64,000 nucleotides of DNA, taken from assembly GCA_024687125.1 (NCBI GenBank), contig JAILFA010000009.1, positions 62,001 through 126,000 of the forward strand, in the 5' to 3' direction. Under the pieces are notes generated by a model. The model had not been told where the DNA came from, ran no database searches, and saw only the letters and a program-made list of their open reading frames with translations. The translations under genes were made by a program, and so were the position numbers. Shown in pieces: positions 1-64,000 of this stretch. The stretch is from Lachnospiraceae bacterium. Its GTDB lineage: Bacteria; Bacillota; Clostridia; Lachnospirales; Lachnospiraceae. Each line of letters opens with the position of its first letter. The stretch's first letter is position 1.

Positions 1-1
1 C

Positions 2-829
2 GTTGAAAAGAATCTGAAAGGTATCTCTGAGACTCTGCAGACGATCGATCCGGACATTTTTTTCGCACAGGAGATCGATCTCAACAGTGACCGATCCTAT
101 CATATCGATGAAACAGAAAATCTTTTCTACTCCGGAAATCCGATCTTTCCGGAGGGGGCGGACAGTATGTTCGCCTGCAATTTCAGAGCCGCTTTTATCC
201 CGTATCCGATCCCGCCGATCGGCAAGGTCAATTCAGGGATCCTGACGGTTTCTTCCTATGCCGTAAGCCAGGCGCAGCGCATCTCACTGCCATGCCCGTT
301 TTCCTGGCCTGTAAGGACGGTCAATCTGAAGCGCTGTCTTCTTGTCAGCCGCATGCCTGTTGCGGACTCAGAGCATGAACTGGTACTCGTAAACCTTCAT
401 CTGGAAGCCTATGATGACGGAGAGGGCAAGATCAAGCAGACAAAGATGCTCGCGGATTTCCTTTCAAAGGAAGCAGGTCTCGGCAATTATGTGATCGTCG
501 GCGGCGATTTCAACCAGACATTTTCAAGCGTTGACAGCTCCGCGTATCCGATGCTCGAGGGCAACTGGCATGCGGGGAGTATCGAGGTCACTGATTTCCC
601 CGACGGGTTTTCTTTTTACATGGATCCTTCAGTCCCTTCCGGCCGGTCGATCCTGCACCCGCTCGCTACGGCACAGAATAAAGATCCGCAGCATTTTCAG
701 TATTACATGATCGACGGTTTTATCGTTTCGGATAATCTGGATGTAGAAAACTGTGAAACGCTTGATTACGGGTTTGTCTGCACAGATCATAACCCGGTCG
801 TACTTACGGTTTCGATCCCGGAGAGCTGA
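2..829 (+). CDS. endonuclease/exonuclease/phosphatase family protein (5' truncated by window edge)
   Basis: Open frame continues upstream of the listed ATG at 167 to the window edge (VEKNLKGISETLQTIDPDIFFAQEID...); motifs GGDFNQT and CTDHNPVVLTV are typical of EEP fold. Confidence 0.85.
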   Translation, partial: VEKNLKGISETLQTIDPDIFFAQEIDLNSDRSYHIDETENLFYSGNPIFPEGADSMFACNFRAAFIPYPIPPIGKVNSGILTVSSYAVSQAQRISLPCPFSWPVRTVNLKRCLLVSRMPVADSEHELVLVNLHLEAYDDGEGKIKQTKMLADFLSKEAGLGNYVIVGGDFNQTFSSVDSSAYPMLEGNWHAGSIEVTDFPDGFSFYMDPSVPSGRSILHPLATAQNKDPQHFQYYMIDGFIVSDNLDVENCETLDYGFVCTDHNPVVLTVSIPES

Positions 830-844
830 GATAAGGAGAATACA

Positions 845-2161
845 ATGAAGACAAGGCTTTATAATGCTCGGATACTGACCATGGCGGATGATGCAGAACC
901 TTTCAGAGGCGAACTGTGGACGGACGGGGGCCGGATCATTTTTGCAGGGACCGATCAGGAGGCCGCTGAAAAGCGCAGACTCCCGGGTGATCTGTCTTTT
1001 GATGAAGAGATCGACTGCTCAGGCAACCTCCTCATGCCGGGATTCAAGAATGCACACACACACTCCGCGATGACGCTCCTCAGGTCAAGAGCCGACGACC
1101 TCCCGCTCGATAAATGGCTGAACGAGCAGATCTTTCCTGTAGAAGCCAAAATGACCGAGGATGATATCTACCATCTGACCAAGCTTGCTTTTCTGGAGTA
1201 TCTTTCCGGCGGGATCACAGCCTGCTTTGATATGTATCTGACGCCCCGGTCGATCGCCAGGGCAGCGAAAGATGCAGGCTTTCGCATGGTACAGGTCGGG
1301 GCGGTCAACAACTTTTCCCAGTCTCCTGAGCTCGTGGAGGAGATGTACCGGGAACTGAACGGAAAGGATCCGTTCAATTCCTATATCATCGGCTTTCACG
1401 CCGAATACACCTGCTCCCGCGATCTGCTCGAAAAGATCGCTGCTCTCGCCGAAAAGTACAAGGCTCCTGTCTATACGCATATCTCCGAAACCGCTTTTGA
1501 GGTCGCGGGATGCAGGGAACGATACGGCATGAGTCCCGTCGCTTTCCTGGACAGCCTCGGAATGTTCCGGTACGGCGGCGGAGGGTATCATCTTGTGCAT
1601 GTTGACGACGATGATATCGAGATCCTGAAAGAACGCGGTATGTATGCGGTCACCAATCCGGGGTCCAACACAAAGCTTGCGAGCGGGATCGCGCCGATCT
1701 CCAGGTATCTGACGGCGGGTGTTCCTGTAGCGATCGGTACCGACGGACCTGCCTCCAACAACGCTCTCGACATGTTCCGTGAGATGTTCCTCGTGACCGG
1801 TCTGGCCAAGCTGAAAGACAATGACGCATCAAGCGTGGACGCTGCGGAGGTCCTGAAGATGGCCACGGTAAACGGCGCGCATGCCATGGGTCTTGATGAC
1901 TGTGATACTCTGGAAGTGGGCAAACGCGCGGATCTCATCATGATCGATCTTATGCAGCCCAATATGCAGCCGGTCAACAATATCCGCAAGAATCTGGTCT
2001 ACAGCGGATCCAAGAGCAATGTGAAGCTGGTGATGATCGAAGGTGATATCAGATACAGGGATGGGGAATTCTTCATCGGCGAATCCCCGTCGGATATCTA
2101 TGCGCAGGCCGAGGAGATCAAAGCAAGGATCGATCGTGAGATGAAAGAACAGAAAGCATGA
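845..2161 (+). CDS. amidohydrolase, MTA/SAH deaminase-like
   Basis: LLMPGFKNAHTHSAMTLLR, HISETAFEV, GTDGPASNN, KRADLIMIDL; SD ataaggag upstream. Confidence 0.9.
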   Translation: MKTRLYNARILTMADDAEPFRGELWTDGGRIIFAGTDQEAAEKRRLPGDLSFDEEIDCSGNLLMPGFKNAHTHSAMTLLRSRADDLPLDKWLNEQIFPVEAKMTEDDIYHLTKLAFLEYLSGGITACFDMYLTPRSIARAAKDAGFRMVQVGAVNNFSQSPELVEEMYRELNGKDPFNSYIIGFHAEYTCSRDLLEKIAALAEKYKAPVYTHISETAFEVAGCRERYGMSPVAFLDSLGMFRYGGGGYHLVHVDDDDIEILKERGMYAVTNPGSNTKLASGIAPISRYLTAGVPVAIGTDGPASNNALDMFREMFLVTGLAKLKDNDASSVDAAEVLKMATVNGAHAMGLDDCDTLEVGKRADLIMIDLMQPNMQPVNNIRKNLVYSGSKSNVKLVMIEGDIRYRDGEFFIGESPSDIYAQAEEIKARIDREMKEQKA

Positions 2162-3942
2162 GCGATCCTGGATATATCTTCATAGCGATCATCATCTTCC
2201 TTGCTGCCGCTGCTGCGCTTGGGATCGTGAACGCGAGGCGCATCAGAAAGGATCAGCGGGAAAAGCTGCGCAGATCCTTCGGCACGTATCCCGGACATGA
2301 ATACGCCCCGGATGAGCTTGCAAGGATCCCGAGGTATTTTGAGAAACACGGAAAGGAAGCCCTTTTTTCTGTGGATGACATCACGGCAAACGACCTCGAT
2401 CTCTGGTCGCTGTTTGCCAGAGTCAACTACTGCCAGTCGGCGGCGGGAGAGGAAGTGCTCTATCACACGCTTCGTACTCCCGTTTTTCAGAAAGAGGAAC
2501 TGCAGAGCAGGGAGGAAGAGATCTGCTATTTTGCAGGCGATGAAGAAAGACGGCTCGATCTGCAGATGGCCTTTAAGGACCTCGGCGGTTCCGGAAAGTA
2601 CTCCGTCTATGATTACCTGGAGCGGCTTTCGGATGTGCCGCGAAAGAGCATACTGCCGCATCTGCTCGGGATCCTGGCCCTGATATGCTCGGTCGCACTC
2701 ATGTTTTTCAGCTTCGGATACGGGTTTATCGCACTCCTTGCCGTTGCAGGATGGCAGATCGTCACATATTACCGTGAAAAAAGCCTGCTGGATGCGTATC
2801 TATCCACCTTTGGCTATATGCTCAGGCTGCTTTCCTGCGGAGAGCATGCAGGCAGGATCCTGAAGTCCGCTGATAACAAGGCACTGCCGACATCCCTCTC
2901 CGCGCGCGCAGGGAACATCGAAGGACATCTCGAAGCCATGAGCCGCTTCAGGAGCGGCGCCGGGATGCTCCTCAACGCGTCAAGGACCAGCGGGAGCGGA
3001 AACCCGCTGGATATCATTGCCGATTATCTGCGCATGCTCCTGCATATCGATCTGATCAAATTCCAGCAGATGATCCGGGAAGCCGCCGCGCATACGCAGG
3101 ACATCGACGCACTCATCACCGATCTCGGAATGATCGAGGCGATGATCTCCGTCGCCTGTTTCCGGGCGTCGATACATGAACCCCCGGAAGGAACTAAAGG
3201 GTACTGTGTTCCCGAACACAGTGAAGACAAAGCACTCAGACTTCGTGTGAAGGACCTGCGTCATGTTCTGCTGGAGGAGGGGGCCGTTACAAATTCCATG
3301 GAGGTCTCACGAGGCGTCCTGCTCACAGGATCCAATGCCTCCGGAAAATCCACCTGGCTCAAGGCACTGGGGCTCGCCGCAGTCATGTCTCAGACGATCC
3401 ATACAGTCACAGCGTCTTCCTATGAGGCACCGCTTTCAAGGATCTATTCCTCCATGGCGTTAAGCGATGACCTGCAGGGCGGGGAGAGCTACTACATCGT
3501 GGAGATACGCGCGCTTTCCCGTGTGCTCGATGCGGCAGGCATGACGGATGCACCGCCGATCCTCTGTTTTATCGATGAAGTGCTGCGCGGCACGAATACC
3601 GTGGAGAGGATCGCGGCCTCCGCACAGATCCTGCATCATTTTTCTCACGAACGGGTTCTGCTCTTTGCGGCGACGCACGATCTGGAACTGACGACGCTGC
3701 TGGCGGATGTCTTCGACAATTACCACTTTGAAGGAACCCTGACAGAAAGCGATGTCTGCTTTGATTACCTGCTGAAGAAGGGCCCTTCGCAGACAAGAAA
3801 CGCGATCGGACTGCTGAAACGCTTCTCCTATGACAGCGAGATCACGGCGAATGCAGAAGAGATGGCAAAGCGCTTTGAGACGACCGGTATATGGTCCATG
3901 AATGGGGCGTCTGCGCAAAGTCAGGGGGCAAACAGATCATGA
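2158..3942 (+). CDS. MutS-family ATPase with N-terminal/central hydrophobic segments
   Basis: Walker [43 protein letters not shown]; hydrophobic helices [19 protein letters not shown] and [31 protein letters not shown]. Confidence 0.88.
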
Positions 3943-4430
3943 CGCATGTGACGGTCTATACGGACGGCGCTGCCCGCGGAAATCCTGACGGTCCCGGAGG
4001 CTACGGCGCAGTCGTACAGTTTGTCGACGCGAAGGGAACGCTCCATGAAAGAGAGTATTCGCAGGGCTATGACAGGACGACCAACAACCGCATGGAGCTC
4101 ATGGGTGTGATCATCGCCCTTGAAAATCTGACAAGATCATGCAGCGTGGATCTCTATTCCGATTCGCAGTATGTCATCAAAGCGATGACCGACGGCTGGC
4201 TGGAAAAGTGGAAGCGGCTCGGCTGGAAGCGCAGCCCCAAAGACGAGCTGAAGAACAGGGAACTCTGGATGCGCCTCGATCAGGCGATGGCAAAGCACGA
4301 GATCAGCTGGCACTGGGTCAGGGGACATGCGGGTCATCCGGAAAACGAGCGCTGTGACGGTCTCGCGACGGCCGCTGCCGATGCGCCGGAAGGACAGCTC
4401 CTGCATGATGACGGCGGTGATCTGCGATAG
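3939..4430 (+). CDS. rnhA: ribonuclease HI
   Basis: [60 protein letters not shown] overlap with previous stop supports start at 3939. Confidence 0.93.
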
Positions 4431-4471
4431 ATTTATTGTACTGAAAAAGAAACTGTGCTATAATGGCGCCT

Positions 4472-5680
4472 ATGAATGTCAATGACCTCTTAAATGTTGT
4501 AAGCGGCATATCAAGTGATGTCAGCCGCGCAATAGACTCCGGAGATTTCAGCGGCCTTGGCGATCGTACCAAGGAACGGATCAATTACGCAAAGCTGCAG
4601 ATGACACCGCCGGATCAGACGAGCGGTCTTGCAGGCATGTCCAGATCAAGGGCAAACGCTTCCCTGACATCCTATCAGTATAATCAGCCTCCGAACCTGT
4701 CGCTGTTTAGGCGTGACCGCGGACGGAGCGGGATCCTGCAGATCGTTGCGGGAACTGTCGGCGCTGTCTTCAGCGGTATCGGCGCCCTGTCCTTTTTTGG
4801 CGGAGCTGCCTCATCATCGGCTGCCGGGGGGATCCTGGGCGGGATCATGGGCGGTTTTCTGACCGGCGGCGGTCTTGTTCTCGGGGCTGTTTTTCTGATG
4901 TCCCTGGGACTGATCCATTCCGGTGTAAAGAGCAAGAAGCTCCTGCAGAAATACTACGAATACGGCGCGGCGATCGGTAACGCCGAGTTCATGCGGATCG
5001 ACCGCATTGCCGCATTGACAGGATCCACGACCAAGGAGGTCACAAAGAACCTCACGGCAATGATCCGTAAGAACATGCTCCCCGGTGCACGCTTTGACCG
5101 TCAGAAGACGACGATCATCCTGACGGAATCCGCTTATGAACAGTATAAGGCAGCCGAACAGGGACGGATCGAGCGGGAAGCCAAGCAGCAGATGCGCGGG
5201 GAACTCCCGGTCAATACCGCATCATCCAATCTGGACGGTGATGTACAGAAGATCATAGACGACGGAAATCGTGCGATCGTACAGGTCCGTGCGATCAATG
5301 ACGAGATCCCGGATACCCGTGTGATGTCCGACAAGCTTTACCGTCTGGAGGAGATCATGAAGAGGATCTTTGAGCAGGTCAGGAAGGATCCATCCAGTGC
5401 TGCGGATCTCAGAAAGTTCATGGATTATTATCTTCCCACGACGACCAAGCTGCTGACCGCGTATGTGGAACTCGACAGGCAGACGGTGCAGGGGGAGAAT
5501 ATCGTTAAGACCAAGGAAGAGATCGAATCCTCCCTGGATACGATCAATGATGCGTTCGAGCAGCTTCTCGACAGCATGTTCTCCGATATGGCGATGGACA
5601 TTTCAACGGATATCTCCGTTATGAAGACGATGATGGCACAGGACGGCCTCTCGCAGACGAGCGGGATGGGAATGCAGTAA
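4472..5680 (+). CDS. XpaC-like (5-bromo-4-chloroindolyl phosphate hydrolysis family) protein
   Basis: Paired with TelA-like gene; hydrophobic Gly-rich segments followed by XpaC-like coiled region. Start at 4472 preferred over 4463 because the latter overlaps a -10 box. Confidence 0.7.
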   Translation: MNVNDLLNVVSGISSDVSRAIDSGDFSGLGDRTKERINYAKLQMTPPDQTSGLAGMSRSRANASLTSYQYNQPPNLSLFRRDRGRSGILQIVAGTVGAVFSGIGALSFFGGAASSSAAGGILGGIMGGFLTGGGLVLGAVFLMSLGLIHSGVKSKKLLQKYYEYGAAIGNAEFMRIDRIAALTGSTTKEVTKNLTAMIRKNMLPGARFDRQKTTIILTESAYEQYKAAEQGRIEREAKQQMRGELPVNTASSNLDGDVQKIIDDGNRAIVQVRAINDEIPDTRVMSDKLYRLEEIMKRIFEQVRKDPSSAADLRKFMDYYLPTTTKLLTAYVELDRQTVQGENIVKTKEEIESSLDTINDAFEQLLDSMFSDMAMDISTDISVMKTMMAQDGLSQTSGMGMQ

Positions 5681-5701
5681 ACGAAAGGAGAAAAGAGAAC
5701 C

Positions 5702-6877
5702 ATGGCTGAAGCATTTGAAGATCTTAAGGAAGAGGTACATGCCCCTACACTGACCTTTGATACACCGGAAGAGGTGCAGGCGAAAGAGGCAGAGGCGCAG
5801 AAACGCCCCGAAGTATCTGACGCGGAGCGCGAAAAAGGCATGGCGGAGGATGCCCGTCTTACCCCTGAAGAGATGGCTCAGGTCGATGCTTTTGTCGATC
5901 AGATCGATATCAGCAACAGCCAGGCGATCATGAACTACGGCGTCGGAACACAGAAGAAGATGGCCGATTTCTCCGAAAAGGCGATCGACAATGTCCGCAG
6001 CAAAGACATGGGCGAGGTCGGCAACATGCTTTCGAGTCTCGTCACACAGCTCAAGGACTTTGATGTCGATGAGAACGAAAAGGGATTCATGGCATTCTTT
6101 AAGAAGACCGGCAACAAGCTCGTCGCGATGAAAGCAAAATACGCCAAGGTTGAGACCAACGTCAATGCCGTCACGGGAGAGCTCGAAAAGCATCAGATCC
6201 AGCTCATGAAGGATGTCGAACTGCTCGATCGGATGTACGATCTGAACCTGAACTATTTCCGTGAGCTGACCATGTATATCATCGCCGGCAAGAGACGACT
6301 TGCCAAAGCCCGTGACGAGGAGCTTGTCGCCCTGCAGAAAAAGGCCGAGGAGAGCGGTCTGCAGGAGGATGCGCAGGCGGCCAAGGATTTCGCGGCACAG
6401 TGCGACCGCTTTGAGAAAAAGCTCTATGATCTGGAACTGACCAGGACGATCGCGATGCAGACCGGACCGCAGATCCGTATGGTGCAGAATTCCGATACGG
6501 TCATGGCGGAAAAGATCCAGTCCACGATCGTCAACACGATCCCGCTCTGGAAGAACCAGATGGTCATCGCTCTGGGTGTTGAGCACGCGAGCCAGGCGGC
6601 CAAGGCGGAGCGTGAGGTCAACGATATGACCAATGAGCTACTCAAGAAGAACGCCGACAAGCTCAAGACTGCTACAGTCGAAGCGGCCAAGGAATCCGAA
6701 CGCGGCATCGTGGACATCGAGACGCTCCGTCACACCAACGAACAGCTCATCTCGACGATCGACGAAGTCCTTGCAATCCAGAAGGACGGCAGGGAGAAGC
6801 GCAAGGCCGCACAGCAGGAACTGGTCGATATCGAGAATCAGCTCAAAGACAAACTGCTCCAGGCTGCAAAAAGTTGA
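5702..6877 (+). CDS. TelA family (toxic anion resistance) protein
   Basis: Typical TelA sequence (DFDVDENEKGFMAFFKKTGNKLVAMKAKYAKVETNVNAVTGELEKHQIQLMKDVELLDRMYDLNLNYFRELTMYIIAGK); SD aaaggag. Confidence 0.92.
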   Translation: MAEAFEDLKEEVHAPTLTFDTPEEVQAKEAEAQKRPEVSDAEREKGMAEDARLTPEEMAQVDAFVDQIDISNSQAIMNYGVGTQKKMADFSEKAIDNVRSKDMGEVGNMLSSLVTQLKDFDVDENEKGFMAFFKKTGNKLVAMKAKYAKVETNVNAVTGELEKHQIQLMKDVELLDRMYDLNLNYFRELTMYIIAGKRRLAKARDEELVALQKKAEESGLQEDAQAAKDFAAQCDRFEKKLYDLELTRTIAMQTGPQIRMVQNSDTVMAEKIQSTIVNTIPLWKNQMVIALGVEHASQAAKAEREVNDMTNELLKKNADKLKTATVEAAKESERGIVDIETLRHTNEQLISTIDEVLAIQKDGREKRKAAQQELVDIENQLKDKLLQAAKS

Positions 6878-6911
6878 GTACTTGTGCCCGGTATTTCACG
6901 GGTACTAGTAC
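6878..6911 (+). promoter_or_regulatory. RNA hairpin in intergenic leader
   Basis: GTACTTGTGCCCG - GTATTTCA - CGGGTACTAGTAC: 13-position stem with one mismatch and one G-U; begins directly after telA stop. Confidence 0.6.
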
Positions 6912-6918
6912 GAAACTT

Positions 6919-6946
6919 GTTCCATCGAACGAATGTGAGATGGAAC
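6919..6946 (+). promoter_or_regulatory. second intergenic inverted repeat
   Basis: Perfect 8-bp arms GTTCCATC...GATGGAAC. Confidence 0.55.
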
Positions 6947-6966
6947 TTCATTTGAGAGAGGAAACC

Positions 6967-7272
6967 ATGGAAGATATCGAATTTCGTTACGATACACAGC
7001 TGCTGCTTGACAAATACGGACTTGACGAGGACGAGGCGGATGATCTGGTCGATGAGATCAGGGATTATATCCTAGAGAATTTCTCCGGCGACTGCCTGCT
7101 CGTCGCGGGAGATACCGGTGAAGACGATGTAGGCGGCGAAAAGGCCATTATCAAGCTCCACTACCACACCAATGAGCCCTGGCTCGTGCTGGAATACTGC
7201 CGGTCCGTCGGTGAGATCTATGACATTGTCGTAGAGGATATGCAGCGGCAGACAGCAGGACTGAAAGGGTGA
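6967..7272 (+). CDS. hypothetical acidic protein
   Basis: ORF with SD gagagg upstream of ATG 6967; stop overlaps GTG start of next gene. Confidence 0.7.
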   Translation: MEDIEFRYDTQLLLDKYGLDEDEADDLVDEIRDYILENFSGDCLLVAGDTGEDDVGGEKAIIKLHYHTNEPWLVLEYCRSVGEIYDIVVEDMQRQTAGLKG

Positions 7273-7961
7273 GGTTTTACATCGCCGACTGCCATTTCTT
7301 TCACGAGAGCCTGAATGTCCAGATGGATAATCGAGGCTTTGCGTCGGGGCAGGAGATGAACAGATACATGCTCGATCAGTGGAACGGGCGTGTCAAAAAG
7401 AAAGATGAGGTCGTCATCATCGGCGACCTCTCCACAGGGAATGCGGAAGAGACGAACGCGCTGCTCGAAGAGCTGAACGGGCGTCTCTTTCTTGTGCGCG
7501 GAAATCATGACCGGTTCGGGCGGGACAGCAAATACCGGACAGACCGTTTTGAGTGGATCCGGGACTATGCGGAGCTTCATGACAATAACCGAAAAGTGAT
7601 CCTCTGTCACTATCCGATCATGTTCTATAACGAGCAATATCGCAGGAGAGTGCCGAAAACCGGCGGATTTACAGAAATCGAACCTTTATCTGTTGATGAG
7701 CTTGCTCCGAAAACATATATGCTCTACGGACATGTGCATGATACGACCGATGAACGCCTCATGCGCAGCTTCATCGCGCAGACAGGAAACACAGTGCGCA
7801 CGGATAAGGCAGGGAGAACCTATCATATTCCCTGTCAGATGATCAACTGTTTCTGCATGTTTTCTGATTATATACCGCTTACGCTGGATGAGTGGATCGA
7901 GAATGACAGGATCCGTTCAGGCGCGGGACAGGACCAGACGGATCAGGCTTTCGGCGTCTGA
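7269..7961 (+). CDS. metallophosphoesterase family protein (GTG start)
   Basis: YIADCHFFHESL, VVIIGDLSTG, LVRGNHDRF, ILCHYPI, LYGHVHDTT metallophosphoesterase motifs. Confidence 0.88.
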   Translation: MRFYIADCHFFHESLNVQMDNRGFASGQEMNRYMLDQWNGRVKKKDEVVIIGDLSTGNAEETNALLEELNGRLFLVRGNHDRFGRDSKYRTDRFEWIRDYAELHDNNRKVILCHYPIMFYNEQYRRRVPKTGGFTEIEPLSVDELAPKTYMLYGHVHDTTDERLMRSFIAQTGNTVRTDKAGRTYHIPCQMINCFCMFSDYIPLTLDEWIENDRIRSGAGQDQTDQAFGV

Positions 7962-10151
7962 AGGGAGTGCCTGTTCGTCTTCCTCTTCCGGCAGAGCCAT
8001 TCCGGATGCACATTGCATGGCATAGCGGATCAGGATCTCCGAGGAAGTAAAGCGGACGGTGTTGTCTTCAGCGCCCAGTACAACGGCGATCAGATCCTGT
8101 GCCCCCCCTGCACCTTCCACATGAGCGGAAACAACGATACAGGAGCCGGCCATATTGGTCGTACCGGTCTTGAGCCCGTTGACCTCAGGAACATTGTAGA
8201 GGAGGGCGTTGGTGGACTTGAGCTCCGCATGCAGTGTCGGCAGGGTGACATTTGATCTGGAAGTGATCTCCGTGATCTGCGGATAGACTCTGAGCAGATA
8301 GGAGGAGAGTTTGAAAAGATCCTCCGCACTCATGAGGTTCTGCTTCTTTGCGGTACTGATCGAATCCTCAAAATAGGGCAGTCCGTTGCAGTTGTTGAAG
8401 ACTGTATTTTCGGACAGACCGATCTCAATTGCTTTTTTCTGCATTCTTTCCACAAAGGCTTTCTCGCTTCCCGCTGTGTGTTCGGCAAGAGCAAGCGCAC
8501 ATTCGTTACTGGAGGCGATCAGCATGCCCTGCATCAGTTCGCGTACGTTTGTTTCCTGTCCCTGTTCCATCGGGATCACACGGTCCGGTCCCTGGGAAAG
8601 CTTTGCGGCGTTTGCTGAAAGGATGACGGTATCATCGAGATGGATCTCGCCTGCCGAGACGGCATCCATCAAGACCGCATAGGTCATCAGTTTTGTGGTA
8701 CTTGCGATCGGAATGGCCAGATCTCCTCGGAATTCTTCATAGATCTCACCGGTCGTGGCATTGCCGGAGAGTGCTCCCCGCATTTCGTCATAAAACCCGT
8801 CATCCCGCAGGGAATCCATATCAATGCGGAGCTTTCTCTCCGATGTATCCAAAATGATCCCGTTTTCAGTGACCTCGATATTGATGTCGAACAGGAGGGA
8901 AACGTCGGTGAGGTTGATGAAGCAGTCGTTCTTTCCTTCCGTATTTTTCCCCATATAGGTGTAGTACTTGACTCTTTTGCCGTCGATGCTGATGCTGTTG
9001 CTCTTGAGATCACCTGCCGAGTAGGAACCGTCATCCGCAAAGGGCTCATTTTCTCCGCCGACAGCCTGGTATCTGGCGCCTGTGGTGATCGTAACACTGC
9101 TTCCGTCAACGGAAAGCTCAAATTCACGCGGTGTATCGACCAGTGCGCCGGCCAGATCCCGCAGGGAGATGTACCGGTTATTCTCATAGTCGGCGTGGAT
9201 CGCCTTGACGATGACCGGTGTGCCCGCGCCCGGACTGCAATAGAGGTTTTCTGTCAGTTGGAAGGTCTTGGCTTTAGCGGTGAGCGTGAGAGGCGGCATG
9301 GAGATCCCTGAAAGAGCTTCCGCAAGATCGGAGAGCAGAGGGATCTCTAAGGCGGCTTCACCAGTCCCTGACTCTGCGACAGGAGAAATCCTCCGGTAGA
9401 TCACGCGGCCTTCGGCAATATTCCCAAAGCGGCCGAGATCACCGGTCACAGGGAGAAGAAGCAGTTCATCGGTGACGGAATAGGGGTAGCTCTGACCGTT
9501 ATAGGAGAGAACATAGGGATCTTCATAGGTAAAGGTTCCGGCTGCGCCGCAGGCGGCGGCATATTCATCCGCTGAGGGAAGAAGTCTGGGGCCATAGGAT
9601 GCAAGGTATTCTTCGGGCTGCATGCCGGTGGCATTCGCGAACAATTCGCGGACAGCATCCGATGAGATCTCTTCGGAACTCTCGGAGGCAGTCATGCGGA
9701 TACGGATCAACTCAATGAGAGCATCGGCGAGGCCTTTTTCCGCGTTCTTTTTCGCCTGTTCATAAGTTTCCGGCATCAGGGATGAGCTGAAAGAGCTGCC
9801 GTCGATGGTAAGTCCGGCACTGATCAGGATTTCGGGAAGATAATCGCGGACGTGTACGGTATTGCCAAGTGCTGCCTGATCGAGCCAGTCCTGTGCTGTC
9901 TGTGTGGCATCAGACGTGTGATCTTCACTGGTCACCCAGTTTCCGCTCAGTTGTTTCTCGGGCACGGGTATCCGGCGATAGAGGAGAAAGCAGAGTCCTC
10001 CCAGGAGTACGGACAGTGTGATGAGAAAGAGAATGAGCAGAATGCCGCCGACGCCGCGGTGACGATTTCTGCGCTTTTTTCTCACAGGATGGGTTTGTCT
10101 CTGCGCATAAGGGCGCTCATATTCTTGATCATAGGAATAAGCCGAGTTCAT
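7917..10151 (-). CDS. D-alanyl-D-alanine carboxypeptidase (peptidase S11) with N-terminal TM and copper-amine-oxidase-N-like stalk domain
   Basis: SxxK motif ASTTKLMTYAVL, SSNECALALAE, LKTGTTNMAGSCIV; upstream YISLRDLAGAL / CFINLTDVSLLFDI typical of PF07833-like stalk. Confidence 0.85.
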   Translation of the reverse strand: MNSAYSYDQEYERPYAQRQTHPVRKKRRNRHRGVGGILLILFLITLSVLLGGLCFLLYRRIPVPEKQLSGNWVTSEDHTSDATQTAQDWLDQAALGNTVHVRDYLPEILISAGLTIDGSSFSSSLMPETYEQAKKNAEKGLADALIELIRIRMTASESSEEISSDAVRELFANATGMQPEEYLASYGPRLLPSADEYAAACGAAGTFTYEDPYVLSYNGQSYPYSVTDELLLLPVTGDLGRFGNIAEGRVIYRRISPVAESGTGEAALEIPLLSDLAEALSGISMPPLTLTAKAKTFQLTENLYCSPGAGTPVIVKAIHADYENNRYISLRDLAGALVDTPREFELSVDGSSVTITTGARYQAVGGENEPFADDGSYSAGDLKSNSISIDGKRVKYYTYMGKNTEGKNDCFINLTDVSLLFDINIEVTENGIILDTSERKLRIDMDSLRDDGFYDEMRGALSGNATTGEIYEEFRGDLAIPIASTTKLMTYAVLMDAVSAGEIHLDDTVILSANAAKLSQGPDRVIPMEQGQETNVRELMQGMLIASSNECALALAEHTAGSEKAFVERMQKKAIEIGLSENTVFNNCNGLPYFEDSISTAKKQNLMSAEDLFKLSSYLLRVYPQITEITSRSNVTLPTLHAELKSTNALLYNVPEVNGLKTGTTNMAGSCIVVSAHVEGAGGAQDLIAVVLGAEDNTVRFTSSEILIRYAMQCASGMALPEEEDEQALPSDAESLIRLVLSRA

Positions 10152-10167
10152 AGCAGGGAGTATTATA
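10151..10167 (-). promoter_or_regulatory. extended -10 promoter immediately upstream of the S11 peptidase start
   Basis: Minus strand reads TGC-TATAAT-ACTCCCTGCT-ATG. Confidence 0.55.
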
Positions 10168-10182
10168 GCATGATTTTTTGAA

Positions 10183-10201
10183 TTTGTGATATAATCACAA
10201 A
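10183..10201 (+). promoter_or_regulatory. palindrome containing an extended -10
   Basis: TTTGTGAT-ATA-ATCACAAA, 8-bp perfect arms, containing TGATATAAT. Confidence 0.55.
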
Positions 10202-10231
10202 CAGTTTCGGATCAGGAAGAAAGGTATGCAA

Positions 10232-11542
10232 ATGAAAAACACCGGTTCATTTCACAGGTTCATTAAACGGCTTCTGACCGTATTTGGGGTTGTTCTGGCA
10301 TGCTTTTTTATCCTTATTGTCATTGTGTTCGTGAAATCCTGCAGCGATGTAATGCCCAAGAAAAGCGGCTCCTATTATGTCGAGCTCGCAAAGAAGAATC
10401 AGGCTGACGCTCTCGGGGATGTGGATATCGACGGTGAGATAAGTGGAGCAGACACTGATCCGAAAGATACGGTAAAAGACGAAGAAACAATACGGCAGAA
10501 ATATCTGAAAATGCTTGCTCCTGCGGATGATGCGCTTGACTACAAATGGGCAAATGATCATTCCGAGTCTTCGGTGATCGGATTCAAATATGCCAGAGAT
10601 TCCAAGGCCTATGAGAGCTTATTCGGGTTTCCGAAACCGACCCTTCAGGATCTTTACGATGCGATCGATGGTAACACGAATCTCAGTGAGAAGCACAGGA
10701 CTTTTCTGCGGGATTTTTCCCGCGACTGGCTGGCAATGTATCCGGATTCCGATCTGAGCGTCTTTTATTACAATCTGAAAACACTCCGGATCACGGAACT
10801 GACGGACTGCGAGATCATCATGCGCGCCATGAGCACAGGTGTTGCCGCCTGTTATGTACCGAGAGACAATGAGCTGTGCATCAATAAAGAGGCGGATATC
10901 TTTGACCGAACCTCCAATGATTATGTTGTTATGGTGCATGAGCTGCTGCATGTCTGCAGGGGCACGAAAACAAAGATTGGTGGCGATGCTGTGAGCATCT
11001 CTTTCTTTGAATCTCAGGATATGGGACTGTATGAGGATGAAGCGCTGGACACCTATTTTGCGCTTCAGCTGCAGGGGCTGGATCAGAAAGCAGTCTATTA
11101 TACGCTGCAGTCCTCCTACTACAGACAGCTTATGCCGCTGGTAGATTATGACGGAAACGACTATATGAATCACTCGGTCAACTGTTTTATCGAGAAAGTG
11201 CAGGAGGCCTTTGACAGATACGGTATTAGTCAGGAGGCTCTCCATTATATCAACCTGGTAGACAGTCAGGCAAAAGAGCATTATAAGCCGTATTCGGATC
11301 GTGACTATTCTGATTTCAGCGAACTCTATGAAACACAGGTTCAGATCTACGCGCTTCAGCATCTGAGCAGTGACATGACGCAGGAAGAGACCGATCAGGC
11401 CTTTGAGGAATTCTGGGAGGATATCACCTTTAACTTTGAGAATCTGCCGGATCCCTATCCGACGATGAAAAAGGAAGAGTACAGACCTTACTGGGATGCT
11501 TACGTGCAATCCCTGCAGGGAAACGGATCCTTATCAGAATGA
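10232..11542 (+). CDS. putative membrane-anchored/secreted zinc metalloprotease-like protein
   Basis: N-terminal signal-anchor LLTVFGVVLACFFILIVIVFVKSC and HExxH motif VMVHELLHVCRG. Start 10226 or 10232; the latter has better SD spacing. Confidence 0.6.
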   Translation: MKNTGSFHRFIKRLLTVFGVVLACFFILIVIVFVKSCSDVMPKKSGSYYVELAKKNQADALGDVDIDGEISGADTDPKDTVKDEETIRQKYLKMLAPADDALDYKWANDHSESSVIGFKYARDSKAYESLFGFPKPTLQDLYDAIDGNTNLSEKHRTFLRDFSRDWLAMYPDSDLSVFYYNLKTLRITELTDCEIIMRAMSTGVAACYVPRDNELCINKEADIFDRTSNDYVVMVHELLHVCRGTKTKIGGDAVSISFFESQDMGLYEDEALDTYFALQLQGLDQKAVYYTLQSSYYRQLMPLVDYDGNDYMNHSVNCFIEKVQEAFDRYGISQEALHYINLVDSQAKEHYKPYSDRDYSDFSELYETQVQIYALQHLSSDMTQEETDQAFEEFWEDITFNFENLPDPYPTMKKEEYRPYWDAYVQSLQGNGSLSE

Positions 11543-11546
11543 CATG

Positions 11547-13886
11547 TCAGGAGATCCCAAACAGTCTTCCGATGATCTGGACAAGTACGGCGCAGATCCA
11601 GGCGACAGCGCATTGCCAGAGGATGACGCAGAGGGCCCACTTGCTTCCGAGTTCTCTGCGGATCGCGGCGATCGCGGCAACGCACGGCGTGTAAAGAAGC
11701 GAGAATACAAGGATCGAAGCCGCGGTCAGCGGAGAGAGAGCGGCTCCCACCCCTTCCGTAAAGAGGATCCCGAGTGTGGAGACCACGCTTTCTTTAGCCA
11801 TAAAGCCGCTGATCAATGAAGTACAGATCCTCCAGTCGCCCAGACCCGCAGGTGACATGATCGGAACAAGAAGACCGGAAAGGGCAGCGAGAATGCTGCT
11901 TTCCGGATCATCTGTCAGCCTCATATGCATATCAAAACTCTGCAGAAGCCAGACGACGATCGTCGCTACGAGGATCACGGAAAAAGCGCGCTGCAGAAAG
12001 TCTTTTGCCTTATCCCAGAGGAGCTGCAGCACGTTTTTGAGGCGCGGCATGCGGTAATTGGGCAGTTCCATCACGAAAGGCACGGCATCTCCGCGAAACA
12101 GCGTCTTGCGGTAGATGACGGCGATCAGGATACCGATGATGATCCCGAGCAGATAGAGCCCCATCATGACCAGACCGCCGATCTTCGGAAAGAATGCTGC
12201 CACAAAAAAGGCATAGATCGGAAGCTTGGCTGTGCAGCTCATGAACGGCGTGAGCAGGATCGTCATACGGCGGTCACGCTCACTGGGAAGGGTTCTTGTA
12301 GCCATGACGGCGGGAACCGTACAGCCGAAGCCGATCAGCATGGGTACGATGCTGCGTCCGGAGAGACCGATCCTGCGCAGCAGTTTGTCCATGACAAAAG
12401 CGACGCGCGCGATATAGCCGCTGTCCTCCATGAGCGACAGAAACAGGAACAGGGTCAGGATGATCGGCAGAAAAGACAGGACGCCGCCGACGCCGGCAAA
12501 GACACCCTTGATGATAAAGCCGTGAAAGACTTCATTGACGCCGATGTCGGTGAGTCCTCTGTCTGCTGAAGCCGTCAAAAGATCGATGCCGCTTTCCAGA
12601 AGGCTCTGCAGGCCCGCTCCGATGACAAAGAAGGTCAGGTAAAAGATCGTCAGCATGATCAGCAGAAAGGCGGGAATGGCAGTATACCTGCCGGTGAGGA
12701 TCCTGTCGATCCGCTCGCTCCTCGTGCGTTCCCTGCTTTCTTTCGGCTTTTTGACGGTAGCGTCACAGACCCTGCGGATAAAGGAAAAACGCATATCTGC
12801 GATCGCTGCAGCTCTGTCAAGACCGCGCTCGTTTTCCATCTGCAGGACGATATGCTCGATCATTTCTTGTTCGTTGCTGTCCAGATCCAGTGTCGCAAGG
12901 ATCTTTTCATCGCCGTCGACGGCCTTGCTCGCTGCGAAACGGACCGGAAGATCGGCACGGATCGCGTGATCCTCGATCAGATGGGATACGGCGTGCAGGC
13001 ATCGGTGTACTGCGCCGCCGTGGTCGTTTTCATCGCAGAAATCCTGTTTCAGAGGCTTTTCTCTGAAATGAGCCACATGGATCGCGTGGGAGATCAATTC
13101 GTCGACACCCTCATTGTTGGCGGCGGAGATCGGAACGACGGGCACGCCGAGCATCTGCTCCATCAGATTGATGTTGACCGTTCCGCCGTTTTCCCGCATC
13201 TCGTCCATCATGTTCAGGGCGACGACCATGGGAATGCCGGTCTCAAGAAGCTGCATCGTCAGATAGAGATTCCGTTCTATGTTAGTCGCGTCGACGATGT
13301 TGATGATACCGGTCGGCTTTTCCCTGAGGACAAAGTCTCTGGAGACGATCTCTTCGGTCGTATAGGGCGACATGGAATAGATCCCCGGCAGATCCGTGAT
13401 CCGTGTATCAGGATGTTTCCTGATCGGACCGTCCTTGCGGTCCACAGTAACACCGGGGAAATTTCCGACATGCTGGTTGGAGCCGGTCAGCTGGTTGAAC
13501 AGCGTAGTCTTGCCGCTGTTCTGATTGCCGACCAGGGCGAAAGTAAGGAGTGTCCCGTCCGGGAGGGGATCACCGCTTCCTTTGGGATGGAATCTGCCGC
13601 TTTCACCGAGACCGGGATGCTCTGTCTTAAGGTCTTTATGCTCGCCCGCAGTATCCTCGTCCTGCGCGGGTTCCACAGCGATCTGCTCCGCTTCTGCGAG
13701 GCGCAGAGTCAGTTCATAGCCATGGATCTTAAGCTCGACAGGATCCCCCATGGGAGCGAATTTTACAACATGAACAAAGCCTCCTGGGATCACGCCCATA
13801 TCGAGGAGGTGCTGCCTCAGCGCTCCCTCGCCGCCGACTGTCAGGATCCTGCCGCTTTCACCTGGTTTGAGTTCTTTGAGTGTCAT
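11547..13886 (-). CDS. feoB: FeoA-FeoB fusion, ferrous iron transporter
   Basis: N-terminal FeoA-like MTLKELKPGESGRILTVGG...RQHLLDMGVIPG then GNQNSGKTTLFNQLTGSNQHVGNFPGVTVD and FeoB membrane domain. Confidence 0.93.
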   Translation of the reverse strand: MTLKELKPGESGRILTVGGEGALRQHLLDMGVIPGGFVHVVKFAPMGDPVELKIHGYELTLRLAEAEQIAVEPAQDEDTAGEHKDLKTEHPGLGESGRFHPKGSGDPLPDGTLLTFALVGNQNSGKTTLFNQLTGSNQHVGNFPGVTVDRKDGPIRKHPDTRITDLPGIYSMSPYTTEEIVSRDFVLREKPTGIINIVDATNIERNLYLTMQLLETGIPMVVALNMMDEMRENGGTVNINLMEQMLGVPVVPISAANNEGVDELISHAIHVAHFREKPLKQDFCDENDHGGAVHRCLHAVSHLIEDHAIRADLPVRFAASKAVDGDEKILATLDLDSNEQEMIEHIVLQMENERGLDRAAAIADMRFSFIRRVCDATVKKPKESRERTRSERIDRILTGRYTAIPAFLLIMLTIFYLTFFVIGAGLQSLLESGIDLLTASADRGLTDIGVNEVFHGFIIKGVFAGVGGVLSFLPIILTLFLFLSLMEDSGYIARVAFVMDKLLRRIGLSGRSIVPMLIGFGCTVPAVMATRTLPSERDRRMTILLTPFMSCTAKLPIYAFFVAAFFPKIGGLVMMGLYLLGIIIGILIAVIYRKTLFRGDAVPFVMELPNYRMPRLKNVLQLLWDKAKDFLQRAFSVILVATIVVWLLQSFDMHMRLTDDPESSILAALSGLLVPIMSPAGLGDWRICTSLISGFMAKESVVSTLGILFTEGVGAALSPLTAASILVFSLLYTPCVAAIAAIRRELGSKWALCVILWQCAVAWICAVLVQIIGRLFGIS

Positions 13887-13905
13887 CGTCTGTTATCGCA
13901 ATTCA

Positions 13906-15201
13906 TCAAAGTGCCGACAGGAACGGAGCGAGGAACGAAAGCATGAGGCTGGCGATCAGCAGGATGATCGCGCCTCCGAGGCGGGAAGATATCTGAGCAA
14001 ACGGCATGAGCTCCATGCGGTCCGCGGCGGAAAGAACAGCCACATCGCCGGTACCGCCCATATTGGACATGCACAGGCCTGCCGTGACACCGGATTCAAA
14101 CGGATAAAATCCGACCAGGCGGCCGATCAGTCCCGCACCGATGAAAGCACCGATACAGGTCGCGGCGCAGAGGAACAGATATGTGAGGCTGAAGTTCCGG
14201 ATCACCGTATCGATCTCGAGATAGCATACGCCGATGCCCAGAAGAAGGACGTTGGTCAGATTCTTCATGACAAACTGGAACCACTGGAAGCAGGCGATCT
14301 CAATATACTCCGGTACGATACCGGTGATCTTGAAGACGGCAACGGTGATGATCATCCAGGCGTAGGCATGGATCGTAATGCCTGTGCCGAGCGCGTTCCA
14401 TGCCCCCTGCAGGATATAGCCCCAGGCAAAGAATCCGCCGGAGACAAGAAGGCCGATGCCCATATTCTGAATGGTCAGATGATCGCGTTTCTGCTGCATC
14501 TCGGGGCTGATCTCAAGATCGGCGGATGAAACGTTCACGGAGCGCATGAGCTGTCCTTCTCCGTTCCAGGAGCCTCTGAGCACCTTGACGAGAATTCCGG
14601 CCAGCACGATCGATACGGCGTTGCCGATGGCGACGGCGGGTGTCATGACAGAGAGCGCTTCTGCGGCTGTCATGGATCCGGATCCCTCAAAGATCTTGGA
14701 AAGAGGCGAGGCACCGGCACCCATGCCGCCGCCCATGATCGGCAGTACGATCAGAAGCAGGGCATTAAGGACCGGATATCCCATGATCGCGGAGACCAGA
14801 CAGCAGAGACCGAAGGCGCAGATCAGACCGCCGAAGATCGCAGGAAAGTAGCGCACAGCCGCTTTGATCAGGAGCTTTCGGTTCATGCCGAGGATGGACC
14901 CTGTGATCAGCGCTGCAATGTACCAGTCCAGGAAGCCGCCGGTTGTCTTGAAAAAGGTGCCGATGTTGCCGACGAGGTCCAGTTCGCCGAAAGGAAGGGT
15001 CATGTTGTAGACCGTCTCACCGTCAACGACTGTCGCAGCGGGAATGAGGTTAAAATAGACAAGCAGGGCGGAACCAAAGATCACAACGATAGCACCGCGA
15101 TAGGTTGCAAGAAGTACGACGGCGGCAATGAGCAGAAAGATCTGCCAGGGAAGATGGAACAGTCTGATGGGCTGCTTTTTTTTGGTCTGATCATCGGACA
15201 T
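13906..15201 (-). CDS. 2-hydroxycarboxylate transporter family (CitS/MaeN-like) carrier
   Basis: GGGMGAGASPLSKIFEGSG and SNMGGTGDVAVLSAADRMELMPFAQISSRLGGA, multi-TM; SD aaggagg upstream. Confidence 0.85.
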   Translation of the reverse strand: MSDDQTKKKQPIRLFHLPWQIFLLIAAVVLLATYRGAIVVIFGSALLVYFNLIPAATVVDGETVYNMTLPFGELDLVGNIGTFFKTTGGFLDWYIAALITGSILGMNRKLLIKAAVRYFPAIFGGLICAFGLCCLVSAIMGYPVLNALLLIVLPIMGGGMGAGASPLSKIFEGSGSMTAAEALSVMTPAVAIGNAVSIVLAGILVKVLRGSWNGEGQLMRSVNVSSADLEISPEMQQKRDHLTIQNMGIGLLVSGGFFAWGYILQGAWNALGTGITIHAYAWMIITVAVFKITGIVPEYIEIACFQWFQFVMKNLTNVLLLGIGVCYLEIDTVIRNFSLTYLFLCAATCIGAFIGAGLIGRLVGFYPFESGVTAGLCMSNMGGTGDVAVLSAADRMELMPFAQISSRLGGAIILLIASLMLSFLAPFLSAL

Positions 15202-15363
15202 GCGGATATCCTCCTTACTTTTTGTTGTGAAGAAGAGGAATAAATACAGAACAATTATATCACTGTCGTTATAAATATGATATAATCATTTCTCTGTGAA
15301 CAACATGTAGTATGACCACGAAGCTCAGATAAACCTGACAGGTTCTAGAAAAGGAGAAAAAAT

Positions 15364-16203
15364 ATGGAACAGACTGCAGAACAGGCACTGGATCTGGTAA
15401 TCAGACCTTTACCACAGTCGTCGGTCAACGGGATCATTTTTTCATTTGTCCTCTGCATAGGCCTTCCGATCGCACTGATCATCTATGGCAAAGTGAAAAT
15501 GAAGGCTCATATCATGAGTGCTGTGATCGGTGCCGGCTGCTTTATGCTTTTTGTCATGGTCATTGAAGGACTGGTCAACAACGCGGTAGCCGGCGCTGCG
15601 GGCGACCTGATCAATCAGACCTGGTTCTATGCGATTTACGGCGGACTGGCGGCCGGTATCTTTGAAGAGACCGCGCGTTTTATCGCAATGAGGTTTCTGA
15701 TGAAAAAACCGCTCGAAACTACCGAAGTATTGATGTACGGTTTCGGCCACGGCGGTATTGAGATGTTTTTTGCCGGAGGTGTTACCGCGGGGTTAAACCT
15801 AATGCTGTCGCAGATGATCAATCAGGGTCAGGTCGGAACACTCCTCAATAATCTGGATGACGCAAACAGAGCGCTGATGACGCAGCAGCTGGCTGCTCTT
15901 TCCGCGGTCGAGAGCTGGCAGTTCTACATGATCGCAGGTGAACGGATCGCAGCCCTTGCCATGCAGATCGGACTTTCCTATATCGTTTACCGCGCTGTGA
16001 AGGAAGGCGGAGATATCAGATTCTTTATCCTGGCGATCCTGCTTCATGCAGCTGTGGACGGAGGAGCGGTATTCCTCAAAGACTTTCTCCCGCTCATAGC
16101 AGTGGAAGGATTCATCTTTGCCGCATCTGCGGCGATCTGCCTGTTTGCCTGGTGGCTGCATAAAAACGATCACCAGGAAGGCGAAAATTCTGTATACATG
16201 TAA
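15364..16203 (+). CDS. YhfC-family putative glutamic-type intramembrane protease
   Basis: GIFEETARFIAMRFLMKK and YGFGHGGIEMFFAG motifs, multi-TM. Confidence 0.8.
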   Translation: MEQTAEQALDLVIRPLPQSSVNGIIFSFVLCIGLPIALIIYGKVKMKAHIMSAVIGAGCFMLFVMVIEGLVNNAVAGAAGDLINQTWFYAIYGGLAAGIFEETARFIAMRFLMKKPLETTEVLMYGFGHGGIEMFFAGGVTAGLNLMLSQMINQGQVGTLLNNLDDANRALMTQQLAALSAVESWQFYMIAGERIAALAMQIGLSYIVYRAVKEGGDIRFFILAILLHAAVDGGAVFLKDFLPLIAVEGFIFAASAAICLFAWWLHKNDHQEGENSVYM

Positions 16204-16232
16204 AGTTCAGGGGAAACATCCCCGGGAGGTGT

Positions 16233-16571
16233 ATGATGTCGATCAAGGATATACTTTTTGGAAGTGATGAGGAAAAAGCCGCGGACAATGCCGCCAGGGA
16301 GACGGAAAATGCGGATGGCGCTCTTGTCTCCAGGGATATGCTCGTCGGTGAGATCATCATGAAGTATCCGGCTGCTGCCGATTTCCTGATGAGCTGCGGT
16401 ATGGGATGCATCTTCTGCCCGTCTTCGCAGATGGAAACACTGGAGATGGCTGCCATGGTACACGGCCTGGATGCAGGAGATATCTGCAACGCCCTCAACG
16501 AAACGCTTGCGAAGAATCTTCAGACGGATGAGGCTGCGTCAGAGAACGTCAAAGAGGCCGTAAATCAGTAA
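16233..16571 (+). CDS. DUF1858 domain-containing protein
   Basis: MLVGEIIMKYPAAADFLMSCGMGCIFCPSSQMETLEMAAMVHGLD. Confidence 0.85.
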   Translation: MMSIKDILFGSDEEKAADNAARETENADGALVSRDMLVGEIIMKYPAAADFLMSCGMGCIFCPSSQMETLEMAAMVHGLDAGDICNALNETLAKNLQTDEAASENVKEAVNQ

Positions 16572-16590
16572 CGACCGATAAGGAGTATCT

Positions 16591-17898
16591 ATGTGGTACG
16601 ATGAAAGCGTCTTCTATCAGATCTATCCGCTGGGCTTTGTCGGTGCGCCTTATGAAAACGACGGCGTTCTGACACATCGCATCGGCAAGGTCTGTGATTG
16701 GATCCCGCACCTGCAAAAGCTCGGTATCTCCGGCGTGATCTTCAACCCTGTATGGGAATCGGATACCCACGGATATAACGCCAGAGATTATCGGAAGATC
16801 GACTGCCGTCTCGGTGACAATAAGGACTTCAAAAAGGTCTGTGATGACCTGCATGAAGCAGGAATGCGCGTCATCCTGGACGGCGTCTTCAACCACGCCG
16901 GCCGCGGATTTTTCGCATTTCAGGATGTGCTTCAGAAACGCTGGGATTCCCAGTATAAGGACTGGTTCAACATCAGCTTTGACGGGAACAATGGCTATAA
17001 TGACGGCCTGTGGTATGAAGGCTGGGAGGGCAACTTTGATCTGGTCAAGCTGAACCTGCGCAATGAACAGGTAGTGAATTATCTGCTTGACAGCGTTAAG
17101 TACTGGATCGACGAATTCGGGATCGACGGTCTCAGGCTCGATGTTGCCTACTGTGTTGACCGGGATTTCCTGAGACGCCTTCGAAGCGCTGCCTGCGGAT
17201 GGAAAGAGGATTTCTTCCTGTACGGCGAGATGCTGCACGGCGATTACAGACAGGTCATGAATCCGGAGATGTGCCAGTCAGTCACCAATTACGAATGCTA
17301 CAAAGGACTGTATTCCAGCTTCAACAGTGCCAATCTCTTTGAGATCGTGCATTCCTTAAAGCGCCAGTTCGGTCCGGAAAACTGGTGCCTCTATACGGGA
17401 ATGCATCTGACGAGCTTTGTCGATAACCATGATGTTACACGTGTGGCGAGCATTTTGCAGGATGAACGGCATCTGCCGCTTATCTACGCGATGCTTTTCG
17501 GCATGCCCGGGATCCCGATCATCTACTACGGAAGCGAATGGGGCGCAAAAGGAGATAAACACGACGGTGATCCGGCGCTTCGGCCCTGTTTTGACAAGCC
17601 GGAGTGGAATGATCTGACCGACAGGATCGCCGCGATGACCAGGGCAAAAAAGGAAAGTGAAGCGCTGAACTACGGGGCTTTCAAGGATCTGGTACTGCAG
17701 AACAGACACTGCGTCCTCGAACGTGAGTCCGCGAATGACCGCATCATGATCGCGATCAATATGGAAGATCACGAAGTAACCGAACATTTTGATGCCCGTG
17801 CCGGGAGAGCGCATGACCTGATCACCGGTGAGACAATCGATTTCGGCGGCGGGCTTAAGGTTCCCGCTTATACGGCTTATATCCTGCAGCCGTACTGA
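16591..17898 (+). CDS. GH13 alpha-amylase family glycosidase
   Basis: Intact catalytic motifs DGVFNH, GIDGLRLDVA, YGEML, FVDNHDVTR. Confidence 0.93.
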   Translation: MWYDESVFYQIYPLGFVGAPYENDGVLTHRIGKVCDWIPHLQKLGISGVIFNPVWESDTHGYNARDYRKIDCRLGDNKDFKKVCDDLHEAGMRVILDGVFNHAGRGFFAFQDVLQKRWDSQYKDWFNISFDGNNGYNDGLWYEGWEGNFDLVKLNLRNEQVVNYLLDSVKYWIDEFGIDGLRLDVAYCVDRDFLRRLRSAACGWKEDFFLYGEMLHGDYRQVMNPEMCQSVTNYECYKGLYSSFNSANLFEIVHSLKRQFGPENWCLYTGMHLTSFVDNHDVTRVASILQDERHLPLIYAMLFGMPGIPIIYYGSEWGAKGDKHDGDPALRPCFDKPEWNDLTDRIAAMTRAKKESEALNYGAFKDLVLQNRHCVLERESANDRIMIAINMEDHEVTEHFDARAGRAHDLITGETIDFGGGLKVPAYTAYILQPY

Positions 17899-17936
17899 GG
17901 AACCGCTAAGAGCCGCAAGTGTGCACAGGAGAAAAA

Positions 17937-18380
17937 ATGTCCGAGACAAAGACCATCCGCATAAAATATTTCAGTGATGACATTCCGCATCTGGAATATA
18001 TCGACGGCAAGAGTGACTGGATCGATCTGCGTGCATCCGAGGACGTCGAACTGAAAGCGGGAGAGTGGAAACTGATCCCTCTCGGCATCGCCATGGAGCT
18101 TCCTGCCGGTTATGAGGCGCATATCGTTCCCCGCAGCTCCACCTATAAGAATTTCGGCATCATCCAGAGCAACCATATGGGCGTAGTGGACGGTTCCTAC
18201 TGCGGCGACAACGATCAGTGGTTTTTCCCGGCTCTCGCTGTGCGTGACACGAAGATCCAGAAGGGCGAAAGGATCTGCCAGTTCCGGATCATGGAGAACC
18301 AGCCCAGGATCATTTTTGAAGAGACGGATCATCTGGGGGGAAAAGACCGCGGGGGATTCGGCAGCACAGGAAAGAACTGA
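17937..18380 (+). CDS. dut: dUTP diphosphatase
   Basis: [44 protein letters not shown]-terminal GGFGSTG. Confidence 0.9.
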
Positions 18381-18390
18381 TCCCAGTAAG

Positions 18391-18434
18391 GAAAACAGAT
18401 CGTTCACGTTCATCTGCCAGGCAGATCTGGTTTC
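18391..18434 (+). promoter_or_regulatory. mutually exclusive inverted repeats between dut and the ABC gene
   Basis: GAAAACAGATC...GATCTGGTTTC (10/11) overlapping ATCTGCC-A-GGCAGAT (18412-18426). Confidence 0.4.
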
Positions 18435-18480
18435 TCTGTAATTTCATAAAGTAAACACATTTTGAACACATTTGAGAGGT

Positions 18481-18531
18481 ATAAAGAGTATCGTGCGCGG
18501 AAACAAGTGCTTCCGCGGCATAATACTTTAT
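18481..18531 (+). promoter_or_regulatory. bipartite hairpin upstream of the ABC gene SD
   Basis: ATAAAGAGTAT...CGCGGAA-ACAAGTGC-TTCCGCG...ATACTTTAT, followed by gaggagg and the GTG start. Confidence 0.55.
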
Positions 18532-18548
18532 TATGAGGAGGTTTCATC

Positions 18549-19541
18549 GTGATCGAGGTAAAAGGCATCACGAAGCGGTACGGCAGTCATACGGCTGTTG
18601 ACAACTTAAGCTTCACGATGGAGACAGGCAGGATTTATGGATTTCTTGGGCCTAACGGCGCAGGGAAATCGACGACCATGAACATCATGACCGGCTATAT
18701 CGCCGCGAATGAAGGAACCGTTCTTGTGAACGGTGTGGACATCATCAGAAAACCGGAGGCGGCGAAAAAGCAGATCGGCTATCTGCCGGAGCTTCCGCCC
18801 CTGTATCAGGAGATGACAGTCCTGGAATATCTTCTTTTCGTCGCGGAATTAAAGAAGATCCCTAAGAAGGAGCGCCGGGATCAGATCGCACGCGTCCTGA
18901 AGATGACAATGCTGGGAGACTATCAGGAGAGATTGATCAGAAATCTTTCCAAGGGCTATAAACAGCGCGTCGGACTCGCGCAGGCACTGATCGGCTTTCC
19001 GGAGATCATTATCCTTGATGAGCCTACGGTTGGCCTTGATCCCCAGCAGATCCTGGAGATCAGGGATCTGATCAGGTCGCTGAAAAGCGACCATATCATC
19101 ATGCTCAGTTCCCATATCCTGTCGGAAGTAAATGAAGTCTGTGACGAGGTGATGATCCTGTCGCACGGAAAGCTTGTTGCCAGCGGTTCCCCCGCAGAGC
19201 TGGAAGCAAAGATGCAGAAGAAATCTTCGCTGAACCTGACGGTTCTTGGCGACGAGGAGAGCACACGCGCAGCGCTTGCGGCTGTTCCAGGGATCGATCA
19301 GATGACCTTTGGTGAGACAGCAGAGGACGGCGCTCTTTCGGCAGTCCTGGAAAGTGACGGCGATACGGATATCCGGACAGAGGTTGCCAGGGCACTTGCC
19401 GCGGCTGCGATCCCGGTCACCGGAATGCAGCTGGAGACGCGTTCTCTGGAGGATGTCTTCCTGGAACTGACGGGTTCGGACGAAGCGGTTGATGAGGACA
19501 CGGAAGCAGGAGAAGGAGAAGGAAAGGAGGAGCTGTCATGA
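18549..19541 (+). CDS. ABC transporter ATP-binding protein (GTG start)
   Basis: GPNGAGKSTTMNIMTG, LSKGYKQRVGLAQAL, IILDEPTVGLDP. Confidence 0.95.
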   Translation: MIEVKGITKRYGSHTAVDNLSFTMETGRIYGFLGPNGAGKSTTMNIMTGYIAANEGTVLVNGVDIIRKPEAAKKQIGYLPELPPLYQEMTVLEYLLFVAELKKIPKKERRDQIARVLKMTMLGDYQERLIRNLSKGYKQRVGLAQALIGFPEIIILDEPTVGLDPQQILEIRDLIRSLKSDHIIMLSSHILSEVNEVCDEVMILSHGKLVASGSPAELEAKMQKKSSLNLTVLGDEESTRAALAAVPGIDQMTFGETAEDGALSAVLESDGDTDIRTEVARALAAAAIPVTGMQLETRSLEDVFLELTGSDEAVDEDTEAGEGEGKEELS

Positions 19542-21670
19542 TCGCGATCTTTAAAAGAGATTTCCGCTCCGCTTTCCATACAGTCATCGCGGAGCTGTTC
19601 ATCGGACTGAATATCCTGATATTCGGCTTTTTCTTTTATCGTTATAATCTGCTCGGACAAAACACCAATTTAAACGGGGCTCTTTATAATACTTCATTCA
19701 TGGGACTGTCTTTCATGATCCCGCTTCTCTGCATGCGTTCCTTTTCTGACGAGAAACGCAACCGCACGGATCAGCTGATCATGACAGCACCGGTATCTGT
19801 CGGTCGTATCGTGCTCGGAAAATTTCTGGCTCTGGCTGCCATTTTCTCCATACCGACGGCATTGTTCCTGGTGCTGCCTCCGATCATGCGGCGGTTCGGG
19901 GAGATACCATGGCTCTGGAATTACGCGGATATCCTGGCATACTGGCTCTACGGGCTGATGCTGATCGCCATCTGCATGTTTATCTCCTCACTCACGGAAA
20001 ATGCGATCATCAGTGTAGTGCTCTCCATCGTCGTGATCTTCGGATTTCTTCTTCTCGGAGACAGCTTCAGCAATATCCAGATCGCATGGATCAAGGATCT
20101 CCTGAATGCCACTGTCAATATCAATCAGCGCCTGATGTCTGTCTATCTGGGATGCTCTGATCTGACAAGCTATGTGTTTTTTATCAGTGTCGGCATACTG
20201 TTTTTGTTCCTTACGGCGCAGGTCATTCTGAAAAGACGTTATACCGTATCGCGCGCAAATCTGTCTGTTACGGCGTACAGTTCAGTATCGATCATCCTTG
20301 TCGCTGCAGTGACAGTCTGTCTGAATATCCTTGTGCTGAAGATCCCTGATCATATCCGAGAGGTCGATCTCACGCAGGAAAAGGTATTTTCCATCAGCCA
20401 GGATTCCAAAAATGTTGCAGCGAACATCGGAGATCAGATCACTTTTTATTTTCTTGCGCAGGAAAATGACGAAGCAGGGTCTACCAAGGATCCGACCGTG
20501 GAGCGGATCCTCAAAAACTATCAGGATGCCGGCAGGAATATGACCCTGTCCTATGTCGATCCCGTCACAAATCCGAAATTTTATCAAAAGTATACGGAGA
20601 CGGATCCGGGATATTCTGGTGTGATCGTCGTCAATGAAGCAACAGGAAGGAGCAAAGCCATCCCGTACATGGACATGTACGAGACATCCATCGATTATAC
20701 AACCTACACCGAACAGACGACGGGCTATGATATTGAAGGACAGATCACGAACGCACTGCAGTATGTCACTCTGACAGATGACCAGCTCGTACAGGTCGGT
20801 ATGCTGACCGGTCACGGTGAAATGGCGTTCGAGGATACCTATGCGACTCTGATGGAGAATGCCAGCATGCATGTGGAGGATCTTTCGCTCCTTACGGCAG
20901 AATCGATCCCGGAAAACATGCAGCTTCTGATCATCAACGGACCAACGATGGATCTGACACCACATGAAGCTGAGCTGATCATCGGATTTCTGGAAAAAGG
21001 CGGGAATCTTCTCCTGATCACCAATCCGGACGTAACCGTCGAAACACCGAATCTTGACAGTGTGCTTGCCTGGTATGACCTTTCGCTTTATAATGGTGTG
21101 ATCGTGGATATGCAGGAAGGCAATAACTACGGATTCCTGTTCAATACAGCAGCATACCTGCTGCCGTTCCTCTCGGCGGATGATCCGGTTACCGCATCGC
21201 TCTCCACATCCGGTGTCGGAACAGTATTTCTGCCGGGAGCGCAGGGGATCAAAACAGGCGCGGAGGGCGGTGAAATATCGTATGTGCCTCTGCTGACAAC
21301 CTCGGACCAGGCCGTCCTGAGTGATGAACCTAACGGCGCACCGATGAGCTACACGGTAGGACTTCGAGCGGAAAAGACGCTTGATTCCGGGACAAGCACA
21401 GCAATAGTCTACACGAGCGCGCTGATGTTCACACAGCAGGCCGATGCCTATATCTCAGGCATGAACAGCCGGCTCTTCAGCAAGACCATCTCGGCTCTGG
21501 GTCAGCTGAACACTGATTATGTATATATTCCGGCGAAATCTTTCAACAGTTACCTGGTCATACCGAACAATCTGCGCAACTTCTTTACGGTGATCGGGTT
21601 CACACTGCTGATCGCCGCAGCAACCATCATTGCCGGCATCTTTGTCTGGGCAATGCGAAGGAGGAAATAA
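19538..21670 (+). CDS. ABC permease fused to GldG-type auxiliary domain
   Basis: N-terminal multi-TM ABC-2-like permease ([21 protein letters not shown]), C-terminal GldG-like region ([37 protein letters not shown]) with C-terminal TM. Confidence 0.85.
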
Positions 21671-21671
21671 G

Positions 21672-23135
21672 ATGAAGATCAGAACACGTTATGCCCCGAG
21701 TCCCACCGGCAGGATGCACGTCGGCAATCTGCGCACAGCTCTCTATGAGTATCTCGTTGCCAAGCACGAGGGCGGAGATTTTCTGCTGCGCATCGAGGAT
21801 ACCGACCAGGAACGCTATGTGGAAGGGGCAGTGGATCTGATCTACGAGTCTCTTAAGGACGCAGGTCTTTCCCACGATGAGGGGCCTGATATCGGCGGAG
21901 AGGTCGGGCCTTATGTGCAGAGCGAACGTGTAAAGTCCGGGATCTATCAGAAGTATGCCGAGGAGCTCGTCGCCAAAAAGGAAGCCTATTACTGTTTCTG
22001 CACGAAGGAGCGTCTTGAGAGCCTCAAACAGAATATTGACGGCAAGGAAGTGCTCATGTATGACAAGCACTGCCTCTCGCTGACAGAGGAAGAGGTGCAG
22101 GAGAAGCTCGCGGCAGGAGTTCCTCACGTGATCAGGCAGAACAATCCGCGCGAAGGCAAGACGGTCTTTCATGATGAACTATACGGAGATATCGAAGTCG
22201 ACAATGCCGAGCTTGACGATATGATCCTGATCAAATCCGACGGTTATCCGACCTACAATTTTGCCAATGTGGTGGATGATCATCTGATGGGGATCACGCA
22301 CGTCGTGCGCGGCAACGAGTATATCTCATCCACGCCGAAATATAACCGTCTTTATGAAGCCTTCGGCTGGGAGATCCCGGTATATATCCACTGCCCGCTG
22401 ATCACCGATGAGGAGCATAAAAAGCTCTCCAAGCGGAGCGGTCATTCCTCCTTTGAGGATCTGACAGATCTGGGCTTTCTGCCTGAGGTCGTGGTAAACT
22501 TCGTCGCGCTGCTCGGATGGTCTCCGGAGGACAACCGGGAGATCCTGTCATTGTCCGATCTGGTCGAATGCTTCGATTATCACAGGATCAGCAAGTCGCC
22601 GGCAGTATTTGACTATCAGAAACTCAGGTGGATGAACGGCGAATATATCAAGGCCATGGATCCGCAGAGATTCTATGATATGGCGGCAGCGGAGATCAAA
22701 AAGGCGGTGCCCGGATTTGAGGGTGATGAAGACAAGCTCCGAAAGATCGCGTCCATGGTGCAGTCCAGGGTGGAGCTCGTATCTGATATCCCGGAGATGA
22801 TCGGTTTCCTGGAAGAACTTCCGGACTATGACACGGCATTATACTGCCATAAGAAAATGAAGACCGACGAGGCGTCCTCCGCGGGAGTTTTAAAGGAGAT
22901 CCTGCCGTTTCTCGAGAGCCTGGAGGATTATCACAACGATGCGCTCTATGCGAAGATCTCCGAATGGATCACTGAGCACGGCTATAAGAACGGCTATGTC
23001 CTCTGGCCGCTTCGCATCGCGCTTTCCGGGCAGGCAACGACACCCTGCGGTGCAACAGAGATCCTGGAGCTCCTGGGCAAAGAGGAGTCTCTTTCCCGAA
23101 TCAGAAAGGGGGCAGAATTGCTTGCATCAAAGTAA
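21672..23135 (+). CDS. gltX: glutamyl-tRNA synthetase
   Basis: [34 protein letters not shown] aaggagg before ATG 21672. Confidence 0.95.
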
Positions 23136-25035
23136 AACCGAATACAGGATCCCGGGGAACGCTTCACAGATCCGCGCGATCAGACACAAGGACGGGCCCT
23201 GCTGCGTTCTCGCGGGGCCGGGAAGCGGCAAGACCTTTGTGATCGTTCAGCGCCTGAAGTATCTGATCGAGCACTGCGGCGTTCCTCCTTCCAGGATCCT
23301 GACCATCACCTTTACCCGGGCGGCAGCTCAGGAAATGAAGCAGCGGTTCGACAAGATCACCGATCAACGCTATCCGGAAACTCCATTCGGAACCTTTCAT
23401 TCCGTCTTTTATCACATTCTTAAAACATCCGGCCATCCGGCCGAAGAACCGCCGGGGATCCTCACTGAAACTGAAAAACAAAAGATCATGAAAATGATCC
23501 TGACGGATCTGCATGACAGTCATCCCGAGATCGTCTGTTCGCCCGATCTGTGCAATCTATGGCTCTCTGAGATTGCAAGGCGCAAGGGAGAGGGGACTGA
23601 TCCGTCCGCATGCAGTACAGACTGTTCGATCAGCGACATTCCTTACAGAGAATATTTCCCGGACGCATATCAGGAGTACCAGAAAATCTGCGGTGAGCTG
23701 TCAAAACTTGATTTTGAAGACATGATCGGAAAGTGTCTCAGACTTTTTCACGAAAAACCGGAGATCCTGCGTCAATGGAGAGAGCACTTTCAGTATATTC
23801 AGATCGATGAGTATCAGGATATCAATAAGATGCAGTCTGAAGTGGTCACGCTTCTGGCCGCGCCGGCGAATAATCTGTTTGTTGTCGGGGACGACGATCA
23901 GTCGATCTATGGATTCAGAGGCTCCAGACCGGATATCATGCTCGCTTTTGACCAGATGTATCCGGGAGCGCAGAGGATCCTTCTCGGTGTCAATTATCGC
24001 TGCCGTAAAAGCATCCTCGACGCCTCAGCACTTGTTATCCGTGAGAATCGTGTGCGTTTTGACAAAGAGATGAAACCGGGCAGGACAGAAGAGGCAGGTG
24101 AAATAGACGTGTTTGCCTGCACGGACAGAGAGGGCGAAGCGGAAAAGATCCGGGAAGCATATCTGAGAAGCAGAGAAGAGCACCGCAGCTTCTGCATCAT
24201 CGTACGGACGAACGCCCATGCACAGAAACTGGCGGATCTGCTCGCAAAAGGCGGTATCAAAAGCGCTTGCCGGGAGGTTCGGAACCCATATACAGGCGAT
24301 GAGATACAGGATATCCGGGCCTATCTGAATCTCTCCGTCCGGGTCTCCGTGGAGGATCTGCTGCGTATTCTGAACCGACCGTCCAGATATCTTTCACGGG
24401 AAAGTATAAGAGGCGGTGCAGATCTTTTTTCACAGATGCACACATATTACTCAGGACGCACTGCACTGAATGCGGCTGTAAGCAGACTGGAGCGCGATAT
24501 CTGGATGCTCTCGAATATGAGACCTGCGCTGGCGATCCGCTATATCCGAACAGTCTTAGGGTATGACCTGTATCTGAAAAACAGCTCAAAAATACAGGAT
24601 CCTCAGGCGGCGATAAAGCAGCTGGATGACCTGCAGAAAGAGGCGGAGGATTTTTCGCGTACGGAGCTTTTTGTCCGCCATATCGAGGAAAGCGCAGCAA
24701 AATCTCCGACGACTGCTGCGATGCAGAAATACCTCGAAACAGCGGACGACATCCGTGTCATCACCATGCATGCCGCCAAAGGGCTTGAATTTGATACCGT
24801 CTGGATCCCATCTGTCAACGAAGGAATCCTGCCTTCCCGGAAGAGCGTTACGCCTGAGCAGATCGAAGAAGAGCGGCGGCTTTTCTATGTCGCGATGACG
24901 CGTGCACGAAGACGGCTGTATATTTCTTACCTGACTGGAGATGACAATTACGCCTATGTCCCTTCAAGATTTTTAAGGCCGCTGAAAGGATCTGTGGTCA
25001 GACAGCCTGATCGTGTGACTGCCCGTGATAGGTGA
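23122..25035 (+). CDS. UvrD/Rep-type ATP-dependent DNA helicase (probable TTG start overlapping gltX end)
   Basis: [69 protein letters not shown]. Start is inferred; the listed ORF extends into gltX. Confidence 0.88.
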
Positions 25036-25876
25036 GCAGTCTTCCGACGTGCCTGGTCTCAAAGAACATGTCTTTCTTTACGATCACGATGATCACTGTG
25101 ACGAGCGTCACCACGATCGTTTCCACACATTTTGTCTCCTGTGTCATCGCGATCTTTTCCTGCAGGAAATTGACGACAAAGTGGAAGATCATGCAGGCAA
25201 GGATCGAGCGGTCACTCGCCAGATATACCCAGGTGATGATAAAGCCCATGGGGATCCCGCTGACAAAGAAATTGACAACATATAACGGATTGACCATGAG
25301 ACTCGCCTGATAAGTGCCCTGGATAAAGATCAGCGGAAAATGCCAGAAGGACCAGAGAACACCGAAGATCATTGATTCCCAGAACCAGTTCATATACTGT
25401 CCAATCGAATCCTCACAGTATCCCTTCCAGCCGATCTCTTCGATGATCGCGGCCAGAGTGACTGTCAGCATCGCTCCGGCGATCCCGACACCAGAGAAAG
25501 AGAAATCCTCGGTGAAGGAGAACTGTGAAAGAGACTGCCCAAACAGAAGAGACAGCAGGATCGAACTGACGATGATCACGGCGAAAACGATGACAGCGAG
25601 CAGCACGTTCAGCCATTTTACCTTATAGAAACCGACGACCTTATTCTTCAGATCCTTCTTGAGCAGATCCGAGCCGGATACGAGGACAAAGACCGTAGAT
25701 ACGACTCCTGGGGCGAGCAGTCCGATCAGCATGAGGACTGCTCCAAGATCCTCGGAAACAAAGACCGCGGGGATCCAGAAGATCCAGGTAAAGAGATAGG
25801 CCATGACAAAGAACAGGGCGGGCCTGAATCGATAAGTGTCCTGAGGGGCAGTGTTCATGATGGTCTGTTCATTCAT
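24998..25876 (-). CDS. CPBP-family intramembrane metalloprotease
   Basis: EEIGWKGYCEDSIG, FWHFPLIF, FHFVVNFLQE, multi-TM. Confidence 0.85.
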   Translation of the reverse strand: MNEQTIMNTAPQDTYRFRPALFFVMAYLFTWIFWIPAVFVSEDLGAVLMLIGLLAPGVVSTVFVLVSGSDLLKKDLKNKVVGFYKVKWLNVLLAVIVFAVIIVSSILLSLLFGQSLSQFSFTEDFSFSGVGIAGAMLTVTLAAIIEEIGWKGYCEDSIGQYMNWFWESMIFGVLWSFWHFPLIFIQGTYQASLMVNPLYVVNFFVSGIPMGFIITWVYLASDRSILACMIFHFVVNFLQEKIAMTQETKCVETIVVTLVTVIIVIVKKDMFFETRHVGRLLTYHGQSHDQAV

Positions 25877-27131
25877 TTCTGATCTCTCCTTCTTTTTTTG
25901 AGGTTGATTGTTCAAGTTTACGGATACTTTTCGGAAACCATATCATTACTGCGATCGCTGCCTGACAGATCCCTGCGATGATGATCACCAGGGCGGCGCC
26001 TCTTCCGACACCTCTTTCACCGATCATGCCGATCGCGTCCGCGGCGGCACCGGATACCGCGTAGGCAACCACATAGCCAAGCTGTGACAAAAAGCCGACC
26101 AGTCCCCAGACCCGTCCCTGTGCTTCATCGGGGATGTTTGTCCGGGTAAGATAATCAAGACAGTTGTTCGCAAACGGAAGAGCGGCAAAAAACAGGAATC
26201 CGAAGAGGCAGATTGGGATCATGTTTTCAAAGAGGCTGAAGCCGATCATGCAGATACCTGCAAAAGCCAGCGCGGATCCGAGTGTTCGTACATAATGACC
26301 TTTCAGACCGATGACGCCGAGGAGAAGACTGCTTACGAGCATTCCGCATGCACAGAGCGTTTCTGAGATACCGAGAGTTTTGGCGTCCTCAAAAGAAAGG
26401 ATCAGCGGTTCCGCCAGGATCTGAAACATGCCGAGAAATAACGAGATCCCGGAGGAGACCAGTACCAGGATCAACACGCCTCTTATGGAACGAAGAATGC
26501 GCCAGCCTTCCCTGGCACTTTCAAAGAAACGCTCTCGATTTTCCGGGAGGTTTGCGGTGATGCCTTTCCTGACCACAGCGGCACTGATCACGGTCAGGAA
26601 AAAAGTGCTGATGTCGATCAAGAGCAGGAGTCTGATATCACTCATTGTAAGCAGAAAGCCTGCAATGATCGGTGAGAACAGGTATCTGGCGCTTCCGGCA
26701 AGAGATACGAGACCGCTTGCTTTGGAAAATTCGTCTTTTGTCAGCAGATCTGTGATCGTTGCACGAAAAGCGGGTTCCAGGAGGGCTGAAAAACATGCGC
26801 TCACAAATACCCCGATACAGATCTGCGGCAGGGACGCACCGCCGTTCATCATGCAAATGAGTATATAGATGATCCCGAGAGCGGAGCAGCCGTCACCGAT
26901 CATCATGAGAAGCCTGCGGTCGTGACGGTCGGCCAGGACACCGGCAGGAACGGACAGGACAAGCGTCGGAAGAAAGCCCAGGAGCGTCACCAGAGCCATC
27001 CCCGCGGCGCTGCCCGTGCGCTGAAAAACATATACACCCAGGCCGAAACTTGTAAGTCCGCCGCCGATCGATGAGATCAGTTCGCCGGTCCACAGAAGCA
27101 TGAATTTTCTGAAACTGGAGTTATCTTTCAT
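25869..27131 (-). CDS. MFS transporter
   Basis: 12-TM-like; LSVPAGVLADRHDRRLLMMIGDG. Confidence 0.88.
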   Translation of the reverse strand: MKDNSSFRKFMLLWTGELISSIGGGLTSFGLGVYVFQRTGSAAGMALVTLLGFLPTLVLSVPAGVLADRHDRRLLMMIGDGCSALGIIYILICMMNGGASLPQICIGVFVSACFSALLEPAFRATITDLLTKDEFSKASGLVSLAGSARYLFSPIIAGFLLTMSDIRLLLLIDISTFFLTVISAAVVRKGITANLPENRERFFESAREGWRILRSIRGVLILVLVSSGISLFLGMFQILAEPLILSFEDAKTLGISETLCACGMLVSSLLLGVIGLKGHYVRTLGSALAFAGICMIGFSLFENMIPICLFGFLFFAALPFANNCLDYLTRTNIPDEAQGRVWGLVGFLSQLGYVVAYAVSGAAADAIGMIGERGVGRGAALVIIIAGICQAAIAVMIWFPKSIRKLEQSTSKKEGEIRNE

Positions 27132-27143
27132 GTCTCTTCCTCT

Positions 27144-27734
27144 TTACCGTATCAGTTCCCGGATAAAATCCATCGTGCCTTTTTCCGCACCGAGCAGCTT
27201 TTCAGTGATATCAATGAATACATCGATCTCATCCCCGGTAAAGTTTCCGTGGTTAAAGAGATCATTGCTGATCAGGAGCAGTATCCGGATACGAATCGGA
27301 ATATGATCACAGTGAAAGATTCCCTGATCAGTACCTTCCTGAGCAACTTCGGCAAGCATCGGGACGACAGTTTCGATCAGTCTGTTCAGGATCTTTTCGT
27401 GCATGATCGTATTTTCCGGATGCATCAGGGCATCCTGGATCGGCAGTTCCTCCTGAGAAGGGCGAAGAGAGGAGATGATCCCGACGATCTTCTGAGGAAC
27501 CGGCAGATCAGCCTGAAGGATCTTTCTTGCGGCCTCTGTTTCCTGATCGATCATCATATCGATCACTTCCTCGAGCGTCTGTTCCTTGCTCTCAAAATAG
27601 TAGTAATAGGTTCCCTTGGCGATACCGGCTTCTTCAATGATGTCGTCTACGCTGGTGTTTTCATAGCCGCGGGACAGGAACATCCGGTATGCGATCTCAA
27701 GAAGCTTCAGTTTTCTTTTTTCACCTTTTTTCAT
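27144..27734 (-). CDS. TetR/AcrR family regulator
   Basis: FLSRGYENTSVDDIIEEAGIAKGTYYYYFESKEQTLEEVI. Confidence 0.92.
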   Translation of the reverse strand: MKKGEKRKLKLLEIAYRMFLSRGYENTSVDDIIEEAGIAKGTYYYYFESKEQTLEEVIDMMIDQETEAARKILQADLPVPQKIVGIISSLRPSQEELPIQDALMHPENTIMHEKILNRLIETVVPMLAEVAQEGTDQGIFHCDHIPIRIRILLLISNDLFNHGNFTGDEIDVFIDITEKLLGAEKGTMDFIRELIR

Positions 27735-27750
27735 TTATGATCCTCAAAAT

Positions 27751-27765
27751 TCGACTTTCGGTCGG
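27751..27765. promoter_or_regulatory. putative TetR operator 1
   Basis: TCGACTTTCGGTCGG; 12/15 identical to operator 2; lies just downstream of a TTGACA-17-TAAAAT promoter on the minus strand. Confidence 0.6.
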
Positions 27766-27771
27766 TTTTTT

Positions 27772-27800
27772 ATTTTAAAGGATCAAAAACAACCTGTCAA
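27772..27800 (-). promoter_or_regulatory. sigma-A-like promoter of the tetR-MFS-CPBP operon
   Basis: Minus strand TTGACA (27800-27795), 17 bp, TAAAAT (27777-27772). Confidence 0.65.
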
Positions 27801-27808
27801 GGATTTTT

Positions 27809-27823
27809 TCGACTGTCAGTCGA
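27809..27823. promoter_or_regulatory. putative TetR operator 2
   Basis: Near-perfect palindrome TCGACTG-T-CAGTCGA. Confidence 0.65.
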
Positions 27824-27855
27824 TTTTTCTAAAATGAAGTAATATCAGTGCTTTC

Positions 27856-27884
27856 TTGACCGTTCAGAAGGGGTTGGGTATAAT
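27856..27884 (+). promoter_or_regulatory. sigma-A-like promoter, start codon 8 nt downstream
   Basis: TTGACC-17-TATAAT, then 8 nt to ATG 27893. Confidence 0.65.
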
Positions 27885-27892
27885 GATTCTGT

Positions 27893-30673
27893 ATGCATAA
27901 ATCCATTGACGAAAAAAGACTCTCCTTACGGAACAAGATCATAGCTGCTCTCGTCATCATCTTTTTTGTCGGGATCATCCTGATGTATTACCGAATGCTT
28001 TACAGTGAAAAGCGCAGTAATATCATCAAGAGAGGAGAAATGACCGCCAGGGAATCGGCGGATCATATTGACCAGTACCTTACCACAAATATGGATAACA
28101 TAAAGCTGGCCGCTTATACACTGGATGAGATGCTCCGGGAAAACAGGACTGATGAGGAGATCCAGGACTATCTTGTCACGCAGTCAACCGCGGTGAGAAC
28201 TGCGGTCATAGAGAATATGACCGGTCTTTACGGCTATATCAACGGCAGGTTCTTCAGCGGGACCAACTGGATCCCTCCAGAGGGTTATGTTGCCACGGAT
28301 CGCCCCTGGTATACCAATGCCATGGAAACGCCCGGTGAACTGACGATACTGGATCCCTATGTCGACGTTCAGTCAGGCAATGTCATGCTCGCACTCGGCA
28401 AGACCCTGTGCGACGGCGTCAGTGTGATCTCTGTTGATGTATCGCTGGATCAGATCCAGAAACTCACCGAAGATGCCGTCAAGAGCGGAAACTCTGACAT
28501 GGAAATGCTGATCAACGACAAGGGGGTCGTCGTTGCGCATTCCGACAAAGAAGAGATCGGCCTCGATTACAGCATGGAGAATAACTCAATCGGAGCTGCG
28601 ATATTTGAGAAGTTCAAAAGCTCTGACGACCTGAGCTTTGATCTCGTTTTTCGGGAGAATACCTATGTGGTTTATTCCGCTGTACTGAACAACGGCTGGC
28701 TCTGTATCTCTGTCAAGAACGCGACGAATGTGTTCAATTCCCTGAATTCCCTCCTGGTCATCACGATCACGGTCCTGCTTGCGGTCACCCTGATCATCAG
28801 TATCATCATGAAGCGATCGAGAAAGTATCTGCATCTGTCTGCCAGAGCGATCGCCGCCAATGAGGCCAAATCCGAATTCCTGTCAAATATGTCCCATGAG
28901 ATCAGGACACCGATCAACGCCATGCTCGGCATGAACGAGATGATCCTCAGGGAGAGCGATGATACGACGATCCTCACCTATTCCGATAATATCCAGAAAG
29001 CCGGAAAGAATCTGCTTGGGATCGTCAATGAAATCCTGGATTTTTCCAAGATCGAAGCGGGGAAAATGGAGATCATCCCTGTGGATTATGACCTTTCTTC
29101 CCTTATTAAGGAACTGATGAACATGATCCATACCAGAGCGGAAGACAAGGGGCTGCTCCTTGACTGCGAATTTGACCGTAATATCCCGAGACGCCTGAAC
29201 GGTGATGAGGTCCGCATCAAGCAGATCATCACCAATATCCTGACAAACGCTGTGAAATACACGCACAAAGGCGGTATTACATTTCAGGTCGGCTATGAGA
29301 AACTGAAGGATGACCCGGAGAGCATTCTGCTCAAGGTTTCCGTTACAGATTCCGGGATCGGGATCAAACCGGAGGATCTGAAAAAACTCTTCAATCAGTT
29401 CGAAAGGATCGAAGAGACCCGCAACCGGAACATTGAAGGAACCGGTCTGGGGATGAACATCACCAAGATGCTCCTGGAAATGATGGGCTCCAGGCTCGAA
29501 GTACAGAGTGTATACGGTGAAGGCTCGACCTTCAGATTTTCTCTGAAGCAGAAAGTCGTTAACTGGGATCCTGTCGGAGATTATGAAGAGAGCTACAAAG
29601 AACATCTGACTGAAGACCGGTACCATGAGAAATTCAAAGCTCCGGACGCAAGGATCCTTGTTGTGGATGATAACTCCATGAACCTGATGGTCTTCAAGAG
29701 CCTGGTCAAACAGACCTGTGTCCGGATAGATACAGCCTTAAGCGGTGATCAGGGGATCCAAAGCACCATGGATACACAATACGACATGATCTTTCTCGAT
29801 CATATGATGCCCGTAAAGGACGGCATCGAGACGCTTCATGAGATCAGACAGAACGCAGGGAATCCCAATAAAAAAACACCCACCATCTGCCTTACGGCTA
29901 ATGCGATCTCCGGGGCGAGAGAGGAATACCTTGCCGCAGGATTTGATGATTATCTTACCAAACCGATCGATCCCGAAAAACTCGAAGACGTGATGCTTTC
30001 GTTTCTCCCGAAGGACAAGATCCTGTTTGACGAGACCGCTGTCAGCGCGCCTGCAGATCACAAGGAAAGCAGCATAGACGTAGCCTCGGCACTCAAAGAC
30101 ACTTCGATCGATCCGGAAGCCGGTATCAGAAACAGCGGATCGAAAGAGTCCTATCTTGCGCTTTTGAAGATCTTTTATGAGGATATCGACGATAAGAAAG
30201 ATGAGATCGAAAAGTATTATCGCGAAAATGACGTGAAAAACTATACGATCAAGGTACACGCGCTCAAAAGCTCCGCACGGATCATCGGAGCGGGTGATTT
30301 CGGCGAGATGGCACAGGAGATGGAAAACGCCGGCAAAGCCTCGGATACCGACTATATCCGCAGTCATCATGACCTGCTCATGGAAGAATTACTCAAGTTC
30401 AAGGAACCGTTATCAGCAGTTCTGGCAGATTACATCAAAGAAGCAAACAAGCCGCTTGCGGATCCGGATATCCTGGATGCCGTATTTGATGAGATGTGCA
30501 AAGGGGCAGCGGATATGGACTGCGAAATACTTGACGGGATTTTCTCTGAGATGGAGGAATACCGTATCCCTCCGGAGTATATAGAGTTATATGACAGTAT
30601 TAAAGAAGCATCGGATCAGTATGCGTATGACAGAATCCTGTCACTGCTGCAGGAACGCGCAATGAAAGAGTGA
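27893..30673 (+). CDS. hybrid sensor histidine kinase (dCACHE sensor, HisKA-HATPase, REC, HPt)
   Basis: Cache-like periplasmic region, H-box FLSNMSHEIRTPINAMLG, N-box RIKQIITNILTNAVKYT, REC ILVVDDNSMN...MIFLDHMMPVKDG, HPt KVHALKSSARIIGA. Confidence 0.93.
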   Translation: MHKSIDEKRLSLRNKIIAALVIIFFVGIILMYYRMLYSEKRSNIIKRGEMTARESADHIDQYLTTNMDNIKLAAYTLDEMLRENRTDEEIQDYLVTQSTAVRTAVIENMTGLYGYINGRFFSGTNWIPPEGYVATDRPWYTNAMETPGELTILDPYVDVQSGNVMLALGKTLCDGVSVISVDVSLDQIQKLTEDAVKSGNSDMEMLINDKGVVVAHSDKEEIGLDYSMENNSIGAAIFEKFKSSDDLSFDLVFRENTYVVYSAVLNNGWLCISVKNATNVFNSLNSLLVITITVLLAVTLIISIIMKRSRKYLHLSARAIAANEAKSEFLSNMSHEIRTPINAMLGMNEMILRESDDTTILTYSDNIQKAGKNLLGIVNEILDFSKIEAGKMEIIPVDYDLSSLIKELMNMIHTRAEDKGLLLDCEFDRNIPRRLNGDEVRIKQIITNILTNAVKYTHKGGITFQVGYEKLKDDPESILLKVSVTDSGIGIKPEDLKKLFNQFERIEETRNRNIEGTGLGMNITKMLLEMMGSRLEVQSVYGEGSTFRFSLKQKVVNWDPVGDYEESYKEHLTEDRYHEKFKAPDARILVVDDNSMNLMVFKSLVKQTCVRIDTALSGDQGIQSTMDTQYDMIFLDHMMPVKDGIETLHEIRQNAGNPNKKTPTICLTANAISGAREEYLAAGFDDYLTKPIDPEKLEDVMLSFLPKDKILFDETAVSAPADHKESSIDVASALKDTSIDPEAGIRNSGSKESYLALLKIFYEDIDDKKDEIEKYYRENDVKNYTIKVHALKSSARIIGAGDFGEMAQEMENAGKASDTDYIRSHHDLLMEELLKFKEPLSAVLADYIKEANKPLADPDILDAVFDEMCKGAADMDCEILDGIFSEMEEYRIPPEYIELYDSIKEASDQYAYDRILSLLQERAMKE

Positions 30674-30678
30674 CATCT

Positions 30679-32031
30679 ATGAGTTATTGGATTGTAATCG
30701 TCGACGATGAACCGTTTTGCCTGACAAACGCGAAAAATCTGCTGCGCGAGCAGAATATGCGTGTCAGTTGTCTGCGATCCGGAAAAGATCTTCTGACATT
30801 CATGGAGACGCATGATCCGGATCTGATCCTTCTGGATATTCTGATGCCCGAAATGGACGGTTTTGAGACCTACCATGCGCTCAGAGTCTGTGAGGGCAAA
30901 AAGGGAGTACCTCAGACACCGGTCATCTTTCTTACCGGCGAAGACAATCATGAAACGGAACGAAGAGGGCTCAAGGCGGGGGCTTCAGATTTCATACATA
31001 AACCTTTTGACAAAGACATCCTGATCAAAAGGATCAACAACGCGATCATCAACAGCAAAATGATCGAAAACCTCACAGAAGAAGCAACCCTGGATAAGCT
31101 TACCGGCTTTCTCAATAAATCCAGCGGAACGGAAAAGATCTCGTCCCTTTGCCAGGAAAGCGTCGGTTCCCTTGTGATCATGGATCTGGATAATTTCAAA
31201 CTCGTCAACGATCTGTACGGTCATGATATGGGGGACCGTATCCTCGTGGCATTCGCGGGGATCGTGAGACATAATGTCAGAGCGGATGATGTAGTCTCAC
31301 GGATCGGCGGTGATGAGTTCATGGGGTTTTTCTCCGATCTGACAGACGATCATGCTGTAGCGTCATTCGCGAAGAGGCTGAACACAGAGCTTTCCGAGGA
31401 AGCGGCTTCCATGATGGGAAAAGAGCACGGCATTCCGCTGGGGATCTCCATCGGTGTAGCGGTTTCTTCAGATGAGCAGAATGCGTTTCAGATCCTCTTC
31501 CGTTATGCGGACAGCGCCTTATATGAGGCAAAGCGCCAGGGCAAACACGGATATGTGATCTATAAACAGCTTCTGACAAAGCAGGATAACGATAATGATC
31601 TCGAACAGGATCTGGAAAGGATCACTCAGATCGTCGCGGAGCGCGGCGAAGGAAAAGGAGCGATGATCCTCAGCCAGGAAGCCTTTACATGGAACTATCA
31701 GTATATCGAGAGATTCGTCATTCGTTACGGCGGCGTGGCGACGCGCATACTTTTTTCGATTTCCTCAGACGAACAGGGTGTGTTGTTTTCCGAGATCGTT
31801 TCCGAATTCGGAAAATCTTTACAGAATACCCTCAGAAAGATCGATATCATCCTGCAATGGCAGCATAACCAGTATTTTGTCGTCCTCCCGCAGCTGAAGC
31901 AGAAGGATATGCACAGAGTGATCGAGCGGGTACTGGGTGCCTGGGAAAAACGCGGTTATCACGAACGCGTCAGGATCGACTATGTAACATCGTTCCTTTC
32001 TGCAGAGAACGATCAGGCAGAAGGGAAATGA
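30679..32031 (+). CDS. REC-GGDEF diguanylate cyclase with additional C-terminal degenerate GGDEF-like domain
   Basis: REC LILLDILMPEMDG; RADDVVSRIGGDEFMGFF (I-site RxxD plus GGDEF); C-terminal RKIDIILQWQHNQYFVVLP. Confidence 0.9.
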   Translation: MSYWIVIVDDEPFCLTNAKNLLREQNMRVSCLRSGKDLLTFMETHDPDLILLDILMPEMDGFETYHALRVCEGKKGVPQTPVIFLTGEDNHETERRGLKAGASDFIHKPFDKDILIKRINNAIINSKMIENLTEEATLDKLTGFLNKSSGTEKISSLCQESVGSLVIMDLDNFKLVNDLYGHDMGDRILVAFAGIVRHNVRADDVVSRIGGDEFMGFFSDLTDDHAVASFAKRLNTELSEEAASMMGKEHGIPLGISIGVAVSSDEQNAFQILFRYADSALYEAKRQGKHGYVIYKQLLTKQDNDNDLEQDLERITQIVAERGEGKGAMILSQEAFTWNYQYIERFVIRYGGVATRILFSISSDEQGVLFSEIVSEFGKSLQNTLRKIDIILQWQHNQYFVVLPQLKQKDMHRVIERVLGAWEKRGYHERVRIDYVTSFLSAENDQAEGK

Positions 32032-32056
32032 TCATTATCCGTCAGTGAGGTCGGAC

Positions 32057-34108
32057 ATGAATCTTAAAAGCAATGAAAAGTATATTGTTTTGATCGCGAC
32101 GCTGGGCTCTGTCGGGCTGATCATCGAAAACTATCTGCTGGGCTGGGAATTCTGGGTCCCGCCGATCGTGCTGATCGCGATCGTTCTGATCTGGGCTGTG
32201 AATCTTACGGACAGGATCGAATATGGCATCAGAAAGCTGTTTTATTTCGTTATCGCTGTCCTCTTACTGTTTTATCATGGAATACACAGGAGCAGCCTGT
32301 ACGATACAGGTATTGTTACTGTAATGATCATGGTCATCTACTCGATCTTCAACAGTGTCTATATGATGAATATCCTTCTGGCGGAATTCACTGTCATCTG
32401 GTTCATTCAGTTCCTTGATCTTCCGGAGGGGGAGCCGATCATCTATGACAGACTGACCATATCGAGGCTCCTTCTGCATGCGCTCATCGTCGTGATCATC
32501 TATTATTTCTGTGTGCGTTCCATCAACGAACGGGTTGATGACGAGGAGGAGAGAAGATCCAGGGAAGCGCGCATCGAAGCCAACGATGCCAGTATGGAGG
32601 ACTTTCTGTCCAACATCTCCCATGAGCTGCGTACGCCTGTCAATGTTGTCAACGGCATGTCCGATCTGCTCATCCGCAAGGGGATCGACCTGGAGGGGGC
32701 TGCCATCAGAAATGCGGGAATGCGTCTGGCGTATCAGATCGAGGATATCCAGGACTATACGGAGTGTAAGCGGGGCAAAGTCTTCATCGAAGAAGACAAT
32801 TATATGAGCACCTCCCTGATCAATGACGTTGTTACGAATTTCCGCCTGAATGACAATTCAAGAGATCTTGTACTTGTGGTCGACATGAATCCGGCTGTTC
32901 CGACGATGATGCGCGGGGATATCAGAAAGCTGCACAAGATCTTCCGGCATCTGCTTGAAAACGCCGTCAAGTTTACCAGAAAAGGCGGCATTTATGTGAA
33001 GATGTATACCGAAGCAGTCGAAAACGGTGTAAATCTGTGCATTGAGATGACGGATACCGGTATCGGAATGGACAGAAACGCGATCCGGTCTGTCACCGAA
33101 GGTATGTATCAGGAGAACAAAAAACGCAACCGAAGTTCCGGGGGCATCGGACTGGGCCTTTTCATCGTTTACGGATTTGCTCACCGTTTGGGTGGTTTTG
33201 TCAGAATCGAGAGCGAAAAAAGAGCAGGTACGACGATCCGCGTGACGATCCCGCAAAAGGTGGTGGATCCGACTCCCTGCCTGTCCCTGAAGGATTCTTT
33301 TGACGGTTCGATCCTGTTCCATGTTAAGCCGGATAAGTACAAGGTCGCCAGACTGCGTGATTTCTACCGTCACATGGCGGGCAATCTCGCGTCCGGCATA
33401 CATGTGCCGCTGTATCCGGCTGAGACTGTCTATGAAGTGGAACGGCTCAGGGAAAAGATGCATGTTACCCACGTATTTATGGGGCAGGAAGAATACGAAG
33501 AAAACAAGGGATACTTCGAGGGACTCGCAGGCGAAGGCATTGTTGTCGTGGTATCTGCAGGATCTGACGTGAAGACGCCGGAAAACAGCAGAGTCGTCCT
33601 GATGCCCAAACCTCTGTATGCATATCCGATCATCAGGATCCTCAACTACGGGACAGGCATCAGAGACGCGGAGGACGAAAAGGCAGTAAATAAGCCGGTA
33701 TTTAATGGAGTAAAGGTTCTGGTCGTCGATGACGAACCCATGAATCTGGTCGTCGCGACATCGCTGTTCAGGAATTACGGGATGATCGTGGAAACAGCGG
33801 CAAGCGGCAGAGAGTCCATCAGAAAAGTTCGTGACAACGATTATGACGTCGTTTTTATGGATCATATGATGCCGGAAATGGATGGTGTTGAAGCCATGAA
33901 GCAGATCCGATCCGTCGTCAGCGACACGGACAGAAGCGTTCTTGTCGTGGCACTTACCGCAAATGCTGTTTCCGGTGCACGAGAGATGTTTATCCGGGAA
34001 GGCTTTGACGGCTTCATCGCCAAACCGATCGACACATCGGATTTTGAACGGGTGATGCAGCGTATCCTGCCGGGAACACGCAGCGAAAAAGGAGGTGCAG
34101 AGAAATGA
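32057..34108 (+). CDS. membrane histidine kinase / response regulator hybrid
   Basis: Multi-TM N-terminus, H-box FLSNISHELRTPVNVVNG, N-box LHKIFRHLLENAVKFT, C-terminal REC VLVVDDEPMN...VVFMDHMMPEMDG. Confidence 0.9.
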   Translation: MNLKSNEKYIVLIATLGSVGLIIENYLLGWEFWVPPIVLIAIVLIWAVNLTDRIEYGIRKLFYFVIAVLLLFYHGIHRSSLYDTGIVTVMIMVIYSIFNSVYMMNILLAEFTVIWFIQFLDLPEGEPIIYDRLTISRLLLHALIVVIIYYFCVRSINERVDDEEERRSREARIEANDASMEDFLSNISHELRTPVNVVNGMSDLLIRKGIDLEGAAIRNAGMRLAYQIEDIQDYTECKRGKVFIEEDNYMSTSLINDVVTNFRLNDNSRDLVLVVDMNPAVPTMMRGDIRKLHKIFRHLLENAVKFTRKGGIYVKMYTEAVENGVNLCIEMTDTGIGMDRNAIRSVTEGMYQENKKRNRSSGGIGLGLFIVYGFAHRLGGFVRIESEKRAGTTIRVTIPQKVVDPTPCLSLKDSFDGSILFHVKPDKYKVARLRDFYRHMAGNLASGIHVPLYPAETVYEVERLREKMHVTHVFMGQEEYEENKGYFEGLAGEGIVVVVSAGSDVKTPENSRVVLMPKPLYAYPIIRILNYGTGIRDAEDEKAVNKPVFNGVKVLVVDDEPMNLVVATSLFRNYGMIVETAASGRESIRKVRDNDYDVVFMDHMMPEMDGVEAMKQIRSVVSDTDRSVLVVALTANAVSGAREMFIREGFDGFIAKPIDTSDFERVMQRILPGTRSEKGGAEK

Positions 34109-37100
34109 ATCATTTCCGTTTCTTAAAGCCCGCCTTTGACGCAATCAAAGATAAAGACCGCGATTTTACCGAGAGGATCTTCCTGATCCTGACTCTTTTA
34201 TCCGAAGTGGCTGTATTTATCGCTTTTATAGCGGATCTGATCACGGGAGAAAACCCGTATGAGCTTATGACGCTGATAATCACGCTGATCGCAGTGCCGT
34301 CCATCGTTCTGATCAGTCTGCATTTTGACGCCATTAAGACAGCGATCAGGATCATCGTTCTGGCACTGGTATTCCTGATCCTTCCCGCACTGTACTTTTT
34401 CGGCGGAGGCATTGAAGGCGGCGGGTTTATCTGGATCATTTTCGCTTTCATGTATGTCGGTCTTGTTCTGAGCGGCAGATGGCGGAACATCATGTTTACG
34501 ATGATCGCTCTCCTGGCGCTGGGCTGCTATCTGGCTTCGTATTATTATCCGGACCTGCTGTATCCGCACTCCAGAGAGATGTTCTATGTGGATACGTTTG
34601 TTTCTCTCATCATGGTCGGCGTTCTATGCTTTGGAATGACCTGGTCGCAGGGACTTCTGTTCAAAGAGGAAAACGAGCGCGCCAAAAAAGAAGCGGAGAG
34701 AGCTGAGGAACTGACCCGCCAGCAGAACCGGTTCTTCTCAAGCATGAGTCATGAGATCCGTACACCGATCAATTCCATCCTGGGATTAAACGAACTGATC
34801 CTGCGCGATCAGAATGCTACGGATGATATCGCAAGAGACGCTTCCGGGATCCAGGGCTCCGGAAAGATGCTTCTCGCGCTGATCAACGACATCCTGGATT
34901 TTTCAAAAATGGAAGCCGGAAGCATGGATATCGTACCGGTGGATTATAAGATCGGCGACATGCTTTCCGAGGTCGTCAATATGATGTGGCTCAGGGCGCA
35001 TGACAAGGGACTCGATTTTGAGGTGAGCGTTGATCCGGAAGTCCCCACAGTGATGTATGGGGATGAAGTCCGCATCAAACAGGTGATCATCAATCTGCTC
35101 AACAATGCCGTGAAATACACAAAGAGCGGGCGTGTTGAACTTCGCATCGAAAGCAGGGACATCGATCATGATACCGTCGAACTGCTGATCTCCATCACGG
35201 ATACCGGCATGGGGATCAAAAAAGAAGATATCCCATATCTGTTCGATGCTTTTAAGCGTGTCGATCAGGGAGAGAACAGGCATATCGAAGGAACAGGTCT
35301 CGGACTGTCCATCGTCAAACAGCTGGTCGAACTGATGGAAGGCACAGTCACTGTAAACAGTATCTACGGAGAAGGCTCCACATTTACGGTATCGATCAGA
35401 CAAAAGGTGACCGATCACAGCAAGGTCGGCGAACTGAATATCCATAATCAACAGAATATTCAAAGAAGTCTCTATGAGAGCAGCTTTATGGCTCCGGAAG
35501 CCAGGATCCTGATCGTGGATGACAATGAAATGAACCTGCTCGTCGAGAGCCGTCTCCTGGAAGATACAGATATCGGTATCGATAAAGCTCTGAGCGGAAA
35601 GGAAGCGCTGGAGCTGACTCTGAAGAACCATTATGACACGATCTTCATGGATCATCTCATGCCCGGAATGGACGGAATCCAGTGTCTTGAGCTGATCCGT
35701 GAACAGACAGGCGGACTGAACCGCCATACGCCTGTCATTGTACTGACTGCCAATGCCGGAAGTGAGAACAGAGAGATATACAACAACGCCGGCTTTGACG
35801 GATATCTGGTAAAGCCGGTTTCCGGCGCGGCTATGGAAGAAATGCTCATCCATCATATTTCCGCCGATAAGGTGATTCTCAGAAATGTGATGGTCGGAGA
35901 TGATGAAGAGATCCATACTGCCGATCGTTTCGCGGAAAAGCTTCCGGTGATCATCACCTCTTCGAGCATGTGTGATCTTCCGGATGCTGTGGTCAGGAAA
36001 CTGAGGATCCCAATCATCCCGTTTATCATCCGGACAGAGGAGGGCGAATTCAAGGACGGCGTCCATATGGATGCATCGGAACTGATCCGGCATATCAGTT
36101 CAGGAAAAAAGGCTGTTTCCTCTCCGCCGGATGAATCGGCCTACACAGAATTCTTTGCTGATGCATTAAAGAAAGCGCATCACCTGATCCACATCGCGAT
36201 CACGACAAGCATGAGCACTGAATATGAGACAGCATGCGAGGCGGCACGATCATTTGACAATGTCACGATCATCAATTCGGACTGCCTGTCCAGTGCGACA
36301 GGTATCCTTGTGCTCATCGCCTATAAGCTGACCCAGCAGGGGCTGAAGGCAAGTGAGATCGCACGTGAACTGGAAAATGTCAAACATCGGCTCAAGTGCA
36401 GCTTTATCATTGATACAACGGAGTTTATGGCAAAGAAGGGACTGGTCAGTGAACGCTTCCACAGGATCGCCGATTTGCTCAGCATTCATCCTGCGATCCG
36501 CATCAAAGACGACAAAGCCGGTCTTGCCGGTCTGTGGTTCGGAAGATCCAGGCGCGCATACAGAAAGTATATCCGAAAAGCTCTTCCCGTGGACACCGTC
36601 CCTGATGCCGATGTTGCTTTCGTGACTTATGTGGATCTCCCTGAGGAAACCATCACCTGGATCGAGGAGGAGATCCGTAAAACAGTTTACTTTGAACATA
36701 TCGTGTTCATACAGGCTTCCGCGGCAATTTCGTCGAACTGCGGACCGGGCAGCTTTGGCATACTGTATTTCCTGAAATCAAATAAATCCTACAATCTCGG
36801 TTCCTTCATCGATACGATGAAGGCAGCCGAAAAGGCAGCGGAGATCGCAGCCGATCATGATGCATCCGTTGAAGAGGCAGACCTTTCCGAGGAAACGGAA
36901 TCCTATGAAGAGGCTGCTTCTTTCGAGGAACCTTATGTACACGAGGCATCGGAAGAACCGAAATGGTATCAGTTCCTTGACTGTATCGATGCGGAGGCTG
37001 CTGTCAAAAACAGCGGTTCGGAGGAAGCATTTAAGGCGGTCCTGAAGATCTTCTATGATTCCATCACGGAGAAGCACGTGGAACTCGAAAACAGCTATCA

Positions 37101-37563
37101 GACAGAGGACTGGGAGAACTACACGATCAAGATCCATGCCCTCAAGAGCTCCGCAAGACTCGTGGGTGCCCTGGAACTCGGAGAAAATGCGCAGCTTCTG
37201 GAAACAGCCGGAAAAGAGAATAATATCGGCTATATCAGAGAGCATCACGCCTCTGTCATGGAGGATTATCTGCAGTTCAGAGAGGAGCTTTCGATCGTGT
37301 TCGCAGATGAGGATTCAGAAGGTGCTGACAGCAAACCGGTCGCGGACAGCTTTCTCATGGAGAGCATTTATGAAGGTCTGCGGGAAGCGGCAGCTGATAT
37401 GGACTGTGACCGGATCGAAGACATCATGTCTGAAATCAGAGAATACGAGATCCCGTCCGCTGAAAAAGAAGTGTTTGAAAAGATATGTGAAAAGATCGAT
37501 CTGTTGGATTATGTCGGGATAATAGCGGCTATAGACGGGCATGATCAGTCGAAAGACAAGTAA
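34105..37563 (+). CDS. membrane hybrid histidine kinase with REC, DegV-like and HPt domains
   Basis: H-box FFSSMSHEIRTPINSILG; REC ILIVDDNEMN...TIFMDHLMPGMDG; DegV-like VIITSSSMCDLPDAVVRKLRIPIIPFIIRTEEGEFKDGV...TTSMSTEYETACEAA...IIDTTEFMAKKGLVS...NCGPGSFGILYFLK; HPt KIHALKSSARLVGALELG. Confidence 0.9.
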   Translation: MNHFRFLKPAFDAIKDKDRDFTERIFLILTLLSEVAVFIAFIADLITGENPYELMTLIITLIAVPSIVLISLHFDAIKTAIRIIVLALVFLILPALYFFGGGIEGGGFIWIIFAFMYVGLVLSGRWRNIMFTMIALLALGCYLASYYYPDLLYPHSREMFYVDTFVSLIMVGVLCFGMTWSQGLLFKEENERAKKEAERAEELTRQQNRFFSSMSHEIRTPINSILGLNELILRDQNATDDIARDASGIQGSGKMLLALINDILDFSKMEAGSMDIVPVDYKIGDMLSEVVNMMWLRAHDKGLDFEVSVDPEVPTVMYGDEVRIKQVIINLLNNAVKYTKSGRVELRIESRDIDHDTVELLISITDTGMGIKKEDIPYLFDAFKRVDQGENRHIEGTGLGLSIVKQLVELMEGTVTVNSIYGEGSTFTVSIRQKVTDHSKVGELNIHNQQNIQRSLYESSFMAPEARILIVDDNEMNLLVESRLLEDTDIGIDKALSGKEALELTLKNHYDTIFMDHLMPGMDGIQCLELIREQTGGLNRHTPVIVLTANAGSENREIYNNAGFDGYLVKPVSGAAMEEMLIHHISADKVILRNVMVGDDEEIHTADRFAEKLPVIITSSSMCDLPDAVVRKLRIPIIPFIIRTEEGEFKDGVHMDASELIRHISSGKKAVSSPPDESAYTEFFADALKKAHHLIHIAITTSMSTEYETACEAARSFDNVTIINSDCLSSATGILVLIAYKLTQQGLKASEIARELENVKHRLKCSFIIDTTEFMAKKGLVSERFHRIADLLSIHPAIRIKDDKAGLAGLWFGRSRRAYRKYIRKALPVDTVPDADVAFVTYVDLPEETITWIEEEIRKTVYFEHIVFIQASAAISSNCGPGSFGILYFLKSNKSYNLGSFIDTMKAAEKAAEIAADHDASVEEADLSEETESYEEAASFEEPYVHEASEEPKWYQFLDCIDAEAAVKNSGSEEAFKAVLKIFYDSITEKHVELENSYQTEDWENYTIKIHALKSSARLVGALELGENAQLLETAGKENNIGYIREHHASVMEDYLQFREELSIVFADEDSEGADSKPVADSFLMESIYEGLREAAADMDCDRIEDIMSEIREYEIPSAEKEVFEKICEKIDLLDYVGIIAAIDGHDQSKDK

Positions 37564-37583
37564 CAGCAAGAAGGGGGAGTTTT

Positions 37584-37802
37584 ATGGTGCAGAAGGTACA
37601 GGAAAAGGTTAAAAAGATCCTGCTCGGAGAGATCAGGTATACATCGTCCAATCTGGCGTTTAATATCCTGATCTCCAAGATGCAGAAAAAAGTGAAGGCG
37701 GATCCGGCGTGCATGGACGCCTGCCTGAGTGAACTTGACGAGTTTTTGACGAAGTATCCGATCGTTGCCAAGGTCGATCTCGCCAATATCGCTGTACTGT
37801 GA
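37584..37802 (+). CDS. small hypothetical protein (72 aa)
   Basis: SD aagggggag; tight spacing within operon. Confidence 0.65.
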   Translation: MVQKVQEKVKKILLGEIRYTSSNLAFNILISKMQKKVKADPACMDACLSELDEFLTKYPIVAKVDLANIAVL

Positions 37803-37836
37803 CAGAACACAACACAGAATACAAGGAGGTACGGTA

Positions 37837-38802
37837 ATGCTCATTACTTTGGAAGAAACCAGAAAACTGATCAATGACGGAAAGATCCTTCATATAGCTG
37901 CTGATGAAACCATGCTCGCCCAGCTTCCGCAGGGAAAATGGATCGGCGGTACTACGCCATACTTCATCGGCGATGAAGGCGGCACCATGACAAAGGAAAA
38001 ACTCTTTGTAAGTGTGATCGATTACGCCGAGGATGCAAGGATCGCTGTCTATGGAAAGTATAATGTCTTTCAGATCGTCGAGGAATGCTATGACAACGGG
38101 CTCACCATGCTCATCATGCCCTATGGCTCCGAGGTCGCGGCCAAATACGCCAAATCCGCACCTGATGTTGAAGAACTCCTCATGCATCCGACGATCGGAT
38201 GGATCTCCGGCTACGAGCTGAACACCGTAGGAGAGGCTAAGGTCTTTGACGGAACAACAGGAGCGTCGTATACAGATAAAGCTGTTGTCATGTATATCAA
38301 ACTCCCTGAAGAGAAGAGCGCGATGATCAATATGATCAATATCTTCACGGACGATAAGACTGACCCGGTCATTCGGTTCGAAGACAATGATCTGAGTGTC
38401 ACAGACTGTACCGTAAACGGACAGAAGGTCAATTTTGCCGAGTATATCGCCAAAAAGGGGATCGATCCCAAGATGCCCCTGGTCGCCGACTATAATGGCT
38501 CTTATCTGAACATTTCCATCAAGGCCGTTGATGAGGGGAAAGTACACTTTTATGCTCCTGTGTTCAGAGATATCGAATACCGGTTTGCTACAAAGGTTGA
38601 CGATTATGCTGCTGAATTCAGGAACAGGGTCGAATCCGCTGGTGCCCGAAATCCGGTGTTCTCGTGCAACTGTATCCTGAATTATCTCTATGGAGAACTG
38701 GAGGGCAAGAAAACTCCTCCGTACACCGGACCTGTTACCTTTGGTGAAGTGGCCTATCAGCTGCTGAACCAGACACTCGTATACTGTGAGATCCTGGGAT
38801 AA
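37837..38802 (+). CDS. uncharacterised protein with weak FIST-C-like C-terminus
   Basis: SD aaggaggt; C-terminal NPVFSCNCILNYLYGELEGKK...GPVTFGEVAYQLLNQTLVYCEI. Confidence 0.7.
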   Translation: MLITLEETRKLINDGKILHIAADETMLAQLPQGKWIGGTTPYFIGDEGGTMTKEKLFVSVIDYAEDARIAVYGKYNVFQIVEECYDNGLTMLIMPYGSEVAAKYAKSAPDVEELLMHPTIGWISGYELNTVGEAKVFDGTTGASYTDKAVVMYIKLPEEKSAMINMINIFTDDKTDPVIRFEDNDLSVTDCTVNGQKVNFAEYIAKKGIDPKMPLVADYNGSYLNISIKAVDEGKVHFYAPVFRDIEYRFATKVDDYAAEFRNRVESAGARNPVFSCNCILNYLYGELEGKKTPPYTGPVTFGEVAYQLLNQTLVYCEILG

Positions 38803-38805
38803 GAA

Positions 38806-40341
38806 TTGAATACGATGCTGGATACGGTAATACAGATCAATGAAGCAGTAAACGATTTCGTCTGGGGGACCCTGGGACTGGTCCTCCTGCTCGGAACCGG
38901 ACTGATCTGTACGCTGATCACAAACTGCTTTCAGATCACAAGGCTCAGGCACTGGTGGAAGAAAACATTCAGGATTGCCGACAATGAGGGCCGCATCATT
39001 AATGACGCGGGTGCGCTGTCGCAGGTTCGGACATTCTGTACAGCGCTCTGCGCAACGATCGGCACCGGCAATATCGCCGGAGTCGCAACAGCCATCTGTG
39101 TCGGAGGGCCGGGGGCCGTGCTCTGGATGTGGGTCGCTGCCGTTCTTGGCATGATGGTCAAATACTCCGAGAACCTGCTCGGTCATTATTACAGACGGAG
39201 AAACTCGGAGGGGGCCTGGTCCGGCGGGCCGATGTATTATCTGCAGGACGGACTTGGTTCCATAAAGCACTGCAGAAAACTGGGAAGATTTCTCGGCATT
39301 ATTTTCTGCATTTTTACTGTACTGGCATCCTTTGGGATCGGAAACATGGGACAGATCAACAAGATCACCATCAATTTCCAGTCAACCTTTCTGTCTGGAA
39401 TTCAGACGGGTATGTTCCTGGGTGCCCCCAAAGCGAACTGGGTCATTGGGATCGTCCTCATGAGTGCCGTGGCCGTGATCATCCTTGGCGGTTTCAGAAG
39501 GCTTGCCGCCGTTTCGGAGAAACTGATCCCGTTTATGTCAGCAGCCTATATCATTGGATGTATCGTGATGATCCTGCTCAACATCACGCAGCTGCCGCAG
39601 GTTTTTGCATCGATCTTCCGATTTGCTTTCGGTCCGGCGGCGATCGCCGGCGGAGCAGCCGGAACAGCCCTGCAGACAGCACTCAATACGATCAAGAACG
39701 GATGCAAACGAGGTATCTTTTCCAATGAGGCAGGACTTGGTTCTTCCGTCATGGTCCACAGCAACAGCTGTCTTCGCGAACCTGTACGCCAGGGGATGTG
39801 GGGGATCGCCGAGGTATTTCTTGACACGATCGTGATCTGCACGATGACCGCGATCGTTGTTCTGTCCTCCGGTTATATCGATCTGAACACAGGTCTTGTC
39901 AAAGACGGTGTCAATGACGCCACCCTTGTGGCAAAAGCGTTCGGAAATATCCTTGGGCGGCCCGGCGAATGGTTTGTTGTTCTGATGATCACACTTTTTG
40001 CCTTTACAACTGTCATGGGCTGGTCTTATTATGGAGCTAAGGTAACGGAGTATCTCCTCGGAGTAACATTTGCCCGGATATATCGGCTTGTGTTTATAGC
40101 CCTGATCGTCTTTGGCGCAATCATGGAATCCAACCTGGCATGGGACATCTCTGATACGTTCAACGGTCTGATGATGATACCGAATCTGATCGGCGTTCTG
40201 GTACAGATTCCTCTCATCATAAAACTGACGAGGAATTATATTGAGAGAAGGATCCTGAAGCATGAGATCGAGCCGATGCTTTCGTATGATCCGGATATAC
40301 AGAAGGACGCTGCCAGAGCAGTCAGCAGAGGGATCAACTGA
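38806..40341 (+). CDS. sodium:alanine symporter family protein (TTG 38806 or ATG 38815 start)
   Basis: ATIGTGNIAGVATAICVGGPGAVLWMW, SGGPMYYLQDGLG, FSNEAGLGSSVMVHS. Confidence 0.92.
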   Translation: MNTMLDTVIQINEAVNDFVWGTLGLVLLLGTGLICTLITNCFQITRLRHWWKKTFRIADNEGRIINDAGALSQVRTFCTALCATIGTGNIAGVATAICVGGPGAVLWMWVAAVLGMMVKYSENLLGHYYRRRNSEGAWSGGPMYYLQDGLGSIKHCRKLGRFLGIIFCIFTVLASFGIGNMGQINKITINFQSTFLSGIQTGMFLGAPKANWVIGIVLMSAVAVIILGGFRRLAAVSEKLIPFMSAAYIIGCIVMILLNITQLPQVFASIFRFAFGPAAIAGGAAGTALQTALNTIKNGCKRGIFSNEAGLGSSVMVHSNSCLREPVRQGMWGIAEVFLDTIVICTMTAIVVLSSGYIDLNTGLVKDGVNDATLVAKAFGNILGRPGEWFVVLMITLFAFTTVMGWSYYGAKVTEYLLGVTFARIYRLVFIALIVFGAIMESNLAWDISDTFNGLMMIPNLIGVLVQIPLIIKLTRNYIERRILKHEIEPMLSYDPDIQKDAARAVSRGIN

Positions 40342-40382
40342 ACAAGAAGAAAAACCTGATACATGGTTTAGGGAGGTTAAGG

Positions 40383-41183
40383 ATGAACGAAGGAAAACAG
40401 AGGGAGATCTTCATCGCGATGTTCAAATACAGCGTGGTTGTCAAGGGGATCGAGCGCAAACTGACAGATCTCGATTTCAAGGTGACGACGGTATCGGAAC
40501 GTCTGGATGATCATATGGAGCACTTCGGAGGGCGTGCTGCTCTGTTCATCCTGTATCTCACGGGAGATATCGCGGAAGATTCCGCGCAGAGAGCGCAGCT
40601 GTTCCGCCTGTGCGGCATTGCCGAAGACAAAAAGCAGAAGATCCTTCTGATCGTTGAGGAAAGAAGTTATGAAGACCTGATGAACCATCTGCCTGCACTG
40701 AGGTCCTATGCCTGGATCAACCGGCCGGTAAATATGGAACTGCTGGAACAGACAGTCTTTCGCGTGGTCGATAACATCGATCCGGCAAGCGGTGAAACCA
40801 TTGCAGACAAAAAACCGCGGATCCTGATCGTCGATGATGATCCCTCTTACGCGAAAATGGTACGAGAATGGATCAAGGACAAATACAGGGTCGATATCGT
40901 AACCGCAGGTATGCAGGCGATCACCTTTTTGCTCAAGGTCAGGGAGACGGAACCGATCAATATGATCCTGCTCGATTATGAAATGCCTGTCGTTGACGGC
41001 CCGCAGGTGCTCCAGATGCTCCGCCAGGAACCGCAGACAGCGCAAATACCTGTAGTATTCCTGACCGGTATCGGAACAAAGGAAGCTGTCGGCCGCGTCA
41101 TGGAGCTCAAACCGGACGGTTATGTCCTGAAATCAACCACAAGAGAGGATCTTCTTGCATTTCTCGCAAAGAAACTCGGATAG
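40383..41183 (+). CDS. response regulator with N-terminal receiver-like region and C-terminal REC
   Basis: C-terminal ILIVDDDPSYAKMV...NMILLDYEMPVVDGPQVL...PVVFLTGIGTKE; N-terminal half has receiver-like pattern without clear phospho-Asp. Confidence 0.82.
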   Translation: MNEGKQREIFIAMFKYSVVVKGIERKLTDLDFKVTTVSERLDDHMEHFGGRAALFILYLTGDIAEDSAQRAQLFRLCGIAEDKKQKILLIVEERSYEDLMNHLPALRSYAWINRPVNMELLEQTVFRVVDNIDPASGETIADKKPRILIVDDDPSYAKMVREWIKDKYRVDIVTAGMQAITFLLKVRETEPINMILLDYEMPVVDGPQVLQMLRQEPQTAQIPVVFLTGIGTKEAVGRVMELKPDGYVLKSTTREDLLAFLAKKLG

Positions 41184-41236
41184 TTTTTTGTGCACCTCAT
41201 CCGCAAACGAAACGAGATTATAACACGTAATCCTGT

Positions 41237-41266
41237 TTGATTCCATAGGCTGGATTATGATATAAT
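41237..41266 (+). promoter_or_regulatory. extended -10 promoter, start codon 7 nt downstream
   Basis: TTGATT-18-TATAAT with TGA before -10; ATG at 41274. Confidence 0.65.
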
Positions 41267-41273
41267 CATCCAC

Positions 41274-43157
41274 ATGCAGATCAAAGTAACGACAGATCAT
41301 CGGTATGAACCGCACTGTTATCGGGAAAAAGACACGATCATTTTCTGCGGGTATTTTCCCAAGACAGCAAAATGCGGGATCATATTTTATAAAAAGGACG
41401 GATCCGATCCGATCACCGTGAATCTTCCGGAGAATTGCCGGATCGGCAGAATGTACGCTGTCAGGATCCAGGGGATCGATCGCGCCTACGACCGGTACAG
41501 GCTTTTGTCAGGCGGTAAAGACTTCGCGGATCCGTGTGCATTTCTTGTATATGGTCTGGAGGATTTCGCAAAACCATCTCCGGAGGACAGGATCTACGGC
41601 AGAGTCTTTGACATTTCACCGGCGGACCTTATTGAACGCAACGAAAAAAGTGCTCTGCGTTTACGAAGAAATGATGAAGATGAACAGCTCTACCTGCTCC
41701 ATGTGCGCGGGTTCACGATGAGCCCCAGCGCCGGTGTGGAACGCTCCCACAGAGGAACTTTCGCCGGTGTCATCGATAAAGCTGACCACATCGCAAGCCT
41801 CGGAACGACCACGGTGGAACTGATGCCTTCCTATGAGCTGATCTCCAGAGAGCCGGCGGGACCCGAGAACGCTTCCGCGGCCAAAACAGAAAAAGAACTG
41901 CCGACGCGATGCAATTACTGGGGCTTCAAAGAGGGCTTCTACTTTGCCCCGCGAAGTGCGTATGCCTCCGGTGATCCCTGTGAAGAATTCCATGAAATGG
42001 TCAGCTGTCTTCACAAGCGGAAGATATCCGTCATCATGCAGTTCTGGTTCCCCGAACGGTATCCTGCAGCATTGATCCTTGCCGTCTGCAGACACTGGCT
42101 TCTTTTTTACGGTGTTGACGGCTTCCATCTGATCGGCGGCAGACTGCCTGCGGAATCACTGGCAGCTGATCCTGTTCTAGCTGATGCAAAGATCTACTAT
42201 GATACCCTGGATACAGCCAGGATCGCCGCGTCCGGGGGCTCACAGAACCTCTCGCTGTACCGCGATGATTTCCAGATCGCTGTCAGACGCTTCCTGAAAT
42301 CCGACAACCTTTCGATCAGCCCCTTTTTCGGGGAAATGACCAGGGTGAACGAGGGCTGCGGTCATGTCAATTATCTTGCCGATTACAGGGGATTTCGTCT
42401 CGCAGACAGTGTGGCCTATGAACATCGGCACAACGAAGCGAACCATGAGAACAATGCGGACGGCACAGATAATAATCTGACCTGGAACTGCGGTGTGGAA
42501 GGCCGCAGCAGGAGAAAAACGATCCTGCGCCTCAGACGCAGACAGATCTTCAACCAGCTGGTGATGCTGTTCTTTGCGCAGGGAACGCCGATGCTCTTCG
42601 CCGGAGATGAATTCCTGCATTCCCAGGACGGCAACAACAATCCGTATTGCCAGGATAACGCGATCTCCTGGGTCAACTGGAAGATGGAGCAGAACGCGCT
42701 CGGACAGGATACGCTGTCATTTGTCCGTTTTCTGTCCGCTTATCGAAGGGAGCATAAGATCCTGCGTCAGAGCCGCCCGTTCCGGCTGATGGACTACAAG
42801 GCTTTCGGTTTCCCGGATCTTTCCCTGCACGGCATGGAAGCCTGGCAGCCGGATTTTTCGGACTATTCACACAGCGTTGCCATGCTTTACTGCAATCTGT
42901 ACGCCAAAGAACAGGATCCTGCGTTTCTTTACTGTATCTATAACTGCTCCTGGGAAAGCAGACGCTTTGCACTGCCTACGATACAGAAATCCCTGCACTG
43001 GACGGTTGTCATAGACACTTCCAAAGAAGGCGCTGAGATCCGTGATCACGATCTCAGCGGTGAAAAGACCATCCTTCTTGCCCCGAGGAGCTGCGTGATC
43101 ATGGAGGTGCGGGGCAAATACAGGATCGCTTCCTCAGAACAGCGGACACCTTTCTGA
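41274..43157 (+). CDS. GlgX/glycogen-debranching-like GH13 protein, apparently lacking catalytic residues
   Basis: HRHNEANHENNADGTDNNLTWNCGVEG, QLVMLFFAQGTPMLFAGDEF match the debranching family; catalytic motifs altered (see findings). Confidence 0.85.
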   Translation: MQIKVTTDHRYEPHCYREKDTIIFCGYFPKTAKCGIIFYKKDGSDPITVNLPENCRIGRMYAVRIQGIDRAYDRYRLLSGGKDFADPCAFLVYGLEDFAKPSPEDRIYGRVFDISPADLIERNEKSALRLRRNDEDEQLYLLHVRGFTMSPSAGVERSHRGTFAGVIDKADHIASLGTTTVELMPSYELISREPAGPENASAAKTEKELPTRCNYWGFKEGFYFAPRSAYASGDPCEEFHEMVSCLHKRKISVIMQFWFPERYPAALILAVCRHWLLFYGVDGFHLIGGRLPAESLAADPVLADAKIYYDTLDTARIAASGGSQNLSLYRDDFQIAVRRFLKSDNLSISPFFGEMTRVNEGCGHVNYLADYRGFRLADSVAYEHRHNEANHENNADGTDNNLTWNCGVEGRSRRKTILRLRRRQIFNQLVMLFFAQGTPMLFAGDEFLHSQDGNNNPYCQDNAISWVNWKMEQNALGQDTLSFVRFLSAYRREHKILRQSRPFRLMDYKAFGFPDLSLHGMEAWQPDFSDYSHSVAMLYCNLYAKEQDPAFLYCIYNCSWESRRFALPTIQKSLHWTVVIDTSKEGAEIRDHDLSGEKTILLAPRSCVIMEVRGKYRIASSEQRTPF

Positions 43158-43158
43158 A

Positions 43159-44592
43159 ATGAACATGAACGTATCGACAGACATGCATGACGCTCTTAAG
43201 CGCGCATCCGAAAGGGTGCGTGCTCTTTCTGATACGCTCGGACGCACACCGACCGCATGCGTGATCACCTTTGGATGTCAGATGAACGCCAGAGATTCCG
43301 AAAAACTGGCTGGTATCCTGGAAACCGCCGGATACCGGATCGTGGAAGAGGAATCCGCGGATTATCTCATCTACAACACCTGTACGGTAAGGGAAAACGC
43401 CGACAACCGCCTGTTTGGGAGACTCGGCGCAGTCGGAAGCAGCAAAAAGAACAGCCCCTGGAAAAAGATCGCCGTCTGCGGCTGTATGATGCAGGAGAGC
43501 ATCAATGTCGACCGCATCAGAAAGAGCTATCCGTTCGTCGATCTGATCTTCGGGACACATAATCTCTATACCTTTCCGGCACTGCTCGATGCATCCCTTG
43601 CCCCCGAAAACGAGGGCTCGATGCTGATCGATGTATGGAATCAGGAAAAAGGCATTCTGGAGGACCTGCCTTCCAGAAGAAAATATCCTTTCAAGAGCGG
43701 CGTCAATATCATGTTCGGATGCAACAATTTCTGCACCTACTGTATCGTACCCTATGTGCGCGGCCGCGAGAGGAGCAGAAAACGCGCAGATATCCTGGAA
43801 GAGATCCGGCGCCTTGCTGACGACGGCGTGATCGAGATCATGCTACTCGGACAGAACGTCAATTCCTACGGGCTCCGTGTTCCGGAAGAGGAGAGAAGGC
43901 TTTACGGCGATTTTCCGTCACTTCTTTCCGAAGCAGCGCGTATCCCGGGGATTCAGCGCGTACGTTTCATGACATCACATCCCAAGGATCTGTCCGATGA
44001 CCTGATCGAGGTGATCCGGGAAAACCCGGTGATCGCAAGACACATCCACCTGCCGCTCCAGTCCGGATCGGACAGGATCCTGAAGCGCATGAACCGGATC
44101 TACACAAAGGAAAAGTACCTCACATTGGCGGAAAAGATCCGGAACCGTATTCCGGATGCGGCGATCACAACTGATCTGATCGTCGGCTTTCCCGGCGAAA
44201 CGCCTGCCGATGTAGATGAAACGATCGATGTTGTTGAGAAGGTACGCTTCCAGAACGCTTTTACATTTATCTATTCCAGGCGAACCGGCACTCCGGCTGC
44301 GGCGTTCGAGGATCAGGTGTCACGCGAGACGGCCCAGGAAGGATTTGACAGGCTCCTTGGTGTCGTACAGCGCATCGCACGGGAAGAAACCGCTAAAAAT
44401 GCCGGCAGGGAAGGTCTTGCTCTTGTGGAGACCGTCAATGAAAACGACCCGCTGCTTGTGACAGCCAGACTCTCAGATAATCTGCTCGTCCATTTTCCGG
44501 GAAGCGCGGAGGATATCGGAAAAATGATCCCGGTCAGGCTGGAGGAAGCCTGCGGGTTTTACTATCTTGGAAAGCGGGTAGCACGGGTTTGA
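43159..44592 (+). CDS. miaB: tRNA-2-methylthio-N6-dimethylallyladenosine synthase
   Basis: TFGCQMNARDSEKLAGIL, radical-SAM FGCNNFCTYCIVPYVRGRERSR, TTDLIVGFPGET, TRAM domain. Confidence 0.95.
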   Translation: MNMNVSTDMHDALKRASERVRALSDTLGRTPTACVITFGCQMNARDSEKLAGILETAGYRIVEEESADYLIYNTCTVRENADNRLFGRLGAVGSSKKNSPWKKIAVCGCMMQESINVDRIRKSYPFVDLIFGTHNLYTFPALLDASLAPENEGSMLIDVWNQEKGILEDLPSRRKYPFKSGVNIMFGCNNFCTYCIVPYVRGRERSRKRADILEEIRRLADDGVIEIMLLGQNVNSYGLRVPEEERRLYGDFPSLLSEAARIPGIQRVRFMTSHPKDLSDDLIEVIRENPVIARHIHLPLQSGSDRILKRMNRIYTKEKYLTLAEKIRNRIPDAAITTDLIVGFPGETPADVDETIDVVEKVRFQNAFTFIYSRRTGTPAAAFEDQVSRETAQEGFDRLLGVVQRIAREETAKNAGREGLALVETVNENDPLLVTARLSDNLLVHFPGSAEDIGKMIPVRLEEACGFYYLGKRVARV

Positions 44593-47303
44593 GAGAACTG
44601 GACGAAGAAGAGAAGAAAAGCATATCCCCGATGATGCAGCACTATCTTAAGACCCATGAGGAGGTCGGTGACTGCATCCTGTTTTACCGGCTCGGCGATT
44701 TCTATGAGATGTTCTTTGACGATGCCGAAGTCGTATCCAGGGAGCTGGAGCTGACACTGACCGGCAAAAACTGCGGCCTCAAGGAGCGCGCTCCAATGTG
44801 CGGCGTTCCGTTCCATTCCGCGGAGACCTATATCACCAGACTTGTAAACAGAGGATTCAAGGTCGCGATCTGCGAACAGATGGAGGATCCCAAGGAAGCC
44901 AAGGGGATGATCGCGCGCGAAGTTGTCCGGATCGTTACGCCCGGAACGAACCTCTCGATGGAGTCGATCGATGCCGCCTCGAACAACTATCTCTGCAGCA
45001 TCTATTACACACCGGAGAGCACGGGACTCGCGACTGCGGACATCACGACCGGCGAGTTCCTTCTGACGGAGCTTTCTGACCTCAGGTCGTGCCTTGATGA
45101 GCTGCTCAAGTTTTCACCCAAGGAGATCATCTGTAATGAGGCTTTTCAGCTGAGCGGTATCGATACGTCTTTTATCAGGGAAAAGATCGGGGCGCCCATC
45201 TTTCCGCAGAATGCAGCAGAATATGATACGGAGAACGCTTCGCACGCTCTCTGCGGGCAGTTTCACGTAAAGAATCTGTCCCTGCTGAATATTGAAGAAT
45301 TCCCCTGCGGAACTATCGCGGCAGGCGTTCTCATCAGCTATCTTACGAAGCTTCAGAAGACAAATCCAGGGAACATCACACGGCTTATTCCCTATATCTC
45401 GGGCAGATACATGCTTATTGACGCAGCAACCCGAAGAAATCTCGAGCTCGTTGAGACCCTCCGCGATAAAAAGCGCCGCGGATCCCTGCTGCATGTTCTT
45501 GACAGGACGAAGACAGCGATGGGGGCAAGGCGGCTTCGCACCTGGATCGAGCAGCCGCTGATCGACCCGGAGGAGATCGGGAAACGCCTGGACGCTGTCG
45601 ATGCACTCGTACGGATGCCGATCGCCCGCGAGGAGATCAGAGAATATTTAAGCCCTGTTTACGATCTGGAGCGGCTTATGTCCAAGATCAGTTTTCATAC
45701 CGCCGGTCCACGTGATCTGCTTGCGTTTGCGTCCTCCATTTCGATGCTGCCGGCGATCCGGACGGCGCTCACGGATGTCTCCGAAGACAGATGTGCTGCG
45801 CCACTTAAGGAACTTTATGACCGGATCGATCCTCTGGAAGATCTTTGCCGTCTCATCCGGGAGACGATCATCGATGAACCGCCGCTGTCTGTGCGAGAAG
45901 GTGGTTTTATCCGGGACGGCGTGAACGAGGATATCGACAGGTACCGCAAGGCCGATACAGACGGCAAAAAGTGGCTTCTTGAGCTTGAGGAGGAGGAACG
46001 CGAGCGTACAGGGATCAAATCTCTCAAGGTAAAATTTTCCAATGTCTTCGGTTATGCCTTTGAGGTAACCAACCAGTTCCGGGATAAGGTGCCTGAGGAT
46101 TACATCCGCAAGCAGACGCTGGTCAACGCGGAGCGCTTTATCACACAGCGGCTCAAAGAACTTGAGGATACGATCCTGAATGCCAAAGAGAGACTGAACG
46201 CTCTCGAATACGCGTGCTTCTGCGAGCTCAGGGACAGGATCGCTGACGAGATCCTGAGGATCCAGCAGACGACGGATGCGGTCTCTGTACTGGATGTCTA
46301 CGCGTCACTCGCCTGTGTTGCCGAAAAGAACCGTTATGTCCGTCCGAAGATCCGCACCGATGGAAAGATCAGCGTGACGGCAGGGCGTCATCCGGTCGTG
46401 GAGCAGATGCTCACCGGCGCTGATTTCTTTATTTCCAATGATATCCAGCTCGATGAAAAAAAGCACAACGTCGCGATCATCACCGGTCCCAATATGGCCG
46501 GAAAATCCACCTATATGCGGCAGGCGGCGCTGATCGTGCTCATGGCACAGATCGGCAGCTTCGTACCTGCGGACAAGGCGGAGATCGGGATCGTGGACCG
46601 TATCTTTACGAGGGTCGGTGCTTCCGATGATCTGGCAAGCGGACAGTCTACATTCATGGTCGAGATGAATGAGGTTGCGAATATCCTGCGCAGCGCCACC
46701 AGGCATTCCCTTTTGATCCTCGATGAGATCGGACGGGGAACTTCGACCTATGACGGGCTTTCCATCGCATGGGCAGTCGTTGAATATATCTCAAACCGCA
46801 GGATCCTTGGCGCGAAAACACTTTTCGCCACGCATTACCATGAACTCACCGAGCTCGAGGACAAGATCGACAATGTCATCAACTACCGGATCGCTGTCAA
46901 GGAAAACGGGGATGATATTGTGTTTCTCCGAAAGATCGTGCGCGGCGGTGCGGACAGGAGCTATGGCATTCAGGTCGCAAAGCTCGCCGGCCTGCCTGAG
47001 ATCGTCATTGACCGGGCAAAACAGATCCTGGAGGAACTGATCGATTCCGAGATGACGAGGAATGTGCGCGACATCGAGGTGAAAAATGAGGAAACCGGAA
47101 AAAATGAGCGGATCAAACCTCTTGATGATGTGGACAGGAATCAGCTTTCGTTCTTTGACACAGTACGTGATGAGGATGTCCTCAAAGAGGTGCGAGAGAT
47201 CAATATCGACCGTCTCACGCCGATGGACGCACTGAACACGCTGTATAAATGGCAGAGTATGCTGAAGAACCGCTATATCGCAGGAAAGGATCAGGATTCA
47301 TGA
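44589..47303 (+). CDS. mutS: DNA mismatch repair protein MutS (TTG start likely)
   Basis: SPMMQHYLKTHEEVGDCILFYRLGDFYEMFFDDA, GPNMAGKSTYMRQAALI, LDEIGRGTSTYDG. Confidence 0.97.
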   Translation: MRELDEEEKKSISPMMQHYLKTHEEVGDCILFYRLGDFYEMFFDDAEVVSRELELTLTGKNCGLKERAPMCGVPFHSAETYITRLVNRGFKVAICEQMEDPKEAKGMIAREVVRIVTPGTNLSMESIDAASNNYLCSIYYTPESTGLATADITTGEFLLTELSDLRSCLDELLKFSPKEIICNEAFQLSGIDTSFIREKIGAPIFPQNAAEYDTENASHALCGQFHVKNLSLLNIEEFPCGTIAAGVLISYLTKLQKTNPGNITRLIPYISGRYMLIDAATRRNLELVETLRDKKRRGSLLHVLDRTKTAMGARRLRTWIEQPLIDPEEIGKRLDAVDALVRMPIAREEIREYLSPVYDLERLMSKISFHTAGPRDLLAFASSISMLPAIRTALTDVSEDRCAAPLKELYDRIDPLEDLCRLIRETIIDEPPLSVREGGFIRDGVNEDIDRYRKADTDGKKWLLELEEEERERTGIKSLKVKFSNVFGYAFEVTNQFRDKVPEDYIRKQTLVNAERFITQRLKELEDTILNAKERLNALEYACFCELRDRIADEILRIQQTTDAVSVLDVYASLACVAEKNRYVRPKIRTDGKISVTAGRHPVVEQMLTGADFFISNDIQLDEKKHNVAIITGPNMAGKSTYMRQAALIVLMAQIGSFVPADKAEIGIVDRIFTRVGASDDLASGQSTFMVEMNEVANILRSATRHSLLILDEIGRGTSTYDGLSIAWAVVEYISNRRILGAKTLFATHYHELTELEDKIDNVINYRIAVKENGDDIVFLRKIVRGGADRSYGIQVAKLAGLPEIVIDRAKQILEELIDSEMTRNVRDIEVKNEETGKNERIKPLDDVDRNQLSFFDTVRDEDVLKEVREINIDRLTPMDALNTLYKWQSMLKNRYIAGKDQDS

Positions 47304-49162
47304 AGACGATCCGTGAGCTGGACAGTATCACCGTCGATCAGATCGCGGCCGGTGAGGTTGTAGAAAAACCTCTCGGCGCTGTCAAGGAGCTTGTGGAAAA
47401 CGCGATCGACGCGGGAGCGCGTCATATCACCGTTGAGATCACGGACGGCGGGATCCGGATGATTCGTGTTACGGATGACGGCGAAGGGATCGCACCGGAT
47501 CAGGTGCGCCGCGCCTTTTACAGACATGCCACGAGCAAGATCACTTCGATCGGTGACCTGCTGACACTGTCATCCCTGGGTTTCCGAGGTGAAGCACTGT
47601 CAAGCATCGCTGCCGTATCACGCGTTGAAATGATCACAAAGACCGCAGAGGAGATCACAGGGATCCGGTACCTCGTCGAGGGCGGCAGTGAGACCCTTTA
47701 TGAAGAGATCGGCGCTCCTGAGGGGACGACCATTGTCGTCCGCGATCTGTTCTACAATACGCCCGCAAGATCAAAATTCCTGCGAAAACCTCAGACAGAG
47801 GGTTCCTATATCGCTGAATGCATGGAGGCTTTTGCGCTGTCACGTCCGGATATCGCCTTCCGATTTATCTCTGGAGGCGTAGACCGGTTCCATACCTCGG
47901 GTAACGGAGATCTTAAGGAGAATATCTACCGTATCTACGGCCGTGATATTGCCGCACAGATCCAGCCGGTATCCGCCGCGTCCGGTAATCTCAGGATCAC
48001 CGGATATATCGGGAATCCCTCCATCAATCGCGGAAGCCGTGCTTTTGAAAGATTCTTTGTAAACGGAAGGCAGATCAAAGACCGGTTCCTCTCTATGGCT
48101 CTGGAGGAAGGCTACCGCGAATATGTGATGCAGCACAAGTTCCCTTTCGCGGTGCTGCTCCTCGAGCTTCCTTCCGATGAAGTAGATGTCAACGTCCACC
48201 CGGCAAAGCTCGAGGTACGCTTTCAGAATTCCTTTGCCGTTTCTTCTTTTGTTACGGAAACCGTCCGTCAGGTCCTGCACAGCCATGAGATGATCCCTGA
48301 TGCGCTCCTTGATGAAAAGGAAGAGCACGCCGAAGGGTTCTCCTTTGCGGAAGACAATGCCGCAGAGCGCTATGGGAATGCGCCGGAAGCAGAGCCGTTT
48401 GAAAAGATTCTCCTGCAGAATGCACCGAAGTCCGTGCAGATTGAAGGGGATCCCCAGGAGAATCCAGCTTCACTCCTGGCATACGGTCTTAAAGAATCGC
48501 CTGTGGAAATGAGTGACCGCGCTGCTTTTGAACAGGAGAGAAACGGTCAGCTCAGGATCCTGTCCGAAGAGAAAAGAAAGCAGTACAGGATCCTGGGACA
48601 GGTGTTCGAAACCTACTGGCTGATCGAATCCGATGATGATCTGCTGATGATGGATCAGCACGCGGCACATGAAAAAGTAAACTATGAACGGATGATGAAA
48701 GCCTGGCATGATAAGGCGATCCTGTCCCAGCTGATCGATCCCCCGGCGCTGATCGAACTTTCTGCAAGAGAGGCCGATCTGCTGAAAAACTATATGGAAT
48801 ATTTCCTGAACCTCGGATTTGAGATCGAATCCTTCGGAGAAAAAGAGATCCTGCTGCGCGGTGTCCCGCTGGATCTCTACGGAGCAGCGGATGAAAAGGA
48901 ATTCTTCCGCGCGATCCTGGATGAAATGACCGAGGATACCTCTCTGTCCAGAGATCCGGAGACTGTGACATCAAAGATCGCCGGTATGGCCTGCAAAGCA
49001 AGTGTCAAAGGGAATACTCGCATGACCTTCGAAGAGATCGAAGCACTGCTGGATGAGCTGCTCACGCTCGACAACCCCTATCACTGTCCGCACGGTCGGC
49101 CGACGATCATCACGATGAGCAAATACGAACTGGATAAACGGTTTCATCGGGTCGTGGGATGA
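47300..49162 (+). CDS. mutL: DNA mismatch repair protein MutL
   Basis: IAAGEVVEKPLGAVKELVENAIDAGA, GFRGEALSSIAAVS, DQHAAHEKVNYERMM; 4-bp overlap with mutS. Confidence 0.97.
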   Translation: MKTIRELDSITVDQIAAGEVVEKPLGAVKELVENAIDAGARHITVEITDGGIRMIRVTDDGEGIAPDQVRRAFYRHATSKITSIGDLLTLSSLGFRGEALSSIAAVSRVEMITKTAEEITGIRYLVEGGSETLYEEIGAPEGTTIVVRDLFYNTPARSKFLRKPQTEGSYIAECMEAFALSRPDIAFRFISGGVDRFHTSGNGDLKENIYRIYGRDIAAQIQPVSAASGNLRITGYIGNPSINRGSRAFERFFVNGRQIKDRFLSMALEEGYREYVMQHKFPFAVLLLELPSDEVDVNVHPAKLEVRFQNSFAVSSFVTETVRQVLHSHEMIPDALLDEKEEHAEGFSFAEDNAAERYGNAPEAEPFEKILLQNAPKSVQIEGDPQENPASLLAYGLKESPVEMSDRAAFEQERNGQLRILSEEKRKQYRILGQVFETYWLIESDDDLLMMDQHAAHEKVNYERMMKAWHDKAILSQLIDPPALIELSAREADLLKNYMEYFLNLGFEIESFGEKEILLRGVPLDLYGAADEKEFFRAILDEMTEDTSLSRDPETVTSKIAGMACKASVKGNTRMTFEEIEALLDELLTLDNPYHCPHGRPTIITMSKYELDKRFHRVVG

Positions 49163-50100
49163 AAAAGCTCCTTGTGCTCACCGGACCGACTGCTGTCGGC
49201 AAGACAAAGCTGTCACTTGCACTCGCTAAGGCACTGAACGGAGAGATCATCTCGGCGGATTCGATGCAGGTGTACCGGCGCATGGATATCGGCACGGACA
49301 AGATCCGCCCCGAAAAGATGAACGGTATCCCGCATCATCTCATTGACATCCTGGAGCCGGCAGAGCATTTTGATGTCTTTGCTTTTCAGAAACTCGTTAC
49401 AAGGCTGATCAACGAGATCACGGACCGCGGTCATCTTCCGATCCTGGTCGGCGGAACAGGCTTCTATATCCAGTCCGTTCTCTATCAGGTGGACTTTACA
49501 CAGGCATCCGACGGCGGCGAATACAGACGCATGCTCGAGGAAAAAGCGCGGACAGAGGGCCCGGAAGCGATTCACAGGATGCTCGAAGAGGTCGATCCGG
49601 AAACAGCTCGGGAGCTGCACGCGAACAATGTGAAGCGGGTCATCCGGTCACTGGAATACCATCATCTCACCGGAGAAAAGATCAGCGCCCATAACGCCGG
49701 CCAGCGCGTCAAACCGCCGGCCTATGACTTTCTGTACTTTGTCCTTACAGATAAGCGCGAGAACCTGTACGAACGGATCGACCGGCGTGTCGATCAGATG
49801 ATCGAAGAGGGACTTGAGGAAGAGGTCCGCAGTCTTCTTGCGGAAGGCCTGGACGTAAGCGCGCAGTCCATGCAGGGCCTCGGATATCGCCAGATGGCCG
49901 CATATCTGACCGGGGAGATCACAAAAGAGGAAGCCATAGCAAAGATCAAGCAGGAGACCAGACACTTCGCAAAGCGGCAGATGACATGGTTCAGACGGGA
50001 GAGGGACGTCATCTTTCTTGACAGACAGGATTTTCCGAATGATGACGCGATCCTGTCGCATATTCTCAAAATGATCAAGGAGCACAGGACAGATGAATGA
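49159..50100 (+). CDS. miaA: tRNA dimethylallyltransferase
   Basis: LTGPTAVGKTKLSLALAKAL, ISADSMQVYRRMDIGTDK. Confidence 0.96.
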   Translation: MKKLLVLTGPTAVGKTKLSLALAKALNGEIISADSMQVYRRMDIGTDKIRPEKMNGIPHHLIDILEPAEHFDVFAFQKLVTRLINEITDRGHLPILVGGTGFYIQSVLYQVDFTQASDGGEYRRMLEEKARTEGPEAIHRMLEEVDPETARELHANNVKRVIRSLEYHHLTGEKISAHNAGQRVKPPAYDFLYFVLTDKRENLYERIDRRVDQMIEEGLEEEVRSLLAEGLDVSAQSMQGLGYRQMAAYLTGEITKEEAIAKIKQETRHFAKRQMTWFRRERDVIFLDRQDFPNDDAILSHILKMIKEHRTDE

Positions 50101-51394
50101 AAGAGAAACCGCCGCAAGGCAGACAGCATACCGTGAATTCGGTCTGTCACCCGAGGTCATCGCCTTTGGAGAAGAAACAGAAAAGCTGCTCCGTGAACGA
50201 TTTGACCGCATTGATGACAACGCGTTCGTGACACAGGCCAAGGTTCTGACGGCCATGCAGCGCGCCGGTGTCAGCGAAGCTCATCTCATCGGGACGACCG
50301 GTTACGGCTACAGTGACATCGGACGTGACACGCTGGAAAAAGTATATGCCGGGATCTTTCACTCCGAAGACGCCCTGGTAAGGCCGCAGATCACCTGCGG
50401 AACCCACGCGCTCGCGCTTGCGCTGCAGGCGAATCTCCGTCCCGGGGATGTCCTTCTTTCGCCCGTCGGAAAGCCCTATGACACGCTGGAGGAAGTCATC
50501 GGGATCAGAGAATCCATGGGTTCGCTTGCGGAATTCGGCGTAAAATACCGACAGGTGGATCTTCTCCCCGACGGTTCTTTTGATTATGAAGGCATCAGAA
50601 AAGCGCTGGAGACGCCTGTCAAAATGGTGACGATCCAGCGGTCCCGCGGCTATGCTTTACGGCCGACACTTTCTGTGGAACGCATCGGAGAACTGATCAC
50701 ATTTATCCGTGGTATACAGCCTGAGGTGATCATCATGGTCGACAACTGCTACGGCGAGTTTGTCGAGCTTTCAGAGCCATCGGATGCCGGAGCGGATCTT
50801 GTTGTCGGCTCTCTCATCAAGAATCCGGGTGGCGGACTCGCACCGATCGGAGGATATCTTGCTGGCAGGAGTGAACTGATCGAGCAGGCAGCAAGGCGTC
50901 TGACCTCTCCCGGATTGGGAAGAGAAGTCGGGGCGACGCTCGATGTCCTCAGATCCCTGTATCAGGGTATTTTTCTCGCTCCGACAGTCACGGCATCGGC
51001 ACTCAAGGGCGCGATCTTTGCGGCGGCTCTCTATGAAAAGCTCGGTTTTACCTGCTATCCGAAAGCAGAAGAAGAGCGGTATGACATCATCCAGGCGATC
51101 ACGCTGGAAAAAGAAGAATGCCTGCTGGCTTTCTGCGAAGGCATCCAGTCCGCGGCACCGGTAGATGCGCATGTCAAACCGGAGCCCTGGGATATGCCCG
51201 GCTATGATGTGCCTGTGATCATGGCTGCCGGCGCCTTCATCTCCGGGGCCTCGATCGAACTCTCCGCCGACGGTCCGCTCAAAGAGCCCTACAATGTCTA
51301 TTTTCAGGGCGGCCTCACCTGGCCCCACGCAAAGCTTGGCATCCTCAAGACCGTACAGACCATGGCTGACAAAGGACTGATCCATCTTGTATAA
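50093..51394 (+). CDS. methionine gamma-lyase family (YnbB-like) PLP protein
   Basis: GYGYSDIGRDTLEKVYA, VDNCYGEFVE, SLIKNPGGGLAPIGGYLAGR; conserved neighbour of miaA. Confidence 0.9.
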   Translation: MNERETAARQTAYREFGLSPEVIAFGEETEKLLRERFDRIDDNAFVTQAKVLTAMQRAGVSEAHLIGTTGYGYSDIGRDTLEKVYAGIFHSEDALVRPQITCGTHALALALQANLRPGDVLLSPVGKPYDTLEEVIGIRESMGSLAEFGVKYRQVDLLPDGSFDYEGIRKALETPVKMVTIQRSRGYALRPTLSVERIGELITFIRGIQPEVIIMVDNCYGEFVELSEPSDAGADLVVGSLIKNPGGGLAPIGGYLAGRSELIEQAARRLTSPGLGREVGATLDVLRSLYQGIFLAPTVTASALKGAIFAAALYEKLGFTCYPKAEEERYDIIQAITLEKEECLLAFCEGIQSAAPVDAHVKPEPWDMPGYDVPVIMAAGAFISGASIELSADGPLKEPYNVYFQGGLTWPHAKLGILKTVQTMADKGLIHLV

Positions 51395-51424
51395 CCATCT
51401 TCCATATACGAACAGGGAGGAAGT

Positions 51425-52102
51425 ATGCGTATTCTGATAGTTGAGGATGAAAAAGCCCTCGCTGAGCTGGTATCTGACCGCCTGAAACGGGACCGCTACG
51501 CCGTAGATGTCTCGTATGATGGTGAAGAGGGCCTTGATAATGCGCTGTCGGGGATGTATGACCTGATCATCCTTGACATCATGCTCCCCAAAGTGGATGG
51601 TATAACCATTCTCAAAGAGATCCGTAAGCAGGATAAAGAGGTCAGGGTTATCATGCTTACCGCAAAGGGCGAACTCGAGGATCGTCTTCTGGGATTTGAA
51701 AATGGCGCAAATGATTATGTCCCGAAACCGTTTCATGTAGACGAACTCGCGGCGCGTGTAAATGCACAGCTGAATATTTCAAAGGCAGTAGAAAATGTGC
51801 TGGAATTCGGCGATATTGTTTTAGATTACCGCGCGTCAAAGGTGCGATGCATAACAAACCGGGAGGATGTAGGAGTAAATAACAAGGAATTCCAGCTTCT
51901 GGAGTTTCTGATGAATAATCCAGACCGGATCCTGCCTCGGGAAATGATCTATGACCGTGTCTGGGGGATGGATTCAGAGGCGGTATCCAACAACCTGGAA
52001 GCCTACATGTCTTTTGTCAGGAAAAAACTGAAAGCGATCGGTGCGAAAACCTCCATAAAGACTGTACGGAACATGGGGTATCGGCTGGAGTACGAAAAAT
52101 AA
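51425..52102 (+). CDS. OmpR-family response regulator
   Basis: ILIVEDEKALAELV, LIILDIMLPKVDG, C-terminal winged helix. Confidence 0.95.
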   Translation: MRILIVEDEKALAELVSDRLKRDRYAVDVSYDGEEGLDNALSGMYDLIILDIMLPKVDGITILKEIRKQDKEVRVIMLTAKGELEDRLLGFENGANDYVPKPFHVDELAARVNAQLNISKAVENVLEFGDIVLDYRASKVRCITNREDVGVNNKEFQLLEFLMNNPDRILPREMIYDRVWGMDSEAVSNNLEAYMSFVRKKLKAIGAKTSIKTVRNMGYRLEYEK

Positions 52103-52108
52103 AGGCAC

Positions 52109-53380
52109 ATGAAAGAGTTAAGAAGAAAAACCACATTCACACTGATATCCATACTTAGCTTCATTCTTATAGCAGTCATGGTTCTGTTTAATATACGGAC
52201 TTACGCTGATGAAAAAGAAGCGGTCAAGCGGAATCTTGATGTTTTGGAGAACAAAAAGATGACGCGTGACCCGGGCGCCGGGAAACCGCCGGCTGAGCCG
52301 GAGAAGCAGGGTGAGCCGGAAAAGCCCGGCGAACGAAAAATGAAACCCCGTGACATGGAAAATGTGATGATCCTGGATCGCGAAATCTATGTTGTAGAGA
52401 TAAAGGACGGAGAGATCGCAGAGGTATTTTATTCCGATAATACATCCGAAGATTTTGATGTATATACGGCGGCGGAAGAGATCATTGCAAAAGAAGATCA
52501 TGACCGGATAGAACTGACAAATCTGTATTTCAGCAGATATTCGTATAAATATGATCATGACGAATCCATAGTGATCACAAACAATAACGAAGTAAGGAAG
52601 AAGCTTTGGGCGATGCTGGCGGAATCTCTTTTGCTGGCCATTTCAGCGGAAATACTGATCGTCCTCATATCACGGCTTATCACAAAATGGATAACAAGAC
52701 CGGCGGAAGAAGCTTTTGAACGGCAAAAAGAGTTTATTGCCGATGCATCTCATGAGTTAAAGACGCCGCTTGCGGTGATCATGGCTTCATCCGATGAAAT
52801 ACGGAAATCAGATGATGATCAGAAGTATATCGACAATATCCGGTATGAATCAGACCGCATGAACAGGTTGATCACAGGTCTTTTGAACCTTTCGCGTCTG
52901 GAAAGCGGTGAGGATGTCGTCTCTTTTAAAGAAGAAAATCTTTCGCGGATCCTTGAAAAGACCTGTATGGCATATGAAGCAGTCGCTTTTGAACAGGGAG
53001 TATCCATAAGTACAGATATCGAAGAAGAACTGGTCTGTAAGTGCAATAAAGAAGAGATCGAACAGATGACTGCTACGCTGCTGGATAATGCAGTCCGTCA
53101 CAGCCACAGGGACACTGCCGTCAGGATACTTGCGTCTGCAGGCAGAAAAAAGGGGATCGTAGATATTCAGGTGATCAATACCGGAGACCCGATACCGAAA
53201 GAGGACGAAGAAAAGATCTTTGAACGATTCTATCGGGGAGACAGAAGCAGAAGCCGCGAGGACAACAGATATGGATTAGGACTTGCGATCGCCAGAAGGA
53301 TCGCCCGGAACCATAACGGAGATATCAAGGCTCATTCTGAGAACGGGGAAACCATCTTCAGGGTTACACTTCGTAAATAG
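52109..53380 (+). CDS. sensor histidine kinase
   Basis: Two TMs, H-box FIADASHELKTPLAVIMA, N-box and GLGLAIARRIARNHNG. Confidence 0.94.
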   Translation: MKELRRKTTFTLISILSFILIAVMVLFNIRTYADEKEAVKRNLDVLENKKMTRDPGAGKPPAEPEKQGEPEKPGERKMKPRDMENVMILDREIYVVEIKDGEIAEVFYSDNTSEDFDVYTAAEEIIAKEDHDRIELTNLYFSRYSYKYDHDESIVITNNNEVRKKLWAMLAESLLLAISAEILIVLISRLITKWITRPAEEAFERQKEFIADASHELKTPLAVIMASSDEIRKSDDDQKYIDNIRYESDRMNRLITGLLNLSRLESGEDVVSFKEENLSRILEKTCMAYEAVAFEQGVSISTDIEEELVCKCNKEEIEQMTATLLDNAVRHSHRDTAVRILASAGRKKGIVDIQVINTGDPIPKEDEEKIFERFYRGDRSRSREDNRYGLGLAIARRIARNHNGDIKAHSENGETIFRVTLRK

Positions 53381-53400
53381 GCTTTTTGCTGCGCTTTCAG

Positions 53401-53437
53401 AGACACCGTAAATTTTTCATATTTACGGTGTCTTTTT
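53401..53437 (+). terminator. Rho-independent terminator
   Basis: AGACACCGTAAAT-TTTTCAT-ATTTACGGTGTCT: 13-bp perfect stem followed by T-run. Confidence 0.9.
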
Positions 53438-53467
53438 AATGTTCATTTAATCTTGATACCTTATCAT
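53435..53467 (+). promoter_or_regulatory. tandem 11-bp direct repeats (OmpR-family-like site) adjoining -10 TATCAT
   Basis: TTTAATGTTCA|TTTAATCTTGA (9/11 identical), then TATCAT at 53462-53467. Confidence 0.6.
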
Positions 53468-53507
53468 AGCACCATAAACAAGGAGATAAACCCTGCGGAA
53501 GAAAGCG

Positions 53508-54302
53508 ATGGTGAAGGACATGGGCGGATACAGAGAAGTATTTCAGAGAAAAGAGATCAAATATCTGCTGGATGATAAGCAGTACCGGGAACTGATGACA
53601 TTTCTTGACAGTATCGCAAAAGTTGACGAATACGGTTTATCAAGGATCAACAATATCTACTATGATACGCCGGATCACAGACTGGTCCGCGCTTCGATCG
53701 AGAAGCCGCTGTATAAGGAAAAACTGAGGCTGCGGACCTATGGAAAAGCAAATAATGAAACAAATGCATTTATTGAGATCAAAAAGAAATATGCGGGAGT
53801 CGTTTATAAAAGACGGATTTCCGGGAAATATCAGGATATGTATGCGTATCTTTCAGGAGAGGGCAACGACATAGGAACAACACAGATAGCGAGAGAGATC
53901 GAAGCATTCCGGCAGCTGTACGGAGAACTGATCCCGGCAATGAGCATCTGTTATGACCGCATCGCCATGGCCGGAACAGAGGACAGAGATTTCAGGATCA
54001 CCTTTGACAGCAATATCGTGTGGGACGACAAATGCAGCGACCTGAGACGGATCACGCGTGGAAAACCGTTATTGCAAAAGGGCCAATACCTGATGGAGAT
54101 CAAGGTGAGCAACGCTTTTCCGAGAAAACTGTCGGAGAAACTCAGTGAACTGTGCATTTTCCCCATATCCTTTTCGAAGTATGGAGCAGGATATGCAGAT
54201 ATGATTAAGAATACTTTGATCAGAACTCCAAAAACAATTCCTGCAGTACAGGCAGGTGAATGGAAAAACAGAAGAGTTAAAGGAGAGGTGGCATATGTTT
54301 AA
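53508..54302 (+). CDS. polyphosphate polymerase (VTC) domain-containing protein
   Basis: QRKEIKYLLDDKQYRELM, IYYDTPDHRLVRASIEKPLYKEKLRLRTYG, FIEIKKKYAGVVYKRR. Confidence 0.9.
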   Translation: MVKDMGGYREVFQRKEIKYLLDDKQYRELMTFLDSIAKVDEYGLSRINNIYYDTPDHRLVRASIEKPLYKEKLRLRTYGKANNETNAFIEIKKKYAGVVYKRRISGKYQDMYAYLSGEGNDIGTTQIAREIEAFRQLYGELIPAMSICYDRIAMAGTEDRDFRITFDSNIVWDDKCSDLRRITRGKPLLQKGQYLMEIKVSNAFPRKLSEKLSELCIFPISFSKYGAGYADMIKNTLIRTPKTIPAVQAGEWKNRRVKGEVAYV

Positions 54303-54975
54303 CAGTATTTTCTCATCTATTTTATCAGACAGTACTTTCAGCGGAAACGAGTTCGTAATCATTACGATAACCGCATTTTTGTGCGGGCTGATCATCGCAG
54401 GCGGTTATATGATCAAAAACCGATATTCCCGAAGCCTTGTGACCACACTGGTGCTGCTTCCGGCGATCGTGGAGCTGGTCATCATCCTCGTCAACGGAAA
54501 TCTGGGTGCAGGTGTGGCAGTGGCAGGCGCCTTCAGTCTGGTGCGTTTCCGCTCTGCTCCGGGACGCGGTCAGGAGATCACAGGGATCTTTCTCGCAATG
54601 GCAGTCGGATTGGCTGCAGGAATGGGCTATATCGGGATCGCACTGCTGTTCTCCCTGCTGGTGACCGGAGTACATCTGCTTTTGAAATCTGTTCATTTCG
54701 GTTCGGAAAACAAGGGTGTGAAGCAGCTAAAGATCTCAGTTCCCGAAAACCTGGATTATGAGAACAGATTTGACGATGCGTTTCAAAAATACCTCAAGGA
54801 ATACAGCTATGATGACGTACGTACGACAAATATGGGAAGTCTGTACAGGCTCACCTTGAGTGTGGTCATGAAAGATAATGTTTCATCCCGTGAATTCCTG
54901 GATGAATTGAGGACACTTAACGGAAATCTTGATATAAGCCTGGGACGCATGACAGAACCCCAGGAAGCACTGTAA
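54295..54975 (+). CDS. DUF4956 domain-containing membrane protein
   Basis: LGAGVAVAGAFSLVRFRSAPGRGQEITGIFLAMAVGLAAGMGY. Confidence 0.9.
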   Translation: MFNSIFSSILSDSTFSGNEFVIITITAFLCGLIIAGGYMIKNRYSRSLVTTLVLLPAIVELVIILVNGNLGAGVAVAGAFSLVRFRSAPGRGQEITGIFLAMAVGLAAGMGYIGIALLFSLLVTGVHLLLKSVHFGSENKGVKQLKISVPENLDYENRFDDAFQKYLKEYSYDDVRTTNMGSLYRLTLSVVMKDNVSSREFLDELRTLNGNLDISLGRMTEPQEAL

Positions 54976-55023
54976 ACAGCCATGACATGAATGACAATTT
55001 CGGATAACGAGGAGGAAAATGAT

Positions 55024-56403
55024 ATGCGTAAAGGAATGATCATTGCAATGCTTTCTGCGGCTCTGGTATTATCAGCCTGCGGACAGGAAACATCAAAAAC
55101 TGCTGAAACAGAAGTGCCGGTGATACAGACCGAAAGCTATGAGGTTTCCGTGGAACAGCTGGACAGCAGTATAAACGGTAAAGATTCTGAAAAGAGCGTA
55201 GAGATCGACGCGAGTGATCTTTTTACTGACAGGGATATGCAGCAGACGCCTGATCTTGCGGATGCAGAGTATATTAACGTTTCGAGCGGAAAGGATATCA
55301 CGATCGATTCGGAAGGAATCTATGTACTGAGCGGGAATGCGAAAAACGTTACAGTTATTGTTGAAGCAGATGATAAGGACAAGATCCAGCTTGTACTGAA
55401 CGGGATGAAGATATCTAATTCCGACGAACCCTGCATTTATGTAAAGAATGCTGATAAAGTGTTTGTGACCTCCGCTGCGGATGATAATGAGCTCAGTGTG
55501 AGCGGAAGTTTTTCTTCCGATGGTGATACCAATACGGATGCAGCGATCTTTTCAAAGGATGACCTGGTGTTGAACGGAACAGGCGTCCTGAAGATCAGTT
55601 CGTCCGACAATGGGATATCCGGCAAGGATGATATCAAGGTAACCGGCGGAACGATTGAGATCGCATGCACAGGCAGTGCCATCGAAGCGCATGATGAGAT
55701 CCTGATCGCAGACGGGACCATTGAGATCACAGCCTGCAACGACGGCCTCCATGCAGAAGATGACGACGATGATACTGCGGGATCCATCTATATAGGCGGC
55801 GGGTCAATGAAGATCAACGCTGATGATGACGCAATACACGCAACAACGACCGTGACGATCGATGATGGTGATATTGTCCTGACTGCAGCAGAGGGGATCG
55901 AAGGAACACAGATCGTGATCAACGGCGGTAATATTGATATCACAGCATCGGATGACGGAATCAATTCAGCTCAGAAATCGTCTTCTCTTAAACCGCTGTT
56001 CGAAATGAACGGAGGGAATGTAAGCATAACGATGGGTGCAGGAGATACAGACTGTGTTGATTCGAACGGGGATATCGTGATCAATGGCGGTACGATCAGC
56101 ATTTCAGGCCAGTCTACCTTCGACTATGACGGGAATGCGGAATATAACGGCGGCACGATCATTGAAAACGGAGTGCAGACAAATACGATCACAAATCAGG
56201 TATTCGAAGGCCACGGAGGAAGAGGCGGCATGGGAACGCAGAACGGCAGTGAACGAAATGAAGGCGACAGAGGACCGCAGGGCGGTAATGAAGGAAATGG
56301 AGAGCAATGGGGCAGGAAAGACTTTGAGGGCATGCCGCCTGAAGGTAATGGAAGAGAGCAAAAAGGACATGGCGGACGCCGACCGGAAAACAGACAGCAG
56401 TGA
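55024..56403 (+). CDS. lipoprotein with repetitive carbohydrate-binding-like (DUF4353-type) domain and Gly-rich C-terminal tail
   Basis: Lipobox-like LVLSACGQ; repeated GGTIEIACTGSAIEAHDEI / GGNIDITASDDGINSA repeats; tail GHGGRGGMGTQNGSERNEGDRGPQGGNEGNGEQ. Confidence 0.85.
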   Translation: MRKGMIIAMLSAALVLSACGQETSKTAETEVPVIQTESYEVSVEQLDSSINGKDSEKSVEIDASDLFTDRDMQQTPDLADAEYINVSSGKDITIDSEGIYVLSGNAKNVTVIVEADDKDKIQLVLNGMKISNSDEPCIYVKNADKVFVTSAADDNELSVSGSFSSDGDTNTDAAIFSKDDLVLNGTGVLKISSSDNGISGKDDIKVTGGTIEIACTGSAIEAHDEILIADGTIEITACNDGLHAEDDDDDTAGSIYIGGGSMKINADDDAIHATTTVTIDDGDIVLTAAEGIEGTQIVINGGNIDITASDDGINSAQKSSSLKPLFEMNGGNVSITMGAGDTDCVDSNGDIVINGGTISISGQSTFDYDGNAEYNGGTIIENGVQTNTITNQVFEGHGGRGGMGTQNGSERNEGDRGPQGGNEGNGEQWGRKDFEGMPPEGNGREQKGHGGRRPENRQQ

Positions 56404-56453
56404 TCACTCGGGGCAGTGATTTCCGGGATCGCTGATACAGAAAGGGTCAGAAA

Positions 56454-57317
56454 GTGAAGAACAGAACGACGATCGTGTTCAGCCTGATATATGGTGTTTT
56501 ACTTGCGGGGCTTGCTGCCTATGTGCTGCTGGACAGCTTTGTGATACCGCACAGATATGCTTCTGTTAAAAAGACATATGCTGTTGAAACGGAAGACAGC
56601 GGGGCGACAGCTTCCGACGGGGTAGAGATCACGCTGAAGGAATACCGGGTAAATGATACCAATGTTTATGTGGCCGATGTGAGGATCGATTCGGCTGACC
56701 ATTTAAAAACAGCTCTGGCGGAGGATACCTATGGAAGGAATATCAAAGAGGATACATCCGTCATTGCCAGTGATCATGGCGCTGTTCTGGCGATCAACGG
56801 CGATTTTTACGGAAGCAGGCAGAGCGGTTATGTCATACGTGAAGGCGTGCTGTACAGAGATAAAAAGAAAAGCGGTAATGAAGACCTTGTTGTTCTGAAG
56901 AGCGGAGAATTCCTGATCATCAATGAAGACGATGTCAGCGCACAGGAGCTTCTGGACATGGGAGCGCAGCAGATATTTTCGTTCGGCCCGGCACTTGTTA
57001 TAGACGGCGAGATTTCCGTGGATCCCAGGGAAGAAGTCGGAAAAGCCATGCACAGCAATCCCAGAACTGCGATCGGAGTGATCGATGATCTTCATTATGT
57101 TTTTGTCGTAGCTGACGGCAGAACATCTGACAATGAAGGACTGACGCTCCGTGAGCTTGCGGATTTCATGAAGGATCTCGGCGTAGAGACAGCATACAAT
57201 CTGGACGGCGGCGGATCATCTGCCATGGTCTATCAGGGTGAGATCGTCAACAATCCGACGACCGGAGGAAGAAGGATCGGTGAAAGGAGCGTGAGTGATA
57301 TTGTCTATATCAGATGA
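56454..57317 (+). CDS. phosphodiester glycosidase (NAGPA) family protein (GTG start)
   Basis: LAINGDFYGSRQSGYVIREGVLYRD, NPRTAIGVIDDLHYVFVVADGR, YNLDGGGSSAMVYQGEIVNNPTTGGRR. Confidence 0.9.
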   Translation: MKNRTTIVFSLIYGVLLAGLAAYVLLDSFVIPHRYASVKKTYAVETEDSGATASDGVEITLKEYRVNDTNVYVADVRIDSADHLKTALAEDTYGRNIKEDTSVIASDHGAVLAINGDFYGSRQSGYVIREGVLYRDKKKSGNEDLVVLKSGEFLIINEDDVSAQELLDMGAQQIFSFGPALVIDGEISVDPREEVGKAMHSNPRTAIGVIDDLHYVFVVADGRTSDNEGLTLRELADFMKDLGVETAYNLDGGGSSAMVYQGEIVNNPTTGGRRIGERSVSDIVYIR

Positions 57318-57708
57318 CAAAACAGCAAATCCTGTAAAAATGACTGACGGCTGCATGGCCGCAGCGTTGATAACGGCTGTGTTCGGCATGGTCTATGAAT
57401 CTTTCAGTTTCGGGGTTTTCTCCTTTGCCATGATCTATGCATTCTTGATCTTTGCTTTCGGCGGTGTGTTATTCTGGAGGCTGGTCGGCCGAAAAAGAAG
57501 TTCTGTGCCGGCCATGGCAGCCTGTATCTGGAACGCCGGACTGGCGACTCTGACAGTCGGCTGTATTCTGAAAGGCGTATTGGACATCTATGGCTCCTCC
57601 AACAGCCTTCTGATCATCTTCCCGATATTGGGCGCTGCGGATCTTGTGATCGGCGGATGCATCATGCTGTTCAGGATCAGCAATACATCGCAGCAGAAAA
57701 CCGATTGA
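57295..57708 (+). CDS. small membrane protein, hypothetical
   Basis: Multi-TM ORF overlapping upstream gene end; GTG start. Confidence 0.6.
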   Translation: MILSISDDKTANPVKMTDGCMAAALITAVFGMVYESFSFGVFSFAMIYAFLIFAFGGVLFWRLVGRKRSSVPAMAACIWNAGLATLTVGCILKGVLDIYGSSNSLLIIFPILGAADLVIGGCIMLFRISNTSQQKTD

Positions 57709-57776
57709 CTCATTTCGAGATAACTCAATTTGCGGTCAGTCGCTCACGTCTTCTATATCCACTCACCCTTTTTCTG

Positions 57777-57805
57777 TTGAAATACACCTCATAGTGTGCT
57801 ATCAT
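57777..57805 (+). promoter_or_regulatory. sigma-A-like promoter for radC-mre operon
   Basis: TTGAAA-17-TATCAT with TGC extended -10. Confidence 0.6.
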
Positions 57806-57859
57806 ATATGTTCCGAAACCATGCCGGTCTGACTGCCCGGAGCGCGGAAAGGAACGGAT

Positions 57860-58612
57860 ATGGCTAAGGAAACAGGACACTCGCTGACCTTTATGATCAG
57901 TGAAGGCAAACTGGACAGGGAGATGCTTCCCTATGAAAAGTTTAAGGATCTCGGACCGCAGGCACTGACAGACGCTGAACTCCTTGCGGTGATCATCCGG
58001 ACCGGTGCCGGAGGGATCACACCGATGGAGATCGGCAGGCGGATTCTCGGTCGGGGAGGCGGAAACAGACAGGGCTTATCCAGCCTGTATCAGATGAGCG
58101 TGAGGGATCTGGAACAGATCCCGGGGATCGGTGAAGTAAAGGCTGTACAGCTCAAATGCATCGCCGAACTCTCCAACAGGATCGTGCGTGAGAGGACAGT
58201 CAGGAACTTAAGTTTTCTTTCCCCCAGAAGGATCGCCGAACACTATATGGAACAGCTTCGGCATGAGGAGAGTGAACAGGTGCTCCTGCTTTCGCTGAAC
58301 TCCCGAATGAAGCTGATCGCAGAAAGAGTTGTTTTCGTCGGTACGGTGAACCGTTCTCCAGCCTCACCGAGAGAGATCTTTCTGGAAGCGCTGCGGCACG
58401 GAGCGGTCAATATCATCGTGCTGCACAACCATCCCGGAGGTGATCCGATGCCGAGCGGAGAGGATGTCCGTTTTACAAGGGCTCTTCGTGCGTCCGGCGA
58501 GATGATCGGGATCCGGCTTGCGGATCATCTGATCATCGGCGACAAGTGTTACTTCAGTTTTAAGGAACAGGGGTATCTGGAGGATGATATCCCGGAAGGG
58601 GGAAGCGCATGA
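57860..58612 (+). CDS. radC: RadC family (JAB/MPN) protein
   Basis: LHNHPGGDPMPSGEDVRFT, HhH IPGIGEVKAVQLKC. Confidence 0.95.
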   Translation: MAKETGHSLTFMISEGKLDREMLPYEKFKDLGPQALTDAELLAVIIRTGAGGITPMEIGRRILGRGGGNRQGLSSLYQMSVRDLEQIPGIGEVKAVQLKCIAELSNRIVRERTVRNLSFLSPRRIAEHYMEQLRHEESEQVLLLSLNSRMKLIAERVVFVGTVNRSPASPREIFLEALRHGAVNIIVLHNHPGGDPMPSGEDVRFTRALRASGEMIGIRLADHLIIGDKCYFSFKEQGYLEDDIPEGGSA

Positions 58613-59619
58613 GCGCTAATACGTTTGGTATCGATCTGGGGACAGGCAATATCAAGATCTATGACCGCAGTGCCGACGGCGTGATCGTCGAAAAGAACAT
58701 GATCGCGATCAAAAACAAGACCGATGTGTTTGCCTACGGCAATGCCGCTTACGATATGTATGAAAAGGCTCCGAGTAATATCAAGATCTCTTATCCCTTA
58801 TCCGGCGGTGTGATCGCAGATATCAACCATATGGAAACTCTGGTGCGGATGTTCATCACCGCACAGATGCGCGGTCAGCCGAAGTCCGTGGATGTCTATG
58901 TCGCGATACCGCATGATGTCACTGAGGTCGAACGCAAGGCATTCCGCGATCTGATCCAGGACAGCAATGTCCGTGCAAAAGAGATCCGTCTTGTCGAAAA
59001 AGCGCTCGCTGACGGTTTGGGAATGGATATCGATGTCATGAACTCTCAGGGCGTCCTGATCGTGGATGTCGGCTTCGATACGACCGAGATTTCTGTCCTT
59101 TCCCTGGGCGGTATCGTGATCAGCAAACTCATGAAGATCGCCGGACGACAGTTCGATGATACGATCCGCAGTACCGTACGCCGCGAGCTTTCCCTAATCA
59201 TCGGTGAAAAGACAGCAGAAAACCTCAGGATCTCCCTGCAGGATCTGTATAAGGAGAACCGGGATGCCGTGATCTACGGGCGCGACATTGTCACCGGTCT
59301 ACCGGTGGAGCGTCAGATCCAGCCTTCGATCATCACACATTCTCTGACGGATGATTTTGATCAGATCCTGGATATGATCAAAGCGACACTGGAAAGGACT
59401 CCGCCGGAACTTGCGGCCGATATCTATAAGCACGGCATTTACCTCACCGGCGGTGCTTCGCAGACAAAGAATCTGGCACAGCACATTTCGGACGGTGTTT
59501 CTCTAAATGTCAACCTTGCAGAAATGCCTATTGCTTCAGTTTCGATGGGACTTGCGCGGATCATCCGCGAAAGCGCTTTCCGTTCGCTGGCCTATGACAT
59601 CGAAAGCAGTTATCGATGA
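58609..59619 (+). CDS. mreB: MreB-like rod shape-determining actin homologue
   Basis: FGIDLGTGNIKIY, LIVDVGFDTTEISVLSLGGIV, YLTGGASQTKNL; followed by mreC/mreD. Confidence 0.88.
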   Translation: MSANTFGIDLGTGNIKIYDRSADGVIVEKNMIAIKNKTDVFAYGNAAYDMYEKAPSNIKISYPLSGGVIADINHMETLVRMFITAQMRGQPKSVDVYVAIPHDVTEVERKAFRDLIQDSNVRAKEIRLVEKALADGLGMDIDVMNSQGVLIVDVGFDTTEISVLSLGGIVISKLMKIAGRQFDDTIRSTVRRELSLIIGEKTAENLRISLQDLYKENRDAVIYGRDIVTGLPVERQIQPSIITHSLTDDFDQILDMIKATLERTPPELAADIYKHGIYLTGGASQTKNLAQHISDGVSLNVNLAEMPIASVSMGLARIIRESAFRSLAYDIESSYR

Positions 59620-60509
59620 GTCCTGTTGTAGAAAAAAAAGAAAGGGTCAGATTCAGGATCCCTTCGCAGTATGTTCTCTTTTTACTGTCTCTTCTGTCGG
59701 TCGCCCTTATGCTTGTCACATCGGCGACCGATGTGATGAATACGAGTTTTTTTACATCACTTGAGAGCACACTGGCTCCTCTGCAGAAGGGACTGACAAA
59801 TGCCGGAAATTTTCTCAAGGAACGCGGCGACGCGCTGAAGAACATCCGGACGCTCGAACAGGAAAACGAAGAGTTAAGACGCCAGATTGACGCACTGCAG
59901 ACGGAGAATATCTATCTTCAGCAGGAGGAGTATGAGCTGTCCTCTTTGCGTCAGCTCTATGAGCTGGATGCGCAGTATCAGGATTATGAAAAGACCGGTG
60001 CCAGGATCATTGCCAAAGACGCCGGAAACTGGTATCACAGTTTTCTGATCGACAAGGGCACGGATGACGGTCTGGCGATCGACATGAACGTGATCGCGGG
60101 GTCCGGACTTGTCGGCAGGATCAGCGCCGTAGGCGAGGGTTGGGCCCGTGTACAGACCATCATCGCGGATAATTCTTCCGTGTCCGGTATGGTTCTTTCT
60201 TCTTCCGACAATCTGATCGTCACAGGTTCTCTCGAGATGTATCAGAACGGAAAGATCTCTTTTTCCAAGCTTGTTGATCCCGCGGACCGCGTCGCAGTCG
60301 GCGACAAGATCGTAACGAGCAACATCAGCGACAAGTATCTTCCCGGCATTCTCATCGGATATATCAGCAAGGTGGACCTGGATGCCAACAACCTGACAAA
60401 ATCGGGAGAACTGACACCGGCCACCGATTTTGAACATCTTTCTGAGGTTCTTGTCATCACGACACAGAAGAGCGAGTACGAGCAGTCAGAAAAAGGAGTC
60501 ACAAAGTGA
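59616..60509 (+). CDS. mreC: rod shape-determining protein MreC
   Basis: N-terminal TM, coiled coil, DKGTDDGLAIDMNVIAGSGLVGRISAV, GDKIVTSNISDKYLPGILIGYIS. Confidence 0.92.
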   Translation: MSPVVEKKERVRFRIPSQYVLFLLSLLSVALMLVTSATDVMNTSFFTSLESTLAPLQKGLTNAGNFLKERGDALKNIRTLEQENEELRRQIDALQTENIYLQQEEYELSSLRQLYELDAQYQDYEKTGARIIAKDAGNWYHSFLIDKGTDDGLAIDMNVIAGSGLVGRISAVGEGWARVQTIIADNSSVSGMVLSSSDNLIVTGSLEMYQNGKISFSKLVDPADRVAVGDKIVTSNISDKYLPGILIGYISKVDLDANNLTKSGELTPATDFEHLSEVLVITTQKSEYEQSEKGVTK

Positions 60510-61027
60510 AGCGTTTTCTTGTCATGCTGTTTCTGCTCATTGCCGCTTTTCTGCTGCAGTGCACACTGTGCAGATCTATCCTTGCTTTTTCCGGGATCGC
60601 CCCGAATATCATCCTGGTCTTTATCGTTTCCTTCGCACTTGTACACGGAGATATGACAGGACTTCTTCTCGGCTTCTTTTCGGGGATCATGCTGGATCTC
60701 GTATTTGGCGACATGATCGGACTGTACGCGCTGATCTACATGTTTGTCGGTTTTGTCTTCGGAAAGTTTTACGAGAGTTACTCTCCGGAAAAGCTTCTTC
60801 CTTCAATCTCTCTGATCGCACTGAGCAATCTGATCCTGGGACTGGTCTGCTATATCTTTCTGTTCATGCTGCGTTCCAGGCTGCATTTTGAATTCTACCT
60901 GCTGCATATCATTCTGCCGGAGGTGATCTATACGACAGTGATCTCACTGATCCTGTATCCGGCATTTTACTTTATCAACGAGGCGCTGACCGCCGACGAA
61001 CAGAGGAGGGCCAGAAAGTTTGTTTAG
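60506..61027 (+). CDS. mreD: rod shape-determining protein MreD
   Basis: Small multi-TM protein between mreC and PBP2; GDMTGLLLGFFSGIMLDLVFGDMIGLYAL. Confidence 0.88.
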   Translation: MKRFLVMLFLLIAAFLLQCTLCRSILAFSGIAPNIILVFIVSFALVHGDMTGLLLGFFSGIMLDLVFGDMIGLYALIYMFVGFVFGKFYESYSPEKLLPSISLIALSNLILGLVCYIFLFMLRSRLHFEFYLLHIILPEVIYTTVISLILYPAFYFINEALTADEQRRARKFV

Positions 61028-63875
61028 AGAGCTTCTTCTCCGTTTTCTTCGGTTCATACGTACCAGACTTTTCTTTCTGATCCTGCTTGTCACGGCGATG
61101 GCAGGACTGCTGATCTATCGCATTTTTGATCTGCAGATCGTTCACGGCGCTGATTATCTGGATTCCTTCCAGCTGCTCATCAAGAAGCAGCGCTCGATCC
61201 CCGGATCCAGAGGCAAGATCTATGACAGGAACGGGAATCTGCTGGCCTATAACGAGCTTTCGAATTCCGTGACGATAGAAGATATCTATGAAAGCGGAAA
61301 ACAGCGCAATAAAACGATCAATGATACGATCCTGACGCTGATCGATATCCTGAACAAAAACGGCGATGATGTCATTATGGATCTGCCTATCAACATCGAA
61401 GATGATGCTTATGTCTTTACGGTGAGCGGGACGTCGCTCCTGAGATTTCTGGCGGATGTATACGGCAACGCCAAGGTCGATGATCTCGCATACGAAAACC
61501 GGATCAAGACGGCCGGTCAGGTCATGGATGATCTCTGTACCACCTTTGGACTCGGAGAATACCTGGATCCGGATAACCGAAAGGATTTCCAGCCCGGGGC
61601 CGGCGTTGACAAGCAGCACGCACTCCGTGTCATCGGGATCCGATATAAAATGAACCTCAACAGTTATCAGAAATATATCACCACGACGGTCGCGGAGCGT
61701 GTATGCGCGAAATCCGTTGCCGATGTCATGGAAAACTATGACGCGCTGCCCGGCATCTCGATCACGGAGGAGATGGCAAGAACCTATATCGACGCCAAGT
61801 ACTTTTCACAGATCATCGGATACACCGGAAAGATCTCGCAGGAGGAACTGCCGCAGCTTCAGGAGTCTAATCCGGCTTACGACAACAATGATACAGTCGG
61901 CAAGACCGGTATTGAACAGTCAATGGAGCTGGAGCTTCAGGGCGTCAAGGGATCGGAAACGATCTTCGTCGATAAGATGGGCCAGGTCATTGAGATCAGC
62001 GAACAGACCGATCCGTCTGCCGGTAACGACATCTATCTGACCCTCGACAAGGATCTGCAGAAAGCCGCCTATAATATTCTGGAAGAGCGCCTGGCAGGTA
62101 TCATCATCGCCAAGCTGCAGAATATCCACTCCTATACGCCCGATACCGCTCCGATCGGTTCCAAGATGATGATCCCGATCTACGATGTTTATTACGCGCT
62201 TTTCAACAATAATGTGATCAACACCTCGCATTTTCGGGCGAGTGATGCCGGAGAAGCCGAACGTGCTGTCCTGGAGCAGTATGAGATCAAAAAGGAGAGA
62301 GTGCAGGAAGCGCTTCGCAGGGAACTCTTTGAAGACCTGACACCATACGATCAGCTCTCTTATGAATTCCAGGTTTACGAGAGCCTGATCGTTCAGCTTC
62401 TCTATGACAACGGGATCATCGACAGCACGCTGATTAACCGCGATGATCCCACATACATTGCCTGGGTACAGGATGAGACGATCTCTCTCGGAGAATACCT
62501 CCGCTATACGGTCACACAGAACTGGGTAGATGTATCAAAACTCCCTCTTGATAACCAGTATTCCGATTCTGATCAGATTTATGAAAAGGTTGTTGACAAG
62601 CTGTTTGAAAGACTCGACAACAGTCATGAGTTTGAGAAGAGACTGTATAAGTTCATGCTCAATTCCGATCAGATCTCCGGAGCACAGATCTGCGATATTC
62701 TGATCGAGCAGAAGCTCGTCGTCCTCTCGGAATCCGAGGCCTCCCTCTGGGAGAGGCGAGGCGAATCCGCCTATACCTTCATGAGCAACAGGATCAGGCA
62801 GCTTGATATCACCCCTGCGCAGCTTGCGCTGGATCCCTGTACCGGTTCGATCGTGATCACGGATGTCAATACCGGTGATGTTCTGGCCCTTGTTTCCTAT
62901 CCGAGCTACGACAACAACCTGATGGCCAACGGTGTTGATGCCGAATACTTTTCCAAGATCCGAATGGATCTTACGAACCCGCAGTACAATTACGCGACGC
63001 AGCAGCGCACAGCGCCGGGGTCCACCTATAAGATGGTCTCCGCGACTGCCGGTCTCATGGAAGGAGTCGTTACGACCGCTTCTCATACAACATGTGTCGG
63101 CACTTTTGACAAGGTGTTCCCGGAGCCCAAGTGCTGGATCTCACCCGGCGCACATGGGTCGCTCAATGTGACCGGTGCGATCAAGAATTCCTGCAACTAT
63201 TTCTTTTATGAGATCGGATATGATCTCGGACTGAACGGAGAGAACTACTCTTCGGATCTCGGTATCAGGAGGCTTGCGAAGTACGCTGATCTCTACGGCC
63301 TTTCCGAAAAATCAGGCATCGAGATCAATGAGAATGAACCGCAGGTATCGGATCAGGATTCGGTGCGTTCCGCGATCGGACAGGGAACCAATTCCTTTAC
63401 AACGGTTGGACTTGCGCGCTATGTGACAACTGTTGCGAACAGCGGTACCTGCTACTATCTGACGCTCATCGACAAGGTTGTGGATGCAGACGGAAGATTG
63501 TTATACAATAACAGTGCGGAGATCCGAAACCAGGTCTCGATCGATTCCTCCTACTGGGATGCGATCCACGCAGGAATGCACCAGGTTGTGGAAAACATGA
63601 AGTACTATGATGGTTTTCCCGTACAGGTCGCCGGCAAGACCGGAACCGCACAGGAATCCCGCTCCAGGCCGAACCATGCGCTCTTTGTCTGCTATGCGCC
63701 GTATCACAGCCCGGAGATCGCCGTAGCGACACGAATCGCTTACGGGTATACTTCCAGTTACGCGGCGCAGATTACCAAGGATGTGCTCGCCTGGTATTAT
63801 GACCCCAAGAATTCCGAGGAGATCATCACCGGAACCGCACAGGAGCTGATCGGAGGCGAAGCAAACGCCGACTGA
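61020..63875 (+). CDS. mrdA: penicillin-binding protein 2 with long insertion
   Basis: RGKIYDRNGNLLAYNE, APGSTYKMVSA (SxxK), GKTGTAQESRSRPNHALFVCYAP. Confidence 0.92.
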   Translation: MFRELLLRFLRFIRTRLFFLILLVTAMAGLLIYRIFDLQIVHGADYLDSFQLLIKKQRSIPGSRGKIYDRNGNLLAYNELSNSVTIEDIYESGKQRNKTINDTILTLIDILNKNGDDVIMDLPINIEDDAYVFTVSGTSLLRFLADVYGNAKVDDLAYENRIKTAGQVMDDLCTTFGLGEYLDPDNRKDFQPGAGVDKQHALRVIGIRYKMNLNSYQKYITTTVAERVCAKSVADVMENYDALPGISITEEMARTYIDAKYFSQIIGYTGKISQEELPQLQESNPAYDNNDTVGKTGIEQSMELELQGVKGSETIFVDKMGQVIEISEQTDPSAGNDIYLTLDKDLQKAAYNILEERLAGIIIAKLQNIHSYTPDTAPIGSKMMIPIYDVYYALFNNNVINTSHFRASDAGEAERAVLEQYEIKKERVQEALRRELFEDLTPYDQLSYEFQVYESLIVQLLYDNGIIDSTLINRDDPTYIAWVQDETISLGEYLRYTVTQNWVDVSKLPLDNQYSDSDQIYEKVVDKLFERLDNSHEFEKRLYKFMLNSDQISGAQICDILIEQKLVVLSESEASLWERRGESAYTFMSNRIRQLDITPAQLALDPCTGSIVITDVNTGDVLALVSYPSYDNNLMANGVDAEYFSKIRMDLTNPQYNYATQQRTAPGSTYKMVSATAGLMEGVVTTASHTTCVGTFDKVFPEPKCWISPGAHGSLNVTGAIKNSCNYFFYEIGYDLGLNGENYSSDLGIRRLAKYADLYGLSEKSGIEINENEPQVSDQDSVRSAIGQGTNSFTTVGLARYVTTVANSGTCYYLTLIDKVVDADGRLLYNNSAEIRNQVSIDSSYWDAIHAGMHQVVENMKYYDGFPVQVAGKTGTAQESRSRPNHALFVCYAPYHSPEIAVATRIAYGYTSSYAAQITKDVLAWYYDPKNSEEIITGTAQELIGGEANAD

Positions 63876-63900
63876 TCCCTGCACCACGAAAGAAGAGTTA

Positions 63901-64000
63901 TGAACAACAGCAAGACACCGTTTCGCATACAGAATTTTGATTTTCTTCTGCTGCTTTTCTGCTGCGCCCTGACCTCTGTCGGGATCGCGGCGATCTACAG
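63901..64000 (+). CDS. RodA/FtsW-family protein, N-terminal fragment (truncated by window end)
   Basis: MNNSKTPFRIQNFDFLLLLFCCALTSVGIAAIY; position after PBP2. Confidence 0.65.

Follow-up and report, generated by a model that had tools for sequence, protein, structure and literature searches.

The window analysed in this study, a stretch of 64,000 nucleotides from a Lachnospiraceae genome, contains a gene for a protein of 627 amino acids that is classed, from its sequence, as isoamylase/GlgX-type (GH13_11-like) with all four catalytic regions degenerate. The features of this gene and of two genes that are its usual neighbours in relatives are listed in Table 1. Analysis of the stretch before the gene (positions 41237-41274) revealed a TG-extended TATAAT 7 nt 5' of the ATG and no Shine-Dalgarno sequence, and a leaderless mRNA is possible for this gene. 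At another locus (L031, gene at 10001) a TATAAT also occurs at similar spacing 5' of the ATG.

Table 1. Positions in the window of the degenerate GlgX-like gene, its parts and conserved neighbours of its family.
Feature	Coordinates	Strand	Basis
gltX, conserved neighbour of the family, apart from the gene here	21630..23135	+	locus comparison
UvrD-like helicase, usually directly upstream of the family gene	22939..25035	+	locus comparison
Promoter-like site with an extended -10 element, TTGATT-18-TATAAT; its 3' end lies 7 nt from the ATG	41237..41266	+	sequence
Catalytically degenerate isoamylase/GlgX-type protein, 627 aa	41274..43157	+	database profiles and PDB relatives, AlphaFold2 model, Foldseek
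Degenerate region I, QFWFPE, residues 256-261 (canonical DVVFNH)	42039..42056	+	alignment with intact GlgX
Shortened region I-II spacer (domain B, 68 to 24 residues)	42057..42125	+	spacer lengths compared across the family
Degenerate region II, GFHLIGG, residues 283-289	42120..42140	+	
Degenerate region III, YDTLD, residues 309-313	42198..42212	+	alignment
R338, putative counterpart of maize ISA1 border-lobe R504	42285..42287	+	alignment numbering
Degenerate region IV, DYRGFRL, residues 370-376	42381..42401	+	alignment
Retained block, residues 373-469, with N387, W404 and N454 as putative counterparts of maize ISA1 N561, W578 and N628	42390..42680	+	column conservation, sequence numbering, PMC12510319

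Pfam analysis of the product found a marginal isoamylase C-terminal domain, an amylase domain below threshold and nothing more. The relatives of the protein in the PDB are plant isoamylase 1 (ISA1), bacterial GlgX, TreX and the inactive plant ISA2. An AlphaFold2 model (pLDDT 92, pTM 0.92) predicted an intact fold, and its top Foldseek matches, at TM about 0.8, were rice ISA1, alone (TM 0.82) and in the ISA1-ISA2 complex, and Streptomyces GlgX; in the model and these matches the isoamylase fold spans the whole length of the protein. The protein descends from a GlgX/isoamylase-type debranching enzyme. It resembles GlgX, TreX and plant ISA1 in fold and in the C-terminal motifs NExNGENNxDG, SWNCGxEG and GDExxxSQxGNNNxYCQDN; unlike them, its family lacks the catalytic triad and the insert between regions I and II, and the window protein scores only 247 bits against the NCBIfam GlgX profile TIGR02100, below the equivalog cut-off of 640.9 bits. 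Five other members of the family score 293-352 bits against this profile.

The earlier note on this DNA had read the four regions as the motifs given in Table 1, lying between debranching-type flanks, and had contrasted them with an amylase at 16591-17898 that keeps all its motifs. All four motifs and both flanks (RHNEANHENNADGTDNNLTWNCGVEG, residues 385-410; GTPMLFAGDEF, residues 437-447) were found in the 627-residue frame, and the amylase does carry DGVFNH, GLRLD, YGEM and DNHD. Alignment with 37 intact Lachnospiraceae GlgX proteins revealed that all seven GH13 signature residues are altered in the window protein: Asp to Gln and His to Glu in region I, Arg to His and the nucleophile Asp to Ile in region II (the two region II losses that the note had named), the acid/base Glu to Asp in region III, and His to Tyr and Asp to Arg in region IV. 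The domain-B insert of about 44 residues between regions I and II is missing as well. The note had asked whether an intact triad might lie elsewhere once isoamylase structures were aligned. Profile alignment to solved isoamylases matches the degenerate stretches with regions I to IV of those structures, so misalignment is excluded, and the same columns in 147 relatives also rule out catalytic residues elsewhere. The window protein is almost certainly without catalysis.

Comparison across genomes revealed that these losses are shared by a whole family. A total of 29 further full-length orthologues, at approximately 39-62% identity, were found in genomes of the same genus, and the family is present in 84 of 100 sampled Lachnospiraceae genera. 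In a scan of named genomes the best 80 matches were Lachnospiraceae or metagenome-assembled genomes titled only Clostridia, Eubacteriales or uncultured bacterium. In the class and phylum samples every match outside Lachnospiraceae showed the split pattern of active GlgX with domain B; therefore no family member was found outside Lachnospiraceae in these samples and a wider spread of the family was rejected.

No Asp/Glu/Asp triad is intact among 147 distinct members. In 146 of them the nucleophile Asp has given way to another residue, Lys, Met, Asn, Ile or Val, and the sole member with Asp in that column has region III deleted. The region II Arg is replaced by His in 102 members, region III is deleted outright in some, and the same loss is seen in members from across the family. 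The spacer between regions I and II is 24 residues long in 103 of 105 members examined and 68 residues long in all eight canonical proteins. In a tree of 86 sequences a branch with SH-aLRT 100 separates all the inactive proteins from the active GlgX proteins of Lachnospiraceae and other Clostridia; the tree was a quick search and the inactive profile was used to collect the members, and a rare intermediate could therefore have been missed. The 147 relatives are accordingly described here as one fully supported clade in sequence comparison, and this, with the breadth of the family, rules out a loss private to one lineage. The dN/dS ratio between close orthologues is 0.05-0.12 (Nei-Gojobori), which indicates that the gene is functional and not decaying, and long frames are open in the window gene and in the extracted members; a pseudogene was rejected on both grounds. 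The view of the note that the frame is open and constrained, and that a catalytically dead GlgX-like protein is being conserved, thus holds for the family, the losses being common to all orthologues under strong purifying selection. The loss of catalysis is complete and old, and the family is ancient and specific to Lachnospiraceae.

Analysis of column conservation revealed where the constraint lies. The family has lost 50 positions that active GlgX conserves, and 37 of them lie within residues 251-372, which comprise regions I-III and the start of region IV. Among 67 positions conserved in both the active and the inactive groups, 34 lie within residues 373-469, a block that makes up 15% of the length. 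Only seven positions are newly conserved in the inactive family. In maize ISA1 the missense mutants R504C, N561S, W578R and N628K cluster in the border lobe, and activity is lost in mutants at these sites; W578 contacts glucan at secondary binding site 2 (SBS2) and N628 contacts N561 (PMC12510319). The putative equivalents in the window protein are kept in 145 (R338), 147 (N387), 144 (W404) and 147 (N454) of the 147 members, the equivalence being one of sequence numbering rather than of superposed complexes. Maize numbering was reached through the aligned isoamylase chain, with an offset of 27 for N561, W578 and N628 and of 26 for R504; the change of offset matches a visible one-residue indel, and N561 was counted by hand in the same alignment. 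As aligned, the counterpart of the isoamylase 1 border lobe and secondary glucan site hardly varies within the family. A non-hydrolytic, glycogen-binding role is plausible because these residues are kept. The retained block is also conserved in active GlgX and therefore may serve folding or dimerisation.

A dead version of the enzyme kept under strong selection in about five-sixths of Lachnospiraceae genera probably handles glycogen without cutting it. We infer that glycogen binding by the family protein is somewhat more probable than its opposite. The best explanation overall, which we place slightly above even, is a non-catalytic isoamylase family that binds the alpha-glucan of intracellular glycogen without hydrolysis. 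The protein would bind alpha-glucan chains through the retained border-lobe/SBS2 surface and, once bound, could serve as a scaffold or steric guard, or regulate how glycogen is made and broken down, a non-catalytic role comparable in principle to that of plant ISA1/ISA2 complexes; an active GlgX would not be required as its partner.

Dead isoamylases are already known in plants. The literature searched, the coverage of which is incomplete, with most subscription journals outside it, contained no description of such a bacterial family. By analogy, the nearest precedent is plant ISA2 (GH13_11), a catalytically dead isoamylase that has lost the nucleophile and most catalytic residues across its lineage and is kept by selection (PMC12510319). 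The bacterial family shares these traits and is related to ISA2 by sequence and fold; in contrast to ISA2, it has lost most of domain B. The inactive plant beta-amylases BAM4 and BAM9, proposed to act via glucan or protein binding (PMC12892837), are likewise dead glucan hydrolases but belong to another enzyme family.

The strongest alternative to glycogen binding, still an unlikely one, is that the isoamylase fold has been reused for a new and unrelated function, for example in RNA or nucleotide metabolism, with glucan binding incidental or lost. The gene setting points in this direction: in relatives the conserved neighbours are gltX and the UvrD-like helicase upstream, frequently with a small intervening DUF1292 gene, Butyrivibrio loci have miaB-mutS-mutL downstream, and no glycogen gene adjoins the loci of the family. 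In 76 of 151 loci a DUF5662 gene of the same orientation begins no more than 800 nt downstream, and at many of them it overlaps the family gene by 4 nt. However, DUF5662 is absent beside many members, and DUF5662 as an obligate partner was rejected. It was not found in the window genome either, but it may still be present there, as the assembly is 86% complete and the search was positive in no control genome. The most conserved block of the family is the one common to active isoamylases and matching the glucan site, and the small number of newly conserved positions also argues against a new function. Genes for DUF5662 directly downstream of inactive GlgX are seen, for example, at L032:11956-12576 and L095:11950-12519, and at about 75 other loci. 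The DUF5662 proteins have invariant His/Asp residues, and their predicted structure is a confident model with no PDB match.

Analysis of glycogen genes in the same 100 Lachnospiraceae genera found GlgA in 99 and GlgP in 97. Active-type GlgX was found in 33, of which one match is partial, GDE_C in 19 and type I pullulanase in 26; the absences are subject to the thresholds used and to the draft state of the genomes. With glycogen genes this common in Lachnospiraceae, co-occurrence is hardly informative. All 16 sampled genera without the family keep GlgA, and in 12 of these no GlgX, type I pullulanase or GDE_C was found either; the family is therefore not essential wherever glycogen genes occur. 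Among the 84 carrier genera, 35 have none of the three debranching families (GlgX, type I pullulanase, GDE_C); GlgA and GlgP are both present in 33 of the 35. It is conceivable, though distinctly doubtful, that in gut and rumen Lachnospiraceae the dead isoamylase shapes glycogen in place of a canonical debranching enzyme, as a glucan-binding organiser or through an activity not of the GH13 type, in cells that make and phosphorolyse glycogen without a recognised debranching enzyme.

An ISA2-like regulatory subunit, which would assemble with the cell's own active GlgX into a hetero-oligomer and tune that enzyme, is slightly less probable again. In plants the dead isoamylase ISA2 occurs in complex with ISA1 (PMC12510319; PMC12892837), the window genome carries two intact GlgX, and 32 of the 33 GlgX genera also carry the inactive protein (Fisher p = 0.018). 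However, whereas ISA2 pairs with active ISA1, the bacterial family mostly occurs without GlgX: 52 of the 84 carrier genera lack it, and an obligate partnership is therefore disfavoured. Furthermore, ISA2 keeps SBS1 and has lost SBS2, while the bacterial family keeps the SBS2/border-lobe residues.

The 35 carriers without the three debranching families would also fit a non-canonical enzyme, in which other residues keep the activity and supply debranching to cells that have no known debranching enzyme. We consider this reading improbable, below the regulatory subunit. The nucleophile, the Arg and domain B are gone and region III is wholly missing in some members; nearly all invariant Asp/Glu residues are common to active GlgX and lie outside the triad, E392 being the sole new invariant acidic residue; and debranching could come from other GH13 enzymes.

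Naming by loose GlgX similarity would make these proteins debranching enzymes, and glycogen breakdown capacity would therefore be overstated in a main gut and rumen family. As many carrier genomes hold glycogen synthase and phosphorylase and none of the three known debranching families, the role is testable by deletion. A dead isoamylase found across a whole bacterial family also offers a simple system in which to ask what selects for an isoamylase without catalysis, a question that applies to plant ISA2 too.

The earlier note had further suggested a glycogen or oligosaccharide sensor or scaffold tied to the adjacent signalling genes; a glycogen-binding, non-hydrolytic role is plausible, and the tie to those genes is unsupported. 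In the window about 16 kb (about 25040-41200) separate the helicase from the GlgX-like gene. This block contains an MFS gene, hybrid kinases, a GGDEF regulator, DUF6976 and a sodium:alanine symporter, and 90 bp separate the end of a response regulator gene from the GlgX-like gene downstream of it. A glycan sensor wired to these two-component genes, for which the c-di-GMP activation of Streptomyces venezuelae GlgX through an ExR(X)6R motif in its N-domain (PMC9530166) offers a parallel, is very improbable, since the block is absent in the closest relative (locus L143) and at nearly all other loci, and the gene has its own promoter-like site; the link to the signalling block was rejected on synteny. 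The Streptomyces protein is similar in fold (TM 0.78-0.82) but is an active enzyme, and its motif is not conserved in the dead family: ExR(X)6R is absent in the window protein and N-terminal in only 4 of 154 family sequences, and a c-di-GMP effector of that type was rejected. At the Butyrivibrio locus L032 a kinase and a regulator are present at the position of the block.

Two further observations were made in the window. The gene at 34105-37563 encodes an unusual fusion: in a hybrid histidine kinase with HisKA, HATPase, receiver and Hpt domains, a DegV fatty-acid-binding domain lies between the last two. Genes for a GldA/GldF/GldG-like ABC transporter lie upstream of gltX (18549-21670), and similar ones precede gltX at several other Lachnospiraceae loci.
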